Both the position numbers and the translations under genes were made by a program. This document shows, piece after piece, positions 1 through 58,631 of a DNA stretch of 58,631 nucleotides. The stretch covers positions 669,620-728,250 of the forward strand of contig KB722752.1 in NCBI GenBank assembly GCA_000349905.1, in the 5' to 3' direction. Below the pieces are notes generated by a model. That model did no database searches. It was not told where the DNA came from and saw nothing but the letters and a program-made list of their open reading frames with translations. How positions within the stretch are numbered: position 1 is the first letter of the stretch; each line of letters starts with the position of its first letter. Source of the DNA: Volvariella volvacea V23. Lineage: Eukaryota > Basidiomycota > Agaricomycetes > Agaricales > Pluteaceae.

Positions 1-674
1 TGTCATCTGTCGTTGGGGGTGGGACCGTATTGATGCCCTTCTACTTAGTTATATTGTAGTGCAACAAGCCCGTGCTGTCCTAGTGAAGGAGTGCATGTCC
101 AGTACGAATCACTCTATACTTCTAACAAGCCCCGTGAGGACGTCCGGAAACTACACCGCCGTCGAGGCAGACGTTTGACCAATACAAGATGTGAGCATGG
201 GTACGTCATTTGCCGAGTCCTTCACTTACGTTCTGGACTCGGTCTTTTTGATGCAGCTCCCCCTCAGAGTTTGCTGACACCATATAGAGAAGATGATGTA
301 CTACAATTAGTTCTCATGTACGGTGTTGATAGGCAATGGTTCCACGTTTCCACAGTCCTTGGTTTACGCATAATCGATTGATCGCATATTGCCACAATAT
401 CTGACTCAAAAACAATAGTTGCCGTTGACGGAACTCGGGAGGTTCAAGGGCTCAATTGACTAATTTAGTATTGACGTGAATTCATCCTGGACATATCTCG
501 ATCATGTAGCAAACTTTTGGCTCTTCAAACATTAATAATGCCTCCATTCACTGGGTGGTCTTGTTTCAAGCCCAAATAGGATATTGCATGCAAAATGAAC
601 CTACCTCTTTCTACCTGATATATAGCCTATAGTGGGTGGTACTCATGGACTAACCCCCAACCTCCTACTCCGCT
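1..674. other. No gene assigned
   Basis: An open frame of 96 codons (91-381, +) exists but has no recognisable domain, splice sites or composition supporting a gene. Nothing else is seen before the first family gene at 675. Confidence 0.5.
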
Positions 675-1164
675 ATGACCACCCATTACTCCGCCTGTAA
701 CAATTCTAGGATTAGCAACACAGGTGGTAGCATGATCACCACCGTTGGATCCCATAACACAGTCAATGGAAATAATTACAGTGGAATGCGTGTTTCTGGC
801 GATTATCACAGCAGTAATTATCACGGACGTGGTACGTTTATTTGTTCATGGAATTGGCGACGTCAACTCATTGATATCAGCTGAGGATAGACGGATCTAC
901 AACAATGGGGGTAACAACCAAGTCAACATGGATAACAGCAAAGGGAGCATGTTCAATAGTTCGTACTCAGAAGCAATTCGCACCCCTTTCTGTATTGATG
1001 CGCTCCAAGCTCATGCGACAGGTAATGCCACATCCAACGATGTGAACATGGAGCTGTTAGAGCACGTAAGACAGCTCAATCAACAACTCGACGATGCGAA
1101 TGAAAAGATTGAGAGACTAAATGACATAATTGATGAGTACGAGAGGAGGTTTGGTAAAATATAG
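675..1164 (+). CDS. NGG-module protein 1 (Asn/Gly-rich motif plus coiled coil)
   Basis: Spliced model 675-831, 881-958, 1022-1164, 125 aa. Both introns have GT and AG ends, and the exon junctions are phase 1. Exon A (residues 1-52) is rich in Asn, Gly and Ser, with the core SRISNTGGSMITTVGSHNTV, then a Tyr/His-rich stretch. Exon B (26 codons) carries DRRIYNNGGNNQVNMDNSKG. Exon C encodes a coiled coil of about 35 residues (MELLEHVRQLNQQLDDANEK and on) and ends the protein. There is no signal peptide or catalytic motif. It shares its exon plan with the next gene and with the 40-52 kb minus-strand cluster. The A and B exons look like short imperfect beta-solenoid or amyloid-type repeats; that is inference. 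The start is the first ATG of exon A, as in the paralogues. Confidence 0.75.
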
Positions 1165-1575
1165 TAGCTGAGGCGTTTAAGCGTTGGGTGTTTTGGTGTT
1201 TGCCGGGCTCGACTGTGTAGTGGAGTTTTAATTCACATGTTCTTATTTTTCGGTGCACACCCATCATTCATTTGCTGTTAGTCCTTACCTTGACGTCTTG
1301 CGATACCAAATCTGCGATTTTGTGCCGAGTCGCTCTCCCCCAGTCATTGAAAGAATGCAAAACAGCTTTTGAGCTGAACTATCAAAGCTTACTACCAAGC
1401 TGGAAGGTGAACTCAAATGAAAAAACCTATCAAGAGTGCCATGGAATGATGAACACAGCGTGCCGCTCATTTTCACAGGTTGGAGAAAATTGGCTGTATA
1501 CACACCTTTCTACAGCAAATAAGAAGCGTATAAAATATAGAGGAGAGGCCCTTCAGGTCGCACAACTCACCCAAT

Positions 1576-2063
1576 ATGTGTTCCACTGGAAATTATTCCA
1601 CCTTCAACAACTCGATCATCGACAACGAGGGCAACAATGTGGTCCCTCATGCTAGCCTGCAAGCAATCGCTCACGGAAACGATTATCGAGGAATGCAGAT
1701 TCCTAATAGTTACCGCAGAGATAGCTATCACAGACATGGTAGGTCCAGACTACTCACAGTATGAGCAGCAAAAACTCATGGTTATCAGCTTGGGACAGAC
1801 GAATCATCAACAATGGTGGTACGAATCAGATCAATATGGACAATAGCAGGGGAAGTATGTACATAGGTGCGTAGCAATCTACTTGTACATATATGTTCAC
1901 CGACACTCCCCAAGGTCACAGTGTGAGGGAGAGGGACATGCATATGGAGTTGTTGGAACGAGTGAGAAACCTCAACCAAGAACTCGACGATGCCGATGTG
2001 GAAATCTCCAGACTGGTTAAAGTCAGAGAGTATGAGAGAAGGCATGGTAAGATGCGGTTATAA
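1576..2063 (+). CDS. NGG-module protein 2 (tandem paralogue of protein 1)
   Basis: Spliced model 1576-1738, 1789-1866, 1915-2063, 129 aa, with all junctions in phase 1. Exon A reads STFNNSIIDNEGNNVV and then GNDYRGMQIPNSYRRDSYH, matching the gene just upstream in layout. Exon B (26 codons) carries DRRIINNGGTNQINMDNSRG. Exon C gives a short coiled coil starting MELLERVRNLNQELDDADVE and ending in a basic tail. Its coiled coil and exon B are closest to NGG protein 1, 410 bases upstream in the same orientation, so the two look like a tandem duplication. Function is unknown; Asn/Gly-motif-mediated assembly is inferred. Confidence 0.72.
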
Positions 2064-3900
2064 CAAAGGACATATCGTTGGGATTGTGCTAGAACATTTG
2101 CATATATATATCCGTCTTTGAAGGCACTTACCAATACTTAGGTATCTGTAATTAGTCGCATCCTATGATTTCATCAATGTCACTGTGCCTGTACTTGCGC
2201 ACGATGCATTCTTGCAGGACTTGTTGATCTGATGGCCCAGTAGTCGGGTGAGGATGAGGGCGATGTTAGACATACCAGTGGTGGTCAAGGAGCAAAGAGA
2301 AGAGAGGAAACTGGCCACGTGGTACCCACGCGGCATCGGGACGCATTGATCTCCCTTGTCTTCCAGGTTGAAAGTCCAGAGAACATATTGTCTTGCACGT
2401 TGCATACTTCAAACGTTACATTTTTTCGTGATAGTAAGTTCCCTGATATTAGTCTCCATGAAAGAATTAAACATAGTATAGCCAGCTGTCTGATCGAACA
2501 TAAACCACTGCACTGGCCCTCGATCTTAGGCTGTTGTCCTATTGAATGTCCCATACAGCCTTGCGATTTTCAAATTGCCGAAATACTAGGAAAATAGCCA
2601 GCAGCGCAGTATCATGGCAGTTAAGTCCATCTGATACAGACACTTGCATGTTGCACACCTGGTACAGCATCAAGGCCACTGTGAATTGATCCCAGTGGAT
2701 TTTCGTGATGCACTTCGTCTGGTACATTTGAGGGATCGCCAAGGAGCATAATCGCGGGAAAGTTGGGAAGCAGTACTAGTAAATTCACGTTGGACATTGA
2801 GTTGATCTATGCCACAATAGTGGACGCGTACCCGATTTAATTTCATATGAAAATTTAGGGTAGGAAATGAGTTGCACACAACACGCTTCCCCTCCTCTTT
2901 CTCTATAATATTTCTACTAGTATTATCATCCAACTGTCTGTAGTCTAAATAGTCATATGCAACTCTGGTTGAGGTGAGGAGTCATCCTGTGTGTCCTGTC
3001 TGGATAGACGCCACGGCCAATCTCAGTTCCAGGGAGTGGTGATGGTGGTGGTGGTGGTGGTGTTCAAATTGTGCTAATTTGAATTCTTATTGGATTTCTG
3101 ATATGTGCACCGTGCCCGCATGTCTTGCCACCAGCGCATGTGCAAGCTTAGGAACTATCCAAATGTTCTTTGTAGAAGAATCTACCACCCTTTCTCCATC
3201 AAAGAGGGAATCTGTTAACCTGGTGCGTGTTTGGTCACACCCATACTAGCCACGGACCCCGCACAAAAAAAAGAAATTCCCGAAAGTACAGCAGCACCTC
3301 GCGTTTCATGAACATATTCACTCCTCGCGGTACTTCTGCACTTTCTGATGCGCTAACTCCGCATAACAAAAGATAGCTCAACGTTGCCAACCTATGTGCT
3401 CTCATGCTTCAATTTAACTTAACATTTAGATTGCTGCTTTTGTGAACGAAGAGCTCTGGCAGTGTTGAATGGCAACGCTACTAAGGTCTATCCACACTAA
3501 AAGGCCCTTACCTTTACGAATTCACGGAATTCTACGCAACATTATCGTACAGCATTAATGTACGGATTGTTACTCATGCCATAATTCATAATCTATCCCC
3601 TCATCTCTGTTGACGGTGACCAGGGCTGATACTCCTGATGCTCAACGATTGACTCTAAATTTTAACACGCCGTTGGGCATCCGGTGTATCTTACGTCATG
3701 CTCTAATATTCTATAAAAGACTCAGAGAGCCTAAATTTCTTCCTCGGCCTCATTCATATAACCACACTCTTCCATCAACTACTACGCACCGGAAATCTCA
3801 AAAGCCTTGATTACCATGAACGAAGGTTCGTACAATTTGTCATAATCTCACTTTGAGATGCTATTGACGTCGAAACACGGTAGAAGGAACTATAAACGAG
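2064..3900. other. Unassigned stretch with a GGT microsatellite
   Basis: No gene could be built. Minus-strand frames between 2160 and 2930 include a hydrophobic run (SNIALILTRLLGHQINK) that might be a decayed membrane gene, but no consistent exon chain was found. A short (GGT)n microsatellite lies at about 3043-3062. Confidence 0.4.
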
Positions 3901-4058
3901 CGCAGCTTGTCAAGCTATGATGCTGCAGCGACTACTACGGCGACTCCAATACGTGAGTGACGACGCCGAACATGCAAGGGCTCTGTACTAACCTCCCTAA
4001 AAGCCACTTACTCTGAACCCAATCGTGAGTAATGCCTCTACCCACGTTGCTTATCTAG

Positions 4059-4805
4059 CGCCCAAGGTCGCGATACTTCTCCAGAGGGATATACTGACGA
4101 GGAAAGGTGCGAACGCACCCGTTGCTCTTCAAAAGGATCGTCAGCGCATAGTAGCCAAAGCCGGGGGTCTCAGGGCAGTCAATATGGTATGTCCTATCGT
4201 TGTACCGCTTACCGCATTTGCTGAAGTACCCTAGGCCAGCATGTCTTTAATAATAGCGGAGGGAACAATCAATTAAACAGCAGTGGAGGTAGTGGCACAA
4301 TATTCACGGGTGGGTGATGCACTTTTGGCACCGATCGTAACTGAAAACGTATTTGTGCTTTCATGATAGGTGGTACTAACCGGGGAGACCGTGGACACCA
4401 TGGTGAGAGAAAAAGAAATTCACGGAATCGATCAGGTTTGCGTTGCATACATTTCTGGGTATCATAAATTGAGGCCGTTTTGTAGGATACAGCCCTGGTT
4501 ACAAGGTTATAAGTGATAAATGTTAGTACTGTTCCTACTAGCATCGAGGGCTTTTGTCTGATAAACGGATTCAAGGGAGTACACAAAGCTTTCGGCCTTC
4601 GACCAGAATTCTTGAAGATAATCAACCGTTTCAGCAATCCCCGCGCCAATCAATAGATGGCGCTGTCCTCTTTGCATTGCTAGAAGAACTCAGACAACGC
4701 CAAAAGGACGCTCAGAAAGAAATGCGAAAACTCAGGGAAGAGAATAAGCGCCTCAAAGAGCGCCTAGCAGAGCGCGACTTGCAGAGCATGGATTGTAGTA
4801 ACTAA
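4059..4805 (+). CDS. NGG-module protein 3, 5' end unresolved
   Basis: Exons 4059-4186, 4235-4309, 4370-4402 and 4576-4805 join in one frame; the first coding exon was not found. The first exon shown is Ser/Arg-rich (SSAHSSQSRGSQGSQYG). The second is a B-type module, QHVFNNSGGNNQLNSSGGSG. The third is an extra 33-base symmetric exon (GTNRGDRGHH). The last gives a strongly charged coiled coil (LLEELRQRQKDAQKEMRKLR and on) before the stop. All internal junctions are phase 1, as in the other family members. No A-type exon was seen, so the N-terminus may differ or lie in an unrecognised upstream exon. Confidence 0.55.
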
Positions 4806-5122
4806 TCAGGACACTGACTGGCGGTGCTGGTAGCACTAATACTTTCCATTTAAATGTAATTGCACAAAAGCACACGCACTACCAGCTGTTCCGCGTGTTA
4901 ACTGTTGTTGAGGACTGCTGCGGCTTCAAGCCAGACAGATATACGGTATTCTGATCAAAATCCGTCTAGGTTCTTATTTTCCTTCTGAGAAGTAGACACA
5001 GTGAGAGTTAAAGAGAGGATTCAATAACGTTTCCTGAGAATATTGTGACATCTATTTCATTTATACGCACTATGAGACCGCCACCAAGGCCAGGGTCAAT
5101 GTGAGAGGACCAAAGCAACACG

Positions 5123-6746
5123 CTAGCTTGAAGCTAGCCATGGATCATCCATCAATTGTGAGGCTGATGATCTGTTTCTAGGATCAAGCCTGAGACACCT
5201 TCGAAGGAACATTACGAGCGCGCCCTTATCTTCCACATCTGGAATGCTGTTCGAGATTCGCTCATTGAGAGTATTGCCTTTCGCTGGAAATTTGATCCAC
5301 CATGTAAAAAAATCGTGGTCAAGGCAAAGTGCCGCTAGTATCAAAATAATTGGCGAACCGTCAGCATCCATAAATCCCTCTTCCATCGTAAGCGCTCCTT
5401 TGGTCTCCTCGTAGAAGGGTTGTTCGCCTATTAAGCTTTGCATAAGGCTTAAATGGTATTTTGGCTCATGAGCCAGTTCGTTTGCAGAGCGTGAATCGAG
5501 GAAACGAAACAGGGATTCACCCGCCAGAAGTTCGAATATCTACGTTTTCCGTAATGAAACGAGGTAATGCTTGTGAAAAACAACTAGAGGAGATACTCAC
5601 AGTACATCCGAATGCCCAGATGTCAATGGCTGTGGTAAAAGCAAAACCCATAATCAACTCGGGTGCCTTGAGAGCGGGAGAGCCCACGTTGCGCGGCGAG
5701 CGCAAAATAAGGTCATTCCAGCTAGCTATACGGTAGTATAGTCAAATTCCTCGTAGTTACTGGTAATCCTCAAGTGTGGGCGGCGACTTACCATGACTGA
5801 GATCGGCCAGGACGATGTCAAGGTCATCGGGTCTGTCAGCGTGGGGTATCCAAAGCGGAGCAGAACGTCCATTATGTCCAGCATCGGGCTCCTTTTTTAG
5901 TAGAGTTTCGATGATATCATCTATTTGTGGACCGAGATTAAAGTCGCGCAAGAGGTTCTCGGGCTTGACGTCTGCCGGGAAATGAATATATGAGATGCCT
6001 CAGCGTACATGTGCTTAGTTGAATCGAATACCGGAGTGAATGATGCCGCACTGGCTATGAAGGTAGTCGAGAGCCAGGAGGGTATGTCTCGCGATCTGCT
6101 TGACGAATGCTGGTGTCAATCGCCCGTTTGGTTCGCCGTTCATATAATCTTTCATGTGCTGTCCATATAAAGGCGAGACAATGACTAGATGTTGCGAATT
6201 GTTGAAATAAAAGGCACCAAGGCACCCAGATACGCGATACCAGCCAGGATGTGAGGGACCATCCAAGCCCTGTTCTTCGTATGAAGGTGTTTGAGGTCGA
6301 TGTTCAGGCTCTTTACCCATCTGTGTGCGGAGGAGCATCTGTAATTCGCTGCTGTTGACTGATTCATGTTCCCGTGTGGCAGACCTGTTTAATATCTTGA
6401 GGGCAACATACTTGGGAACACTGCAAAACGAAGGAGTCAGATCAGCTTGGTTGAAATGCGGAATCTGAAAAGCTTTATATTACGCTTCGTCGGAACAGTT
6501 ACGCCCCAGCCAGACAGTCGAGTTGACACCCCAGCCAAGCTTTCTCACAGCTTCATACCTCTCGCTTCCGTCATCTCCGATTATTGTGCCAGCACTGACG
6601 GGGTAGTATCCGTGCTTATCCTGGCCCAACACCTCTTCGTCAAACTTGGCCATTCTCGTTGCTGCAGTTGTGGAAACGGTTCGTATGGAAAACATATGCA
6701 GTAACAGTGGGGGTCTCATAAACTTGGGTCGCAATCTAAAGGTCAT
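5123..6746 (-). CDS. SRPK-like serine/threonine protein kinase
   Basis: Five exons: 6746-6484, 6420-6032, 5971-5792, 5725-5601, 5539-5123; 457 aa. It phosphorylates Ser/Thr residues; the closest architecture I recognise is the SR-protein kinase (CMGC) group. Landmarks in order: glycine loop GWGVNSTVWLG, ATP-binding lysine in KYVALKILN, catalytic loop IIHSDVKPENLL, metal-binding motif LADLSHASW, APE motif KAPELIMG and DIWAFGC. The catalytic loop is split by an intron; the unspliced frame reads HSGIR and looks dead, but splicing restores HSDVKPEN. The DFG position reads D-L-S instead of D-L-G, which may lower activity. The N-terminus (about 40 residues before the FDEEVLGQDKHGYYPV segment) may be mitochondrial or simply a long start choice. 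Substrate unknown. Confidence 0.88.
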
Positions 6747-7187
6747 CGGGCAACAGTAATGTAAACTGAGGGCACGTGTTGTATTCTGCCGCTCTCGGAA
6801 CTTTCCGTGCGTCCTCGGATCTCTCCACCAGCAAGATTACTCCTATGGACCCTCTTTGGCATTGCAAAGTGCTAGATGTCAAAGCGCTCCTGAGGGTAAG
6901 ATCATGGGGTACGTCCTGATTTAGCGAGGTGTGAGGGCTTACCATCCGATATGCCATTGCCAGTTCCAACAATCTTCCGGAACCATAAAGTCGGGTCATG
7001 ACCTGTGATATATTTATTGGGTCAAGCATCTAACAAATTACGAAAAATCCCCTTGGGCTCACTGATATCGTTGTTACTATCACCATGTTTCGCGCTGCAA
7101 AGCTTATTGGTGGCTTTAAACCCCCCTCTGGAGCTTGGGCAATCTGTGGGTAATTTCTGTTGCTTCTGATCGTAGTCCATAACTGAG

Positions 7188-7653
7188 ATGTCATCCTGGC
7201 AAGCTTCTGAAAAGCTCAAAGTTAACGTGAATCCCGAGTGGTACAAAAAGGATCTAACAAAACGCGCCCAGCTCCTCGGAAAAATCAGCGAAGCGCAGTG
7301 GGAAAAACGTGGCCTTCATAACACGAAGGTCACTCAGCTGAATATTACTGGGTATAACCTCGATCTACGTTATCATATAGCCCCTAACAATTATTAGTGC
7401 TGGTTTGCACCGGAGTGATGACCCCAACGACCACTTCACGGGTCGTGGATTTGATGACGATGGTCATGCCGTTTGGTTCTTGGACACGCAGGAAGGGTAC
7501 TATACTAACGGCATCCACTTCTACCCAGAGGAATTGCCCGGTGATCTCGAACCAGATCGCTTTGTCGAGGTTGCTTCCGATGATCCAGATCTTATTGCGT
7601 GGTGCGAGGCCAATGGTCGTGATATCAAGACAGGGAAAAAGATTTCGGATTGA
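7188..7653 (+). CDS. Small protein of unknown function
   Basis: Two exons, 7188-7351 and 7398-7653, 139 aa. The 46-base intron has a CTAAC branch site 9-14 bases before its AG. The N-terminal half (WQASEKLKVNVNPEWYKKDL) is helical and charged. The C-terminal half (DHFTGRGFDDDGHAVWFLDT, then a segment rich in Asp, Glu and Pro) looks like a compact acidic domain. No signal peptide, membrane segment or known motif was recognised. The clean splice and codon-like composition support a real gene; its function is not known to me. The kinase gene upstream is divergent. Confidence 0.6.
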
Positions 7654-8032
7654 TCAGGGTCAGTTCATTGCTGTGGATCTCGTTTTTTAGGATCTGGATA
7701 GCCTTCGCGTTCGTTCTGTCAGTAGTAATAATAGTGTCATGATAGTGCCAAGATTGTTTTCAACGATTGACTACCCCTCGCGAAGCATCGGTGCATGTGA
7801 CTCTCGGGTGTCAGAATCCAGAAACTTAGAGGCAAACCTTAACAATGCATCTCATCACGGAGCTGAAGAATGGCAGCCCTTTCCATTTCTTCTATCTGTA
7901 AGCCATCCTCGTAGATTCGAGTGCTTTACATTCGAGCACTTGAAGGGAAAGAGGATACGCTCAATGAACCCGTCGTTCCTCCGATTCAACCCCCTACTAA
8001 GTGATCAGGTAGCTCATGTGCGATTGTGACCC

Positions 8033-8300
8033 ATGGAAGGAAGCCGCACCACTAAGTTTAAGCACAATCCTCGCAGTTCTTCATCAACGACCCTCACTCC
8101 AAGGACACCTGATCGTAAGTATCCGCTGTACATTGACCTCATCCCGTGTATGTGTTGCCTCATCACACTTTCAGCATTTGAATGCGCGGAGTCTTCATCA
8201 GATGTACAGGAGGGCTTGTAAACAAAAAGGGATGCTTCCTTATCGGTTCACTTCACAGGACGCGGACTTGCTGCCACCGCCCAACATCATACATGATTGA
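8033..8300 (+). CDS. Possible short gene or 5' exons of the coiled-coil gene downstream
   Basis: Exons 8033-8114, 8175-8203 and 8259-8300 join in frame to 50 aa ending DADLLPPPNIIHD. The first intron (GTAAGT...TTTCAG) is convincing; the second (GTACAG...TTCACAG) is weaker. The product is basic and Ser/Thr-rich at the start and Pro-rich at the end. It could be a small disordered protein or the beginning of the gene at 8644-9432, but no splice joining them was found. Confidence 0.3.
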
Positions 8301-8390
8301 CCTGAGTTTTTTGAGTCGTACTTGTAGCAAAAATTAAAGGCTCCATAAATATAACCTGCGTGACATCACACCACGAGGACTTACGAGATG

Positions 8391-8558
8391 AAGGTGTGGA
8401 GAACCGAATAAAAGCACCGCTTTCTTGCTCCACTTCCGCACACCAGGCGCAGAACGTTCAACGATGATGCCGCAGAGCTCTTCTCGTGCAATATCCAGCG
8501 GCTCTGGTACTACGTGGTGCGTTGTGAAGCCTGTATGCGAGCGCTTACGTTTATCCAC
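8391..8558 (-). CDS. Possible first exon of an unresolved minus-strand gene
   Basis: From ATG at 8558 a frame of about 56 codons (MDKRKRSHTGFTTHHVVPEP and on) runs into a perfect donor, GTAAGT, just below 8391. The composition is protein-like, but no downstream exon was identified. It may be a chance open frame opposite the gene at 8644-9432. Confidence 0.22.
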
Positions 8559-8643
8559 ATTTTCGTTGCGTATCTAGTAATCCTCAAGGCTTGGTATACA
8601 TCGTCTCTTCTTGTCGTAAAGGGGCCTGACTGACGGATATTAG

Positions 8644-9432
8644 AGTCCAGAACTAGACGCGATCCTAAAGTCAGTGCTATCTGACCTTTCCGTCACTCTC
8701 CAAGACAGGTTTTCTAACAACCTTGTAAGGTCGATGAATGCCCAAATCCTGCAAGTCAAAGAAGATGCAAGGGAATGTAAGTAGCGAACTATTGAATGTG
8801 AAAGGCATAAAGGTGCTGAAATTGCCCAAGTACGAGCTGAAATCAGCCAAGCCAACGATCGACTAGCAGAGGCCGAACGTAGAATGGAGCAGGCGCTTGA
8901 GAGGGCTCATACCGCAGATCAAGAACGCATGGAGGCAGTTGAAGCGAAGGCCCATGCAGAAGCTGCGTTGACGGTATCACAAGGTCGACTCGAGCAACAA
9001 ACACAAAGGGCTCAAGAGGCAGAGGAGAGAGTACGGGAACGAGACGCAACCATTGAGGAGTTGAATGCAGAGATTAATCGATTGAGGGACCGAACCACAG
9101 CTTATGGCGATGGAGTGCATAAAGGCGCCGGGTGGTGGTTGGAGCTTGGAGCGGGGATTATGCTCTTCATCGGTGGGCCTGGTTTCTTTTGCACGATGGC
9201 AGTTACTGTGCCATACGGTGGAGGGATATCCATCATCATTGGTGGTAGTGGGTTGGTGTGCATGTTGGATGCATTACTGACGCCATCAACGAAGAGGTTC
9301 ATCAGGCGTGTTATCAAGTGGATCATCGGCGGAATTTCCGTCACACATTGCCTCGAGATCCTCACTTCTATCCTTCGCGGCGGTCGAGTCGATGTGTACC
9401 AGCCTGAAACATATATGTTGAGGTCGTTGTAA
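8644..9432 (+). CDS. Coiled-coil protein with C-terminal membrane helices; in-frame TAG or short intron near 8782
   Basis: The frame opens after an acceptor (ATATTAG) at 8643 and reads SPELDAILKSVLSDLSVTLQ, then a long Ala/Glu/Gln-rich coiled coil to about 9100. Two hydrophobic segments follow (GIMLFIGGPGFFCTMAVTVP and GGISIIIGGSGLVCMLDALL) and a shorter one near VIKWIIGG. An in-frame TAG at 8782-8784 interrupts the coiled coil. It can be removed by a 54-base intron (8777-8830, GTAAGT...CCAAG) that keeps frame, but the sequence inside that intron also reads as good coiled coil, so the TAG may be a CAG-to-TAG mutation. If neither holds, translation could start at ATG 8884 (182 aa). Function unknown; likely an oligomeric membrane-anchored protein. 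Confidence 0.6.
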
Positions 9433-9605
9433 TTCTGCCACATTCTTCGCCGGTAATGAATGTATTTACTTGTATCCCTGGGACATGGCGTGCTATGTGA
9501 ATGTGTATCCTGTACCAATATTACATACTTAAGTGATCGATACCTGCGTTCGTACGTGGAAAGTCTGATCGCTGCATAACTCATACCATCCAAGTCCATA
9601 AAAAA

Positions 9606-10878
9606 TTACGGAGATCTACGTAGCTTCGCAACCCCACTCTTCATTTTAACCCCTATCTTACGGAAAAAGTCGAAGAATCTACCCCACCACCCTTTTCGTG
9701 CTCGAGGTGTGGCAGGCGAACTCCTCAGAAGGCCACCCGATTCCAAATCTACGGTCGACATATTTGGCTGTGATACTATCGGTCGCTCGTGAAGTGGTGA
9801 GCGCTCAGTCTCCTTTGCAGGATCAATTGTTGCCTCAAATTCGTCTTCTGAGGCCGCTTCGGAGCTTAGCCCGGCATCGAATACCTTTTCGTTCTGTTTC
9901 TGAGTTTGAGGCGCAGGCGGTTCAGGAAGGCGACGCGGTGGACTCGCACGCTCTTGTGGTTTCAAAGTCTCGAGGGCTATCTCACCGCCTGACTCAGCGC
10001 AGTCATCAGAATCACGGCCACTATAACTTTCATAATAGAGAGAAAAGGGTTGGAGACCTACCGCTGTTGGTCTGGTTACTACGACTTCCAATGGGGCTAC
10101 TCGATGCGGAGGAACTCTCGCTCAATTCCTCTTTAAACAAGCTACCTCCTCTCAAAGCTGAAGGACGAGCACCACTCGCCGGCGCGGGTGGTGGTGATGG
10201 TGACTCCTTACGTTGCTGGACGTTAAGGCCCTTCATACCGATACTATCCCTGTGACTAGGACTTCCATATGTGGCCTTCGATTGCCGTCCGAGGTTACTT
10301 GCGACGTTTGAATGAGTTCGATCTCGACGAGATTGTGACGATGAGTAGCGCTCAAAATCGCTATCGTGATCCCCGTTGAATGGGTTTGAGTATTCTTTGC
10401 GGTTGTCGACGACACGACTTGCACGGTTGGGCTGCGCACCATTTTGTCTGGCGGCCAATGGCGCTGATACGTTTGACTTGCCGATCTCGCGCATGGCAAT
10501 TGGTTGATCTACAGTCGCTAGGTGGAGTCACTCCACCATGCAGCGTGTTGAGTTAGTGATAAGTACTTACCTTTTCTGGGTTTCAATGGTTGAATCTTGG
10601 CACTCATGCGACCGTCGGCGTTGTCGCTATATGGTTCTTCATATTGAAAACATTAGATGAGAATCAAAAAGCTTTGTCCAAATTATAGCTGTAATCCGCT
10701 CACCATTGCTCTCTAGTGCGTTCAGAGGTACACGGAGACTGTCAGTACTACCATTATAACGGCGAGAGAAGTCTGGTCGAGTTGGAGTCTTGTATCGCCC
10801 ATTAACAGTGCTCATGTTTGCTTTCGTCGTCGTATTTCCCGTACTCTTGAAGCGCGGTGAGTCTGCTGTGGAAAGCAT
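9606..10878 (-). CDS. Ser/Pro-rich disordered protein with a C-terminal aromatic amphipathic helix
   Basis: Four exons: 10878-10704, 10636-10571, 10508-10062, 9988-9606; 356 aa. Introns have GT/AG ends and usable branch sites (CTAAT, CTGAT). Most of the protein is low-complexity: many Ser, Asn, Arg and Pro with SP and RS dipeptides, suggesting heavy phosphorylation. The last 30 residues (KGWWGRFFDFFRKIGVKMKS, then a basic end) form a likely amphipathic helix able to touch membranes. No catalytic domain. The start is the first ATG of exon 1; a second in-frame ATG follows at about residue 22. Function not recognised. Confidence 0.65.
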
Positions 10879-11648
10879 CGTGTATGGAAAGGGGAATGGG
10901 GGTACGTTGTCAAGTCGCGGTTAGGGTGCGACATGAAGCGACAGACCATATGTATAAGGCAAGGTAAATGGGCATCAATCAGCGGCAGGCTACCACGATG
11001 CACTGCGTAACTGCAGGTTGTGGAGGGCATATCAAGTGCATACCCGATCTACCCGTTGCGGGCGGTGTAATCGGGTCTTGGGTACCCTCACTCTCAGGGT
11101 ACGGAGATAATAGCTGGATTATGGGCACGAGAGCTTTATCAGCAGGTCACGCATATCCCCTTCCTACACCCAACGGTAGCTTCCATTGAAAACGACAACG
11201 CGACGCAACCGCTTTCGATGGCCACTCAAACCGTTATGCTTTCCCACGTTGGAGCTTCCAATTGTCGGCCCGCTCAGAGGCAGTGCGTTCCATCATGTCA
11301 TCTTAAGCCTGTAGGGATGCGTCCTCCATCAAACGCGTCTATATATGGGTCGGGTTTGATCTCGCGCGAATGGTGTCTCAAGTGTTGCTGCCTGCATTCT
11401 CAACGTCCCATCTGATAAAACCCCTCGGACCTAAGTCTTTGAATTGCACTGTAACGCGCACGTAGCGTCAGCTTCCTAGGGCATGTTTCGATCGGATGCA
11501 TGATTGCATTGCAACCCAAACCCCGAAACCACCTGTAAAACCTTTGTACAGCCCCTAATAAAACGATTTGGCCATAAGAGTTCTTATGCCGGGTATGACA
11601 TTTAGAATCACTCCCATCGACGTCAACGACTTAGATTTACCTTTCTTG

Positions 11649-12201
11649 CTACAAAGTGCAGTGGCTGAAGTGGATGCACAAGCTGTAGATCACGGGCTCG
11701 ACTGTATCGGTGTAGAGGAGTACATACAACAGTAGGCTCGATGGTCCCAAAGGAGTGCTGGAGGGAGTCGAAGCGCATTCTTTAGCGCCACTTCTGAGGG
11801 GATGGACAGATGTTAAGTGGACAGGACGTGGGTTGGTTGAATGATATCGTAGCTTACCACAGACAACTAGACTAGAAAGTGCCGCTCCAACGAATTGATT
11901 TGCTGCCACAGAAATCAAACTCAACAACACCCTAACCCACGGGAGTGGATCGGAGAATGTGCCACGCCAACTGAGCATTTCCTGTAGCAACCTCCGTGAT
12001 AAACACCTCCGTCATTCTGATTCCAGTTTTGTGGACCTGCAACATTGAACAGGCAGTTTTCAGTGGCTTGTGGTGACCGACGATAGTCGCTGAAGATATG
12101 TAAGGCTTTCTCCGTGTAAGTAAACCTGCAATTTGGGCGTCGGGGCGTTCACATACCTGCCAGGCTATATGGCAGCGGTAGATAAGGACCAAACCTAGCA
12201 A
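11649..12201 (-). pseudogene. Fragment resembling a multi-helix membrane protein
   Basis: Minus-strand segments LLGLVLIYRCHIAWQ (followed by GTATGTG) and WVRVLLSLISVAANQFVGAA, with a good donor GTAAGC after LVVCG and a CCCCTCAG acceptor, resemble the helices and gene structure of Agaricomycete seven-helix proteins. No complete frame could be assembled, so it is either decayed or unresolved by eye. Confidence 0.28.
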
Positions 12202-13057
12202 GCCATGGCGCGTTGATTTTTGTGGCGTTCAGAATGGGCGTAGCTGTGAGCAAGAGACTTCAGATTTCCGACATGGTTGGATGGAGTTGAGGTGGGTGTT
12301 GCCCGTTACCATCAACGGGCATAAGTTACCCCTTTCTCACGGTCCTCAACGGATTATCATAACGAGCTCGACACCACAATCTTTTCATGTCATCGGGTAT
12401 GATAGCTTGGCGTGCGTTGTACGCACGCGTCAAGCTGTGATACATGTGCCAAATCGGAATTGGAAGTAAGGCGGAGTGAAATGAAGGCTGGCGAGCCCTT
12501 GATTGTTTCGCAGATACGCGAATGCAACGCCCCGTTCAGATACTGGATGACGCGAAATAGAAATGTTGAGGAGCGATCACAAGACTGCATTCCCCTCTCT
12601 CCACGGAAGCCGGGCAATAGAAGGAGCAAGACAATTCTCAGTGGCGATTCCGTTGGAGCTGTTGCACATATGCGATATTTATAACTCTTCGAGTATATCC
12701 CCAGAATCGCTTCGGCTTGGCGACTGCACTTGTAAGTGTACATGGATTGCTTTACCGCGGCTCAGATCAGTTACGATGGTAATAGTGAGCGGGGGTATTG
12801 AGCAACATGGCCATCAGTGAGTTCTAAAAGGGGGCTATTCTGACATAAAATCCTGCCATCACTGTCACTTGTTGGCAGGGTGCAGCATGGAAGGTAACGA
12901 GCCTTTCTAATTGCCCTCCTCTCAGGGTGGCGGTGCAAGCACGCTGCAGGCGTCTGATCTGACTTCGTCCACCCTTCGTGGAATAAAATCACTTGTTCAA
13001 GTGCAACACTTCAACCACCTACACTCTAACCTCAGCACGGGAAGTGCTATAGACTCG
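12202..13057. other. Unassigned stretch before the membrane protein gene
   Basis: Open frames occur on both strands (for example 12390-12743 minus and 12412-12684 plus), but none has recognisable domains or convincing introns. The stretch 10879-11648 is likewise unassigned. Confidence 0.4.
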
Positions 13058-15268
13058 ATGTCTCATCCATCAGGAGCGCTACCCGATTCCCCCTTCGATA
13101 ATCTCACTTTGACACCTCTACGATCTGGATTTAACGAAAAGCGAGGCCTCATCGTTCGGAAAGACAAGCAAAGAGTTGGGTGTTGGCAAGTTGTTCCATC
13201 ACTCCTCACTATTCTCATTGCTGGAGGTCTTGCCACCACCTTCTTGCTTTGGGTTGCAGTTATATATCGCGTGGACGTAGGGAAGAGCCCATTCGAATTA
13301 GGGGCCTTCATTGCAAACGAGGGTACTACGGTTGAGGAAGACGGTGCTAGGAGGGCGCGGTTGTTCGGGTTGACGCTGGCGTCTATCACAGTTGAGCTTT
13401 ACATTTCCAGTGATGACGATTGCTTTTCTTAACTAATCTGATCAATCATCAGACCCAAGCAGTCAATATTTCCGCTTCTTTCGTACTCTGGTTGGCAGCA
13501 TTTGTCGTAGCTAGTGCATGGCTGAGGCAACAGCAGAGGATAGCTCATGATGGAGTTAACTTACCAACGCCATTCCAGTACGTAGTTCACCTCAAGGGCT
13601 GTCCTCAGTATTCCTTAAGGACTTCGTTAGATACGGGCTCATGGTCAAACTATGCACTTCTGTCGGCATCAAGTCCATATACGATGGCCTCCAATACCTG
13701 CTGTTTAGGAGAAAGCGACCGGCTGCGCCCGCTATGCTCATCACGTCGCTCTTTTTTGCGTTTAACATCTATGCAACAACCCGTCTTGTCAGGTAAGCCC
13801 CCTTGAAATGTCTTTCAAAGTATCGCCTAACGCGCCCGACCTTCAGTATCGCTGACATCTGGCTACATGCGGATTCATTTACTATCATCCAGAATGTCAC
13901 CTCGCCAGTATCCGCAGAACTCCGTGAAAGAATGTATCAATTTGGTGTGGCCTTCAATGACAGCCTTTGTTCTGTGACTACGAATGGCATTTGTCTATCC
14001 ACAGACATCGGCTGGGCGGGCTTCACACCCTGGGTGTTCACTACCGGTCTCCTTGTCGCCGCCAATGCTTCTACCAACATCGTGTATGATCGCCAACTCA
14101 CCACTCCCTTATCTGTCATTACCCTCTCAGATAAAAAGGACCTAGCCGTGATCGTTCCAGCCGAAGTCAATCCAAACGTCATCTGGACAGCCCCTTCGTT
14201 TGGTATTCAGGCGGAATGCATCAACGTGTCACGGGAATGCATGAACGATCCTTCCAGACCCTCGGAGCTAGATTACAATTGCAGCTCAATAGGTTACCCC
14301 GAAGTTCCGTATAACGGAACGTTCATGAGTGGCGCAAGTGATATCACCCCTGGTCGAATACTATCCCGAGTTAACCAAACACTTGTGGGGTCGCAATTCG
14401 GGGCTTGGGACCTACGCCGCGGAAGCCTCCCATCCAATCCTCAGGAGTTTATAGTCGAGTTTCGTTGGCCAGTTAGTTTGAATGATGCTTCTAGCCTAAA
14501 ATCTCCCAACACATTCGCTTACATTCATACTACGGGTGTGGTACGGGCCTTCGCTCAATGTGCGCTGTCCTTCTACAATTTGACAATTCGGCACGAAGGT
14601 GGTAGATTTCAAGTAGTGGGAGAGCCCGAGAGATCTTCAGGGAGCTTTGTTGCCGTGATGTGGGGTCCTATGGTCGATCAAATGGTCAATCCGGTCCTGC
14701 ACTCTAACCTTCAGGTAAGCTGCTAGCTGTATGACGCACCCCCCACAATGTTTGCTCTTGCCACTTCCATGTCCAAGCGCGTGTCATTGCGGATCCTAAT
14801 GACGACAGTGTGATGACAGCAGTGAATCAAGAACTCGCTCGCATTTCCCTAGGGGCCTTTTCTGGCGCTACTATAAACGCTCCAACAGATACAGCCATAG
14901 TCTCCCGACCAACGCTCGTTTCTCGCTACGGTTTAACCCCCGTTCTAATCTACGTCATTCTTATCTATGCATACTGCCTCATGGCATTAGGCATGTTCTT
15001 CTGGGTATCCCTTATTAAGACCAATGTAGTCCAGGCACCAAGTGGCGAGACTTCAACGACACTAGAGCTAACTCAGCGTCAACTTGCTGACGCGCTATCG
15101 CTGGTTTCCGCGATCTTCCCACCACCTAATCAACAGCGAGGGGATATTACGGACAAGTTTAAAGAGGATGAGAGTACCCCTCGCTTGGTCGTTGAGGTCC
15201 AGCCTTCTGCTGACCTTACCTACCGAGTCAGGGAGCGTAAAGCATGGGAAGCGGACTCTGGCGCCTAG
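13058..15268 (+). CDS. Large basidiomycete-type membrane protein with glycosylated outer domain
   Basis: Exons 13058-13390, 13453-13577, 13631-13792, 13847-14714 and about 14777-15268, roughly 660 aa. Helices: SLLTILIAGGLATTFLLWVA near residue 50, SASFVLWLAAFVVASAWL, AMLITSLFFAFNIYATTRLV, and near the C-terminus GLTPVLIYVILIYAYCLMAL. Between the third and last helix lies a domain of about 300 residues with several N-x-S/T sites (QNVTS, YNGTF, NQTLV), expected to face outside. I recognise the layout from uncharacterised Agaricomycete proteins; no function is known. The last junction is odd: CAG|GTAAGC at 14714 and the only nearby AG (14776-14777) are out of phase by one base, although both flanking frames are clearly coding. 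Confidence 0.78.
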
Positions 15269-17208
15269 CCTGTCACGTTGTAGATTCTCTTTTGCATAGT
15301 GATCATACTCACGTTCTGATCTATCATCGCTCCGATTTTGAATTGTATTCTAGGACCCAGATTATCCATTCCTGTCTCGCAAGTGTGACTCCAGTGTATA
15401 CCATCTAATATTAGCATTCTCATTCCGCGAATTATCGTGTCGATCTCTGATCCGATGCAATCTCGATCCGATAGGCTTTTTTGATTCCGTTCCTACGAGC
15501 TCGTAATTGGAGTCCATGACCATGCACTGTCCCAGGGCGGTGCTCCGTTGCAAATCTTTTACGCACTCCAGGCGCGCGCTCTCCGCATTGAAATGACCTG
15601 AAGAAAGTTCCGGCCTCTAAGATACACTCCGAGGTTCTCGCAACCTCACTCCGTCGGGTACCCACACCTCCTAATTATGAGGAACTGCAAGTAACCATAA
15701 GATTTTGGGGCACGGTTCTAAGTCTAGCTCGCGTTTTTGGGTATTCCCACAAGGTTATCTTGAGCTCACTCTGATTCTTTAGTTGGACCCGTCTCCTTAT
15801 CCTCTCTTGCCTTGGTTTTGTCGCTAACGCTTGACCCATGGGCGTGATTTGGGTGCAAGCCCTTTACAGCGAACAAAGGGCTTCTTGAGACATTACACTT
15901 AAGGTGAATTAGCCTATCCTCAGGCGCTTAAAGCACTGGCTAGTTGAGACTCACAAGATAATAATAAAGATGTCTGATCTCTCGCCAACGTTACGAGAAG
16001 ATTCACATAAGGGCGAAGCCATTAATATTTTCATCATGCTTCATAGACCAGATTTGACTCTGTGTTTGTATTAATCGCAGTTATTGCAATCCTTTGGCAT
16101 CCTGCTAGTCCATGACCTGCCGTTTACAAACAGCTAGGCCATCGTTGTATTCACGAGATGCTTCTTCCAGCCTTGGTTTGTTAACTCTACGCCGAACTAT
16201 ATCAAGATACACCACTAGATTCACTCCTCCTCGCCCTCTTTGGCACTTCCTTAGCTCGATATGAGTTTTTATACTCTGCGTGTCAGAGTTCCAAGTTATC
16301 CCAATCAGGCTAGCTGGCTGGGACGTGGCGTCGTGTAGCGGCAATCCGACGGGATGTTAGTGCTGTAAGCCCCTCTCAGTTTTCCATATTAATACTGTGG
16401 CACCTGACACAATCCTAAGGCCACGGTAGATCCCGAGTCCATCTCAATACTCATCGCGACGTCACGGCACGTTTTGAGAGGAATTAGACTGTAGGGAGTT
16501 TCCGATTGAGTCATAGGCTCACAATGAGATACCAGGCATGGCGGGACATTCGCCTTTCCTTATTCCATATCGGATTCGGCTGGGCGTTTTCGAGCACATT
16601 CGATGAACTGAATTATTAGAAAAAATCTCAGCAGGCAAGCCTTACGTACATAACCTCCTTTTCTGTCATTCTTTGGGCAGGAGTTGGAAACATCTTGATA
16701 GCTCTTGGTTTTTCCAATAAACCCCACACTGGTGTGCGGATCATGCAACCGAGGTGGACGAGATTTGATGGATCTCACACGCCGGGATCGGTGCCTGGTT
16801 ACAACCCATCCAACATTATTATACACGAGACGCAGCATGCCAGAATATACAGGCGCATTGTAAGGCCACGGGCTCTCTGGATTGGTTATTTCTACTCGTG
16901 TCCAGTTTCTCCCTTTCCTGTATGAAATTTTCTGTGCTTTTTACAATGACCTTTAAGACCATCCTCCATTAGGCATTAGAGTCCGAACTGGGGTTGGGGT
17001 TTGAATTTCATAACATATGTCTCGGCCAATCCCCATATGTGCAGTCAAGATCAGATCACCAACGCCACCTCCAGCCTTTCAAGGTTTAAGCATTTGGACT
17101 TGGCAGAGGCTGGCAAATTTTAATAGCGATGTACTACCCGGGTGTATTCACCACCGTTGTTCCCTCCTTTCAACACTCTCGCCCAGCTCTTTTTCCCCTC
17201 CCTTGACC
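15269..17208. other. Unassigned 1.9-kb stretch
   Basis: No frame with domain, splice or composition support was found on either strand; the longest open frames are 70-110 codons and look random. Confidence 0.45.
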
Positions 17209-19025
17209 ATGAGTGATGTAGCTGTCCCTACAACTCAAGGAGCTCTTTTTTTGGGGGGATTGTTTGCCACGTTGTATGTTGAAAATTCACTCTGTTTACA
17301 TGTTCACATCCCAACGCTTCCTCCAGTCTATCGGGAACTGTGTCGATTCAGTTCTTGATATACCTGAAACTCTACAGTGATGACCTTCGTCGCACACGAT
17401 TCATGGTGGGCCTGATGACGTTCGTCCCGGGTGATGGCTGATATAGAACGTGGTAAAGGTTTCGCTTATATGGTGAGCGCCTGTTTGTACATCATTTCTT
17501 TGTGAGAATTCGAGCGGTGCACTCCAGGTTATTGGATTTTTTTCACACCATCTGTATCTGGACGTCTCTGTGGGGGTATTTGATAGCAAGCTTTAGCGAT
17601 GTTGAGCGCATTGAATATATTCGATGGTACGTGATTCTAAGTGTTTGCTCGACGTGCGCCGCTCATGTCGTTGTATCTCAGGGATTTATCTGTGAGTTGT
17701 GCCTTTCACTAGGTGTGGAGTGCTTACGAACGACTCTTCTATTAGTTGACTGTCCTTTTAACGGTGAGCGACACGCCTTATTGATGTCCGATAAGCTATT
17801 CAGCGTACCTAGGCTCTGCTCATAATCCAAGTTCACTTGTATGGCTTCATCGCAATACTGTCACCACTGTCAGTGTACTGACACTTTGTTTAGCTTCTTT
17901 GCCTATAGGATCTTCCTTCGTACGCTCAAATTTATATCTACTTGACTGGTGCTGATTACTACTAGTGAGCAAGCGTAATTGGTTGCTTGCCGGGCCTATG
18001 GTGAGTTTCGCTTTGTTGGCACTAACCACGAGTCTCTAACCTGAGTATGATAATATAGGTTATCCTCATCATCTCCCGATTTGGTACGCAACCTAAGTTC
18101 AATGAGCCTGACACGTGCTTAGTGATACATGTTTTCTAGCGTCCGCCACTGGTGGGTCCTTTCTCCGACAGGAAATAGCCTACTCTGAATCTACTCAACC
18201 TCAGCCACGACAATTGAAATGTAGGACCCGAGAAATTAAAAGGAAGGAGGAGAGTTGACATTACTATCGTCTAGGATCGTGCTTGCCAACTTTTCGGACT
18301 TCAAGGCTCGTTTTCGGGTAGGCTCACGATCTGCATTTGCATCGGCGACAATTCAATAATCCTCGCCCAGTGGTTGTTTACGCTTGGGTTGGCCTTATCA
18401 TCTGCCATCGACGTGACTATTACCGTCTCTATGTCACTTTATCTTCGCACAAACCGTACTGGTGTGCCTCGGTATGTTCAACAGGTCCTTTTTTGCTTTT
18501 TACTAAAAGAGCGCAGCATCAATCGGCTCATCGATTCGCTCATTTTATATGCTTTTGAAACCGGTTCATTGACTACGTATGTACCTATCTTCTGGAAACA
18601 TTAGAGTTCAAATAATCCGCATACAGTGCTGGAACCATTGCCTCAATGATCTGCGTAAGTCTTCATTTATTTAATCTTGGGAGCCCGCCTTCATTTTCTC
18701 TAGTGGCTTGTGATGGACTATAATTTAGTTTTCATGGGCTTACATTTCATTATCGCTAAATGTAAGTTCTACGTCTCTCTTTTGGATGCTCGCTCACACG
18801 CCCCATTAACCAGTCTATGCAATCTCCCTTCTTGTCGCGTAAGCATAGTTCTCTGACTGAGCGATGCGCTTTGGGACAATAACCCCTTCTAGACTAAATA
18901 CTCGCCAGAATTTACGCAAGTCGAGGTCTGATGGAACTGCTGTTCTATACCTGGATACGCAACGGCCCTTGGGAGGCGGCCGAGATGATATGGTAATGCA
19001 CGGCGTACCGGGATTTTTGTTCTGA
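17209..19025 (+). CDS. DUF6534-like seven-helix membrane protein, 18 exons
   Basis: Exons: 17209-17273, 17327-17405, 17447-17472, 17528-17626, 17682-17691, 17746-17763, 17813-17838, 17894-17919, 17966-18000, 18059-18083, 18140-18155, 18275-18317, 18371-18471, 18517-18576, 18627-18654, 18704-18761, 18814-18838, 18893-19025; 290 aa, one frame throughout. Landmarks fit the Agaricomycete seven-helix family: start MSDVAVPTTQGALFLGGLFA, LIWLLDFFHTICIW, VHFFFAYRIFLLSKRNWLLA, WLFTLGLALSSAIDVTITVS, TIASMICWLVMDYNLVFMGL, and the tail ALNTRQNLR. The C-tail of about 45 residues is polar and cytoplasmic. Two internal exons are only 10 and 18 bases. Exon 11 uses a weak donor (GTCCTT). Related proteins are thought to be receptor-like, but no ligand is known. 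Confidence 0.88.
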
Positions 19026-19568
19026 GTATTTATTCCCACATTACCTTCTCCAGGCCACGACTGATGAAGGTATCGGAAAAGGGCGGGTGCGTTCTGAGCG
19101 TTTAACCCTACCGACAGAGAGCTTACCATCGTGTTAGTTGGAGATTAATGTTGTAAGGAGTGTCGAACAATCCTCGAGCAAATAGTCGCTGTATGACATC
19201 TAACTGAGATACCCAAAAAAACAAGCACGTAAATCCTATGAAACCATGCATTAAGAGCGCTCACCGATGTTGCCATCTCGGATCAAATTACGCTCTGCAT
19301 CAAATAGGTCACAATGTGCAGTACAGGTGAAATGATTGACCCTCCTCAGAAGTCAGGGTGTCGGGATCTCGTGAGATGATGCGCCCGTAAAGGGGAAATA
19401 GTACCTGAGCGGGCAAGCCCTAAGACCGAACTTTGGGAAACCACGTATACAAACCGCAGCGTCCGTCACTTATGGCACCTTCATTTCAACCTCCATTTCT
19501 CACCATTAGGAGCATTAGAGGTCGCCAAGAGTGAAACATATAGGGCCAACTTCAGCCACTTTCAGAGG

Positions 19569-19575
19569 TATAAAT
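19569..19575 (+). promoter_or_regulatory. TATA box of the PQQ dehydrogenase gene
   Basis: TATAAAT lies 34 bases before the ATG at 19609, followed by a pyrimidine-rich leader; spacing fits a fungal core promoter with a very short 5' leader. Confidence 0.5.
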
Positions 19576-19608
19576 CAACCTTTCTCTTCGTGAGCAACCG
19601 CTGACGCC

Positions 19609-21163
19609 ATGGTCATGAAGACTATCGTTCTCTCTCTTGCATTCGCTTGCTTTGCACGCGCTCAGACGACGTTCCAGCCGGCAGGCGCTTCATTCAGGGC
19701 CCCCGTCACTGTGGCGTCCGGCTACTCTGCTCACGTCATCTTTTCCAACCTCACAGCCCCACGAGGCATCACTTTTGATTCGGAGAATAACCTCCTTGTA
19801 GTGGAGCGCGGCTTTGGTGTCACTGCCTTCACTCCTACCAATACTCCTAGTGCTGGCTATGAACGAACGGTGGTCTTCGAACATACCGGCCTCACTCAAG
19901 GCATCCAGGTTGACGGGAACAAACTATATGTAACAACAGCTACTGAAGCTCTTGTTTACGACTATGACCCAGCTACTAAAACCGTGGCGAGCTCTCCCCC
20001 TTACCCTACTGTAACGGGTATTCCTGGAGATGGAGGTATTTTAATTCTAATACTCCCCGACTTGATTCCTGAAATGCTCAACTATAGAACTTACAACTCA
20101 TACCATCGAACTGGAGAAGAATGCCAACGGAGATACTATTGGTTTACTAATCGGGTCGGGGCCCTTGACTAATATTGATCCCACTGCCCGTGACCCAGCC
20201 AATGGTCGCTCTCAAGTTCGCCGTTTCCTATTCCCAGAAGTCCAGATCTTGATCTATCCACCGCCACCATTGTCATGGTCTTCGGGCCAAGTTATCGCCT
20301 ACGGCATTCGAAACCCGGGTGGGTTCGCATTCACCCCAGGATCCCATCTTCTCGGAAACAAGCGACTCGCCATCGTGGAGAACGGTGCCTCGATCGATAA
20401 CGCACCGGGGATGACTACCGCTTTCGCAAATGACAACCCCGCGGACGAGATCAACATTGCTACGTTCCCGGCCTCACCAAGCACACCTTTCACCCCCAGG
20501 TCCTATGGTTTCCCCGACTGTACGACTTTATGGAATCCTCAAGCTGACCCAGTTGGAGTTCCCCAATTCGTCTCCTTCCAACGGGGTGACCAATTCAGTT
20601 TGAATATCGACCCAACATTTGATCAAGCATGGTGCGAGGACCCAGCAAACAACGAGCCCCCATCCTATGACTTCCAGGTGCGTGAACTGACGCAAAGACA
20701 CGAGAAAAAGCTGATTCCTGTCTTAGTCCCATTCCGTTCCCCTTGATATTAAATTCTATACCCTTTCAACTTGGCATAATGGCGGTCCAAACCGTTTTCC
20801 AGCATCTAGGATCGGCGATGCTTTTGTATCTTTCCGGGGCTCCTTCAATAGGATTCCGCCCACCGGTTATGGAGTTGTCCGGTACGCATGAAAAATAGTC
20901 TTATGGATCCTTTCTCAACACCCTGCAGTGTTCCTTTCTTACTGGGACATCCTCTTCGCAATATCGCATATTCCTTCTTGATACAAGCCACAGATCTTAA
21001 CACCTGTCCTGGTTCCTGCATCCGACCTGTAGGTTTAGCATTTGGTGTTGATGGGCGGTTGTATGTTAGCAGTGACTCTAGCCGAGAGGTATGGTTGAAC
21101 TCCAAGATCGTTTAAAGTAGCTGATCACCTTAACAGATCTTCGTTATCGAACGCGATTCTTAA
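19609..21163 (+). CDS. Secreted PQQ-dependent sugar dehydrogenase (sGDH/AA12-like)
   Basis: Five exons: 19609-20035, 20088-20677, 20727-20881, 20929-21088, 21137-21163; 452 aa. It probably oxidises sugars outside the cell using pyrroloquinoline quinone and passes electrons on, as described for fungal AA12 pyranose dehydrogenases. The first 19 residues form a signal peptide (KTIVLSLAFACFARA, then QTTF). Motifs typical of the soluble glucose/sorbosone dehydrogenase beta-propeller are present: LTAPRGITFD, YGIRNPGGFAF (the Arg-Asn pair contacts PQQ in the bacterial enzyme), FRGSFNRIPPTGYGVV and RPVGLAFGVDGRLYVSSD. No C-terminal cytochrome or cellulose-binding domain follows; the protein ends in IFVIERDS. 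The second ATG, two codons in, is an equally likely start. The gene appears intact. Confidence 0.9.
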
Positions 21164-21493
21164 TCTGATTATTCAGGCCCTGAGGTGTTTTGCGAGGTGT
21201 AGTAGTCGTAGTGTCGGTACTTTTCCAATTGATATGTTGTATGCTAGTAATTTTATGCATTCAAGAGAAGCCTACTCTTATCACTGAGATGAACGATTCG
21301 GATCCAGGGATGCAATTAAATACAATCCAATTCGACAACCAGATAGCGCCCGGGTACCTGGGTAGGTCGTTTCATCTCTCTTACATGGACTATCACACGT
21401 AGATCTAACGATTGTCCCCATTGACTTTCACGACTGTCTCCACAATTCGCTTATATTTAGATATGGGCTACGAAAATCTCCACCGCATTCCAC

Positions 21494-21505
21494 GTAATTT
21501 CTTAG
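21494..21505. repeat. LINE target-site duplication, 3' side
   Basis: GTAATTTCTTAG directly abuts the poly(T) tract of the LINE and is repeated exactly at 30903-30914. Confidence 0.85.
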
Positions 21506-24079
21506 TTTTTTTTTTTTTTTCTTTCTATTAAGGCTGTAGCTAAGTAGGGCCCCCCCCCGAAGGGAAAAGAGAAACGGATGAGAGTAACTACAGTATCGAG
21601 ACTATCAAAGAGATGAGGAAAGAGACTGTGAGCAACTACGTATCGCGGCGAGAACGCCAGTGAAATGTGTACGTATACAAGTAGGAGACCGGGAGCGAGC
21701 ACTAGAGAAAAAGAGGAATCACGGGAGCTACATGTGTATGGTACAACTATGGTCCAGTACGTATACGGTGTTACAAGCTAAACTACAAATGTCCATTAGA
21801 AGGAGATCGCACTTACCCGGGAAGGGTGGGGGGAGCACCTTCGAACGTGAATGCTAAGGGGTTTAGTTTCAGCCACTCGAAGTAGCTAGCCATGATTGAA
21901 GGAATCTTGCTTCTGCCGACCTTAAGGGGACTGAGCTCGATGTGTCTGCGGAACCTAAGGTTTCGATCTTGAATCGGCCTGATGCATCGCATCTTGCTCT
22001 CTGTAGGGGTGAGTGCTGGTATGGGTCTCGACTCCCTGCACTCGAACACGACATGGTAACGGTCCTGATAAACGTAGCACGAAGGGCAGTGGGTGGGTTC
22101 ATCAGGGAAGAATTTAGATCGGAATTGTCCGATTGGGGCATGTGCCGTGATAGAGCGGACGAACTGAGCGAAACGTTTGGTATCACCGCCGAATTTTTTC
22201 ATGTGGATTCCGCCCTGGTTCTTCCAATTCGAGTGCTCCCGAAGGAAGTGGCTAGATCTCCCCCAGCGCTCCGCTGGGAGGTTTTTCCAAATCTCCAGAG
22301 CCTTTCGGTCGATCTCGGCTCGTTCCCACGCGATAGACCGGGGTATGGATACCGTCTCGGGTCGGACCAAGGCGGCCGCCTTTGCATCTTTGTCGACCAT
22401 TTCATTCAGTTCTATGCCCTTATGGGCCGGACAGTGGATAAAGGTCACAGTCCTCTTATCATCTGCATTCATCCATGTCCTCACCGCTCGTATAATCGGG
22501 ATCGATAGTGATTGGGCTGCATGCGTATCGGCTGAGAGAAGGCATTTCATCGCCGCTGACAATGAAGCGGCGATTACGAGATGGTCGGGGTGCCTAATCT
22601 CCGGAAATATCGGATCGTTGCCCCATATCCGAACAAGGGGCATATTGGCTAAAGCGTGGAGGACCCCCAGACCCATGCCGTACACTTCTGCTTCATAGTT
22701 GGTGCACCTCCCTGCAAATTTCTTGCCTGAGACGATCCTCTTGCTCTGCGAATAGGCTGTGTACGCTGAGCCCGAGGCATGCTGATGGTCATTTTTCTCA
22801 CTCCCATCCGAGAAGATGATGATGGGGGTAGTGTCGATATGGGACAGTGAGGGTGATTTGATTTTGTCGACTCGACCCGCTATCAGCTGGTCAAACTGTT
22901 CTTTTCTCGCGACAGAGTATGCGTGGTAGGCGTTGGTAGCCGATTTGGGTGGGTGGGCGAGGTCGAAGTGGATCCTGTGTTTGTGAGTTTCCAGGAGCCT
23001 TTTGCCGGGCGCGTTCTTGGGAACTAGGAGGTTCCTTCGTTCTTTAACCGGGTGTTTGTTATTGTGTCAACGTATATGCTCAACGGGGGAATCAGATGAT
23101 CCCAACCTGGTTGTTGAGGCGTGAGTCGGTGACGTCGCATTCGGGTCGTATAGGATGACGGATAGCGGATGTGAGGGATAAGTGGTCTGCCATCGCGTCG
23201 TATATCTCCTATAGAATCTCTCTAGGTGGATGTTGAATGGGAGGCATCCCGCCGCCGACTCTAGGGAGCCAATGGGGGTGGTGTGGAATGCACCTGTGAT
23301 CCAGTGAAGGGCCCTGTTTTGAGCGACTTTGAGGATTTCAATTTTGTGTTTGACCCGTTTTCCGTGCGGCCTATACCAGAGTTGGAATCCGTAGGTCATG
23401 AGAGGCATTATACACCCCCTATACAGCATTCGTTTGTGCTTCGGTGTAAGCCCCCGCACTGAGTTCCCGAGTAAGCTATATGAGATAGAGGTGGAGAATG
23501 CTTTATTAGCATAGAACGAAATGTGATATTTAAACGAAAGAGAAGAATCGAGGAAAAAACCTAGGTATCTCCACGTTTGTTTTTCTTTGAGTGGAGTGTC
23601 GCCTGTGTATGGGGCTTCTTCTAAGTCTATAGTAGGTGTCGTATCGTGCGTAAGCAAAGAGGGGGCCCCTTTAACTTTTGTAGTATAGAAGTGTTTGAGT
23701 TCCGTCTTTGCGTGCTCGACGATCAGGCCAAGTTTGCCCAAGACATCCCTCGTTCTTATGTAGCGACGTTTCAGACGCTCGCAGTTGTCGACAAGGGTAT
23801 CACCCGTCGACGCCCATACACCGTCGTCAACGAATATCTGTAAGGCATCCTCATCATCCCCAACCTCGTCAGTAAGGGTTTTAAGACCTGGCGCTATGTA
23901 TAGGGCGGAAAGAGTAGGGGAAATAGCTGAACCCTGTCCCAGGCCGACATCGATCGGGAAGGATTCAGATTTATACTCGCCTAATCTATATGTCGTGGTC
24001 CTCCCTCGAAAATAGGATTCGAAGAGGGAGGTGTATTTGTGATTAAAGCCCTGTTTGGATAAAATGTCACAGTTTTCCA

Positions 24080-24370
24080 TGTTTGGTCATATTTGTTGCA
24101 TGATTATATCANNNNNNNNNNNNNNNNNNNNNNNNNNNNNNNNNNNNNNNNNNNNNNNNNNNNNNNNNNNNNNNNNNNNNNNNNNNNNNNNNNNNNNNNN
24201 NNNNNNNNNNNATAACCTTCATGTATATAAGGCTTGTCCCTCTGGGTTTCGCTCCCCAGATCAATCAATTTTGTCTCTTAAACTGATACCACCATCATCT
24301 GAGTATGCTCAACCCCAGCATGGTGACTCTTCTCCTGCAAGATTCCTTGTTAGTCGGTTGTCCCGTAACA
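24080..24370 (-). mobile_element. LTR-like insertion inside LINE ORF2, with assembly gap
   Basis: The segment splits the reverse transcriptase between ALNRVL and MENCDILSKQGF. On the minus strand it begins TGTTACGGGACAAC and ends ACCAAACA, as LTRs do (TG...CA). The part 24212-24370 aligns base by base, with few changes, to 58307-58470 on the other strand. A 100-base run of N (24112-24211) hides the middle. No target duplication was seen. Confidence 0.7.
24112..24211. other. Assembly gap (100 N)
   Basis: A round 100-base run of N, so the true length is unknown; it lies in repetitive LTR sequence, a usual cause of scaffold gaps. Confidence 0.99.
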
Positions 24371-26200
24371 TAAAACTCGATTGAGAGCATCCGGTTGTAC
24401 AGAGGGAAAGAAGGACGCTATGTCAAATGCAAGGCACGACATCACCTTTTTTCGCTCCCAGCCCCTCTTGATCTGATGGACTAGGAGCATCCCCGCATCG
24501 TCTGTTGAATGCTTCTTAGTCCCTCCGTGTTGATTGGGGTGTAAGATGCCAAATGTCGCCGCTTCCCATTGGAGACGATTGGACAAGATTTTTTCCATAA
24601 GTTTGGCGATAGTCGAGAATAACGCTATAGGTCTGTACCCGTTGACCGATGAGAGGTCTTTACCAGGTTTGGGGATGATGACGGTATCAGCTGATTTGAG
24701 ACAGTCAGGCCACACCCCTGTGTCTAATATTGTGTTGAAGGTGTCTTGGAGATAACGTACGCCTTGTGATCTCACGAACATCTTGAGTACTTCCCACGTG
24801 ATGTGGTCGTCTCCCGGCGCCGATGTGTTGGATGTGTTAGCAAGTGCTTCGGTTATCTCAAGAGTCGAGATTGGCAGACAGTCGTGTTCTTCATGCTGAG
24901 GTAGCGAGTCTATGTATTCGTGGTCAATCGGTCGAGAGGCTGCTGCTTGAAATTTGGCATTTAAGTGTGGCCAGGCCCTGTCGATGGTTAGTTTTTCCCC
25001 AGAGGGGACCACGATTTCTTTGTAATCTGGGGGGGGGGCGCGGGCGCGTCCACGATAGGACATCCCAGGGACGGATAGTACCCACCCGTTCTTTGAGGAG
25101 ATTATCAAAATATTCTTTACGCACCTTCGCTTCATAGGCGTTGCGTTCTTTCCTCTTGAGTCTCTTGATTGCCGGGTCATGTTCAGATTCCACTTCCCGC
25201 TGTAATCAAGTGCATTCCCCGTCCCACCACTGTTTTGAGTGCGGGCATATCGAGGGAACATGTGAGAGCTCTAAAAACGCCGTTCTGATAGTCGCTTGCA
25301 CTTTCTCCAAATACATAGTCGGATCGGGGTGGTAGTCCGATAAGGCTGCTAACATCCTGTCGATGAACTAGTCTCGGGGCGAAGGCATGTCTTCGTCCGG
25401 TTTCATCCTTGACAAGACTCGTCTGGTTGTTCGTTCGGTGGTGACGTGTTGTAGGACGAGTTCTAGGGTCCGGTGGTCAGAGTCTGTCTGTAGATTATGA
25501 GCGACTTCAACAGAGACATCTTCAAGGCGATCAATCGAGACCATGGCGAAATCGATGGTGCTAGGTCTCTCGTTGACATGTCTGGCAGGGTGTGTGGGCT
25601 TTTCGGGGGCGATAACGTCTGTATAGGTTAGTGTAGCAACGTCATCGATTTTACGGGTTCTCCTGTTTGACGAGGGGCAGAATTTGTCCCATCGTTCATC
25701 GGAGATGTTAAAATCTCCCATTATTATAGTTAGGGGGGGGAGATTGGGGTGTGACAGGAGGTAGGAGAGTGCACGGTCCTCCCCGTCATTATAGATGTTT
25801 AGAAAGTATAACCGCTCACCATTCGACTTGATCGAGATTAGCATGAGGTCGGGGTGGCTGACAATTTTGTGGTGATGCGTTATCTTGGCTTGAACGAGTC
25901 TTCTTGAGGCGTAGGCAGCTACTCTGGAAGAAGGGTCAGAAGTCTCTATCAGCTTGAACGCGGGGTGAATGGGTAGACCGTGATAGTCATCCCCTAATTT
26001 GTTAGTAGATGAGGTAATGGTTTTCAGGAAGCCGTAAGGTGCTTCTTGAACGAATATGAGGTCTATGTCAGTGTCACACGTACGTTCTAGGAACTGCCGG
26101 ATGGTGCGACTTGATTTCTGGCAGTTCAATGACACCATTTTGAGGTGTCTATTCATGCGTTGGTCTTCTTTGGCCCTCGGCCTTTCCTACGATTGCTCGC

Positions 26201-26677
26201 TGTTACGACGATGAGTAATCGTCATCTTCAGCTAGTGTGCTTTCGGACTATCGGACTCATTTTCTCTTTCGAGTAGTTACAACTTCTTTCGGTAACTACA
26301 ATAGCATTCCTCCATTCAGAAGTATACGCGCGTCCATAGCTTACGCGTCCATAGCTTACACGTCCATAGCTTACGCGTACAAATGACTCGAGTACAGCAT
26401 TTCCTTTCATAGCTACAACATAATACCACAGAACGTATAAATACTTCAATTCTTTAGCGTAGAACTTTAGCTTGACCTCCTGTACTTTCTCTATATTCAC
26501 TTCGTACTTCGCTGTGTGAATTATATCTCGACGTATCTCACAAACGCCTTTGACGACGGATCGACTCAACATTCCATTGGCCCCAATCATCCTCATCATC
26601 TTACTCGTCTATAATTCTAGGGTGTATCCGCACCTTCGAGTTACTGATCGACGCGTTAAGGTAACGTCACCGTAACA
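26201..26677 (+). mobile_element. Solo LTR A inside LINE ORF1
   Basis: 477 bases from TGTTACGACG to CCGTAACA, flanked by the 5-bp duplication CTCGC (26196-26200 and 26678-26682). The first bases hold a small hairpin, GACGATGAGTAATCGTC. It is about 85-90 percent identical by eye to LTR B in the opposite orientation. The 123-codon frame inside is a by-product. Confidence 0.88.
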
Positions 26678-28505
26678 CTCGCAGGTCCAACCTTAGACCA
26701 TCCGTCCACCTCGTCGGCCGGGGTTATGTCAAAACCATCCCGGTTCGTATCTACTTCCATGTCGTCCTTGGCTTTCTCTTTTTGCTTGTCAACCTTAGAC
26801 GCCTTCATGGCAGTTTTTCTTTCGGCCGCCGCTTTTTTGAGGATCGAACGCAGTTCCCATACGTCGTGTCTATTGATGAAACACGGGCACTCGTGGGAGT
26901 CGGCTGTGTGGGCTCCGTTGCAGTTAATGCATTTCGGGGGTTGCTTGTCATAGGCCGGGCTGTGTCGATTAGCAGAGTGGAGACCGGCACAGATCCTGCA
27001 AGAAATCACGGTCGCACGGCACGGGGTCCATGCCACGTGTCCCCATCGGGAGCACTTCGTGCAAAATAGTGCTCGCGCTTTAAATCTTCTCTTGAGGATA
27101 GTGCTGATCTCATCATGGATGAGAACGCACGTTCCGTCAAGCTTATTATGGTCTCCACCGAACTCTACGATATTGAAGGCGAGCATAAACGTGAACTCAC
27201 CTCTACCTATGAAGGTCGGCGGGGATACGAAGATTTTGTCTGACAGGCTCTTGTTGAGCTTCAGGGTAGTCATCAATTGATCAGGGGTGTACGTCCTACC
27301 AGAAGGGTCAGTCTTGTTAGTGGAAGTTGTGACGTACGCTGTATTTTGAATCTTCGTCGTAGCAGCGAAGAAGTTTGCGTATTTGGGGTTCTTGTCAAAC
27401 TTCTTAGAGTAGTCGGCAGCCAGTTCGTTGTAGGATTCTAATATTTTCCTCATGGCATTCTGATTGGACGCCCGGACCACAAGATGCTTAGGGCTTTCGT
27501 CCACGATCATGTGTTCTGGGTCGGTCATAAGTATGGCCTCTTTCTTTGCCAGGAGGAGGGTAGAGATCACTTCAACATGTACGGGGTCGTTGGTGACGAT
27601 TCGTATGACGACGGTAAGAGAAGAGAAGGTCGTCGACGTGTTTTTATCATGGAAAACTGTACGGTCGTCCTTCTTGGGTGTCTTCTCGGATTTCTGTGGC
27701 ATGGGCACCCAAGTTTTCGGCTTCGGGGTCAGGGGGACCGTGGCGCCTCTCGCAATCACTTGCGCGAAAGAGGGTTTGGTCTGTTTGGTTTGGGTCTGGG
27801 GGGGTGACACATGAGAAGTTTGTTGTCGGTTTTCAGGTTTCTGTGTCGCAACCGGAGGGCGTCCGTTGTCCGTTGTCGCATGGTTCGCTACTGGTCAGGG
27901 GGGTGGTGGAGGGACGATGATACTTGACGGCGGGTTCTTTTTCTGAGGTACGGTATCATTTGCGGGTACGGGGGGAGGGGAGGGCGATGATGTTTTAGGT
28001 GCGGTTGGCTGATTTGCATCGATGTCGATAGGATTTATCGTGGTCCCCGTCGCCATTGTGTTGACAATCTGCACTTGGAACTTGCGCGGAAGGTGGGCTG
28101 TTGCGTGCATAACCCTGTCATATGAGTCCATGACGATCGAGGTTTCGTGAATTGAGTATGTCAGCTTCGTTGGAATATTGGATGTCGAGGCCTTCTGTTC
28201 CGGCAGCCATTGGGCTACCATACATTGGACAACCTGATGTGGTTCAGGCTTCCCTGTCACATCGATTTCATTTATTTTCTTTCCCTTCATCGTAGCCGCC
28301 CATACTTGAGGGAGGGAGGGCTGGAGGGGGTCTTTCTTCCAAGTATTCGCGTAACCATACTTGGAGTAAAACTGGCAAGACCACTTTTTCCATTCTCGCG
28401 TAAGCGTCTTGCCATCTTGCGCACCTGCAAACGACATATAATCCCTATGAATGTAATTACAGGTTCTGTCAGTAGCTCGCACAGATGCTTCTATCTGGAC
28501 CGTTC

Positions 28506-28983
28506 TGTTACGACGACGTTACCTTAACGCGTCGACTAATATTTCGAAGTACGATAGTACTTCTTAGATTTTAATTGAGTAAGATGATGAGGATGATTGT
28601 GGCCAACAGAATGTTGAGTCGATCCGTCGTCAAAGGCGTTAATGAGATAAGTCGATATTGGATTCGCACAGTGAAGTACGAGAGAAATATAAGGGAAGAA
28701 ACAGGAGGTCAAGCTAAAGTTCTACGCTAAAGAAGTGAAGTATTTATACGTTCTGTGATATTAAGTTGTAGCTGTGAAAGGAAATGCTGTACTTGAGTCA
28801 TTTGTACGCGTAAGTCATGGACGCGTAAGCTATGGACGCGTAAGCTATGGACACGCGTATACTACTGAATGGAGGAATGCTATTGTAGTTACCGAAAGAA
28901 GTTGTAACTACTCGAAAGAGAAAATGAGTCCGATAGTCCGAAAGCACACTAGCTGAAGATGACGATTACTCATCGTCATAACA
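28506..28983 (-). mobile_element. Solo LTR B inside LINE ORF1
   Basis: 478 bases, the same family as LTR A but inverted, ending in TGTTACGACG and CATAACA. Flanks share GTTC (28502-28505 and 28984-28987), consistent with a 5-bp duplication that lost one base. It cuts ORF1 cleanly; removing it restores the frame. Confidence 0.85.
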
Positions 28984-30902
28984 GTTCTGGTTGCAAGGTC
29001 CTCGGCTTCTTCTCTATGAAGCCAAGGCATGGTCCTATTAATGGATCGGAGCCAGTCTTGCTCCGTGGTAGCCTCAGTAGGGAGGCTCGTGATAAGCTGT
29101 ATAAGCATGGCGACGAGGTCTCTTCTTTGCTCAGTGGAAAAGATAGAAAATTTTTCGAATTGTGACGCTTCTTTCTCGCCTTTAGCGATCGTGTCATATC
29201 TGCCAAAGTCGTTTATAAAGGCGATGTTCCTCATCGCCTCAATTGACCATTCTGCCCAGGCAACATCATCACCATCATCAACGAACATTGCTTGGGGTAC
29301 ATCCGGGATTGTGTCCGAGCCGTAAGTCTTCGATTTGAAGAGCCCGTTTCTCCCACCCGCTCTTTTATACTCTTCTCTGGAGATGACGATAACATCATCC
29401 CAGTTTCTAATATAGAGATTATCACCTTTCTGGTACAGAGTCGGGATGTGTTTCTTCCCTTTAACTCCTTTGCGTAACGTGTCGGTAATGTTAATCCCCT
29501 TAAGGGCTACATTCCGATTTTCATCTCTGGCAAAGAAGTGCCAGTTTTTGTCGGGGACGGCAGGAGTTTGAGAAGCTCCCACCGAAAATCTGGTCAGATC
29601 CTCAGTTGGGATGACCGGTTGTGAGAATGGGATATTAACTTGCGGGTAAGCTGCTAGTTGGTTGCCTGGGGGCGGAGACCCTGTTGGGGCCGGGGTAGGG
29701 GAAAGGTATCTTTGAGGAGACATGGAACGATCTCCTTTCCTCCCATTGTTGGGCGGACCCGTGATGTCCATCAATGGGGTTCTGTAGGTGGTGGCAAGTG
29801 AATTGCCCCAGTCTCTTGTCATCGGTTCTACATTGGCCTCCTCAGCGGGGCCGCCGCTCTTGGCCATGTGGCCGTCTTGGGAAAAGTCGAGGCCTTCAGC
29901 CTCTTCAACTTTGACCTCGTGTCTTTCAGCACTCGGTACAGGTTCGGGCGACGTGTATATGTCCCCGGTCGCATCATCATCAGTGCTTCCAACCCTGTGC
30001 ACTGGGATAAACGGGTTAACGTCGCCCGCCAGTATCCAATGGGGGTTCGACTCCGACCCTGCGTTGGTCAAAAATTTTAAGATATACTGGGGGACTCGAT
30101 AATCCCTCATTTCTTCTGGGAAAATCTGTAGTCCACAGCAAGCAAGGAAGAAACATACCTGCATTTCTTCAAGAGGAATGTTTGCCGGGAGATAGATGAA
30201 TATATCGGTATTGGGGTATTTGTAGGTGCGGTAGAGCATCCACCCCCTTATGTCGTATCTCTTTGTGTAGGCTGCCACTTTAAATTCGCAACCTAGAAAA
30301 GTGTCAGTATCGACCTCTCTCTGGGTCCTCAGAGTGGGATCCCAGTAGATGAGGTGATCATTGTTAGGGGGTGTCCAGTTGGCAACCCTCTCGAAAATTT
30401 CTTCCTCCTTTGTTAACAGGGAGGCTTGCAAATCACCTGCCTTGCGGGCATGGTGTTGAGTCGGTGTGATGTCCCGTTCGCCTTCGGCGGCGGTGTCCAT
30501 CTCTTTGGCCTTGCCGGCCTTACTCGAGCTAGGTTTTCCTTGCCTGATCGCGTATGAGGCAGCTTTCGCTGCACCTTTAAGTGTTTGGACAAATGACCTA
30601 GTGGTCTTCGTCGTTGATTGTACAGAGTGGATAGAAGAAGGGGGGGAAGGTTTTTGAGGGGGGGGAGTGGGAGAAAATTGAGAAATCGGTGATGCAGAGC
30701 GCTCACCATCTGGGCCCTCGACGTCGGGCTGCTCGATGCTGATCGTGACGATCTTGCGATCGCCAGTCGGCTTCATCTTGTACGTCTGTTCTGTGGCCTT
30801 ACTATGCACTGGATTCTGTTAGATGGCTTTGGATCACTGTCTACAACGATCTCGCACTGTCTTCCCAAATAGGAAGGTAGTGGTAAGAAGTCAAGAAGGA
30901 AT

Positions 30903-30914
30903 GTAATTTCTTAG
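30903..30914. repeat. LINE target-site duplication, 5' side
   Basis: GTAATTTCTTAG, an exact repeat of 21494-21505, marks the upstream end of the LINE. Confidence 0.85.
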
Positions 30915-32194
30915 TTACGTTGTATTAGTTTACCCCTTATAGGGGGCTTGTACTTGGCTACAGCCTATAACAGACTCTAAAAAGAAAATAGCACCCGGGC
31001 TTGTGCCATCATCCAGGCTGAGTCAGAGTAATTCGATGACACGCAAAAATGCAACATCACGACAGGGTGAGTGCTCGCTCAAATCGGGGTGGCATGCTTG
31101 TGCGTACTATGTCAACCTCTGGTCCCTAAAAGCTCCAAGCCCAAACTGCGCTCTTGCAATTAATGTTTCACTTATTCATAGCTTGTGCACACGTAGAAGC
31201 CTCAAGCCGTAGGTACAATTGACGATCCGCAGCTCAATAGAAATGCCCTATTTTTGCTTTCAACACTCCCTTGTGCACTGAAAACAACTTCCACAGGGCA
31301 AATCTGGACGGTGTCGATATCATTCGGAATGTCGAGGGCGTCGACACCTCCTATTACCTCACACCACTTCTTACTGCCATCACTTGCCCCTACTGTGCGG
31401 GTCGCGTAACACGTATCAGGTCCGTCCACAGTGATGAGCTCGGCGATTTTATATGCTCCGCGTTACGGATCACGGGCAAAAAAACGATGGGCTGTGGTGT
31501 CAACTCCACAAGAATGCGAGCGCAATTATACCAACCTTGACCAGAATGACATGAATCAACGCCGACAGGCCCAGCCGGGAGTTAGCTGAGCGGTAAAAAA
31601 GAGCGTAGGCGGGTGCCCGACTCAAATGCATGTGATAACATCAATGCAGTGCATCTATCGTGCATCCATAAAACCAAATCGCGAAATGATATGTACCGAC
31701 GATGCAAATGCATCAGTTCCTCGTCATAAATGAAGGAAGCGTTACCTGTGGTGCTGGGTTAATCATGTCAAATCGAACACATGACTTTTTTTATCCCTCT
31801 TTCCCCGACCCTTACTAGTCTTTCACCCCCGACATCTATTCTTTCTTCCCCACAACACTCTCCTCTCATTTGTGCCATACCTACCATACCACAAAAACCA
31901 CCCGGCCCTACTTCATGCACCCGTAGTCATCACGCATGGACACACTGCGAGTTGGGACCCACATGGAGAAAGGGAAGTATAAAGGGCAAAAACCCAAAGT
32001 TCGAGGCAAGTAAATTAGCAACAGACAGTGGTATATATGTTTTCTATGCTCTACAACATTTCCTAAGCTACAGGTTCTACTCATAAAACACGGGGCGTCT
32101 CCTCAAAGTACTGGGGATATGCACACATTGATATTCCATCTCTTTATTCTATCATTCCTACAGAAGGGAGTGGAAAGACCTCGCAAGTCTTGTT
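30915..32194. other. Unassigned stretch with overlapping open frames at 31202-31540
   Basis: A plus-strand frame (31271-31540, GVDIIRNVEGVDTSYYLTPL) and a minus-strand frame (31202-31429, SDGSKKWCEVIGGVDALDIP) overlap; both have protein-like composition but no recognisable domain or full exon chain. The LINE inserted just beyond them. Confidence 0.3.
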
Positions 32195-34309
32195 CTAATC
32201 ATGGACGAGCAGGGACCGGCCGCTCATTTCTGTAAAAAAAGGTAAGTTGCATTCCTACAGATAAGCATCCCAACTAACCTTCGGGCTTGGACAACCCCTG
32301 CACAGCATTCAACTCACGTTAGCATGCTCAGTTCCGAAAAAGCACCACAATAACGTACCAAGATGTCCAAAATCGTAGGGGCCACATCACACAACGCCGG
32401 CGGATCCTGTTCCTCCTCAACCTCCTTAGCATCAGTCTTGTCCTTATCGGTCTTATCCTCCTCAAACTTGAACGTCTCCTTATCGCTGGCGATGATGAAG
32501 GGCACAGGATTAGTGGTGTGGGCGGTATGAGGTGCGCCCGTTTCGGGATTGATCATTTGTTCAGCATTCCCGTGGTCTGCGGTGATCGCGAGAACGTATC
32601 CATTCTTGATCGCCGCCTTGTAGATGATACCGACTGCCTCGTCCGTTGCGGTGACGCCCTTAACAGCAGCCTCGTAAACGCCGGTATGGCCAACCTATCG
32701 CATCATCAACACTCCACTCTTCCTTTTTGTCACGCGGCAAGAGAGCAACGTACCATGTCAGGAGGTGCAAAGTTGCACATCACGAATTCGTCTTCCTGCT
32801 TGTCTAGAATCTCAGCGACCTTCTTGGCCACTCCATGGGAGCTCATTTTGGGGTCGAGGTCATAAGTGGCAACTTTGGGGGATGGAATAAGGTAACGTTG
32901 TTCCCCTTCGAATTGCTTCTCCACTCCCCCATTGAAGAAGAACGTCACATGGGCATACTTTTCTGTCTCTGTACGAAAGCCGTTATGTCATCGGTTGGTG
33001 AATAAACACGAGGGGACTTACCTGCGACGTGAGCTTGCTTAATTCCTTCCTTCGACAACCACTCCGCAAGGACATTGGTCATCGCTAGCGGCGGATAAGC
33101 CACGGGGAAGGGGAATTCAGCGTTGTATCGCGTCATAGTGGTGATGTTCTGCACTGCAAGTAAGTAATATGGTAAGAAAATTTACGCGATCACGTACCAA
33201 ATCCTTTGGGATATCAATCTCAATAGGCTTATCGTCAAGACCGAATAGACTCGCGATTTCGCGCATACGGTCAGAGCGATAGTTGAAGAAGAAAAGCGTA
33301 TCGCCGTCTATTTGTTTGATAAGGGTTGGCCATTGAAGGTAAGAAAACGAGGAATTACCTTTAATTCTGCCGGCATCGCCGTTGACAATGATAGGCTTCA
33401 AGAATTCGTCGGTTACGTCCTTGTCGTAGTTGGCTTTGATGGCGCTTATAGCCCCTTGTTGACCTTCTTCCGCTGCCGTGGCCTCGCCTTCACCTCGAAC
33501 TAAACCCTCAACAGCGACCTTGACACGCTCCCAACGCTTGTCACGGTCCATGGCATAGTATCTACCGACGATAGTGGCCAATTCGCCATATTCCTCCTTT
33601 TTCAAGAAGTCTAACAGCTCTTCGCAGTACTTTGCCGATGATCGTGGTGCGGTATCTCGTCCATCACCAAAGAAGTGAACATAGGTATGAGGCACTCCAA
33701 CCTCTTTGGCGGTCTCGAGCAATGCGAATAAATGATTGATATGTGAATGGACGCCTCCGTCCGAAATCTACATGGATATGAGCAGCGGAAGAGCGAAAGG
33801 GGGTAATCGGAATGCCATGGTGGACTTACTAGGCCGAGCAAATGCAATCTACCATTTCCCTGTTTGGCCCGCTCGAAACTCTTCAGGATTGTCGGGTTTT
33901 TGTGGAGTTGTCGCTTTTTGATGGCAACATCGATCCGCACTATATCCTGCCACACGACCCGACCCGCCCCGATGTTGAGATGTCTGATCGACGAGAAGGC
34001 GAGATCGTCAATATGTTGTGGAGGTAAGATTGTCTTCATCTATCGCTACGCACCCAACCTCTGAGTTGCCCATCAAGCCTTCGCTAAGGCCTACGGAGGT
34101 TCCACTCGCAGAGATAAGCCGGTAAGCCCCCTCTTTGGCGATAGTGTCCATGTTGGTCGTGTCGGCGGCTTCGATGGCATTTCCTTTCTGGCCGGGCTTT
34201 GTTGCGACGCCCCACCCATCGTGAACACTGCCAAGAGCTCAGCGAGCTTGGAGAAGGAGAGAAAGCGGAGCACTTGCATCAAGCAGACCTTGTTCTTGAC
34301 CTGAACCAT
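32195..34309 (-). CDS. gpmI: 2,3-bisphosphoglycerate-independent phosphoglycerate mutase
   Basis: Ten exons: 34309-34278, 34227-34054, 33983-33830, 33767-33359, 33307-33198, 33148-33022, 32968-32754, 32694-32359, 32297-32279, 32229-32195; 536 aa, the usual family length. It interconverts 3- and 2-phosphoglycerate in glycolysis, in the cytosol, using two metal ions and a phosphoserine intermediate. Visible motifs: IVHDGWGVA at the N-terminus, active-site Ser in [56 protein letters not shown] and [10 protein letters not shown]. All metal and substrate residues expected for the alkaline-phosphatase superfamily fold appear present. Intron 1 has a GC donor (GCAAGT) instead of GT. Exon 9 is only 19 bases. 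The start at [11 protein letters not shown] fits family N-termini. Confidence 0.96.
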
Positions 34310-36974
34310 GGCGCACTGGAGGATTGGATGGAAAGATGCACTATCGTCGGTTTTACGCCGGATGACGTCGTACAAACAACAACAAATAATAGATTAGATA
34401 AGATTTGGCCACCCAGGGAACGTACGCCGTGCGTGTGGGACCTGGGACCACCTACCGTGAGTGCTTGACACCTGTGATGAACTAGCACAATTTAACACCC
34501 TTTCGCGTCCTCAGCCACCCAATACTGTGGCCGCTTTTGCACGTCGTTCTACCATCTCGCACATCCAGAGCTGCTGCTTTGTCGGGCGACGCAACTTCGG
34601 TCAATGTACTCGTCTCGACACGCATTCCCACCCAGACCGCTTACCCTAACCCCAACGGGGGCAATGGTGGGCGCCAAAATGGTTGAAAATGCGGCCGCCT
34701 TTTTGCTTCATTTCCCTTGCTTCGCTTTCGTGCGCCACTTACTTTGCCCCTGCAAACGTGACCACACTGCCTCGATGCCTTCAAAAGGGGCTAAATCCCG
34801 CTCCTCCCAGTCTCTACGCTACCATGCAGCGACATCCTTTCCAAACACCTTTTTTGCTTGGGGCCTTTCTTAGTGGGCCCATGCAAGTGCAGATCTTAGC
34901 CCTCCTCATGAACCGTGTTGCTCGTGAAGACACAGCGGTACTCCAGACCTCCTAGCTGCCGCTTTCATCTTAAACTCCTTTTGCAGTCCCACCCGCACTG
35001 TCATCAGCAAGCCAATGAACTGAAGGCCATTATCACATTTACTGGCGAATGCCTTGCCTCCATTATCTCCACAACATTGTCAGGCCAGCACGGCCAAATC
35101 GACTATTCTCAGTATGAAGAAGCACACTTCACGCTCTTTCTTGCGTATGCCATCGTCTTCCTTTTTCTTCTAGTCTCTTACCCTCTCTTCTAGGACATGC
35201 ACTGTCATCGCCAAAGACCTTAACGTTATCAGCAATCGCAGCAGGTACAGCCAGTGGTATTATCTCAGGAAAGATAGAAGAGCTCTTCGGGAGCGTGTTA
35301 ATCTTGTTCGTCTCTGGTTGAATTTATATTTAGTATGTGTCCCCAACTACGTAGCGTGTGTTCTACGCCTCACTACATGATTGACTGACTGGACGATCCT
35401 CAAAAGGGGGGGAATCACCCACACGCTTCTCGAAATGATGTCTATAAGCTCCAAATCGCGCGTCTCCTCACGTCCCCGTATGACGAAGAGAGGACTAGGG
35501 GTATCCATATGCTTCGCGCTCTTTTTACCTCTACAGCACACCCTGAAGTAGATCGCTTTGACCCAATCCCTTATCTCTAATTTCTGTGCAATCCCACTAC
35601 GCATAGTATACGCTCACCGGATTCCCCGCTGTTACCCCCACTCAGTCAACTTATCGATAGTATATGGACCCGTCCGAACGTTGTTGCATCATATAATCTG
35701 TAGCCCTGCATTCCACACCATGCATCCACCCACACGCTCATTGCATTCACCTATGCACATCATACAGGGTCTCGAATGCCCATTCTCAGGAGCTACCACC
35801 CCCGCTCATACTATACCTACATTGTACGTACCTACAGCTTATCTCCCCGGTCCATCACCCCGGAATACATTTTAGACTCATGATAGGCTAAAAGTCTCGT
35901 CGTGGCCTCGCTATCACATGAAGCGAGTTTTTGAGCTGTCCTCATTCGTGTATCATAGAAAGTCACCGCCGGCACGCGCCCACCGTTTGAGCCTAAAGCC
36001 TGAACATTCAGTCGAGGGCATTGTCCCCTAAGCTCGTTGGCTTAAGCTTGCAAGACAACCCCGCAAGGCTCAGGATCGGGATCCACCGCATCACATGTCT
36101 GTCATAATTAACCACACTATTACATCTAACGATGCTCTATACACGTACATCTTACGGGCATGCACTCTCCGCTAAAGAAGCCGCAGCAATAGCCTGACAC
36201 GAAGGCACTCAACAGCAAAGTACTGAGTCTACAATGCACTGCTTAGCTATACCAACGGCCGCTTTAAGCGTCCCGAGCCTTATACCCCGGCAGCTCCTTT
36301 CAACTCTACTCAGCACAGCACAAAATCTCGCGAACTGAACCGCAACGCATTACCGCATCCTACGGGTAAGGCCTCAGTGCACCTAACCATTTCGTTCGTG
36401 GTGCTTGAACTACGGCCCTGGAAAATTTCCAGGAGTCGTTTAGCAGCAGCCAGCGCGACAATTCACAATTTTCACAAGGCTGGTAGCCTTCGCCCACAAC
36501 TCGAGCACCGAAGGGGTGAGATCGCCCTCTCCAGACACTCGTAATGTACCGGCCACAGTAGCTTACGGGACAGAACACTGCTAGCAATACCGACTTACAT
36601 CCTGGTTAAATTCTGAGTGCTACGCCGCTACGCCACTGGGCACGATTGCCACACTTGCGATCGTGGCAGTTGGCATCAAGCGTAGCGGCACACGAGGAAA
36701 CGAGTACCAAGCGCCCGTAGTTTCATATTCGCATGTTTCAGAGTCTCCGGAGGAATGAAAAAGGACGATGAATCCCGGCAAGTGTGGTCGTATAATTATG
36801 CTACAGATACACATGGATGACACAATAAGAAGGGCATACAACGTAGACAACACTGTATCAGCTCCCAATCAGTTTCTCCCCGAAAACTGTTGGTATAAGC
36901 GTGCGGGGCTTCATGTTATGCATTACAGTGCCGGCATCGCGATGCCATTCCCTAGTCTACCATGTCGCCGACAT
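34310..36974. other. Unassigned 2.7-kb stretch
   Basis: A plus-strand frame at about 34668-34955 (FQTPFLLGAFLSGPMQVQIL) and a later hydrophobic stretch near 35195-35322 (SAIAAGTASGIISGKIEELF) might belong to one unrecognised membrane protein gene, but no full model was found. A minus-strand frame at 35347-35604 is equally unsupported. 35880-36970 shows nothing. Confidence 0.35.
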
Positions 36975-37883
36975 TTAGTACAGACGGATCGGCTTGCCCA
37001 TGGTTGTTTTGATGTGAAGCGACTTGACGTTCTGCCAGTTCTTTTTGAGAAGAGAGACGAGGAAGTTGATGCCTAAAGATACGATAAATTCTCAAGCTAC
37101 TGTTGATGAAGATGAAAGACGTACTAAGCATGACGTTGCCCAACACTTGGTCATCTGTCATCTGAACATGTCCAACCGCAACGCCCAAGCAAAGCACCTT
37201 CTTCAGCTGGAACTTGATAGTGGATCGGACCTCAGTGAGCTTGTCGCTCAAGTCTTCACTGTGGGAGATGGGGGTCGGGAACTTGCCGGCTGTAGGAAAT
37301 AAGAAGAGTGATGATCTGCGATGAAATGCGACATACCCTTTGACAGACCGGGGCCCAAAAGACGGGGAATCTGCCTGATCAGGGCTTCGGACGACAAGAA
37401 GGCATCATACTTCTTGGCGAGCTTCTTGACGAGCTTCTTGTTCTTGTTCAATCTGAGTACGTGAGTGGGAATGACGAGGCTTGGACTGGGCGAAACTCAC
37501 TTTTTCAAATCGTCAACGGACATGTACTCCAACTCAATTTGCTTGGCACGATCAATGTCGTTGGCGTCGGCAATAATGCAGATAGACATGCGCGGTCGCG
37601 GAACATGGGGAAGCCTAATACAAATGGTCAACTGACACCGCCCTGGAGAGCGGCGGACCAAACACACTTGACAGTTCCAGAGAAACGCTTGTCACGTTGA
37701 GGGTCGTAGTTCTTGAGACCAATCTGGAGCTCGATGGTCTCGACGAACTTGCGCTTTTTCTCGCCGTTGGCTTCGGCAAGTAGCTCCTTGATGGAACCCC
37801 GCACACTTGACACTGAGAGTTTGCTACTGCTCGCGCGGTATTAGGCCTTTGTTCTCGAGAAAAGCGACGACGACGAACCTCAT
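36975..37883 (-). CDS. RPL1: 60S ribosomal protein uL1 (L10a)
   Basis: Six exons: 37883-37879, 37805-37668, 37614-37501, 37452-37337, 37289-37125, 37072-36975; 211 aa (yeast Rpl1 is 217). It is the L1-stalk protein of the large subunit and helps release tRNA from the E site. Motifs: [68 protein letters not shown] and the end [18 protein letters not shown]. No ATG exists in exon 2. A 5-base first coding exon (ATGAG) spliced to TGTGCGG gives [11 protein letters not shown], the expected N-terminus. Confidence 0.96.
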
Positions 37884-38377
37884 GCTTGAGGATAACGAGT
37901 CTTGAGATGATCGACAGGGAGTTGGTCAAATCTCCGGCTCCGCCCCCTGCGGGTGTGGTGGCTAAAAACTGTATAGTTGTTACGCGTGACGTGACGAGTT
38001 TGATGCGCCCTTGTTTGGGATAAATAAAAGCGCGATCCCAGAACCGAGCCCGCGTTGCCAACATCAGTTTGGGTTAAGGTACGTGTGCGGCGGCCAGGAG
38101 GGGACTAGCGGTGTGGTTGGAGATGCATTCTGTTACTAGCTGCATTAGGCCTGGAATAACGTACATGGCGATTATTCCATGCGCAATGAGGCTAGCGAAA
38201 CAATTGGTAAGTGGGTCAATGCACGTTGGATTTGAGTTTTCAGCAGGCCAGAGGCTATCCATACACTAATGGAGCCTATGACTCGTTCAAGCGGTAAGAG
38301 GTGGCTACGTACATAGTGGAGTGCCGGAAAGTATAACTAGGGCATGTCGCACTACACGACGCTCTTCACAACCCACC

Positions 38378-38773
38378 ATGGACTTTTTCAAAGGCAAAGA
38401 CCAGCCCCAGTCTCAAGCAGAGAAGAAAGCCGAGGGTAGTGGTGGCGGCTTTATGAATCAGCTTAATAGTGCCGTTGGAGGAGGCAAATCGAGCGAGGCA
38501 AAAGAAGGTGAGTTTCATTAAGCTTTGCACGTCTACCTCGATTGATTTTCCTTGTCTTAGACCCCCTTGATAAAGGTAAAAACCTCAAGCTTGTTCCTCA
38601 CAGCGAAGCTAATACCTCCAGGCGTCGACTGGGTTCAGGAGCATATACTTAAAGAAGGCTCTCAAGATAACGAATCCGCCTTCGAGCAGGCAAAGGATGA
38701 GCAAATCTCGGATGCCATTCGACGGGGATTTAAATCAACAACAGGAAGGGATTTCCCTGTCCAAGATAAATGA
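38378..38773 (+). CDS. Small conserved fungal protein, stress/DNA-damage-response type
   Basis: Three exons: 38378-38507, 38561-38575 and 38622-38773; 98 aa. The middle exon is 15 bases. The N-terminal part (MDFFKGKDQPQSQAEKKAEG, then Gly-rich) is disordered; the C-terminal part (DKGVDWVQEHILKEGSQDNE to FKSTTGRDFPVQDK) is a helical, charged motif I recognise from many small fungal proteins often labelled DNA-damage-responsive. The biochemical role is not known. The gene lies opposite uL1, about 500 bases away. Confidence 0.85.
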
Positions 38774-39065
38774 TACAAGTACAATCCTCTGTCGCTACAA
38801 ATTAATTTGATAGCCTATCTATTCTAATTCTGTCTCGTTCAGTTTATGCACCCGCGATTCATCACTCAAAGAGCGAGAATCGCCAAACTTTGAGCCACCT
38901 ACCACCTCCCTTTGGGGTTACACCTATGATCTCATCTCCGTTCTGCTTGTCGTGTGGCTAGTTATTAGTAGAGTCGGGGGTAGATGTCCGACGACCCGGG
39001 CGACCCGCTTGGGCTCAGAATTAATACCTGCCATTGATGGATTGACCGACTTGACCCTGTATCTG

Positions 39066-39914
39066 CTAATACTGCAGCACATTGACTTGATTGTATACGT
39101 TATAGTCCCCCGTAATCGTGTTAAACTTCACATCACTCATGGTGGCACCAGAAAAGTCGAAATAGGTCCTAGGCGATCTGGTGTCCCTTTCGCGGACCTT
39201 CTTGGTGCTGCTTTTCCGTGACGGCAAAGCCCCACTTTGTTTCTCTAAAAGGAGGGGATTTACGTCCTCCACAAGTCGTTTGAGAGTTTGGTCAATCTCT
39301 GTGACTGTATCTTGTACTTCGTTAATCGCAATGTAGGAGCGGATCTGTGGAATATCAACCGGTTAGATTAGATTAGTGTGCAAGCACCAGATGGCATTGC
39401 TCACCCCCAACAGGTCTAATTGGAATTTCAATCTTTGTCGGAACTCATCAATCCGAGTGGCGTCCTGATCGCCATGTACAATACGGAAGAGCCTTCCTCT
39501 TCCTTCTAGCGTTTTCAAGTACGAAATTATTTCGTCTAATAATCTGAATTTCCGTAAGTCTCGAGTGGATTGATCCCTTCACCTGGTACTCACATATAAA
39601 TTTGCTCATAAGAGTCCTCAAAGCTTTCGTTCCGAGCCTTGGATTTATATAATCTCTGAATCTCGTGAAAGATTCGAGTCACCTCCAACGCCAAATTTCG
39701 GATCGCTGTCTTGTTATATTTTGCTTTCTACGTAACCGCAGTGAGGGCTAATCGGATGATATCGCCTGCAGGTACGTACCTCAGCGATCTCAATGATTAC
39801 GACACCCAACGCCGCTACACGTTCTAGATATGGAATTAGTGCGTCTGCAGCCTGTAAAGCAAGTTTGGTTGCGCTGACGATGGTGTCTGCGGTTCGGTAT
39901 GTGGGCTTTTTCAT
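39066..39914 (-). CDS. MLKL/HeLo-like helical-bundle protein with a C-terminal Asn/Gly-type motif
   Basis: Four exons: 39914-39780, 39727-39594, 39543-39405, 39344-39066; 228 aa. Residues about 10-170 are all-helical with the spacing of the MLKL N-terminal (HeLo-like) domain common in Agaricomycetes: LALQAADALIPYLERVAALG, IIEIAEKAKYNKTAIRNLAL, IFHEIQRLYKS, ISYLKTLEGRGRLFRIVHGD and DEFRQRLKFQLDLLG. In characterised proteins such bundles permeabilise membranes during cell death. After a basic linker (PSRKSSTKKVRERDTRSPRT) the protein ends with DFSGATMSDVKFNTITGDYN and VYNQVN, which matches the exon-A motif of the neighbouring NGG genes in style and spacing. The order bundle, linker, C-terminal motif is that of HET-s and HELLP effectors. 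No kinase domain follows. Domain assignment is by recognition; the death role is inferred. Confidence 0.8.
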
Positions 39915-40170
39915 GTGTGTAATCACTACGCGAGGTTTCTACGTTCCTTAAAATACTCTCTGTTTGGGCGGTGCTGAGCAAAAATTAAATGGAATGCAGT
40001 GGAGCACTGGTACAGTACAGGGTAATGCGAGAGCAAGAGAATGGTGAGGATTGGGTGAGGACGCAAAGTGTTAGGAAAGTAGTGTAGGCTGTAAAGTCTT
40101 GTATTTGAAGTGCTGTACGCGGCTGTGCTGTACTATGACAGCAAGACACCAAGTATGGGTAATCTAATTA

Positions 40171-41002
40171 TCACCTCCATCTAGGCTTGCTCTTTGACCC
40201 ACTGGCTCCGTGTTTTCGCTCATCACCAGTTCCTGACCGGGAGGCTGTTGACCTCACCTTGGATGCTGTTTGAGGGTTGTCAACTCGTGGGACCTGGACG
40301 CTTATATGACTTGGTGGCTGTGCCCTACTCTCTCTTCGCGTGCACCTGCCGCCCAATGGCTTCGTGCCAACGCCCTTTGCCTTGTGCTCTGCATCAGCTA
40401 ACTCAGTTATAGGTGGCTGCGTAGGATTAGGGGCATCTGCTGCCGCACAAAGGGAGGGCCATTGTATCATTGTCGGCCACAACGTTGCAGCAAATGCTCA
40501 CCTGTCAGAGGACGTGTGGGCATGCCAACACCCTGTTCATTGTCCGAATCGAATGCAGGTGGCGTATCTTGACAAGTATGTCAGATTTAATACATATCGA
40601 TTAATGCTTCACTGACAGTGATATGGGCCCTCTCGGTTTCTATGAGCTGCTCTTTCACTAGACTTATGCGGAATATCTGGTATTGCTGTTTCAAGCTGGG
40701 CTCCTTGATATTCAGGGTGACTCACCATGATTCATAGCTCTGTTGCCTCTTCCACCTATAATGTTGCCGTTTCCCGCGGTGGTGTTATAGAAACTGTCTA
40801 TACAACCTAAGTCAGTATTGATCAATTCCGCACTATAGGACTGACCCCCATCATGATAGTTCTTGTGGGATTCAGGAAGGTTAGTCGTATGAGTGGTGTG
40901 CCCGTGATACGTGTAATTGCTGGTTGGATTGCGTTGATTACCGCCGATGGAGATGACGGGTGAGTTTGTGAAATTGTTGGTTTGTATGCCTGCACTAAAC
41001 AT
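40171..41002 (-). CDS. NGG-module protein 5, Ser/Pro-rich tail
   Basis: Exons 41002-40846, 40797-40726, 40685-40617, 40567-40502, 40439-40171; 210 aa, all introns in phase 1. (Number 4 is not used.) Exon A: IQTNNFTNSPVISIGGNQRN, then Thr/His-rich. Exon B (24 codons): DSFYNTTAGNGNIIGGRGNR, the second B subtype. The rest is disordered: HKSSERAAHRN, AFDSDNEQGVGMPTRPLTAD, and a basic Ser-rich end. No coiled coil. It is the first NGG gene downstream (in cluster order) of the MLKL-like gene, same strand, 257 bases away. The start MFSAG is the ATG directly before the motif. Confidence 0.7.
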
Positions 41003-41418
41003 GAGAGACAATCGCAAAAGCTATCGAGTTTTCAGTGCTGTGAGGGGAACAGGAACATCGAGTATTCCCAAAATACTGTGCTGTGTAGTGGTTAACACGG
41101 GGACATGCCGTCTTCGTTTTGCATGAGGCGATCGCCGATGCCCATCAATCAATAAGAAACGAGGACATATTCAACAATTTGCATAATTTCGAACAATTTT
41201 TCCGAATCAGGTGATGCAGGAGCGAAATCATTATAAAAAAAGGCTATGCACAACTTCTATTATAGGGATGGGGACCGCCATTTCCGAGCAATCGACGCCA
41301 ATTAAGATACAGCGATTTGAGGGTTAGAGTACTCAATAACGGGTAGCTTATCCAGATTACTACCTGATCTAAAGTACCCCAGCACCACGACAGAGGATAT
41401 CGCTCTCCTTGAAGACTG

Positions 41419-41896
41419 CTATGCCATTTCGTACGACCGAATTATCTCGCGCAGTCTATCAATTTCGTCTTTCGCCTTATCAAGCTCTCTATTGGCCCTG
41501 GCAAGTGCTCTGGTAAGTTGCGTGACTTGTTCCCGCAAGTCCAGATCCACATCTTCGGCTTGTGGCACTCGAAACCTGCTACCTGTAGTCGTGTTAGCGC
41601 TGGCACATAATGCATCCATGTCCTACTGACCGTCGGCCATAGTTCCCCTGGCATTGTCGAAGTTCATTTGATTAACTCCACCGTTGTTAGTGATTCGTCT
41701 GTCCTGAGCTGTGGGATATGGGTTATCTTCATCGTATCGGCAATCCAGATGGAGGACTCGGATACGCACCATTTCCATCATAGCGATTCTTGCGAACGTT
41801 GGCGTGCCGGTAGTCTTTTTCTGTGTTCGGACCGAAATTGACTCTCCCATTGGCACCGTTGCCAAAGTTCTCGAATCTGCCGGAGTTGGTTGTCAT
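41419..41896 (-). CDS. NGG-module protein 6, coiled-coil tail
   Basis: Exons 41896-41770, 41708-41631 and 41582-41419; 122 aa, phase-1 junctions. Exon A begins MTTNSGRFENFGNGANGRVN, then charged. Exon B (26 codons) holds DRRITNNGGVNQMNFDNARG. Exon C gives a coiled coil (DLREQVTQLTRALARANREL, then DKAKDEIDRLREIIRSYEMA at the C-terminus). It has the same three-exon design as NGG proteins 1 and 2, some 40 kb away on the other strand, and ends in the same kind of Arg/Glu-rich helix. Confidence 0.75.
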
Positions 41897-43043
41897 AATG
41901 AGTTGGAGTTACTTGTACTGAACACCGTTCATGCTCTTATGCCTGGTTATATACTTACGCACAGCGATTTAATCTTATTTGTACTTCCGTAGTTAGAAGA
42001 AAAGCTGTTGACAAGAGCGTGAGAAGTTGCCTGGTCAGCTGGTAGCAGCGATCCATGTTCTGGCAATGCAGTTTGACAATTCGACAGGCAGTGCACACAA
42101 GGGAAAGGGTCTACGAATAAGTTACAACACCTGTGTATGATATGCACAATAGGTTTTGCATAACTTCACTTTCGCCTTGTTTACCGAGGCAGAAGATTAA
42201 ATGGCCTGCTGGATCGTAGCAGGACTACGAGAAAATTTAACAAATTGTCAAGGTGACAAACCAGATCTCAACTGTGTACTGGATCGAGCCTCGGCTCCAC
42301 ATATACACAAAGCTGATTGCATCGGAGGTTGCACCTGTCCGCGGTTGTTACCTCGATTTTGTCACATGTGAACTCTTGCCGCCCACATACCGATAAGGAC
42401 AGTTTCTGACGAAAGCCCAATGGGGTTCTTGTCATGGAGTATGCATGGGATCAAAGATCAAAGTCGTGAGGTAATAATAATTCCTCATGGAGCACAACAA
42501 GCACGCATCCTTGGATGCCTAAAGTTCATGTGATGGTATGCAAGCCCGAGGTAGGGGCGCAGGCATTGCCTCATTGTAAAGCAGTTTGAGAAAAGTATCA
42601 ATGGATGAGATCCTATACACGACCTAGACCAGAGGTGGGGAATGTGCATACGATCATCTATTCGGCAGCTGTTGTTGACTATAGAATGATCGAACGCGGT
42701 GTCTTGTGTATTTGCGTCTTTCACAGTAGTCAGTACCATGTCGAGCTTGGTTCTGGGCAGAAGTTCGTGGTTGAATGCATGTAGAAGACTTGCGATACCG
42801 GACGAACTGATGCACGCTTCATTTAACGTAGCGCACACACTGAACCTCACTATATACGCATGTAATCGATGCATGTTCCCGTTCTTTAAAGGGCAGTAGA
42901 AAACGAACATAGTGAGGCCATTCCCGAGTATTTGACGGATAATATAGTATTAATATTGTATGGACATCGCGTGGAAAGGACATATGGATGGTATGTACAT
43001 CGTTTTGTCGTGTGGTATCTCATTAGCGGCGTTCGTATCCTCG
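41897..43043. other. Unassigned stretch between family genes
   Basis: A 141-codon frame (42485-42910, minus) overlaps a 66-codon plus frame; neither shows a domain or family motif. Probably intergenic. Confidence 0.4.
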
Positions 43044-43643
43044 TTACCGGCCATGTTGTGTTTGAGTTCTCCCACCACCCATTATAAAGGTAAAATAACT
43101 CCATATCCTACTTATAAAACTACCCGAATTCTGGCTGGAATTGGAAGCTTGGGCGAAGGGGGGTTCAGGCGGAGGGACATTGAGAGGATCCTCTGGGTAT
43201 CGTATCAGTTGGCCATCGATAATGCAGTCAAAGACGTGAGTCGCATACCAGTATTCGATGTTGGTCCGGGGTTACGCCTCCTTGGTTGGGGCCCATAACC
43301 ATCTAAGCAGATCATACATGTTACATGCTAAGCTGAATAAGATTATGAACACTTACCCCCATACATATACCCTGTCGAGCTATCATAGTTCATCTGATTA
43401 TTTCCACCAGTATTATAGATCCGCCTGTCTTGGGCTATAGAGAATAAGTAAACTCTACGGGGAAGTATGAATGAGGGACAAACAGTATGGATGATAGTTG
43501 CTCTCGTGGTATTCCGGTGAATGTATATTGCGATGCTCGCCTTCGTTGATGGTGACATTCGACGGACCAGCGTTGTTGAAGATTTTCCCGCCATTCGTAT
43601 TATGGACAGTCGCGTTGGAGAAGAACGAGGAGTTTCCAGTCAT
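43044..43643 (-). CDS. NGG-module protein 7, Pro-rich and hydrophobic tail
   Basis: Exons 43643-43484, 43434-43357, 43302-43249, 43192-43044; 146 aa, all phase 1. Exon A is the clearest family motif: SSFFSNATVHNTNGGKIFNN, then AGPSNVTINEG. Exon B: DRRIYNTGGNNQMNYDSSTG. The following exons are Pro/Arg-rich (YGPQPRRRNPGPTSNTG, DPLNVPPPEPPFAQASNSS), and the last holds a hydrophobic, aromatic helix (SGSFISRIWSYFTFIMGGGR), perhaps a membrane-binding tail. So it carries a coiled-coil-type B module but no coiled coil. Confidence 0.74.
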
Positions 43644-43987
43644 AGCGGGAGAAGGGTGATGGTCTGCAAGCACGCCTGTTGATGCCGTACTTATACAATC
43701 AAAGACTTGTAAGCATTCAACATGGGCACGCACCCTACATGCAGGGTCTTTCCAGCATAACACTTCAAGGTGATGACAAGTGCTGTGCTTTGTCTCGACG
43801 GAGGTGGTATAAAAGGCATGCGTTCCTGTGCTGTGCTTGCCAACGGGGTACAATAAACCTCGGAGGACGGGATAATGCAAGCCAAAAGGGGCACTGCCAT
43901 CAGTAAACAGATCCAAACGGTGTCAGATTTCTCGCTATTCGCCACGGATATGCTACAAATGCTACGATACAACCGATAGAATGACAA

Positions 43988-44801
43988 TCAAGAGATAATA
44001 CACTGATTTTTCCCATTCGTTGCATTTGAATTGTCCAAATCCCTTTCCCTCTCCTCAAACTTCGTCTTCAGCACCTTTATATCCTCCGCCATCGCGTCCA
44101 TTTTCTTGTTCATCTCGTGCAATAGCTCGATGAGTACATCCTCATTCATTCTACCACTTGTCTGTTTAGAGGCATCCGTCAGATTTTGGAGGGAATCCCG
44201 AGGTGGATATTTCTCAGATACTAGACTCTCAGGTGAACGAGGTCGGTCATGTGAATAGGGGGCAGTTTTACCACCTGCTTGCGTGTATGAGCGTGAGACT
44301 CGTGGGTAGGCACCCTAGGGAGGCTAAACTTACGAGATCCAGAAGAGCCTCTGGATGGCAAGGGATCTGTGTGGCGGCGCGGTGCCACCTCTGAATCTGC
44401 CTTGTTCGCATCTGTTATTCTAATTCAGTGTGCAGTATGGGTTAACGAACGACTCCAGTTACCTCCATGAATGGTGCCGTTACTGTTATCCATATTGACT
44501 TGGTTATTTCCGCCATGATTCTCAACCCGACGATCCACACCTGCAGCACATAAGTTGTTCGTATGAGTTCGAAAAGATGGAGCGTACTTTGTCGACCCCA
44601 AAAGGTGGCATTCTCGCTATGGACCACGGGAATTGATGATTTGGGGGAGTTTGTGATATATTGTGTCGTTGTTTCGTAATGGTTCCCGTCAATGGTCTTC
44701 ATACCCCCACCAAATGTGATTCGTTGTCTAGACCCGGTGAATACATGAATACCTAAGAAGGTGTAAGTGAACGGCGAATTTATAGAGTAAGCGCACTCAC
44801 C
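43988..44801 (-). CDS. NGG-module protein 8, coiled coil and C-terminal CaaX box; 5' end open
   Basis: Exons 44752-44597, 44540-44463, 44411-44334 and 44274-43988 join in frame; a short upstream exon ends at 44801 (ESKQKAG) but its start was not found. Exon A: IHVFTGSRQRITFGGGMKTI, then DGNHYETTTQ. Exon B (26 codons): DRRVENHGGNNQVNMDNSNG. Then a basic, Ser-rich linker (APRRHTDPLPSRGSSGS) and a coiled coil (VLIELLHEMNKKMDAMAEDI and on). The protein ends ...NGKNQCIIS, a textbook CaaX box (Cys, two aliphatics, Ser), which predicts farnesylation and membrane attachment. No other member shows this. Confidence 0.7.
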
Positions 44802-45124
44802 AGCTTTCTGTTTGGATTCGGAGGCTTAAGGAAGGCCGTATCAGATAGAGGAATAAAGCTCAAAAAAAGCACCTGCCCGGCATAACGTGAATGGAGTGAG
44901 TTTGATTCCTCGTCAGGTAAAGTTTATGGCTTGGTCGGTGTCAGTTCAGGAAACACAAGAAGAGAAGGACTTGAGTTGTTAGGGAGTTGGTGCTGTGAGA
45001 GCGAAGACGTGTTTTTTTGTTATGTTGTCCGTTCCAATTCCTAGAAATATATATGACAGCACCGTAGGGTGAGATCCGCATAGGTAACGCAGAGCCTCGA
45101 TACAGATCAATCGAGGAAGAAGAT

Positions 45125-45550
45125 TCAGCGCGATTCCTGGCGCTCGGGCTGCCAGGTCAATCCGAGGATTGTGAGGAGACCAAAGATTGATAGCGTGCCT
45201 ACAAGATGCTGTACAGTCCTGTTGTCGTAGACAATATTATCGACACAAGAATTGCCAGAAATGCTGTGGGGTCGATGATACTCCATTGTCAAAGTCTTTG
45301 TTGTGCACGTCCCCTTGCTCCGCCTGACGACGCCAACCCTGGTGTCGGTTTCAATTCGAAGCAACACAAAAGCCACTTTTTGTCCGCCGATTTGACATAC
45401 TGTACGAGGCTCGTATGTGTGTCCACTATGTGGGCGCAATGTCGTGATGGAGAACAACAATGAGTGATGAGGCTGACACGGGTGCAGATAGAGTACAAGA
45501 CCACCCAAATTGGGCGAGTGACGATCATTCCCCCCTTTTTTGGAAAGCAT
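45125..45550 (-). CDS. Possible small protein with C-terminal hydrophobic helix
   Basis: A 141-codon frame within the cluster. The C-terminal part, NSCVDNIVYDNRTVQ followed by HLVGTLSIFGLLTILGLTW, gives one likely membrane helix and a charged end. No splice support and no clear family motif; it may be a decayed cluster member or a chance frame. Confidence 0.25.
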   Translation of the reverse strand: MLSKKGGNDRHSPNLGGLVLYLHPCQPHHSLLFSITTLRPHSGHTYEPRTVCQIGGQKVAFVLLRIETDTRVGVVRRSKGTCTTKTLTMEYHRPHSISGNSCVDNIVYDNRTVQHLVGTLSIFGLLTILGLTWQPERQESR

Positions 45551-45942
45551 TGATATCGTCCAACGGTATCCTTAGCCCGAAGGCATTTTAGTTTGTAGGT
45601 CCAGGTTTTATTCCTTTTGGCGTACCCCTATGATAATCCTGTTCGCGAGCAAAGTTGGCGTTAGCTACAGCTTTTTTTTCTGATGGATCGGGTTGCCATC
45701 AGAAGGGACAGAACAAATTCATACTTGCACAGCTCGTGAAAGCACACAAGGACGCTTCGTAAGCCCATCGCCAGGCCTCGTGTGAGAGTCGTGCGTTGCC
45801 TCATTCTCCGGCAGGTGCATATTATGACACCATTTGATCTAATATCCACAAAAAATACCTACACCACCATTTGCGGATATCTAAAAGTGATATTCTGTTT
45901 AAATAATACAAGCCATTGCAGCGACATATTGGATACATAATG

Positions 45943-46810
45943 TCAATCTTTGGGTGACTTCCTCCGCATGCGGCCAAGGCGCACGCTGCTACTGACGTTG
46001 GCCTCCACGCTCGCTTGGGCTCTACCTCCAAACTGAACCTCCTCTCTCGACTCCGCGTTTGTTTTTTGACGGCGGTTACTTGGACTGTTGTTCGGCGGAG
46101 GAGAAGGAGGTTCCTCGTCTAATTCCTGTGAGTTATCACTATAGTACTCCTCATTATCTTCTGGCGAGCCCTGTTGCCTTCGCGGTTGAGCCGAATAAGC
46201 ATTGCTTTGAGCACGAGGTGGTGGGCCATGAGGTGGACGGACGGGTTGGCACTCAAAGCCACGAGGGGGTGCTGGCGGGCGCCTGGAATAATGTTGGGGA
46301 TTATATTGTTGAGGGGGTGGCCTTTCATAGTATCCGTAATCGTCATCGTCATCGTACTCCTCGTCCTCGGGATACCGATCGGCATATACTTGACGTCTAG
46401 GCCTCGGTGGTGGTGGGTGGCGCTGGCGATTGCGGATCGCTGCAGCTGCAGCGCTATCTGTAGTGGAATTCATACGTGAGACGAAGTGAAGTATCGATAA
46501 GTCAACTTACCACCATATATTGCATTTCCTTGACCCCCAACTATATTGTTTGCACCTGAAAAGTTTCCGCTGTAGATAGCTAACGACCGGACATAGGTAT
46601 TTGACACCAGGGTGTTTGAAGGAACGTACTCTGTGATCCACCATACGAGGCGTATCCATTATGATGCTGTTCATAGCGGTTGCGGGAAAAGTCGCGATGA
46701 TCGTAATAATCACTTTGGTGATAGTTGCCCTCAACGTTGTTGACGTTGCCGCCAACGTGAATGCCACGGGCGTTATTGAACCAGTTTGCTTCTGCGTATC
46801 GATGGTAAGC
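45943..46810 (-). CDS. NGG-module protein 9, acidic Pro-rich tail; start unresolved
   Basis: Exons 46810-46630, 46579-46511 and 46457-45943 give one frame of 254 codons; a 5' exon with ATG probably lies above 46810 but could not be joined in phase. Exon A holds ANWFNNARGIHVGGNVNNVE, then GNYHQSDYYDHRDFSRNRYE. Exon B (23 codons): TIYSGNFSGANNIVGGQGNA. The tail is low-complexity: poly-Ala, Pro/Arg-rich, a run of Asp/Glu/Tyr (DEEYDDDDDYGYYERPPPQQ), more Pro/Gln, and a basic C-terminus (RLGRMRRKSPKD). Such tails often drive phase separation or scaffold binding; no function is known. Confidence 0.7.
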
Positions 46811-48552
46811 CTGAGTACGTAGACCGGGAATGGGAGCTCACGTCTGCTTGCCATAGGACTAAGTGGTTGAGGAAGAGGAGGAAAGGGCGACTGTCAGCAC
46901 GATCACTGCCATCGCCTTTGTACTATACAATTGTCACGCATCACAAACACCTCGCCACCACCCTCATGAAAGCTGTAATCGGTCACAAAGGGAATGTGAC
47001 TGATGGGAGTTGAAAAGGAATACAAAGGGGATGAAAGTCAGTTTGAAATCGCTGCAGCCACAAGACGTATATTTCAAAGTCGAGGACCTGCAATTCGTTT
47101 GTGGGTACCTTGGTTGGAGGGGATGAGTCATGATTGGTTCAATGCTCTGCCTTAGTTTGGCACTGTTTGGGTGCCGAGAGATAGCAAGTTGTCCTGTGGG
47201 TGATCTTCCTTCTCTTCGTCGTACTTCGCCGCTGGCGGGCATGGAGGTGGACAGGCCTCACGTTGTGGCGGTCTACATAGGCTATTCTGTCACCTTGATC
47301 GCCAGAGATAGGAGAGTGCAGACAATTCGACTTGGATTAAGGATAGTCCAGCCGAAGTGGGTCTCCTTGTGCTTCTTCACTGCCAAGGTATCTAGTGTGT
47401 TTCCATCATAATTGGTTGAATGCTAGATGTTATCTATTATGCTGGCGTACTAAAAGGAACTTGTTTTACGCACCGCGAAATACGGTTCATGTCTTTGATC
47501 GTTGTTCCTATTACCCCGGTACGCGGTCGCCTTGAACATCGCTCATGTTATGAACAATAGCGTTGCGAACTTGTACGATTGGGTGCTTATAATTAATCTC
47601 AGGGCATATGTGCGGCTGAGTATTACATGCATCTTCTTGCCATCAGAACGAGTGGATAATGCGCGGTTGAAGTGAGTGGTTAATGATGAGATTACTGATG
47701 AAGAGCACTGGACTTCGCTTTATGTATAGTATAGGTTCGTCCTTAAACCCTCTACTCACTTAGAGAATGAATTTCGAAGTCTTCGTACGATGCTAATGAA
47801 GTACACAAATGCAAGCAATGCTCCAAAGTCGACAAGTCGCAAGGCGAATCATATGAATGTCATATACAGTAGTGACTCTGAAAAGTGATGACAAAAGGAC
47901 ACGTTTCTGACTGTTACTTTCTTCAGTAAGTTCTACCACTCCAGCGCCTCGATCATACGCCCACAATTGGCTCATTTCGGTAAAGGAGCAATATGCACCC
48001 CCGTTATGGATCCGAATCACTACCTACACTTAACACGGCGACGTACTAAATAATTGTGATATTCCACCTTCCTTTTCCTATTAAGAGGTAGGAGATGGTC
48101 TACTATTAGCAGTACCTTGACATGTTTAATTTTATCCCTCTCTATGTAGGTTCCAATGACCACTAGCATATTGTTGACAACCAGGAAAGGCATTTCTGCG
48201 ATCCTGGATGAAGGTTCCTGATGCATTTCTAGAGCTTTCTCATTATTTGTATGACGTACCACAAAATTAAGAAACCTCATTGTCCAATATCCGAGACAGA
48301 ACGCCTGCTTCAGTCTATGGTATAGTGTCCTTGATCATTAATTTCTCGTGTCCTTACGAGGTAGAACGCGTGTAACACACATGAATTAGGGACCATGTGT
48401 TTGAATCCAATATTCCATAGACGCACATGCACCATCATGATAGGAAACTCGCAAAATCGAACGGAAGAATTAGAGGCACTCGGAAACGAACTTTTCGATA
48501 GCATGCGAACTACACACGAGGAGCTAGGAGCTATGTCGAAATATACTACCCA
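46811..48552. other. Mostly unassigned; possible decayed NGG exon and a short plus-strand exon
   Basis: On the minus strand just below 48020, after an AG, the frame IRIHNGGAYCSFTEMS resembles exon B (RRIYNNGGNNQVNMDNS) and could be a relic of a family member. On the plus strand 48437-48568 reads a 43-residue helical segment (SQNRTEELEALGNELFDSMR) that looks like a terminal exon, but no upstream exon was found. Confidence 0.3.
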
Positions 48553-49213
48553 TTATACTGCTCCCTGATCACCACCATTCCTCTTCGACTTCACAGGTAC
48601 ACGTTGTATCCCTTGGTCAAGCTGACCAACCGGTTCCCCTAATTTCTGAGCTTCCGTACTTTCTGCATTACTATCAACTAACCCTGCATTCAAGTTTGAA
48701 ACTCGGAATAGCCCTTCATTCAAATTTGATGGCTTAGCCTGTTGATGACTAGGGGCACAGTTTTCTTTTATATCAAGGACGTGGGGGTATTCCCGTGGAA
48801 GCTCCTCCGGGCTCTTGCTATCGCCACGTTCCTCACTATCTTCATGATGTGAATCAGGATCGGGTTGGTGTTGGCGTGAATGTACCCGAGACGAGGTTCT
48901 ATCACGACGACTGTGGACTACGGAGCTTGTGGGTCCTGCAACTTTCCACAAAACGAATCAGACGTACTTTGGATATTGTTTCCCTTGCCACCTACAATAT
49001 AGCCTTCCCCAGAGAAGTGGCCACTATAAATTTCAACTATACTAAAATAAGGTCGATGGAACGCGTGCAACAGCCGTTTGACTTACCTTGGCTATTGCCT
49101 TCATGATAATCGAGTTTATTAACGTTGATGGTAGAGGTACTCGTTCGATTTATGACTCCTCCGTGAACTACAACCGATCCGGGTTGATGGAAGAAATAGG
49201 AATTGCTGGTCAT
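48553..49213 (-). CDS. NGG-module protein 10, disordered tail; B-C junction irregular
   Basis: Exons 49213-49087 and 49036-48968 are convincing; the tail exon is 48553 to about 48935. Exon A: MTSNSYFFHQPGSVVVHGGV, then INRTSTSTINVNKLDYHEGN. Exon B (23 codons): EIYSGHFSGEGYIVGGKGNN. The tail (SSVVHSRRDRTSSRVHSRQH, then acidic, Ser-rich and repeated NLN motifs) is disordered. The only donor after exon B, GTACGT at 48967, and the AG of TTGCAG give an intron of 32 bases that is out of frame; the in-frame alternative is 26 bases. So this copy is either mis-sequenced, spliced unusually or frameshifted. Confidence 0.55.
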
Positions 49214-49708
49214 AATAAAACTAAAGAACACCTACAAGCAGTGTGGTAGAAGTGGGGGTAAGTAAGGCAAAACCTTTCAATTAAGCACAACGAGACGAAC
49301 CCGTGTGGACAAGCTGCCCATATCTCATCATGCATGCCCGTACACAACGAGGTCGCGGGAGGAAATTTTTTGACAGGTGTGCCCGATCAAATCCTGGTGG
49401 ATAGGCAACGAGCACTTGAATGTCATGTTCCGCTATGGGATGGCTGAGATACCCCGATTGGGCGTGGTCAGCTGGTCATGGCACTTGTAGACACGAAGCC
49501 TTGAGGATGAAGCACGAATATGGACAAAACCATTGGGGGGAGCGAATATGGGCGTTTCGAGATCTGGGGCACACGGATTGACTGGAGGAGTGATGCAAAC
49601 ATCAGTCGGGAACGTTGCCGCCAGACAACTAGTCTATTCGAGCGTCCAATCTGCAGGTAAACGAATCAGAACACCAATTTAGAAGCTCGTGGGATGGCAC
49701 AAGTCCTC

Positions 49709-49851
49709 ACTCGTCTGCTATATTTTCCGGTATGAAGTAGGTGGAGTTTGGTCGTACGGGAGCACGCCATCTCGATATCACTCGTCTGCTATATTTTCCG
49801 GTATGAAGTAGGTGGAGTTTGGTCGTACGGGAGCACGCCATCTCGATATCA
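49709..49851. repeat. 71-bp tandem duplication
   Basis: A 71-base unit starting ACTCGTCTGCTATATTTTCC is present twice head-to-tail with no visible difference, between NGG genes 10 and 11; nothing else was recognised in 49214-50219. Confidence 0.9.
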
Positions 49852-50219
49852 GAAATATATCAGGCATGGCGCCTATCACCAGCTTTCAGATGTTAGCTTG
49901 ATATTATCGAGATCAGAGCACACACGAACAAACAAACCCGCAAACTAGCGAGATAGCTGGGCCGTTGTTTGTAGCTTGGACTTGGTGCCTTTCATATACG
50001 GAAGCAGAATTCATTCCTTAAGGTAGTGAAATACTCTATTGCGAGCAAGGATGCGCATTGCAATAGCGCAGGCCTCGTGCAGTAAGTTGGGCTCCCTCAA
50101 TTCGTTTCAGAGTCCTCATCTTCCACTGCTGCTGTCCTGTGCTTGTTTACTGTTCTCGAAGGATGAATTTCGGCGTCTGCGGTATTCACACTATAGAGTC
50201 CGCTTCTATCCTCCCTCCG

Positions 50220-50840
50220 TCATGTCTCCCTTTTATCATGCCTGACGTATTGACGAGCGCTATGATCTTCAGGAATTCGTGTGAATGGTCCTGGTAGGGA
50301 GTAGCCTCGTTGTATTTGTGTATGGATAGTGTGAATATAACCCGCCGTTGGTCGACGAGCGAGTGTTGCGTTGATTGGTTTGGGAACCATGGTTTGGTGC
50401 TGGATTGCTGCCTTGTGAAGGTAAGCGTGGGGGATAAGGTGGACCATACCCCAGTGGCGGACTATGTGCTGGGTACGCAGCAGGAGGTTGTGAGCTGGTG
50501 TCCTCTCTAGCCACTTGGTCTGATAACACGGTGAGTTCTCCTCTCGTTGTGTAGTGTCCTGATCTTTGTTGTGCATATGATTCAACTTCCCTCCAACCAT
50601 GTTGTTGCCGTCGTAATGTCCACTGTAGTGCGGCTATTACGAGTGTCAGTAGAAATGGTTAGGATTGCAGGCTTGGCTCACAATGCTGAATACCCAGATA
50701 GGGATTCTTGTTGTATCCTCCATATGCGTGTATGTAGATGCTTGTCCCCAGTGTAAGTTGCATTCAGTGTGCCAACGTTATTGATTATCTTGCCGCCCTT
50801 TGAGTTGTCGATATCTGCACCTTCAAAAAACGAGACGATA
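50220..50840 (-). CDS. NGG-module gene 11, probably damaged
   Basis: Exon A around 50830-50682 reads IVSFFEGADIDNSKGGKIIN, then NVGTLNATYTGDK, a clear family motif, but the codon where paralogues start (ATG two residues before SFF) reads ATC here and no other ATG was found. Exon B from 50622 reads GHYDGNNMVGGKLNHMHNK, the second B subtype, entered in phase 2 rather than the usual phase 1. The tail has two overlapping frames, one to 50220 and a Pro-rich one (YPAHSPPLGYGPPYPPRLPS) to 50269; the Pro-rich one resembles tails of NGG 9. I read it as a decaying copy or one whose 5' exon is hidden. Confidence 0.45.
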
Positions 50841-51866
50841 CTGGGGAGTGCCACCGCGGAGTTTTTCGACCCCCCCTTAGGTTATATTCACAGCCAAATA
50901 GCTGTAATAGACATGTCACCGAACGTGGAATCCATTTTAAAGAACTTATACAGATAACTTTGGATAGTTAATCTTAGGGAGCGTGATGCAACAACTATCG
51001 CTACAGATAGCCTGATCCTGAATGCATGCACACGAATTCGCGGAGGAACGTATCGCCACGAAAGGGACCTATGTAGAGAGTCAGCATCCTCCTTTATGGC
51101 TTATTGATTTATTTCTCAGTTACTCGAAATCCCTACAATCGGTACCGCAAAACAAATCCCTCTAAACAGAAGGATGGCGAGATAAGCGCCATACCGGCTA
51201 TCATTATTATCTATGGGCCCATATCAAAGATTCAGTATGAAGGAATGTCGCTGTCCCCTCCGACATGAACGGTGAATTACGAGGTATTAGGGTTCAACCC
51301 GATCTAGGTGAACGTTATCTTGGCGCTCATATGAACCAGTGACCTGGCCCACGGAGCGCTTGCATGCGGGAGTTCTTAACGTTATGATGGTTGCAGAGCG
51401 CAGATAGCGAGCACGTTTACACGAGGGGGCCGTGGCGGTGAAAGGGAACATACTAGACTACCGACCCGCGCTACGTTGCAGGGGTTGTTAGCACACCGGT
51501 ATGCGAACACCACGGATGTTACTCTAATCCTGGTCGGAATAAGTTGTATAGTAACTAAAACGACCTACCATGTAATTGTCAATCAGTTTTTCAAACGTGA
51601 AGATTGTGAGTTTCACATTCGTCGACATGATATCGTTCTATGCTTCATGGGAGTCCCGCTGCTTTCAAATATAAGCCATCAAACCAAACAGGCTATTCAA
51701 TAACGACCAAGGCGTTGAATACGCAAACGAGTATACAAATGCTATTGACCGCATAGAGGGGAGGAGCTAGACTGACGTGCATGGAACGTAAACACAGGAA
51801 GATTATAACCTTCCTAAGCGTAAATCATCAGAACGCTCTCGTCCCATAAACTGGTACACACCTCAT

Positions 51867-52163
51867 TCATTTCCCAGTCGCAGGTTTCTTTGCCTTCACA
51901 GAGCTATCCGCGGGGTTCGAATTGCTGAAAGCGAGATACGGAATACCATGAGTTGTGTTTATGGTCACTGAAGCGAAGACGTCTAAAAAGCAAATTAAAA
52001 TCGGATGGTCTGATAAATGTCAATACTCACACCGTGGATGAGGCATTGCAGTTGGAGGTAGGACAACGTCGCCACTAGCAACGGTGCACATGATGATGCC
52101 CGAATTACTGCTAACCGTGGCATTTTGAAAGAAGGAATTATTCGCGGTGGGCTGGGGACTCAT
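51867..52163 (-). CDS. NGG-module protein 12, minimal two-exon form
   Basis: Exons 52163-52031 and 51982-51867; 82 aa, phase 1, donor GTGAGT. Exon A: ANNSFFQNATVSSNSGIIMC, then TVASGDVVLPPTAMPHPR. The second exon reads YVFASVTINTTHGIPYLAFS, then a Lys-rich end; it may be a highly diverged B module. There is no coiled coil or long tail. An in-frame upstream extension from ATG 52313 (STWSTALLALPLWITVVVKS) would add a hydrophobic N-terminus, possible but unlike the paralogues. Confidence 0.58.
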
Positions 52164-52713
52164 TGCAATCGCGAGTTGAGGAGCCTTCTCCTGACCAGAT
52201 GGCTTTAGTATTGGTTCAGCCCACTCGTCCGCGCTTCGCGATTTGACCACAACGGTGATCCAAAGAGGGAGCGCTAGGAGCGCTGTAGACCATGTGCTCG
52301 ACATTCGCATCACGTACCAGCATTAATCCAAACTCAGCAATTAATGACTCTGTATAACTGTTCGTGGGCATCTTGGAAGAGACAACATTGAGGGATTGAT
52401 CAAACTTAGATTGACATTTGTTCGCGGCAGTAAACGCCTTTTGTTCTGCTAGAAACCTCTGGGTTGGTAGATGCCGAAAACGGTAGGCCATGCACAACGG
52501 GAAAGGTTCTCAACGCAGTCGTTCAGTTGTGTCAACACGCCACAGGGAGATAGCATCCCCATATCTCCATATAATCGAGGCTGACAAGGACGGACAAGTG
52601 CATTATTGATTAGACAGGAAAGGGTCCAATGACATAGCTGAGATATTACAAGTGGATCTGGATTTCGCCAGTACTGGGTATCAAATAAAGGACACCGGGA
52701 GGACACAATGCAA

Positions 52714-53996
52714 TCAATCGCTGGCACGCAACCCTGATTTACGCGTGTTCGCAACATAGTGCTGGCGCTTTTCCAGATCTACAGCTCATCCTGTAAGAAG
52801 TGTAAAAGTGAAAGAAAACGAGAGCTTACCGTGTGCCCACATCGCAGCACCAACACGATTGGAAATGGTAAAAGCGAGACCAATGATCGGGATGTTTTCA
52901 AGCAGTGCGGCAGTGAATCCAAACACTACGGCGGATGAGTCGAAGGGAATTACGAGCGGGAAACAACGTACGGCGGTAGTCCCACTTTCGTTCCTCTATG
53001 AACACGGCAATATGCTGTTTCGTCATTTTCTTGGATTCGAAGTACTTTCCGTGCACGTATTCAGTACCAAATGGGATGGACAAAGGTGGACTTACTTGAC
53101 GATGAAGATATCGCCCAGTGCCCAACGCCTTGAGCCAAGCGGTTATAGCAAGGCCAAAAAAAGGATATAGATCGAAGGGTAGGAGGGCGACTAGCGAACG
53201 AGGTATGGTTAGACACAAAAATAGAACGATGACGATGACGCACGCTTCACAGCCATCCTTCCAACCGAACCACCCAAGAAACTCTGAAGCTTAAGCAATG
53301 GGTCCGTCTCTCCCCGCAACGATGGTGGGCTGTCCCATTCTTCGACGTACGGCTGCCAAAAGTCTGGCCCTTTCCCGCGCGACTCCACAGTTTGCGCCCA
53401 GGCACGGTCGCGTGCGATACGAATGTTGCGATAAAGGAAGAACTTGAGGATCATCGTGACTTGACTTGAGAGAAGCAGGACGGCGGCATCTGAAACACGT
53501 GTTGAGCTGGCGGTGTAAGGGTAAAGACGCGCTCATACAAGTGTAGATACTGAAGGGGATCTTGAAGCCAAACACGGTGTCATCGGAAAGTCCAGTTACA
53601 CGGGAGGAGCTGGAATCGTCGCTATGAGTCGCGTGGAGTATGTATACGAAAGGTGCGCCTACTTTGAGAGGAATAATTCGATGAACTTTTTTTGAATTCC
53701 GAAGGTCAAGAAGGTCTGCATTTGAGGTAGCGGATCAGCGCACTCGACAGGAAATGCCAACTACGTTGTGAGCCCACCCAAATGGCACCGACGATTGCTC
53801 CCCTTCGTGCGCCGTGCTTGCATTTGTCCCATGCAGGCTTGTAGAGGAGTTTGTCGGTGAAAAGCCTGTAGACGCCGACTAGGGCGTAGGATGGGGGGAA
53901 GTGAAGTCGAAAGTTCGCCCTCCGCAGCTGAGGAGGTACGCGTTCGTGAGCTTTCTCGAACAGCGCATCCTGTGCCTCTGGTCCAGAGGTGGCCAT
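52714..53996 (-). CDS. EI24-family membrane protein (RRT8/LDS outer-spore-wall type)
   Basis: Eight exons: 53996-53778, 53715-53663, 53621-53539, 53489-53244, 53190-53096, 53044-52972, 52925-52830, 52778-52714; 309 aa. Landmarks: RGAIVGAIWTFLTFGIQKKF, YAAVLLLSSQVTMILKFFLY, KLALLPFDLYPFFGLAITAW, then the family hallmark YFESKKMTKQHIAVFIEERK, FGFTAALLENIPIIGLAFTI, SNRVGAAMWAHDLEKRQ. Four or so membrane segments. In yeast, relatives RRT8, LDS1 and LDS2 sit on lipid droplets and act in dityrosine spore-wall assembly; the role in basidiomycetes is not established. It is head-to-head with the peroxiredoxin-like gene, 121 bases apart, so they may share a promoter. A partial paralogue lies 1.5 kb away. 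Confidence 0.88.
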
Positions 53997-54117
53997 GGGT
54001 GATGGGAGTGGAGACACAAGTGACGTCCTGCGTTGGGCGCGGTTCACACGCCAACGCGCAGCACCAATTGTGTAAGCCCCCAGGCCATGCATTTCCAAGC
54101 CCAAGCCCAACACCACC

Positions 54118-55090
54118 ATGTCGAATTTGAGAGAGATCCCAGACGCCGAAGCCATTTCCAAGGCCTCCCAACTCGAAATCTACGACGTTGAGGGAAATTC
54201 CGTCAGATTTGGGTCGCTCTTTGAGACCCAACGCGTCGTCGCTATCTTCGTTCGTGAGTTGATTCTCCTGCCCGATTGCTCGCTAAAGATGCCATCCTTT
54301 CTGCCTCAATCTAGGCCATTTCTTCTGCGGTGTAAGTGGAATCTACTGTCTCACGAAGCGTTGACGAAATGGCGTCTAGTCTTGTCAGGTTGAGCCGCCA
54401 CCGCCACTGCCGATTATACTTCAGCCTAATCGTCCCATAGGAATACATCCAGGCCATGGTCCGGGCCAACCTTAGTTCTCTTGAGCGGGCGAATGCGAAG
54501 ATCGTCGTCATCGGTTGCGGGGACTGGAAGGCCATCAAGATGTATGCAGGTACGAGCCCCACACTTGCTGATCGTTCAATAGTTCTGAGTCTTTATTAGA
54601 AACGACCGGTTTTAATGGGCGCATCTTCGCTGATCCGACAAGGGAGTTGTATCGAAGCCTGGGCATGACAATTCAAACCATCCGTAGGACTCCCGCTGGC
54701 GAGGAGCGAAAGAGCTATCTAGTTTCAAGCCCAACTGCGATTGTGCTTGGGAGCATATGGGTAAGCCTCTTCGATTAATAGATCAACTTTCAAGTCGTTT
54801 AGTCGTGCTTAGGGAATCGTTAAGAATCCGGGGCTGATTGGGAAGCAAGGGAATCCATCACAAGTCGGCGGAGAATTCGTATTTGGGCCTGGTCAGTGTA
54901 TCTGATTGCATTATTGCATCTGCTGACGTGGTGTCCATTACCTTAAGGATCCAAGTGCACGTTTGCATCACGCATGAAGCACACAGAAGATCGTAAGTAC
55001 CGCCGTAAAAGTGCTCCCCATTCGATGACTAACGCTTCCCCAGACACAGAAGTTGCGGATCTTATTGCAGCTGTGGTAGCCGATTCTTAA
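54118..55090 (+). CDS. Peroxiredoxin-like (AhpC/TSA, PRXL2-type) protein
   Basis: Eight exons: 54118-54253, 54315-54331, 54380-54388, 54441-54549, 54600-54760, 54813-54891, 54948-54992, 55044-55090; 200 aa. Thioredoxin fold: FGSLFETQRVVAIFV, then RHFFCGSCQEYIQAM with a CxxC redox site, KIVVIGCGDWKAIK, TGFNGRIFADPTRELYRSLG, SIWGIVKNPGLIGKQGNPSQ, VGGEFVFGPGSKCTFASRMK and HTEDHTEVADLI. Likely a peroxide or disulphide-handling protein in the cytosol. The second Cys of the CxxC comes from a 9-base exon (TCTTGTCAG, encoding Ser-Cys-Gln); skipping it would give an in-frame protein without the site. Confidence 0.92.
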
Positions 55091-55150
55091 ACGAAGCGAT
55101 TTATAAAGTAGTATTTGATTGATACGATTACGCGTACTGCTTATTGTCCT

Positions 55151-55308
55151 TGTTCTTTGTCATTTCCGTACCCATAATGTTAGTGTAGTATCATGTCGAG
55201 TATTACGGGATTCGATGGTAAACCAAGACTGTTCTTTGTCATTTCCGTACCCATAATGTTAGTGTAGTATCATGTCGAGTATTACGGGATTCGATGGTAA
55301 ACCAAGAC
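55151..55308. repeat. 79-bp tandem duplication
   Basis: A 79-base unit starting TGTTCTTTGTCATTTCCG occurs twice in direct tandem without visible differences, just past the peroxiredoxin-like gene, probably in its 3' region. Confidence 0.92.
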
Positions 55309-55500
55309 ACTGAAAGTTCATATTGCAATACAGTACAATCACAGTCGGGGCAGTATTTAGCTGCTCGTTAGGAAAACAATGGCACCGTTCGAGGCGCTTA
55401 TGGTCACAACTTCCTTTCTCTTAAGCTATCTTGGGCTTCGTCATAGCATTCTGGTGCACATATAGATCAAATGAGCGTTATGCTTGTGGAGGAGACGCAC

Positions 55501-55721
55501 CGCGAGCCCACTTCGCTGTACCGATCGCGTTTGCCATCTCAAGTGCGACTCCCAGAACCGGTATGCTTTCCGCGAATGCCAAGTAATATCCGTACCCTGA
55601 AAAGGCAGGTGAGGAGATCGAAGCTCAGGATATACCAGTAGTTGAACGTACATTGAAAGTTCCCCACACGGCTCAGGAACTCTGAGCGCTCTTCCTTAGG
55701 TACATTCAACATAGTAAAGAA
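55501..55721 (-). pseudogene. Partial RRT8/EI24-family paralogue
   Basis: Two exons, 55721-55652 (FFTMLNVPKEERSEFLSRVG) and 55596-55501 (GYYLAFAESIPVLGVALEMA, then NAIGTAKWAR), match the penultimate coding exons of the intact gene at 52714-53996. The second exon has the same length (96 bases) and the first is 70 versus 73 bases. Nothing upstream of 55740 continues the gene; AT-rich repeats begin there, so the 5' part seems to have been lost or displaced. Confidence 0.65.
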
Positions 55722-56340
55722 CTTGCCCTAACACCATTCCATTTGCAATGCTTGCAGCATTGCGGGTGGAGTGGGAAAAGAAGCAAGCGCAGATCATTAT
55801 ATAATACTGTCAAATGTCATCGAATGGTATATTAGAACGATGCTCATTTCTAAAGAGAAAAATAGATGATCACATGTTAAAATAATTGAGATTTAATCTT
55901 GCGATCAGATCTGAGTAGTCACATGATCACTGGCCAACACATCATATGACTTAAGCCTATATTTGTGCTTATTTCTACTGTTATTTGTAGTCACAAGTAT
56001 CACTGTCACCCTCCAGCATGCCAAAGCATGTGACCTGCAACTTGACTCAGCTACCTACCATTATTCCTGAGCAAACTAGGGCCCTACTTCAGTACTTCGG
56101 AATGTATATCTGTCAATAATGACAGCGAAGCTGTCAAATCAGCCTACCCTGCTTGACAACTTGCCTTAAAAAACAACTTTCAGCTCATGCCTCACCTGTC
56201 TTTTGAAAGTAGGTCTGATATCATTCTGTTCCCTTGCAGCTTTTCAAAAGCAAGGATGATGTCATTACAGATTGTAGCTATTTGTGTGGCATGATTTTGG
56301 ATTACATTAAAATTATCAAATGCCACCAATGTAACCAAAT

Positions 56341-56420
56341 GTGTTGTGGCTTAATGGTTTGAGTGTAAGACTAGTTTGTACAGTTCTGTGTTTGAGTCCT
56401 AACCATTACATTATTTCTGC
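56341..56420 (+). repeat. tRNA-derived SINE-like sequence
   Basis: A box TGGCTTAATGG (56347-56357) and B box TGTTTGAGTCC (56389-56399) match the pol III internal promoter consensus with tRNA-like spacing, but arms do not pair well enough for a functional tRNA. A SINE head or tRNA pseudogene is the likely origin. Confidence 0.45.
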
Positions 56421-56557
56421 TTTTCACTTTTCTGTCTTTTATACCACTATTCCCATGCAAACTAGGGCCTTACTTTGGTACTTTGTGTTAAATAGCAGCC
56501 TTACAGGCACTAGAGGCTATGGAGGTCACCTTACCTAGGAGTAGAGAGTAATGATAC

Positions 56558-56953
56558 TGTTACAAGTACTTACTTCTGTGATGACTTTTAGCAGGAGTGG
56601 AGTCAAATAGGGCAGTTGCTTGTACACAGATAATGCAGTAGAGCGAAGGAAGAACACAAATTGATTGATCTGAGGAGTAATACTCAGAAGTACAGGCCTT
56701 ATATATCTACAAGACTGTATATAACTATTTGTACAATGTAAATGACTGCCAACAGATCTATCAGTCATCTGAAGCATGTGTTTAACTAATTGACCAATGG
56801 CATAAGTCCCTCTATTCTACAATGTTCCATGACATTCCATGAGGCTATACATATGACTCAGTCATGATGTAATATGACTCCAAGGTTCTGGTATGTTCCA
56901 TAACCTTCTGGAAGATTCTAGAGAAGTCTTGGCATGCAAAGATATTACTAACA
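56558..56953 (+). mobile_element. LTR-like sequence, diverged relative of the 58307 element
   Basis: Starts TGTTACAAG and could end ...ACTAACA at 56953. Shares ordered blocks with 58307-58631: GCAGGAG, ATTGATTGATCTG, CCTTATATA, GACTAATTGA-like and CTATTCTACAA-like. Boundaries and target duplication are uncertain. Confidence 0.45.
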
Positions 56954-57864
56954 ATGATTATATAATAAGAATAGACACCTAGGATAAGCGCTGAGGGTTA
57001 AGTGCCCACAATAGCTGCTCAAGGGTGTTAGCGCTTGAGGGTTACTAAAAGAATGTGAGGTAATTGAAGGGAAGAAATAGTGTGAATGCTGTCACATGTA
57101 GAAAACCATGACAGATACTTCATGTATATCTGAGAATTGGGGGACTGGTAGGTACATGCTGGAACTATTTGTACAGAAGAGTGACAAGTGCCATTCACCA
57201 TTTTGGAAATAATGGTATCCACATTGGAATTAATGTGGGTCACTTTGGTGATACTTAGGATCTATCTACCTGTATTCTATGACTATCTACCATGTGTATC
57301 TAGCCACATATTTCTCTGTAACATGTGTATATTCCAAGTACTGGTCCACATACTCAGTCCAGATAATCATAAGTCCGGTCCATATTGAAGATAAATAAAG
57401 ATAAATAAAGAGATATAATCTCTATGGTGGAGAGAAGTAGGGGGGGTAAGAATAAAAGTAATGAAGTGGAAGTTCTGAGTGAAGAGTGTAGTGCACAGAC
57501 CAGGGGACGTGTAAGCTGGGTCAGCATGTACGCATAAACCCATGTCATGCACAGTCAATGTGGGAGTGGACGGAGTCATATAAAGTCATAACTGATCTTC
57601 TGACTCAACACATGTCCATCTAGAACAAGATCAAGTCATCGGATGCAATAAAGAACAAAAGGTATACCATATGTGGGGAATGGAGTTGGGTAAAATGGGA
57701 ATGGGTATTGTAGATGAGGGTGTAGAATACAAATGAGTAGATGTGTGTAGGTAATGGTGGTGTGTAAGAGGGAAAATGGGGTAATACATATTATGTATTA
57801 AAGATATAGTAAAGAGGATGTAGTAGGAAAAAAGGAAAAAAAAAAAGGAAAATAAAATAATAAA

Positions 57865-57944
57865 GATGCTTGGTGGGCATCTGAATGTAGGTGTAGACGC
57901 TTGGTTGGCGCCTATGGATGGCATGTAGATGCTTGGTGGGCATC
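57865..57944 (+). repeat. Three hairpin repeats
   Basis: GATGCTTGGTGGGCATC (57865-57881), GACGCTTGGTTGGCGCC (57896-57912) and GATGCTTGGTGGGCATC (57928-57944) each can fold into a stem of five bases with a GGT-rich loop, spaced about 31-32 bases apart. Confidence 0.6.
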
Positions 57945-58306
57945 TGAATGTCAGGCATTTATGTCAGGGGCTCTTATGAGCACTGACAGTTCATGTTAAA
58001 ACCACTTTGCAGTGTTGTCTAGACTTGCTGAGGCCAGGGTAGCAACACAGCCATATTTATCAACACAGGAGCATCTGACCTCACTCTTCATTTGCAAGTA
58101 TAGCTTTAACAACTATTACAGCAGCTACAACATTTAGAACATGTGATAGTGACAATGAATATGAACAAATACAACAAGTACAGTTGAATGGGAATAGGGA
58201 TAAGCAAAAAGTGTGCGCTTGGATTGCCAAGAGCAAGGCTATGGAGAATGTCATCAAGATAGAGGAAGAATACGTGGATTGGGAGGAGTTGGACTTGGGT
58301 GGGTGT

Positions 58307-58631
58307 GTTACGGGACAACTGACCAACAAGGGATCTTGCAGGAGAAGAGTCACAATGCTGGGGTTGAGCGTACTCAGATAATGGTGGTATCAGTCTAAGA
58401 AACAGAATTGATTGATCTGGGGAGCGAAACCCAAAGATACAAGCCTTATATACATGAAAGTTATATGTACGTATTTGTTATTATTTGTAGTGCATTGACT
58501 AATTGATCTACCAGCCTGATGAAAGTCATGTGACTACTTAGGGGTCCAATAGCTAAGTATAGTACCGTGTACATAACTAGGAGTATTCTAGGATATTCTA
58601 CAAGGTACAACATATGATGTAAGTCATGATG
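58307..58631 (+). mobile_element. LTR, running off the window end
   Basis: Begins TGTTACGGGACAAC after a purine-rich GGGTGG tract that could serve as polypurine primer. The first 160 bases match the insertion in the LINE (24212-24370, opposite strand). The upstream open frame suggests this is a 3' LTR of a retrotransposon. Confidence 0.65.

Follow-up and report, generated by a model that had tools for sequence, protein, structure and literature searches.

A candidate amyloid-type death-signalling locus in Volvariella volvacea with small motif-only proteins beside an MLKL-like gene

Amyloid signalling in basidiomycetes rests so far on sequence hints, and a single locus of the straw mushroom Volvariella volvacea raises the matter in compact form. 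Within the window, the whole stretch of 58,631 nucleotides that was analysed, an MLKL-like gene and eight motif genes, nine minus-strand genes in total, occupy positions 39066-52163. Do these genes form a death-signalling locus of the amyloid type and, if so, what part would the small motif proteins play in it? The features concerned are listed below, in window coordinates except for the last two, which are placed on contig C17, the contig of the window.

39066..39914, minus strand: MLKL-like gene copy 1; spliced model, exons 39914-39780, 39727-39594, 39543-39405 and 39344-39066; 228 aa
39090..39173, minus strand: C-terminal motif of MLKL-like copy 1, codons for PRTYFDFSGATMSDVKFNTITGDYNVYN
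40171..41002, minus strand: G2, type 2 motif gene; 5 exons, 206 aa; second module exon 40797-40726; parts within P0003
41419..41896, minus strand: G3, type 1 motif gene; 3 exons, 122 aa, C-terminal coiled coil; second module exon 41708-41631; in P0003
43044..43643, minus strand: G4, type 1 motif gene; 4 exons, 146 aa; second module exon 43434-43357; equals P0004
43988..44883, minus strand: G5, type 1 motif gene; 5 exons, 197 aa; second module exon 44540-44463; first module atypical
45943..46854, minus strand: G6, type 2 motif gene; 4 exons, 252 aa; second module exon 46579-46511
48553..49213, minus strand: G7, type 2 motif gene; 3 exons, 192 aa; second module exon 49036-48968
50220..50881, minus strand: G8, type 2 motif gene; both modules present, joining in one frame not obtained
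51867..52163, minus strand: G9, motif gene; 2 exons, 82 aa, complete; first module only
675..1164, plus strand: S1, type 1 motif gene; 3 exons, 125 aa, C-terminal coiled coil; GenBank P0001 at 98% identity
1576..2063, plus strand: S2, type 1 motif gene; 3 exons, 129 aa
~512 kb on the contig: further motif gene; second module by search, first module by eye
C17:629204-630021: MLKL-like gene copy 2; 79 kb from copy 1

All nine minus-strand genes reported by the first-pass annotation were found. The MLKL-like gene splices cleanly from four exons, with GT-AG introns of 52, 50 and 60 bp, and its product is a helical bundle that ends in the C-terminal Asn/Gly motif quoted for it. Complete spliced models with GT-AG introns were obtained for G2-G7 (six of the eight motif genes); the soft spots among them are the uncertain first exons of G5 (11 nt) and G6 (13 nt), as well as G7, whose model is uncertain because its second intron is only 32 bp long. 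In the resolved small-gene models the first exon is the motif exon, closed by a phase-1 intron, and the second module exon comes next in all of them except G9. GenBank proteins of V. volvacea strain WC 439 back these models independently: P0004 (146 aa) equals G4 exactly, while P0003 is a fused model comprising parts of G3 and G2 together with MLKL exons 1-3. The limits first given to the cluster were too narrow, since S1 and S2 (675-2063, plus strand), the ~512 kb motif gene and the second MLKL-like gene all lie beyond them. Every match found to the DRRI-type motif genes (10 in one search, 11 in another) sits on C17, the contig of both MLKL-like copies, and a profile search around copy 2 (C17:627686-634500) found no motif gene. 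A helical gene adjoining the 512 kb motif gene, with 24% identity to the MLKL-like pair, was considered as a third bundle; it is not counted here because Pfam and PDB searches do not confirm MLKL kinship.

The small proteins themselves offer few familiar features. A Pfam scan of five of them (G4, S1, G3, G6 and G7) returned no domain above cut-off, and homologue searches yielded V. volvacea proteins only (2 of 7 candidates in one search, 2 of 2439 in another), with no relative in other species among those candidates. A heptad test supports a coiled coil in S1 (1 of 5000 shuffles) and G3 (2 of 5000), supports one weakly in G5 (134 of 5000), and lends no support to one in S2 (3419 of 5000).

The opening motif of the small genes recurs in receptor genes. 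The receptor search covered NACHT domains only and scored 88 of 142 candidates; 70 of these 88 NACHT matches make up the sample, the remaining 18 having been left out before counting. The motif profile was built solely from small proteins, namely the first modules of seven small genes, and the first run of the motif search used a smaller control set. Used without iteration at E<=0.1, the profile finds the motif ahead of NACHT in 17 of 70 loci, as against 0 of 4549 control peptides. Once the profile had been rebuilt three times, the fourth search gives 30 of 70 against 1 of 4549 at the same threshold, and 28 of 70 against 0 of 4549 at E<=0.001. In all 30 loci matched at E<=0.1 by the final profile, the motif lies 67-90 codon lengths upstream of the NACHT match. 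The motif is common to the small proteins and the stretch before NACHT, and its N-terminal placement on many NLRs in a single genome, as in the basidiomycete NLR05/08/22/29/44 group, holds here for 30 of the 70 loci examined. Intron phase was examined in 37 receptor genes, comprising the 30 profile matches and seven picked by eye: a splice solution was reached in 20 of the 37, with phase 1 alone in all 20, and the intron after the first module is likewise of phase 1 in 9 of 9 resolved window genes.

The window itself contains no NACHT match, and the nearest one listed on the contig ends at 356295, more than 350 kb from the MLKL-like gene; the immediately adjacent receptor gene expected of a HET-s-related amyloid motif pair is not found. 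The first-pass annotation had described an amyloid-signalled cell-death locus whose partners are small adaptors rather than NLRs, and had set the motif search ahead of NACHT beforehand as a refuting test. The motif was found there, and the kind of locus proposed stands; the notion of adaptors in place of NLRs has to be given up, as motif-bearing NACHT genes exist elsewhere in the same genome, with none listed near the locus.

The opening motif of the small proteins also precedes NACHT in 30 of the 70 receptor genes examined, which makes it likely that they pass a predicted death signal of the amyloid type from receptors to the putative killer protein. Judged from sequence, there is an even chance that the locus represents basidiomycete amyloid-type death signalling, in which an MLKL-like effector is accompanied by motif-only small proteins that would relay a receptor signal. 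The small proteins might instead be brakes, which by consisting of the motif alone would cap or titrate receptor seeds and so guard against accidental firing; mammalian CARD-only and PYRIN-only proteins act in this manner. The lack of any Pfam domain above cut-off in the five proteins scanned and the presence in the window of ten motif genes to one MLKL-like gene both fit a braking role, but the coiled coils of several copies suit a nucleator as well as a cap and nothing separates the two. A purely inhibitory function is considered unlikely, if worth keeping in view.

A profile of the two copies searched against the PDB agrees with the MLKL-like character first proposed for the bundle: MLKL accounts for 7 of the 14 listed matches (E = 0.006 to 0.087), all colinear over profile positions 27-134, while the top match is a designed coiled-coil protein (E 0.005) and designed helical proteins are also among the matches listed. 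The bundle appears to resemble, weakly though consistently, the N-terminal domain of the animal cell-death protein MLKL. Against Pfam MLKL_N, copy 1 falls below cut-off (13.8 vs 27 bits) and copy 2 is not listed; a genome search with the same model recovered neither copy, and no homologue of the MLKL-like protein was found at E<=0.1 among 474 candidates. A single-sequence structure model of P0003 has a mean pLDDT of 46, with helices at about pLDDT 52-77 in the bundle, and structural comparison of this poor model gave generic helical bundles among the 50 matches shown, where the absence of MLKL excludes nothing.

Between the two copies the tail is kept better (14 of 22 core residues) than the bundle (54 of 156), and each MLKL-like protein carries one C-terminal motif, not the two-repeat C-terminus of the HET-s type. 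The HET-s prion-domain model had no match listed at E<=10 for six proteins, both MLKL-like copies included, in a search whose HMMER filters drop weak short-motif matches. Against 16 receptor motifs picked by eye after the tails had been seen, a biased choice, 3 of 2000 shuffles reached the score of the window tail and 1 that of the copy 2 tail; 30 profile-derived receptor motifs gave 921 and 9 of 2000, respectively. Scored by profile, the window and copy 2 tails gave 71 and 5 per 2000 with the hand-picked set, 962 and 1 with the iterated profile, and 268 and 6 with the first-module profile. With a receptor set seeded from G6 alone (six sequences, one probably spurious), 86 of 2000 shuffles reached the score of the window tail and 182 that of the copy 2 tail, and in this set-up 2 of 150 random control peptides reach z 3, one of them z 7.8.

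Since hand choice of receptor motifs is biased, a position-fixed test was relied on, in which the receptor window was set without using the MLKL tails and compared with 200 or 800 shuffles. The first module of G4 matches the receptor position with z 11 (0/200), and the second modules of S1 and G4 with z 4.4 (0/200) and z 2.4 (14/800). The copy 2 tail reaches z 4.7 (0/800) and the window-copy tail z 2.2 (22/800), pieces of the MLKL bundle and linker lie at z about 0, and neither the G5 first module (148/200) nor the G6 second module (94/200) matches the receptor position. On this test the resemblance of the tail to the receptor motif is strong for copy 2 and modest for the window copy. Among the small genes, first modules and type-1 second modules are alike (0/400 shuffles), and the copy 2 tail matches the first modules (8/3000) but not the second modules beyond chance (1333/3000 and 663/3000). 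The window-copy tail is at chance level against first (1015/3000), type-1 second (708/3000) and type-2 second modules (320/3000). The pattern said to unite the eight genes with the MLKL-like tail is well shared by small genes and receptors; for the window tail set against the small-gene modules it is not significant by itself. An ASC-like split, with the first module directed to the receptor and the second to the MLKL tail, finds no support in the sequence tests.

The same tail comparisons weigh on a reading in which basidiomycete NLRs use the motif for folding or docking, with no amyloid involved, and the MLKL-like gene is a neighbour unrelated to it. The modest score of the window tail against the receptor motif and its failure to match small-gene modules agree with it, as does the published beta-arch prediction, which the shortest group motifs mostly failed: in the portion of the survey drawn on here, just 28% of NLR05 instances and none of NLR44 passed it (PMC9815663). 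Against it, the copy 2 tail matches both the receptor position and the first modules of the small genes, and the conserved tail is C-terminal, like the motif on effectors of the known systems described in PMC5485727; a non-amyloid element beside an unrelated neighbour is quite improbable.

S1 and S2 differ at synonymous sites to near saturation while replacements are restrained (pS 0.79, pN 0.31; in the second-module exon, pS 0.84, pN 0.16), and the likeness of the small genes is for this reason more than chance. That the small genes are remains or side products of NLRs, receptor 5' exons minus NACHT multiplied by chance beside the MLKL-like gene, could draw on the first module and phase-1 intron common to both gene types and on the unjoinable G8, but is already weakened by the fact that the genes are intact, have several exons and possess their own C-terminal exons, by the restraint between S1 and S2 and by the presence of S1 and G4 in WC 439 at 98-100%, and is very improbable.

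Several described systems come close to this locus. Firstly, the BaMLKL and NLR05/08/22/29/44 system has, like the putative MLKL-type effector of V. volvacea, a bundle of that type with a C-terminal motif, and likewise an N-terminal motif on dozens of NLRs in one genome with no adjacent NLR, and a G[DN] pair close to the motif end (PMC9815663). As far as the portion drawn on goes, Wojciechowski et al. (2022) detected fragments resembling a motif in just a few of 500 BaMLKL sequences and none in the neighbouring NLRs, and of the receptor-HeLo pairs sharing a contig the closest was separated by 95 kb; the main text does not mention Volvariella and reports receptors and effectors only (PMC9815663). 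Unlike in that survey, non-NLR motif proteins in V. volvacea cluster with the putative effector. Secondly, as in HET-S/NWD2 and other HET-s-related ascomycete pairs (PMC5485727), the putative death effector has a C-terminal motif and the receptor an N-terminal one, and the two-module small proteins with their linker recall the two repeats of HET-s; the V. volvacea locus differs in the single motif on its effector, the lack of an adjacent receptor and the presence of a third component. Finally, the putatively MLKL-related bundle recalls the HELLP/PP-motif system, amyloid control being proposed from sequence in V. volvacea, although the motif of HELLP is PP/RHIM-like and that of V. volvacea Asn/Gly-rich, and motif-only partners are not described for HELLP in the portion of PMC5485727 drawn on.

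On the best reading, basidiomycete death signalling of the amyloid type would have motif-only proteins, some with a coiled coil, as an additional tier. A receptor encoded elsewhere would sense a trigger and oligomerise, such that its N-terminal motifs stack into a beta-solenoid-like seed; the small proteins, most of them two-module and several coiled-coil, would join and extend that seed, and the MLKL-like tail would be templated onto it. The bundle would then enter the membrane, with killing predicted to occur by membrane perforation. In animal inflammasomes, ASC-type adaptors are small proteins with two assembly modules, made of death-fold domains and placed between receptor and executioner. 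The two-module proteins of V. volvacea resemble them in their proposed placement, but have short motifs as modules, and no homology is claimed. A bolder proposal, tentative and somewhat doubtful, is that mushrooms possess a third component of NLR amyloid signalling: fast-evolving motif-only adaptors, often coiled-coil-tipped, that have phase-1 motif exons in common with receptors, lie beside an MLKL-type executioner in the genome and link dozens of dispersed receptors to it, forming an ASC-like layer of amyloid motifs.

The published survey, in the portion drawn on, found no motif partner beside MLKL-like genes (PMC9815663). The V. volvacea locus is a concrete, small test case in a cultivated mushroom, for which a candidate effector, relay proteins and receptors are all named. 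The small genes differ between strains, which makes them candidates for a part in self/non-self recognition. A relay common to many receptors, if true, would go some way towards accounting for the large excess of receptor over effector motifs in mushrooms, and the locus suggests that fungi, as animals, may use dedicated adaptors.

The gene cluster is real and well built, and judged on its sequence it likely represents a new form of NLR amyloid death signalling whose mechanism is predicted. The 35.4 Mb genome, in 54 contigs, holds the window at C17:669620-728250. It belongs to the straw mushroom, Volvariella volvacea (Agaricales, Pluteaceae), since the products of window genes S1 and G4 are 98% and 100% identical, respectively, to GenBank proteins of V. 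volvacea WC 439; the strain is probably a different one. The features concerned are as follows, in window positions unless prefixed by the contig C17:

39914-39066, minus strand: MLKL-like gene, copy 1; spliced model of four exons with GT-AG introns, 228 aa
40171-52163, minus strand: eight small motif genes (G2-G9)
675-2063, plus strand: two small motif genes (S1, S2)
C17:630021-629204: MLKL-like gene, copy 2; four-exon plan as in copy 1, frame intact
About 512 kb on C17, within C17:510776-513853 (L084): one type-1 motif gene

By eye, the window also contains LINE-type retrotransposon-like ORFs with endonuclease, reverse transcriptase and RNase H-like stretches (21813-28518, minus strand) and an ORF resembling cofactor-independent phosphoglycerate mutase (33117-33767, minus strand), an ordinary gene separating the two motif-gene groups. 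Between G7 and G8, at about 49710-49860, a unit of some 70 bases occurs in two tandem copies.

Copy 1 alone scores below threshold against Pfam MLKL_N (E 0.039-0.041) and reaches E 1.3 against an MLKL structure. When a profile of both copies was searched against the PDB, 7 of the 14 sequences listed were MLKL N-terminal domains (E 0.006-0.087), the MLKL bundle aligning with profile positions 27-134; designed helical proteins supplied the top match and most of the non-MLKL matches. A single-sequence structure model was of poor quality and matched generic helical bundles. The protein is here called MLKL-like, its homology to MLKL being likely rather than certain. Each of the two proteins closes with the pattern YFDFSGAT-S----FN---GD, encoded within the last exon rather than on a separate motif exon, and they share 14 of 22 residues in this tail and 54 of 156 in the bundle. 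The public WC 439 model P0003 (AX16_010976) joins G3, G2 and the MLKL-like bundle in one protein and runs into intron 3, such that the tail motif is lost; surveys of annotated proteins would therefore overlook the MLKL-like effector.

The resolved small genes follow a common plan in which a first Asn/Gly module near the N-terminus precedes a second-module exon, absent from G9, and a variable C-terminus; the exons of G8 could not be joined into one model. Coding to the end of the first-module exon is phase 1 in all nine resolved window genes, donor choice in G9 and G2 having been guided by phase, while the S1, G3 and G4 models agree with those in GenBank. The second module is a phase 1-1 exon of 78 nt in all five window type-1 genes and of 69-72 nt in the three resolved type-2 genes. 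First modules resemble type-1 second modules (0/400 shuffles) and, to a lesser degree, type-2 second modules (7/400). Strong C-terminal heptad periodicity was found in three of the five type-1 proteins examined, namely S1, G3 and the WC 439 paralogue P0002 (1-2/5000 shuffles); it is weaker in G5 (134/5000) and was not detected in the S2 C-terminus (3419/5000). S1 and S2 look constrained in these alignments, since pS far exceeds pN (0.79 and 0.31), most so in the second-module exon (0.84 and 0.16). At L084, a helical gene 24% identical in alignment to the window MLKL-like copy has the motif gene some 0.5 kb downstream of it, a possible second pairing of effector and motif gene; the two are in different frames across a run of T.

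The motif also occurs on receptors encoded elsewhere. Of 88 scored NACHT matches in the genome, 70 with flanks were examined using a profile of seven small-gene first modules that included no receptor, with 4549 antisense, downstream and non-cluster window peptides as controls. At E<=0.1, the initial search matched ahead of 17/70 NACHT loci and 0/4549 controls, and the fourth search ahead of 30/70 loci and 1/4549 controls; at E<=0.001 the latter retained 28/70 loci and no controls. In all 30 loci of the last profile the motif lies 67-90 codon lengths ahead of the NACHT match, introns included. Further variants, outside these counts, are visible by eye in the remaining loci. Among 37 motif-bearing receptor genes (the 30 profile matches and seven chosen by eye), simple donor and acceptor rules allowed 20 to be spliced into the NACHT frame, exclusively in phase 1 in 20/20, these being paralogues and hence not independent, and offered no solution for 17; an intron-free reading is possible for four of the 37. 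By these gene models, receptor and small genes carry the module on an exon of one kind.

Whether the tails carry this motif was addressed in a positional test of the interval 380-180 bases before NACHT, set from small-gene matches and not from tails, against five other windows and shuffled queries. The copy 2 tail gave a clear signal (z 4.7, 0/800 shuffles), the window-copy tail a modest one (z 2.2, 22/800), and two bundle pieces and one linker piece none. Against small-gene first modules, the copy 2 tail matched (8/3000 shuffles) and the window-copy tail did not (1015/3000); against a small G6-seeded receptor set both were weak (window copy 86/2000, copy 2 182/2000). Together these comparisons provide good support for linking the copy 2 tail to the receptor and small-gene motif, whereas for the window-copy tail the link depends largely on its kinship to copy 2.

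In fungal amyloid signalling, as set out in the available text of PMC5485727, a receptor bears an N-terminal motif and an executioner a C-terminal one. The parts described here fit that logic, yet motif-only proteins adjoin the executioner while the receptors lie elsewhere. Their paired motif modules, accompanied in some of them by a coiled coil, would suit the small proteins to nucleating or extending an amyloid-type seed, and they are for that reason taken to be probable relays; they could as well be brakes. The portions available of Wojciechowski et al. 2022 (PMC9815663) describe MLKL-like proteins of basidiomycetes and a motif group from these fungi that each strain carries on dozens of NLRs. 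They also describe, in some species, motifs common to NLRs and MLKL- or HeLo-type C-termini; they report no motif partner adjoining MLKL-like genes, unlike the arrangement observed here. Such motif-only partners are undescribed in the literature searched, which includes the accessible text of PMC7889193, PMC12881547, PMC8229728 and PMC4986451 and covers few subscription journals. Searches combining Volvariella with NLR or heterokaryon incompatibility returned nothing relevant among the matches listed.

Compared with WC 439, G4 is unchanged and S1 almost so (P0001, the S1 counterpart, differs from the final S1 model at one of 125 residues), and G3 shows five residue differences by eye. P0002 (AX16_009054) finds its best match in this genome at 59% identity over the first module, with 73% over a short piece; it is without a close counterpart here, a difference in gene content between strains. 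Although two genomes, one of them seen through few proteins, are too few for a claim, gene-content change of this kind would suit a role in allorecognition.
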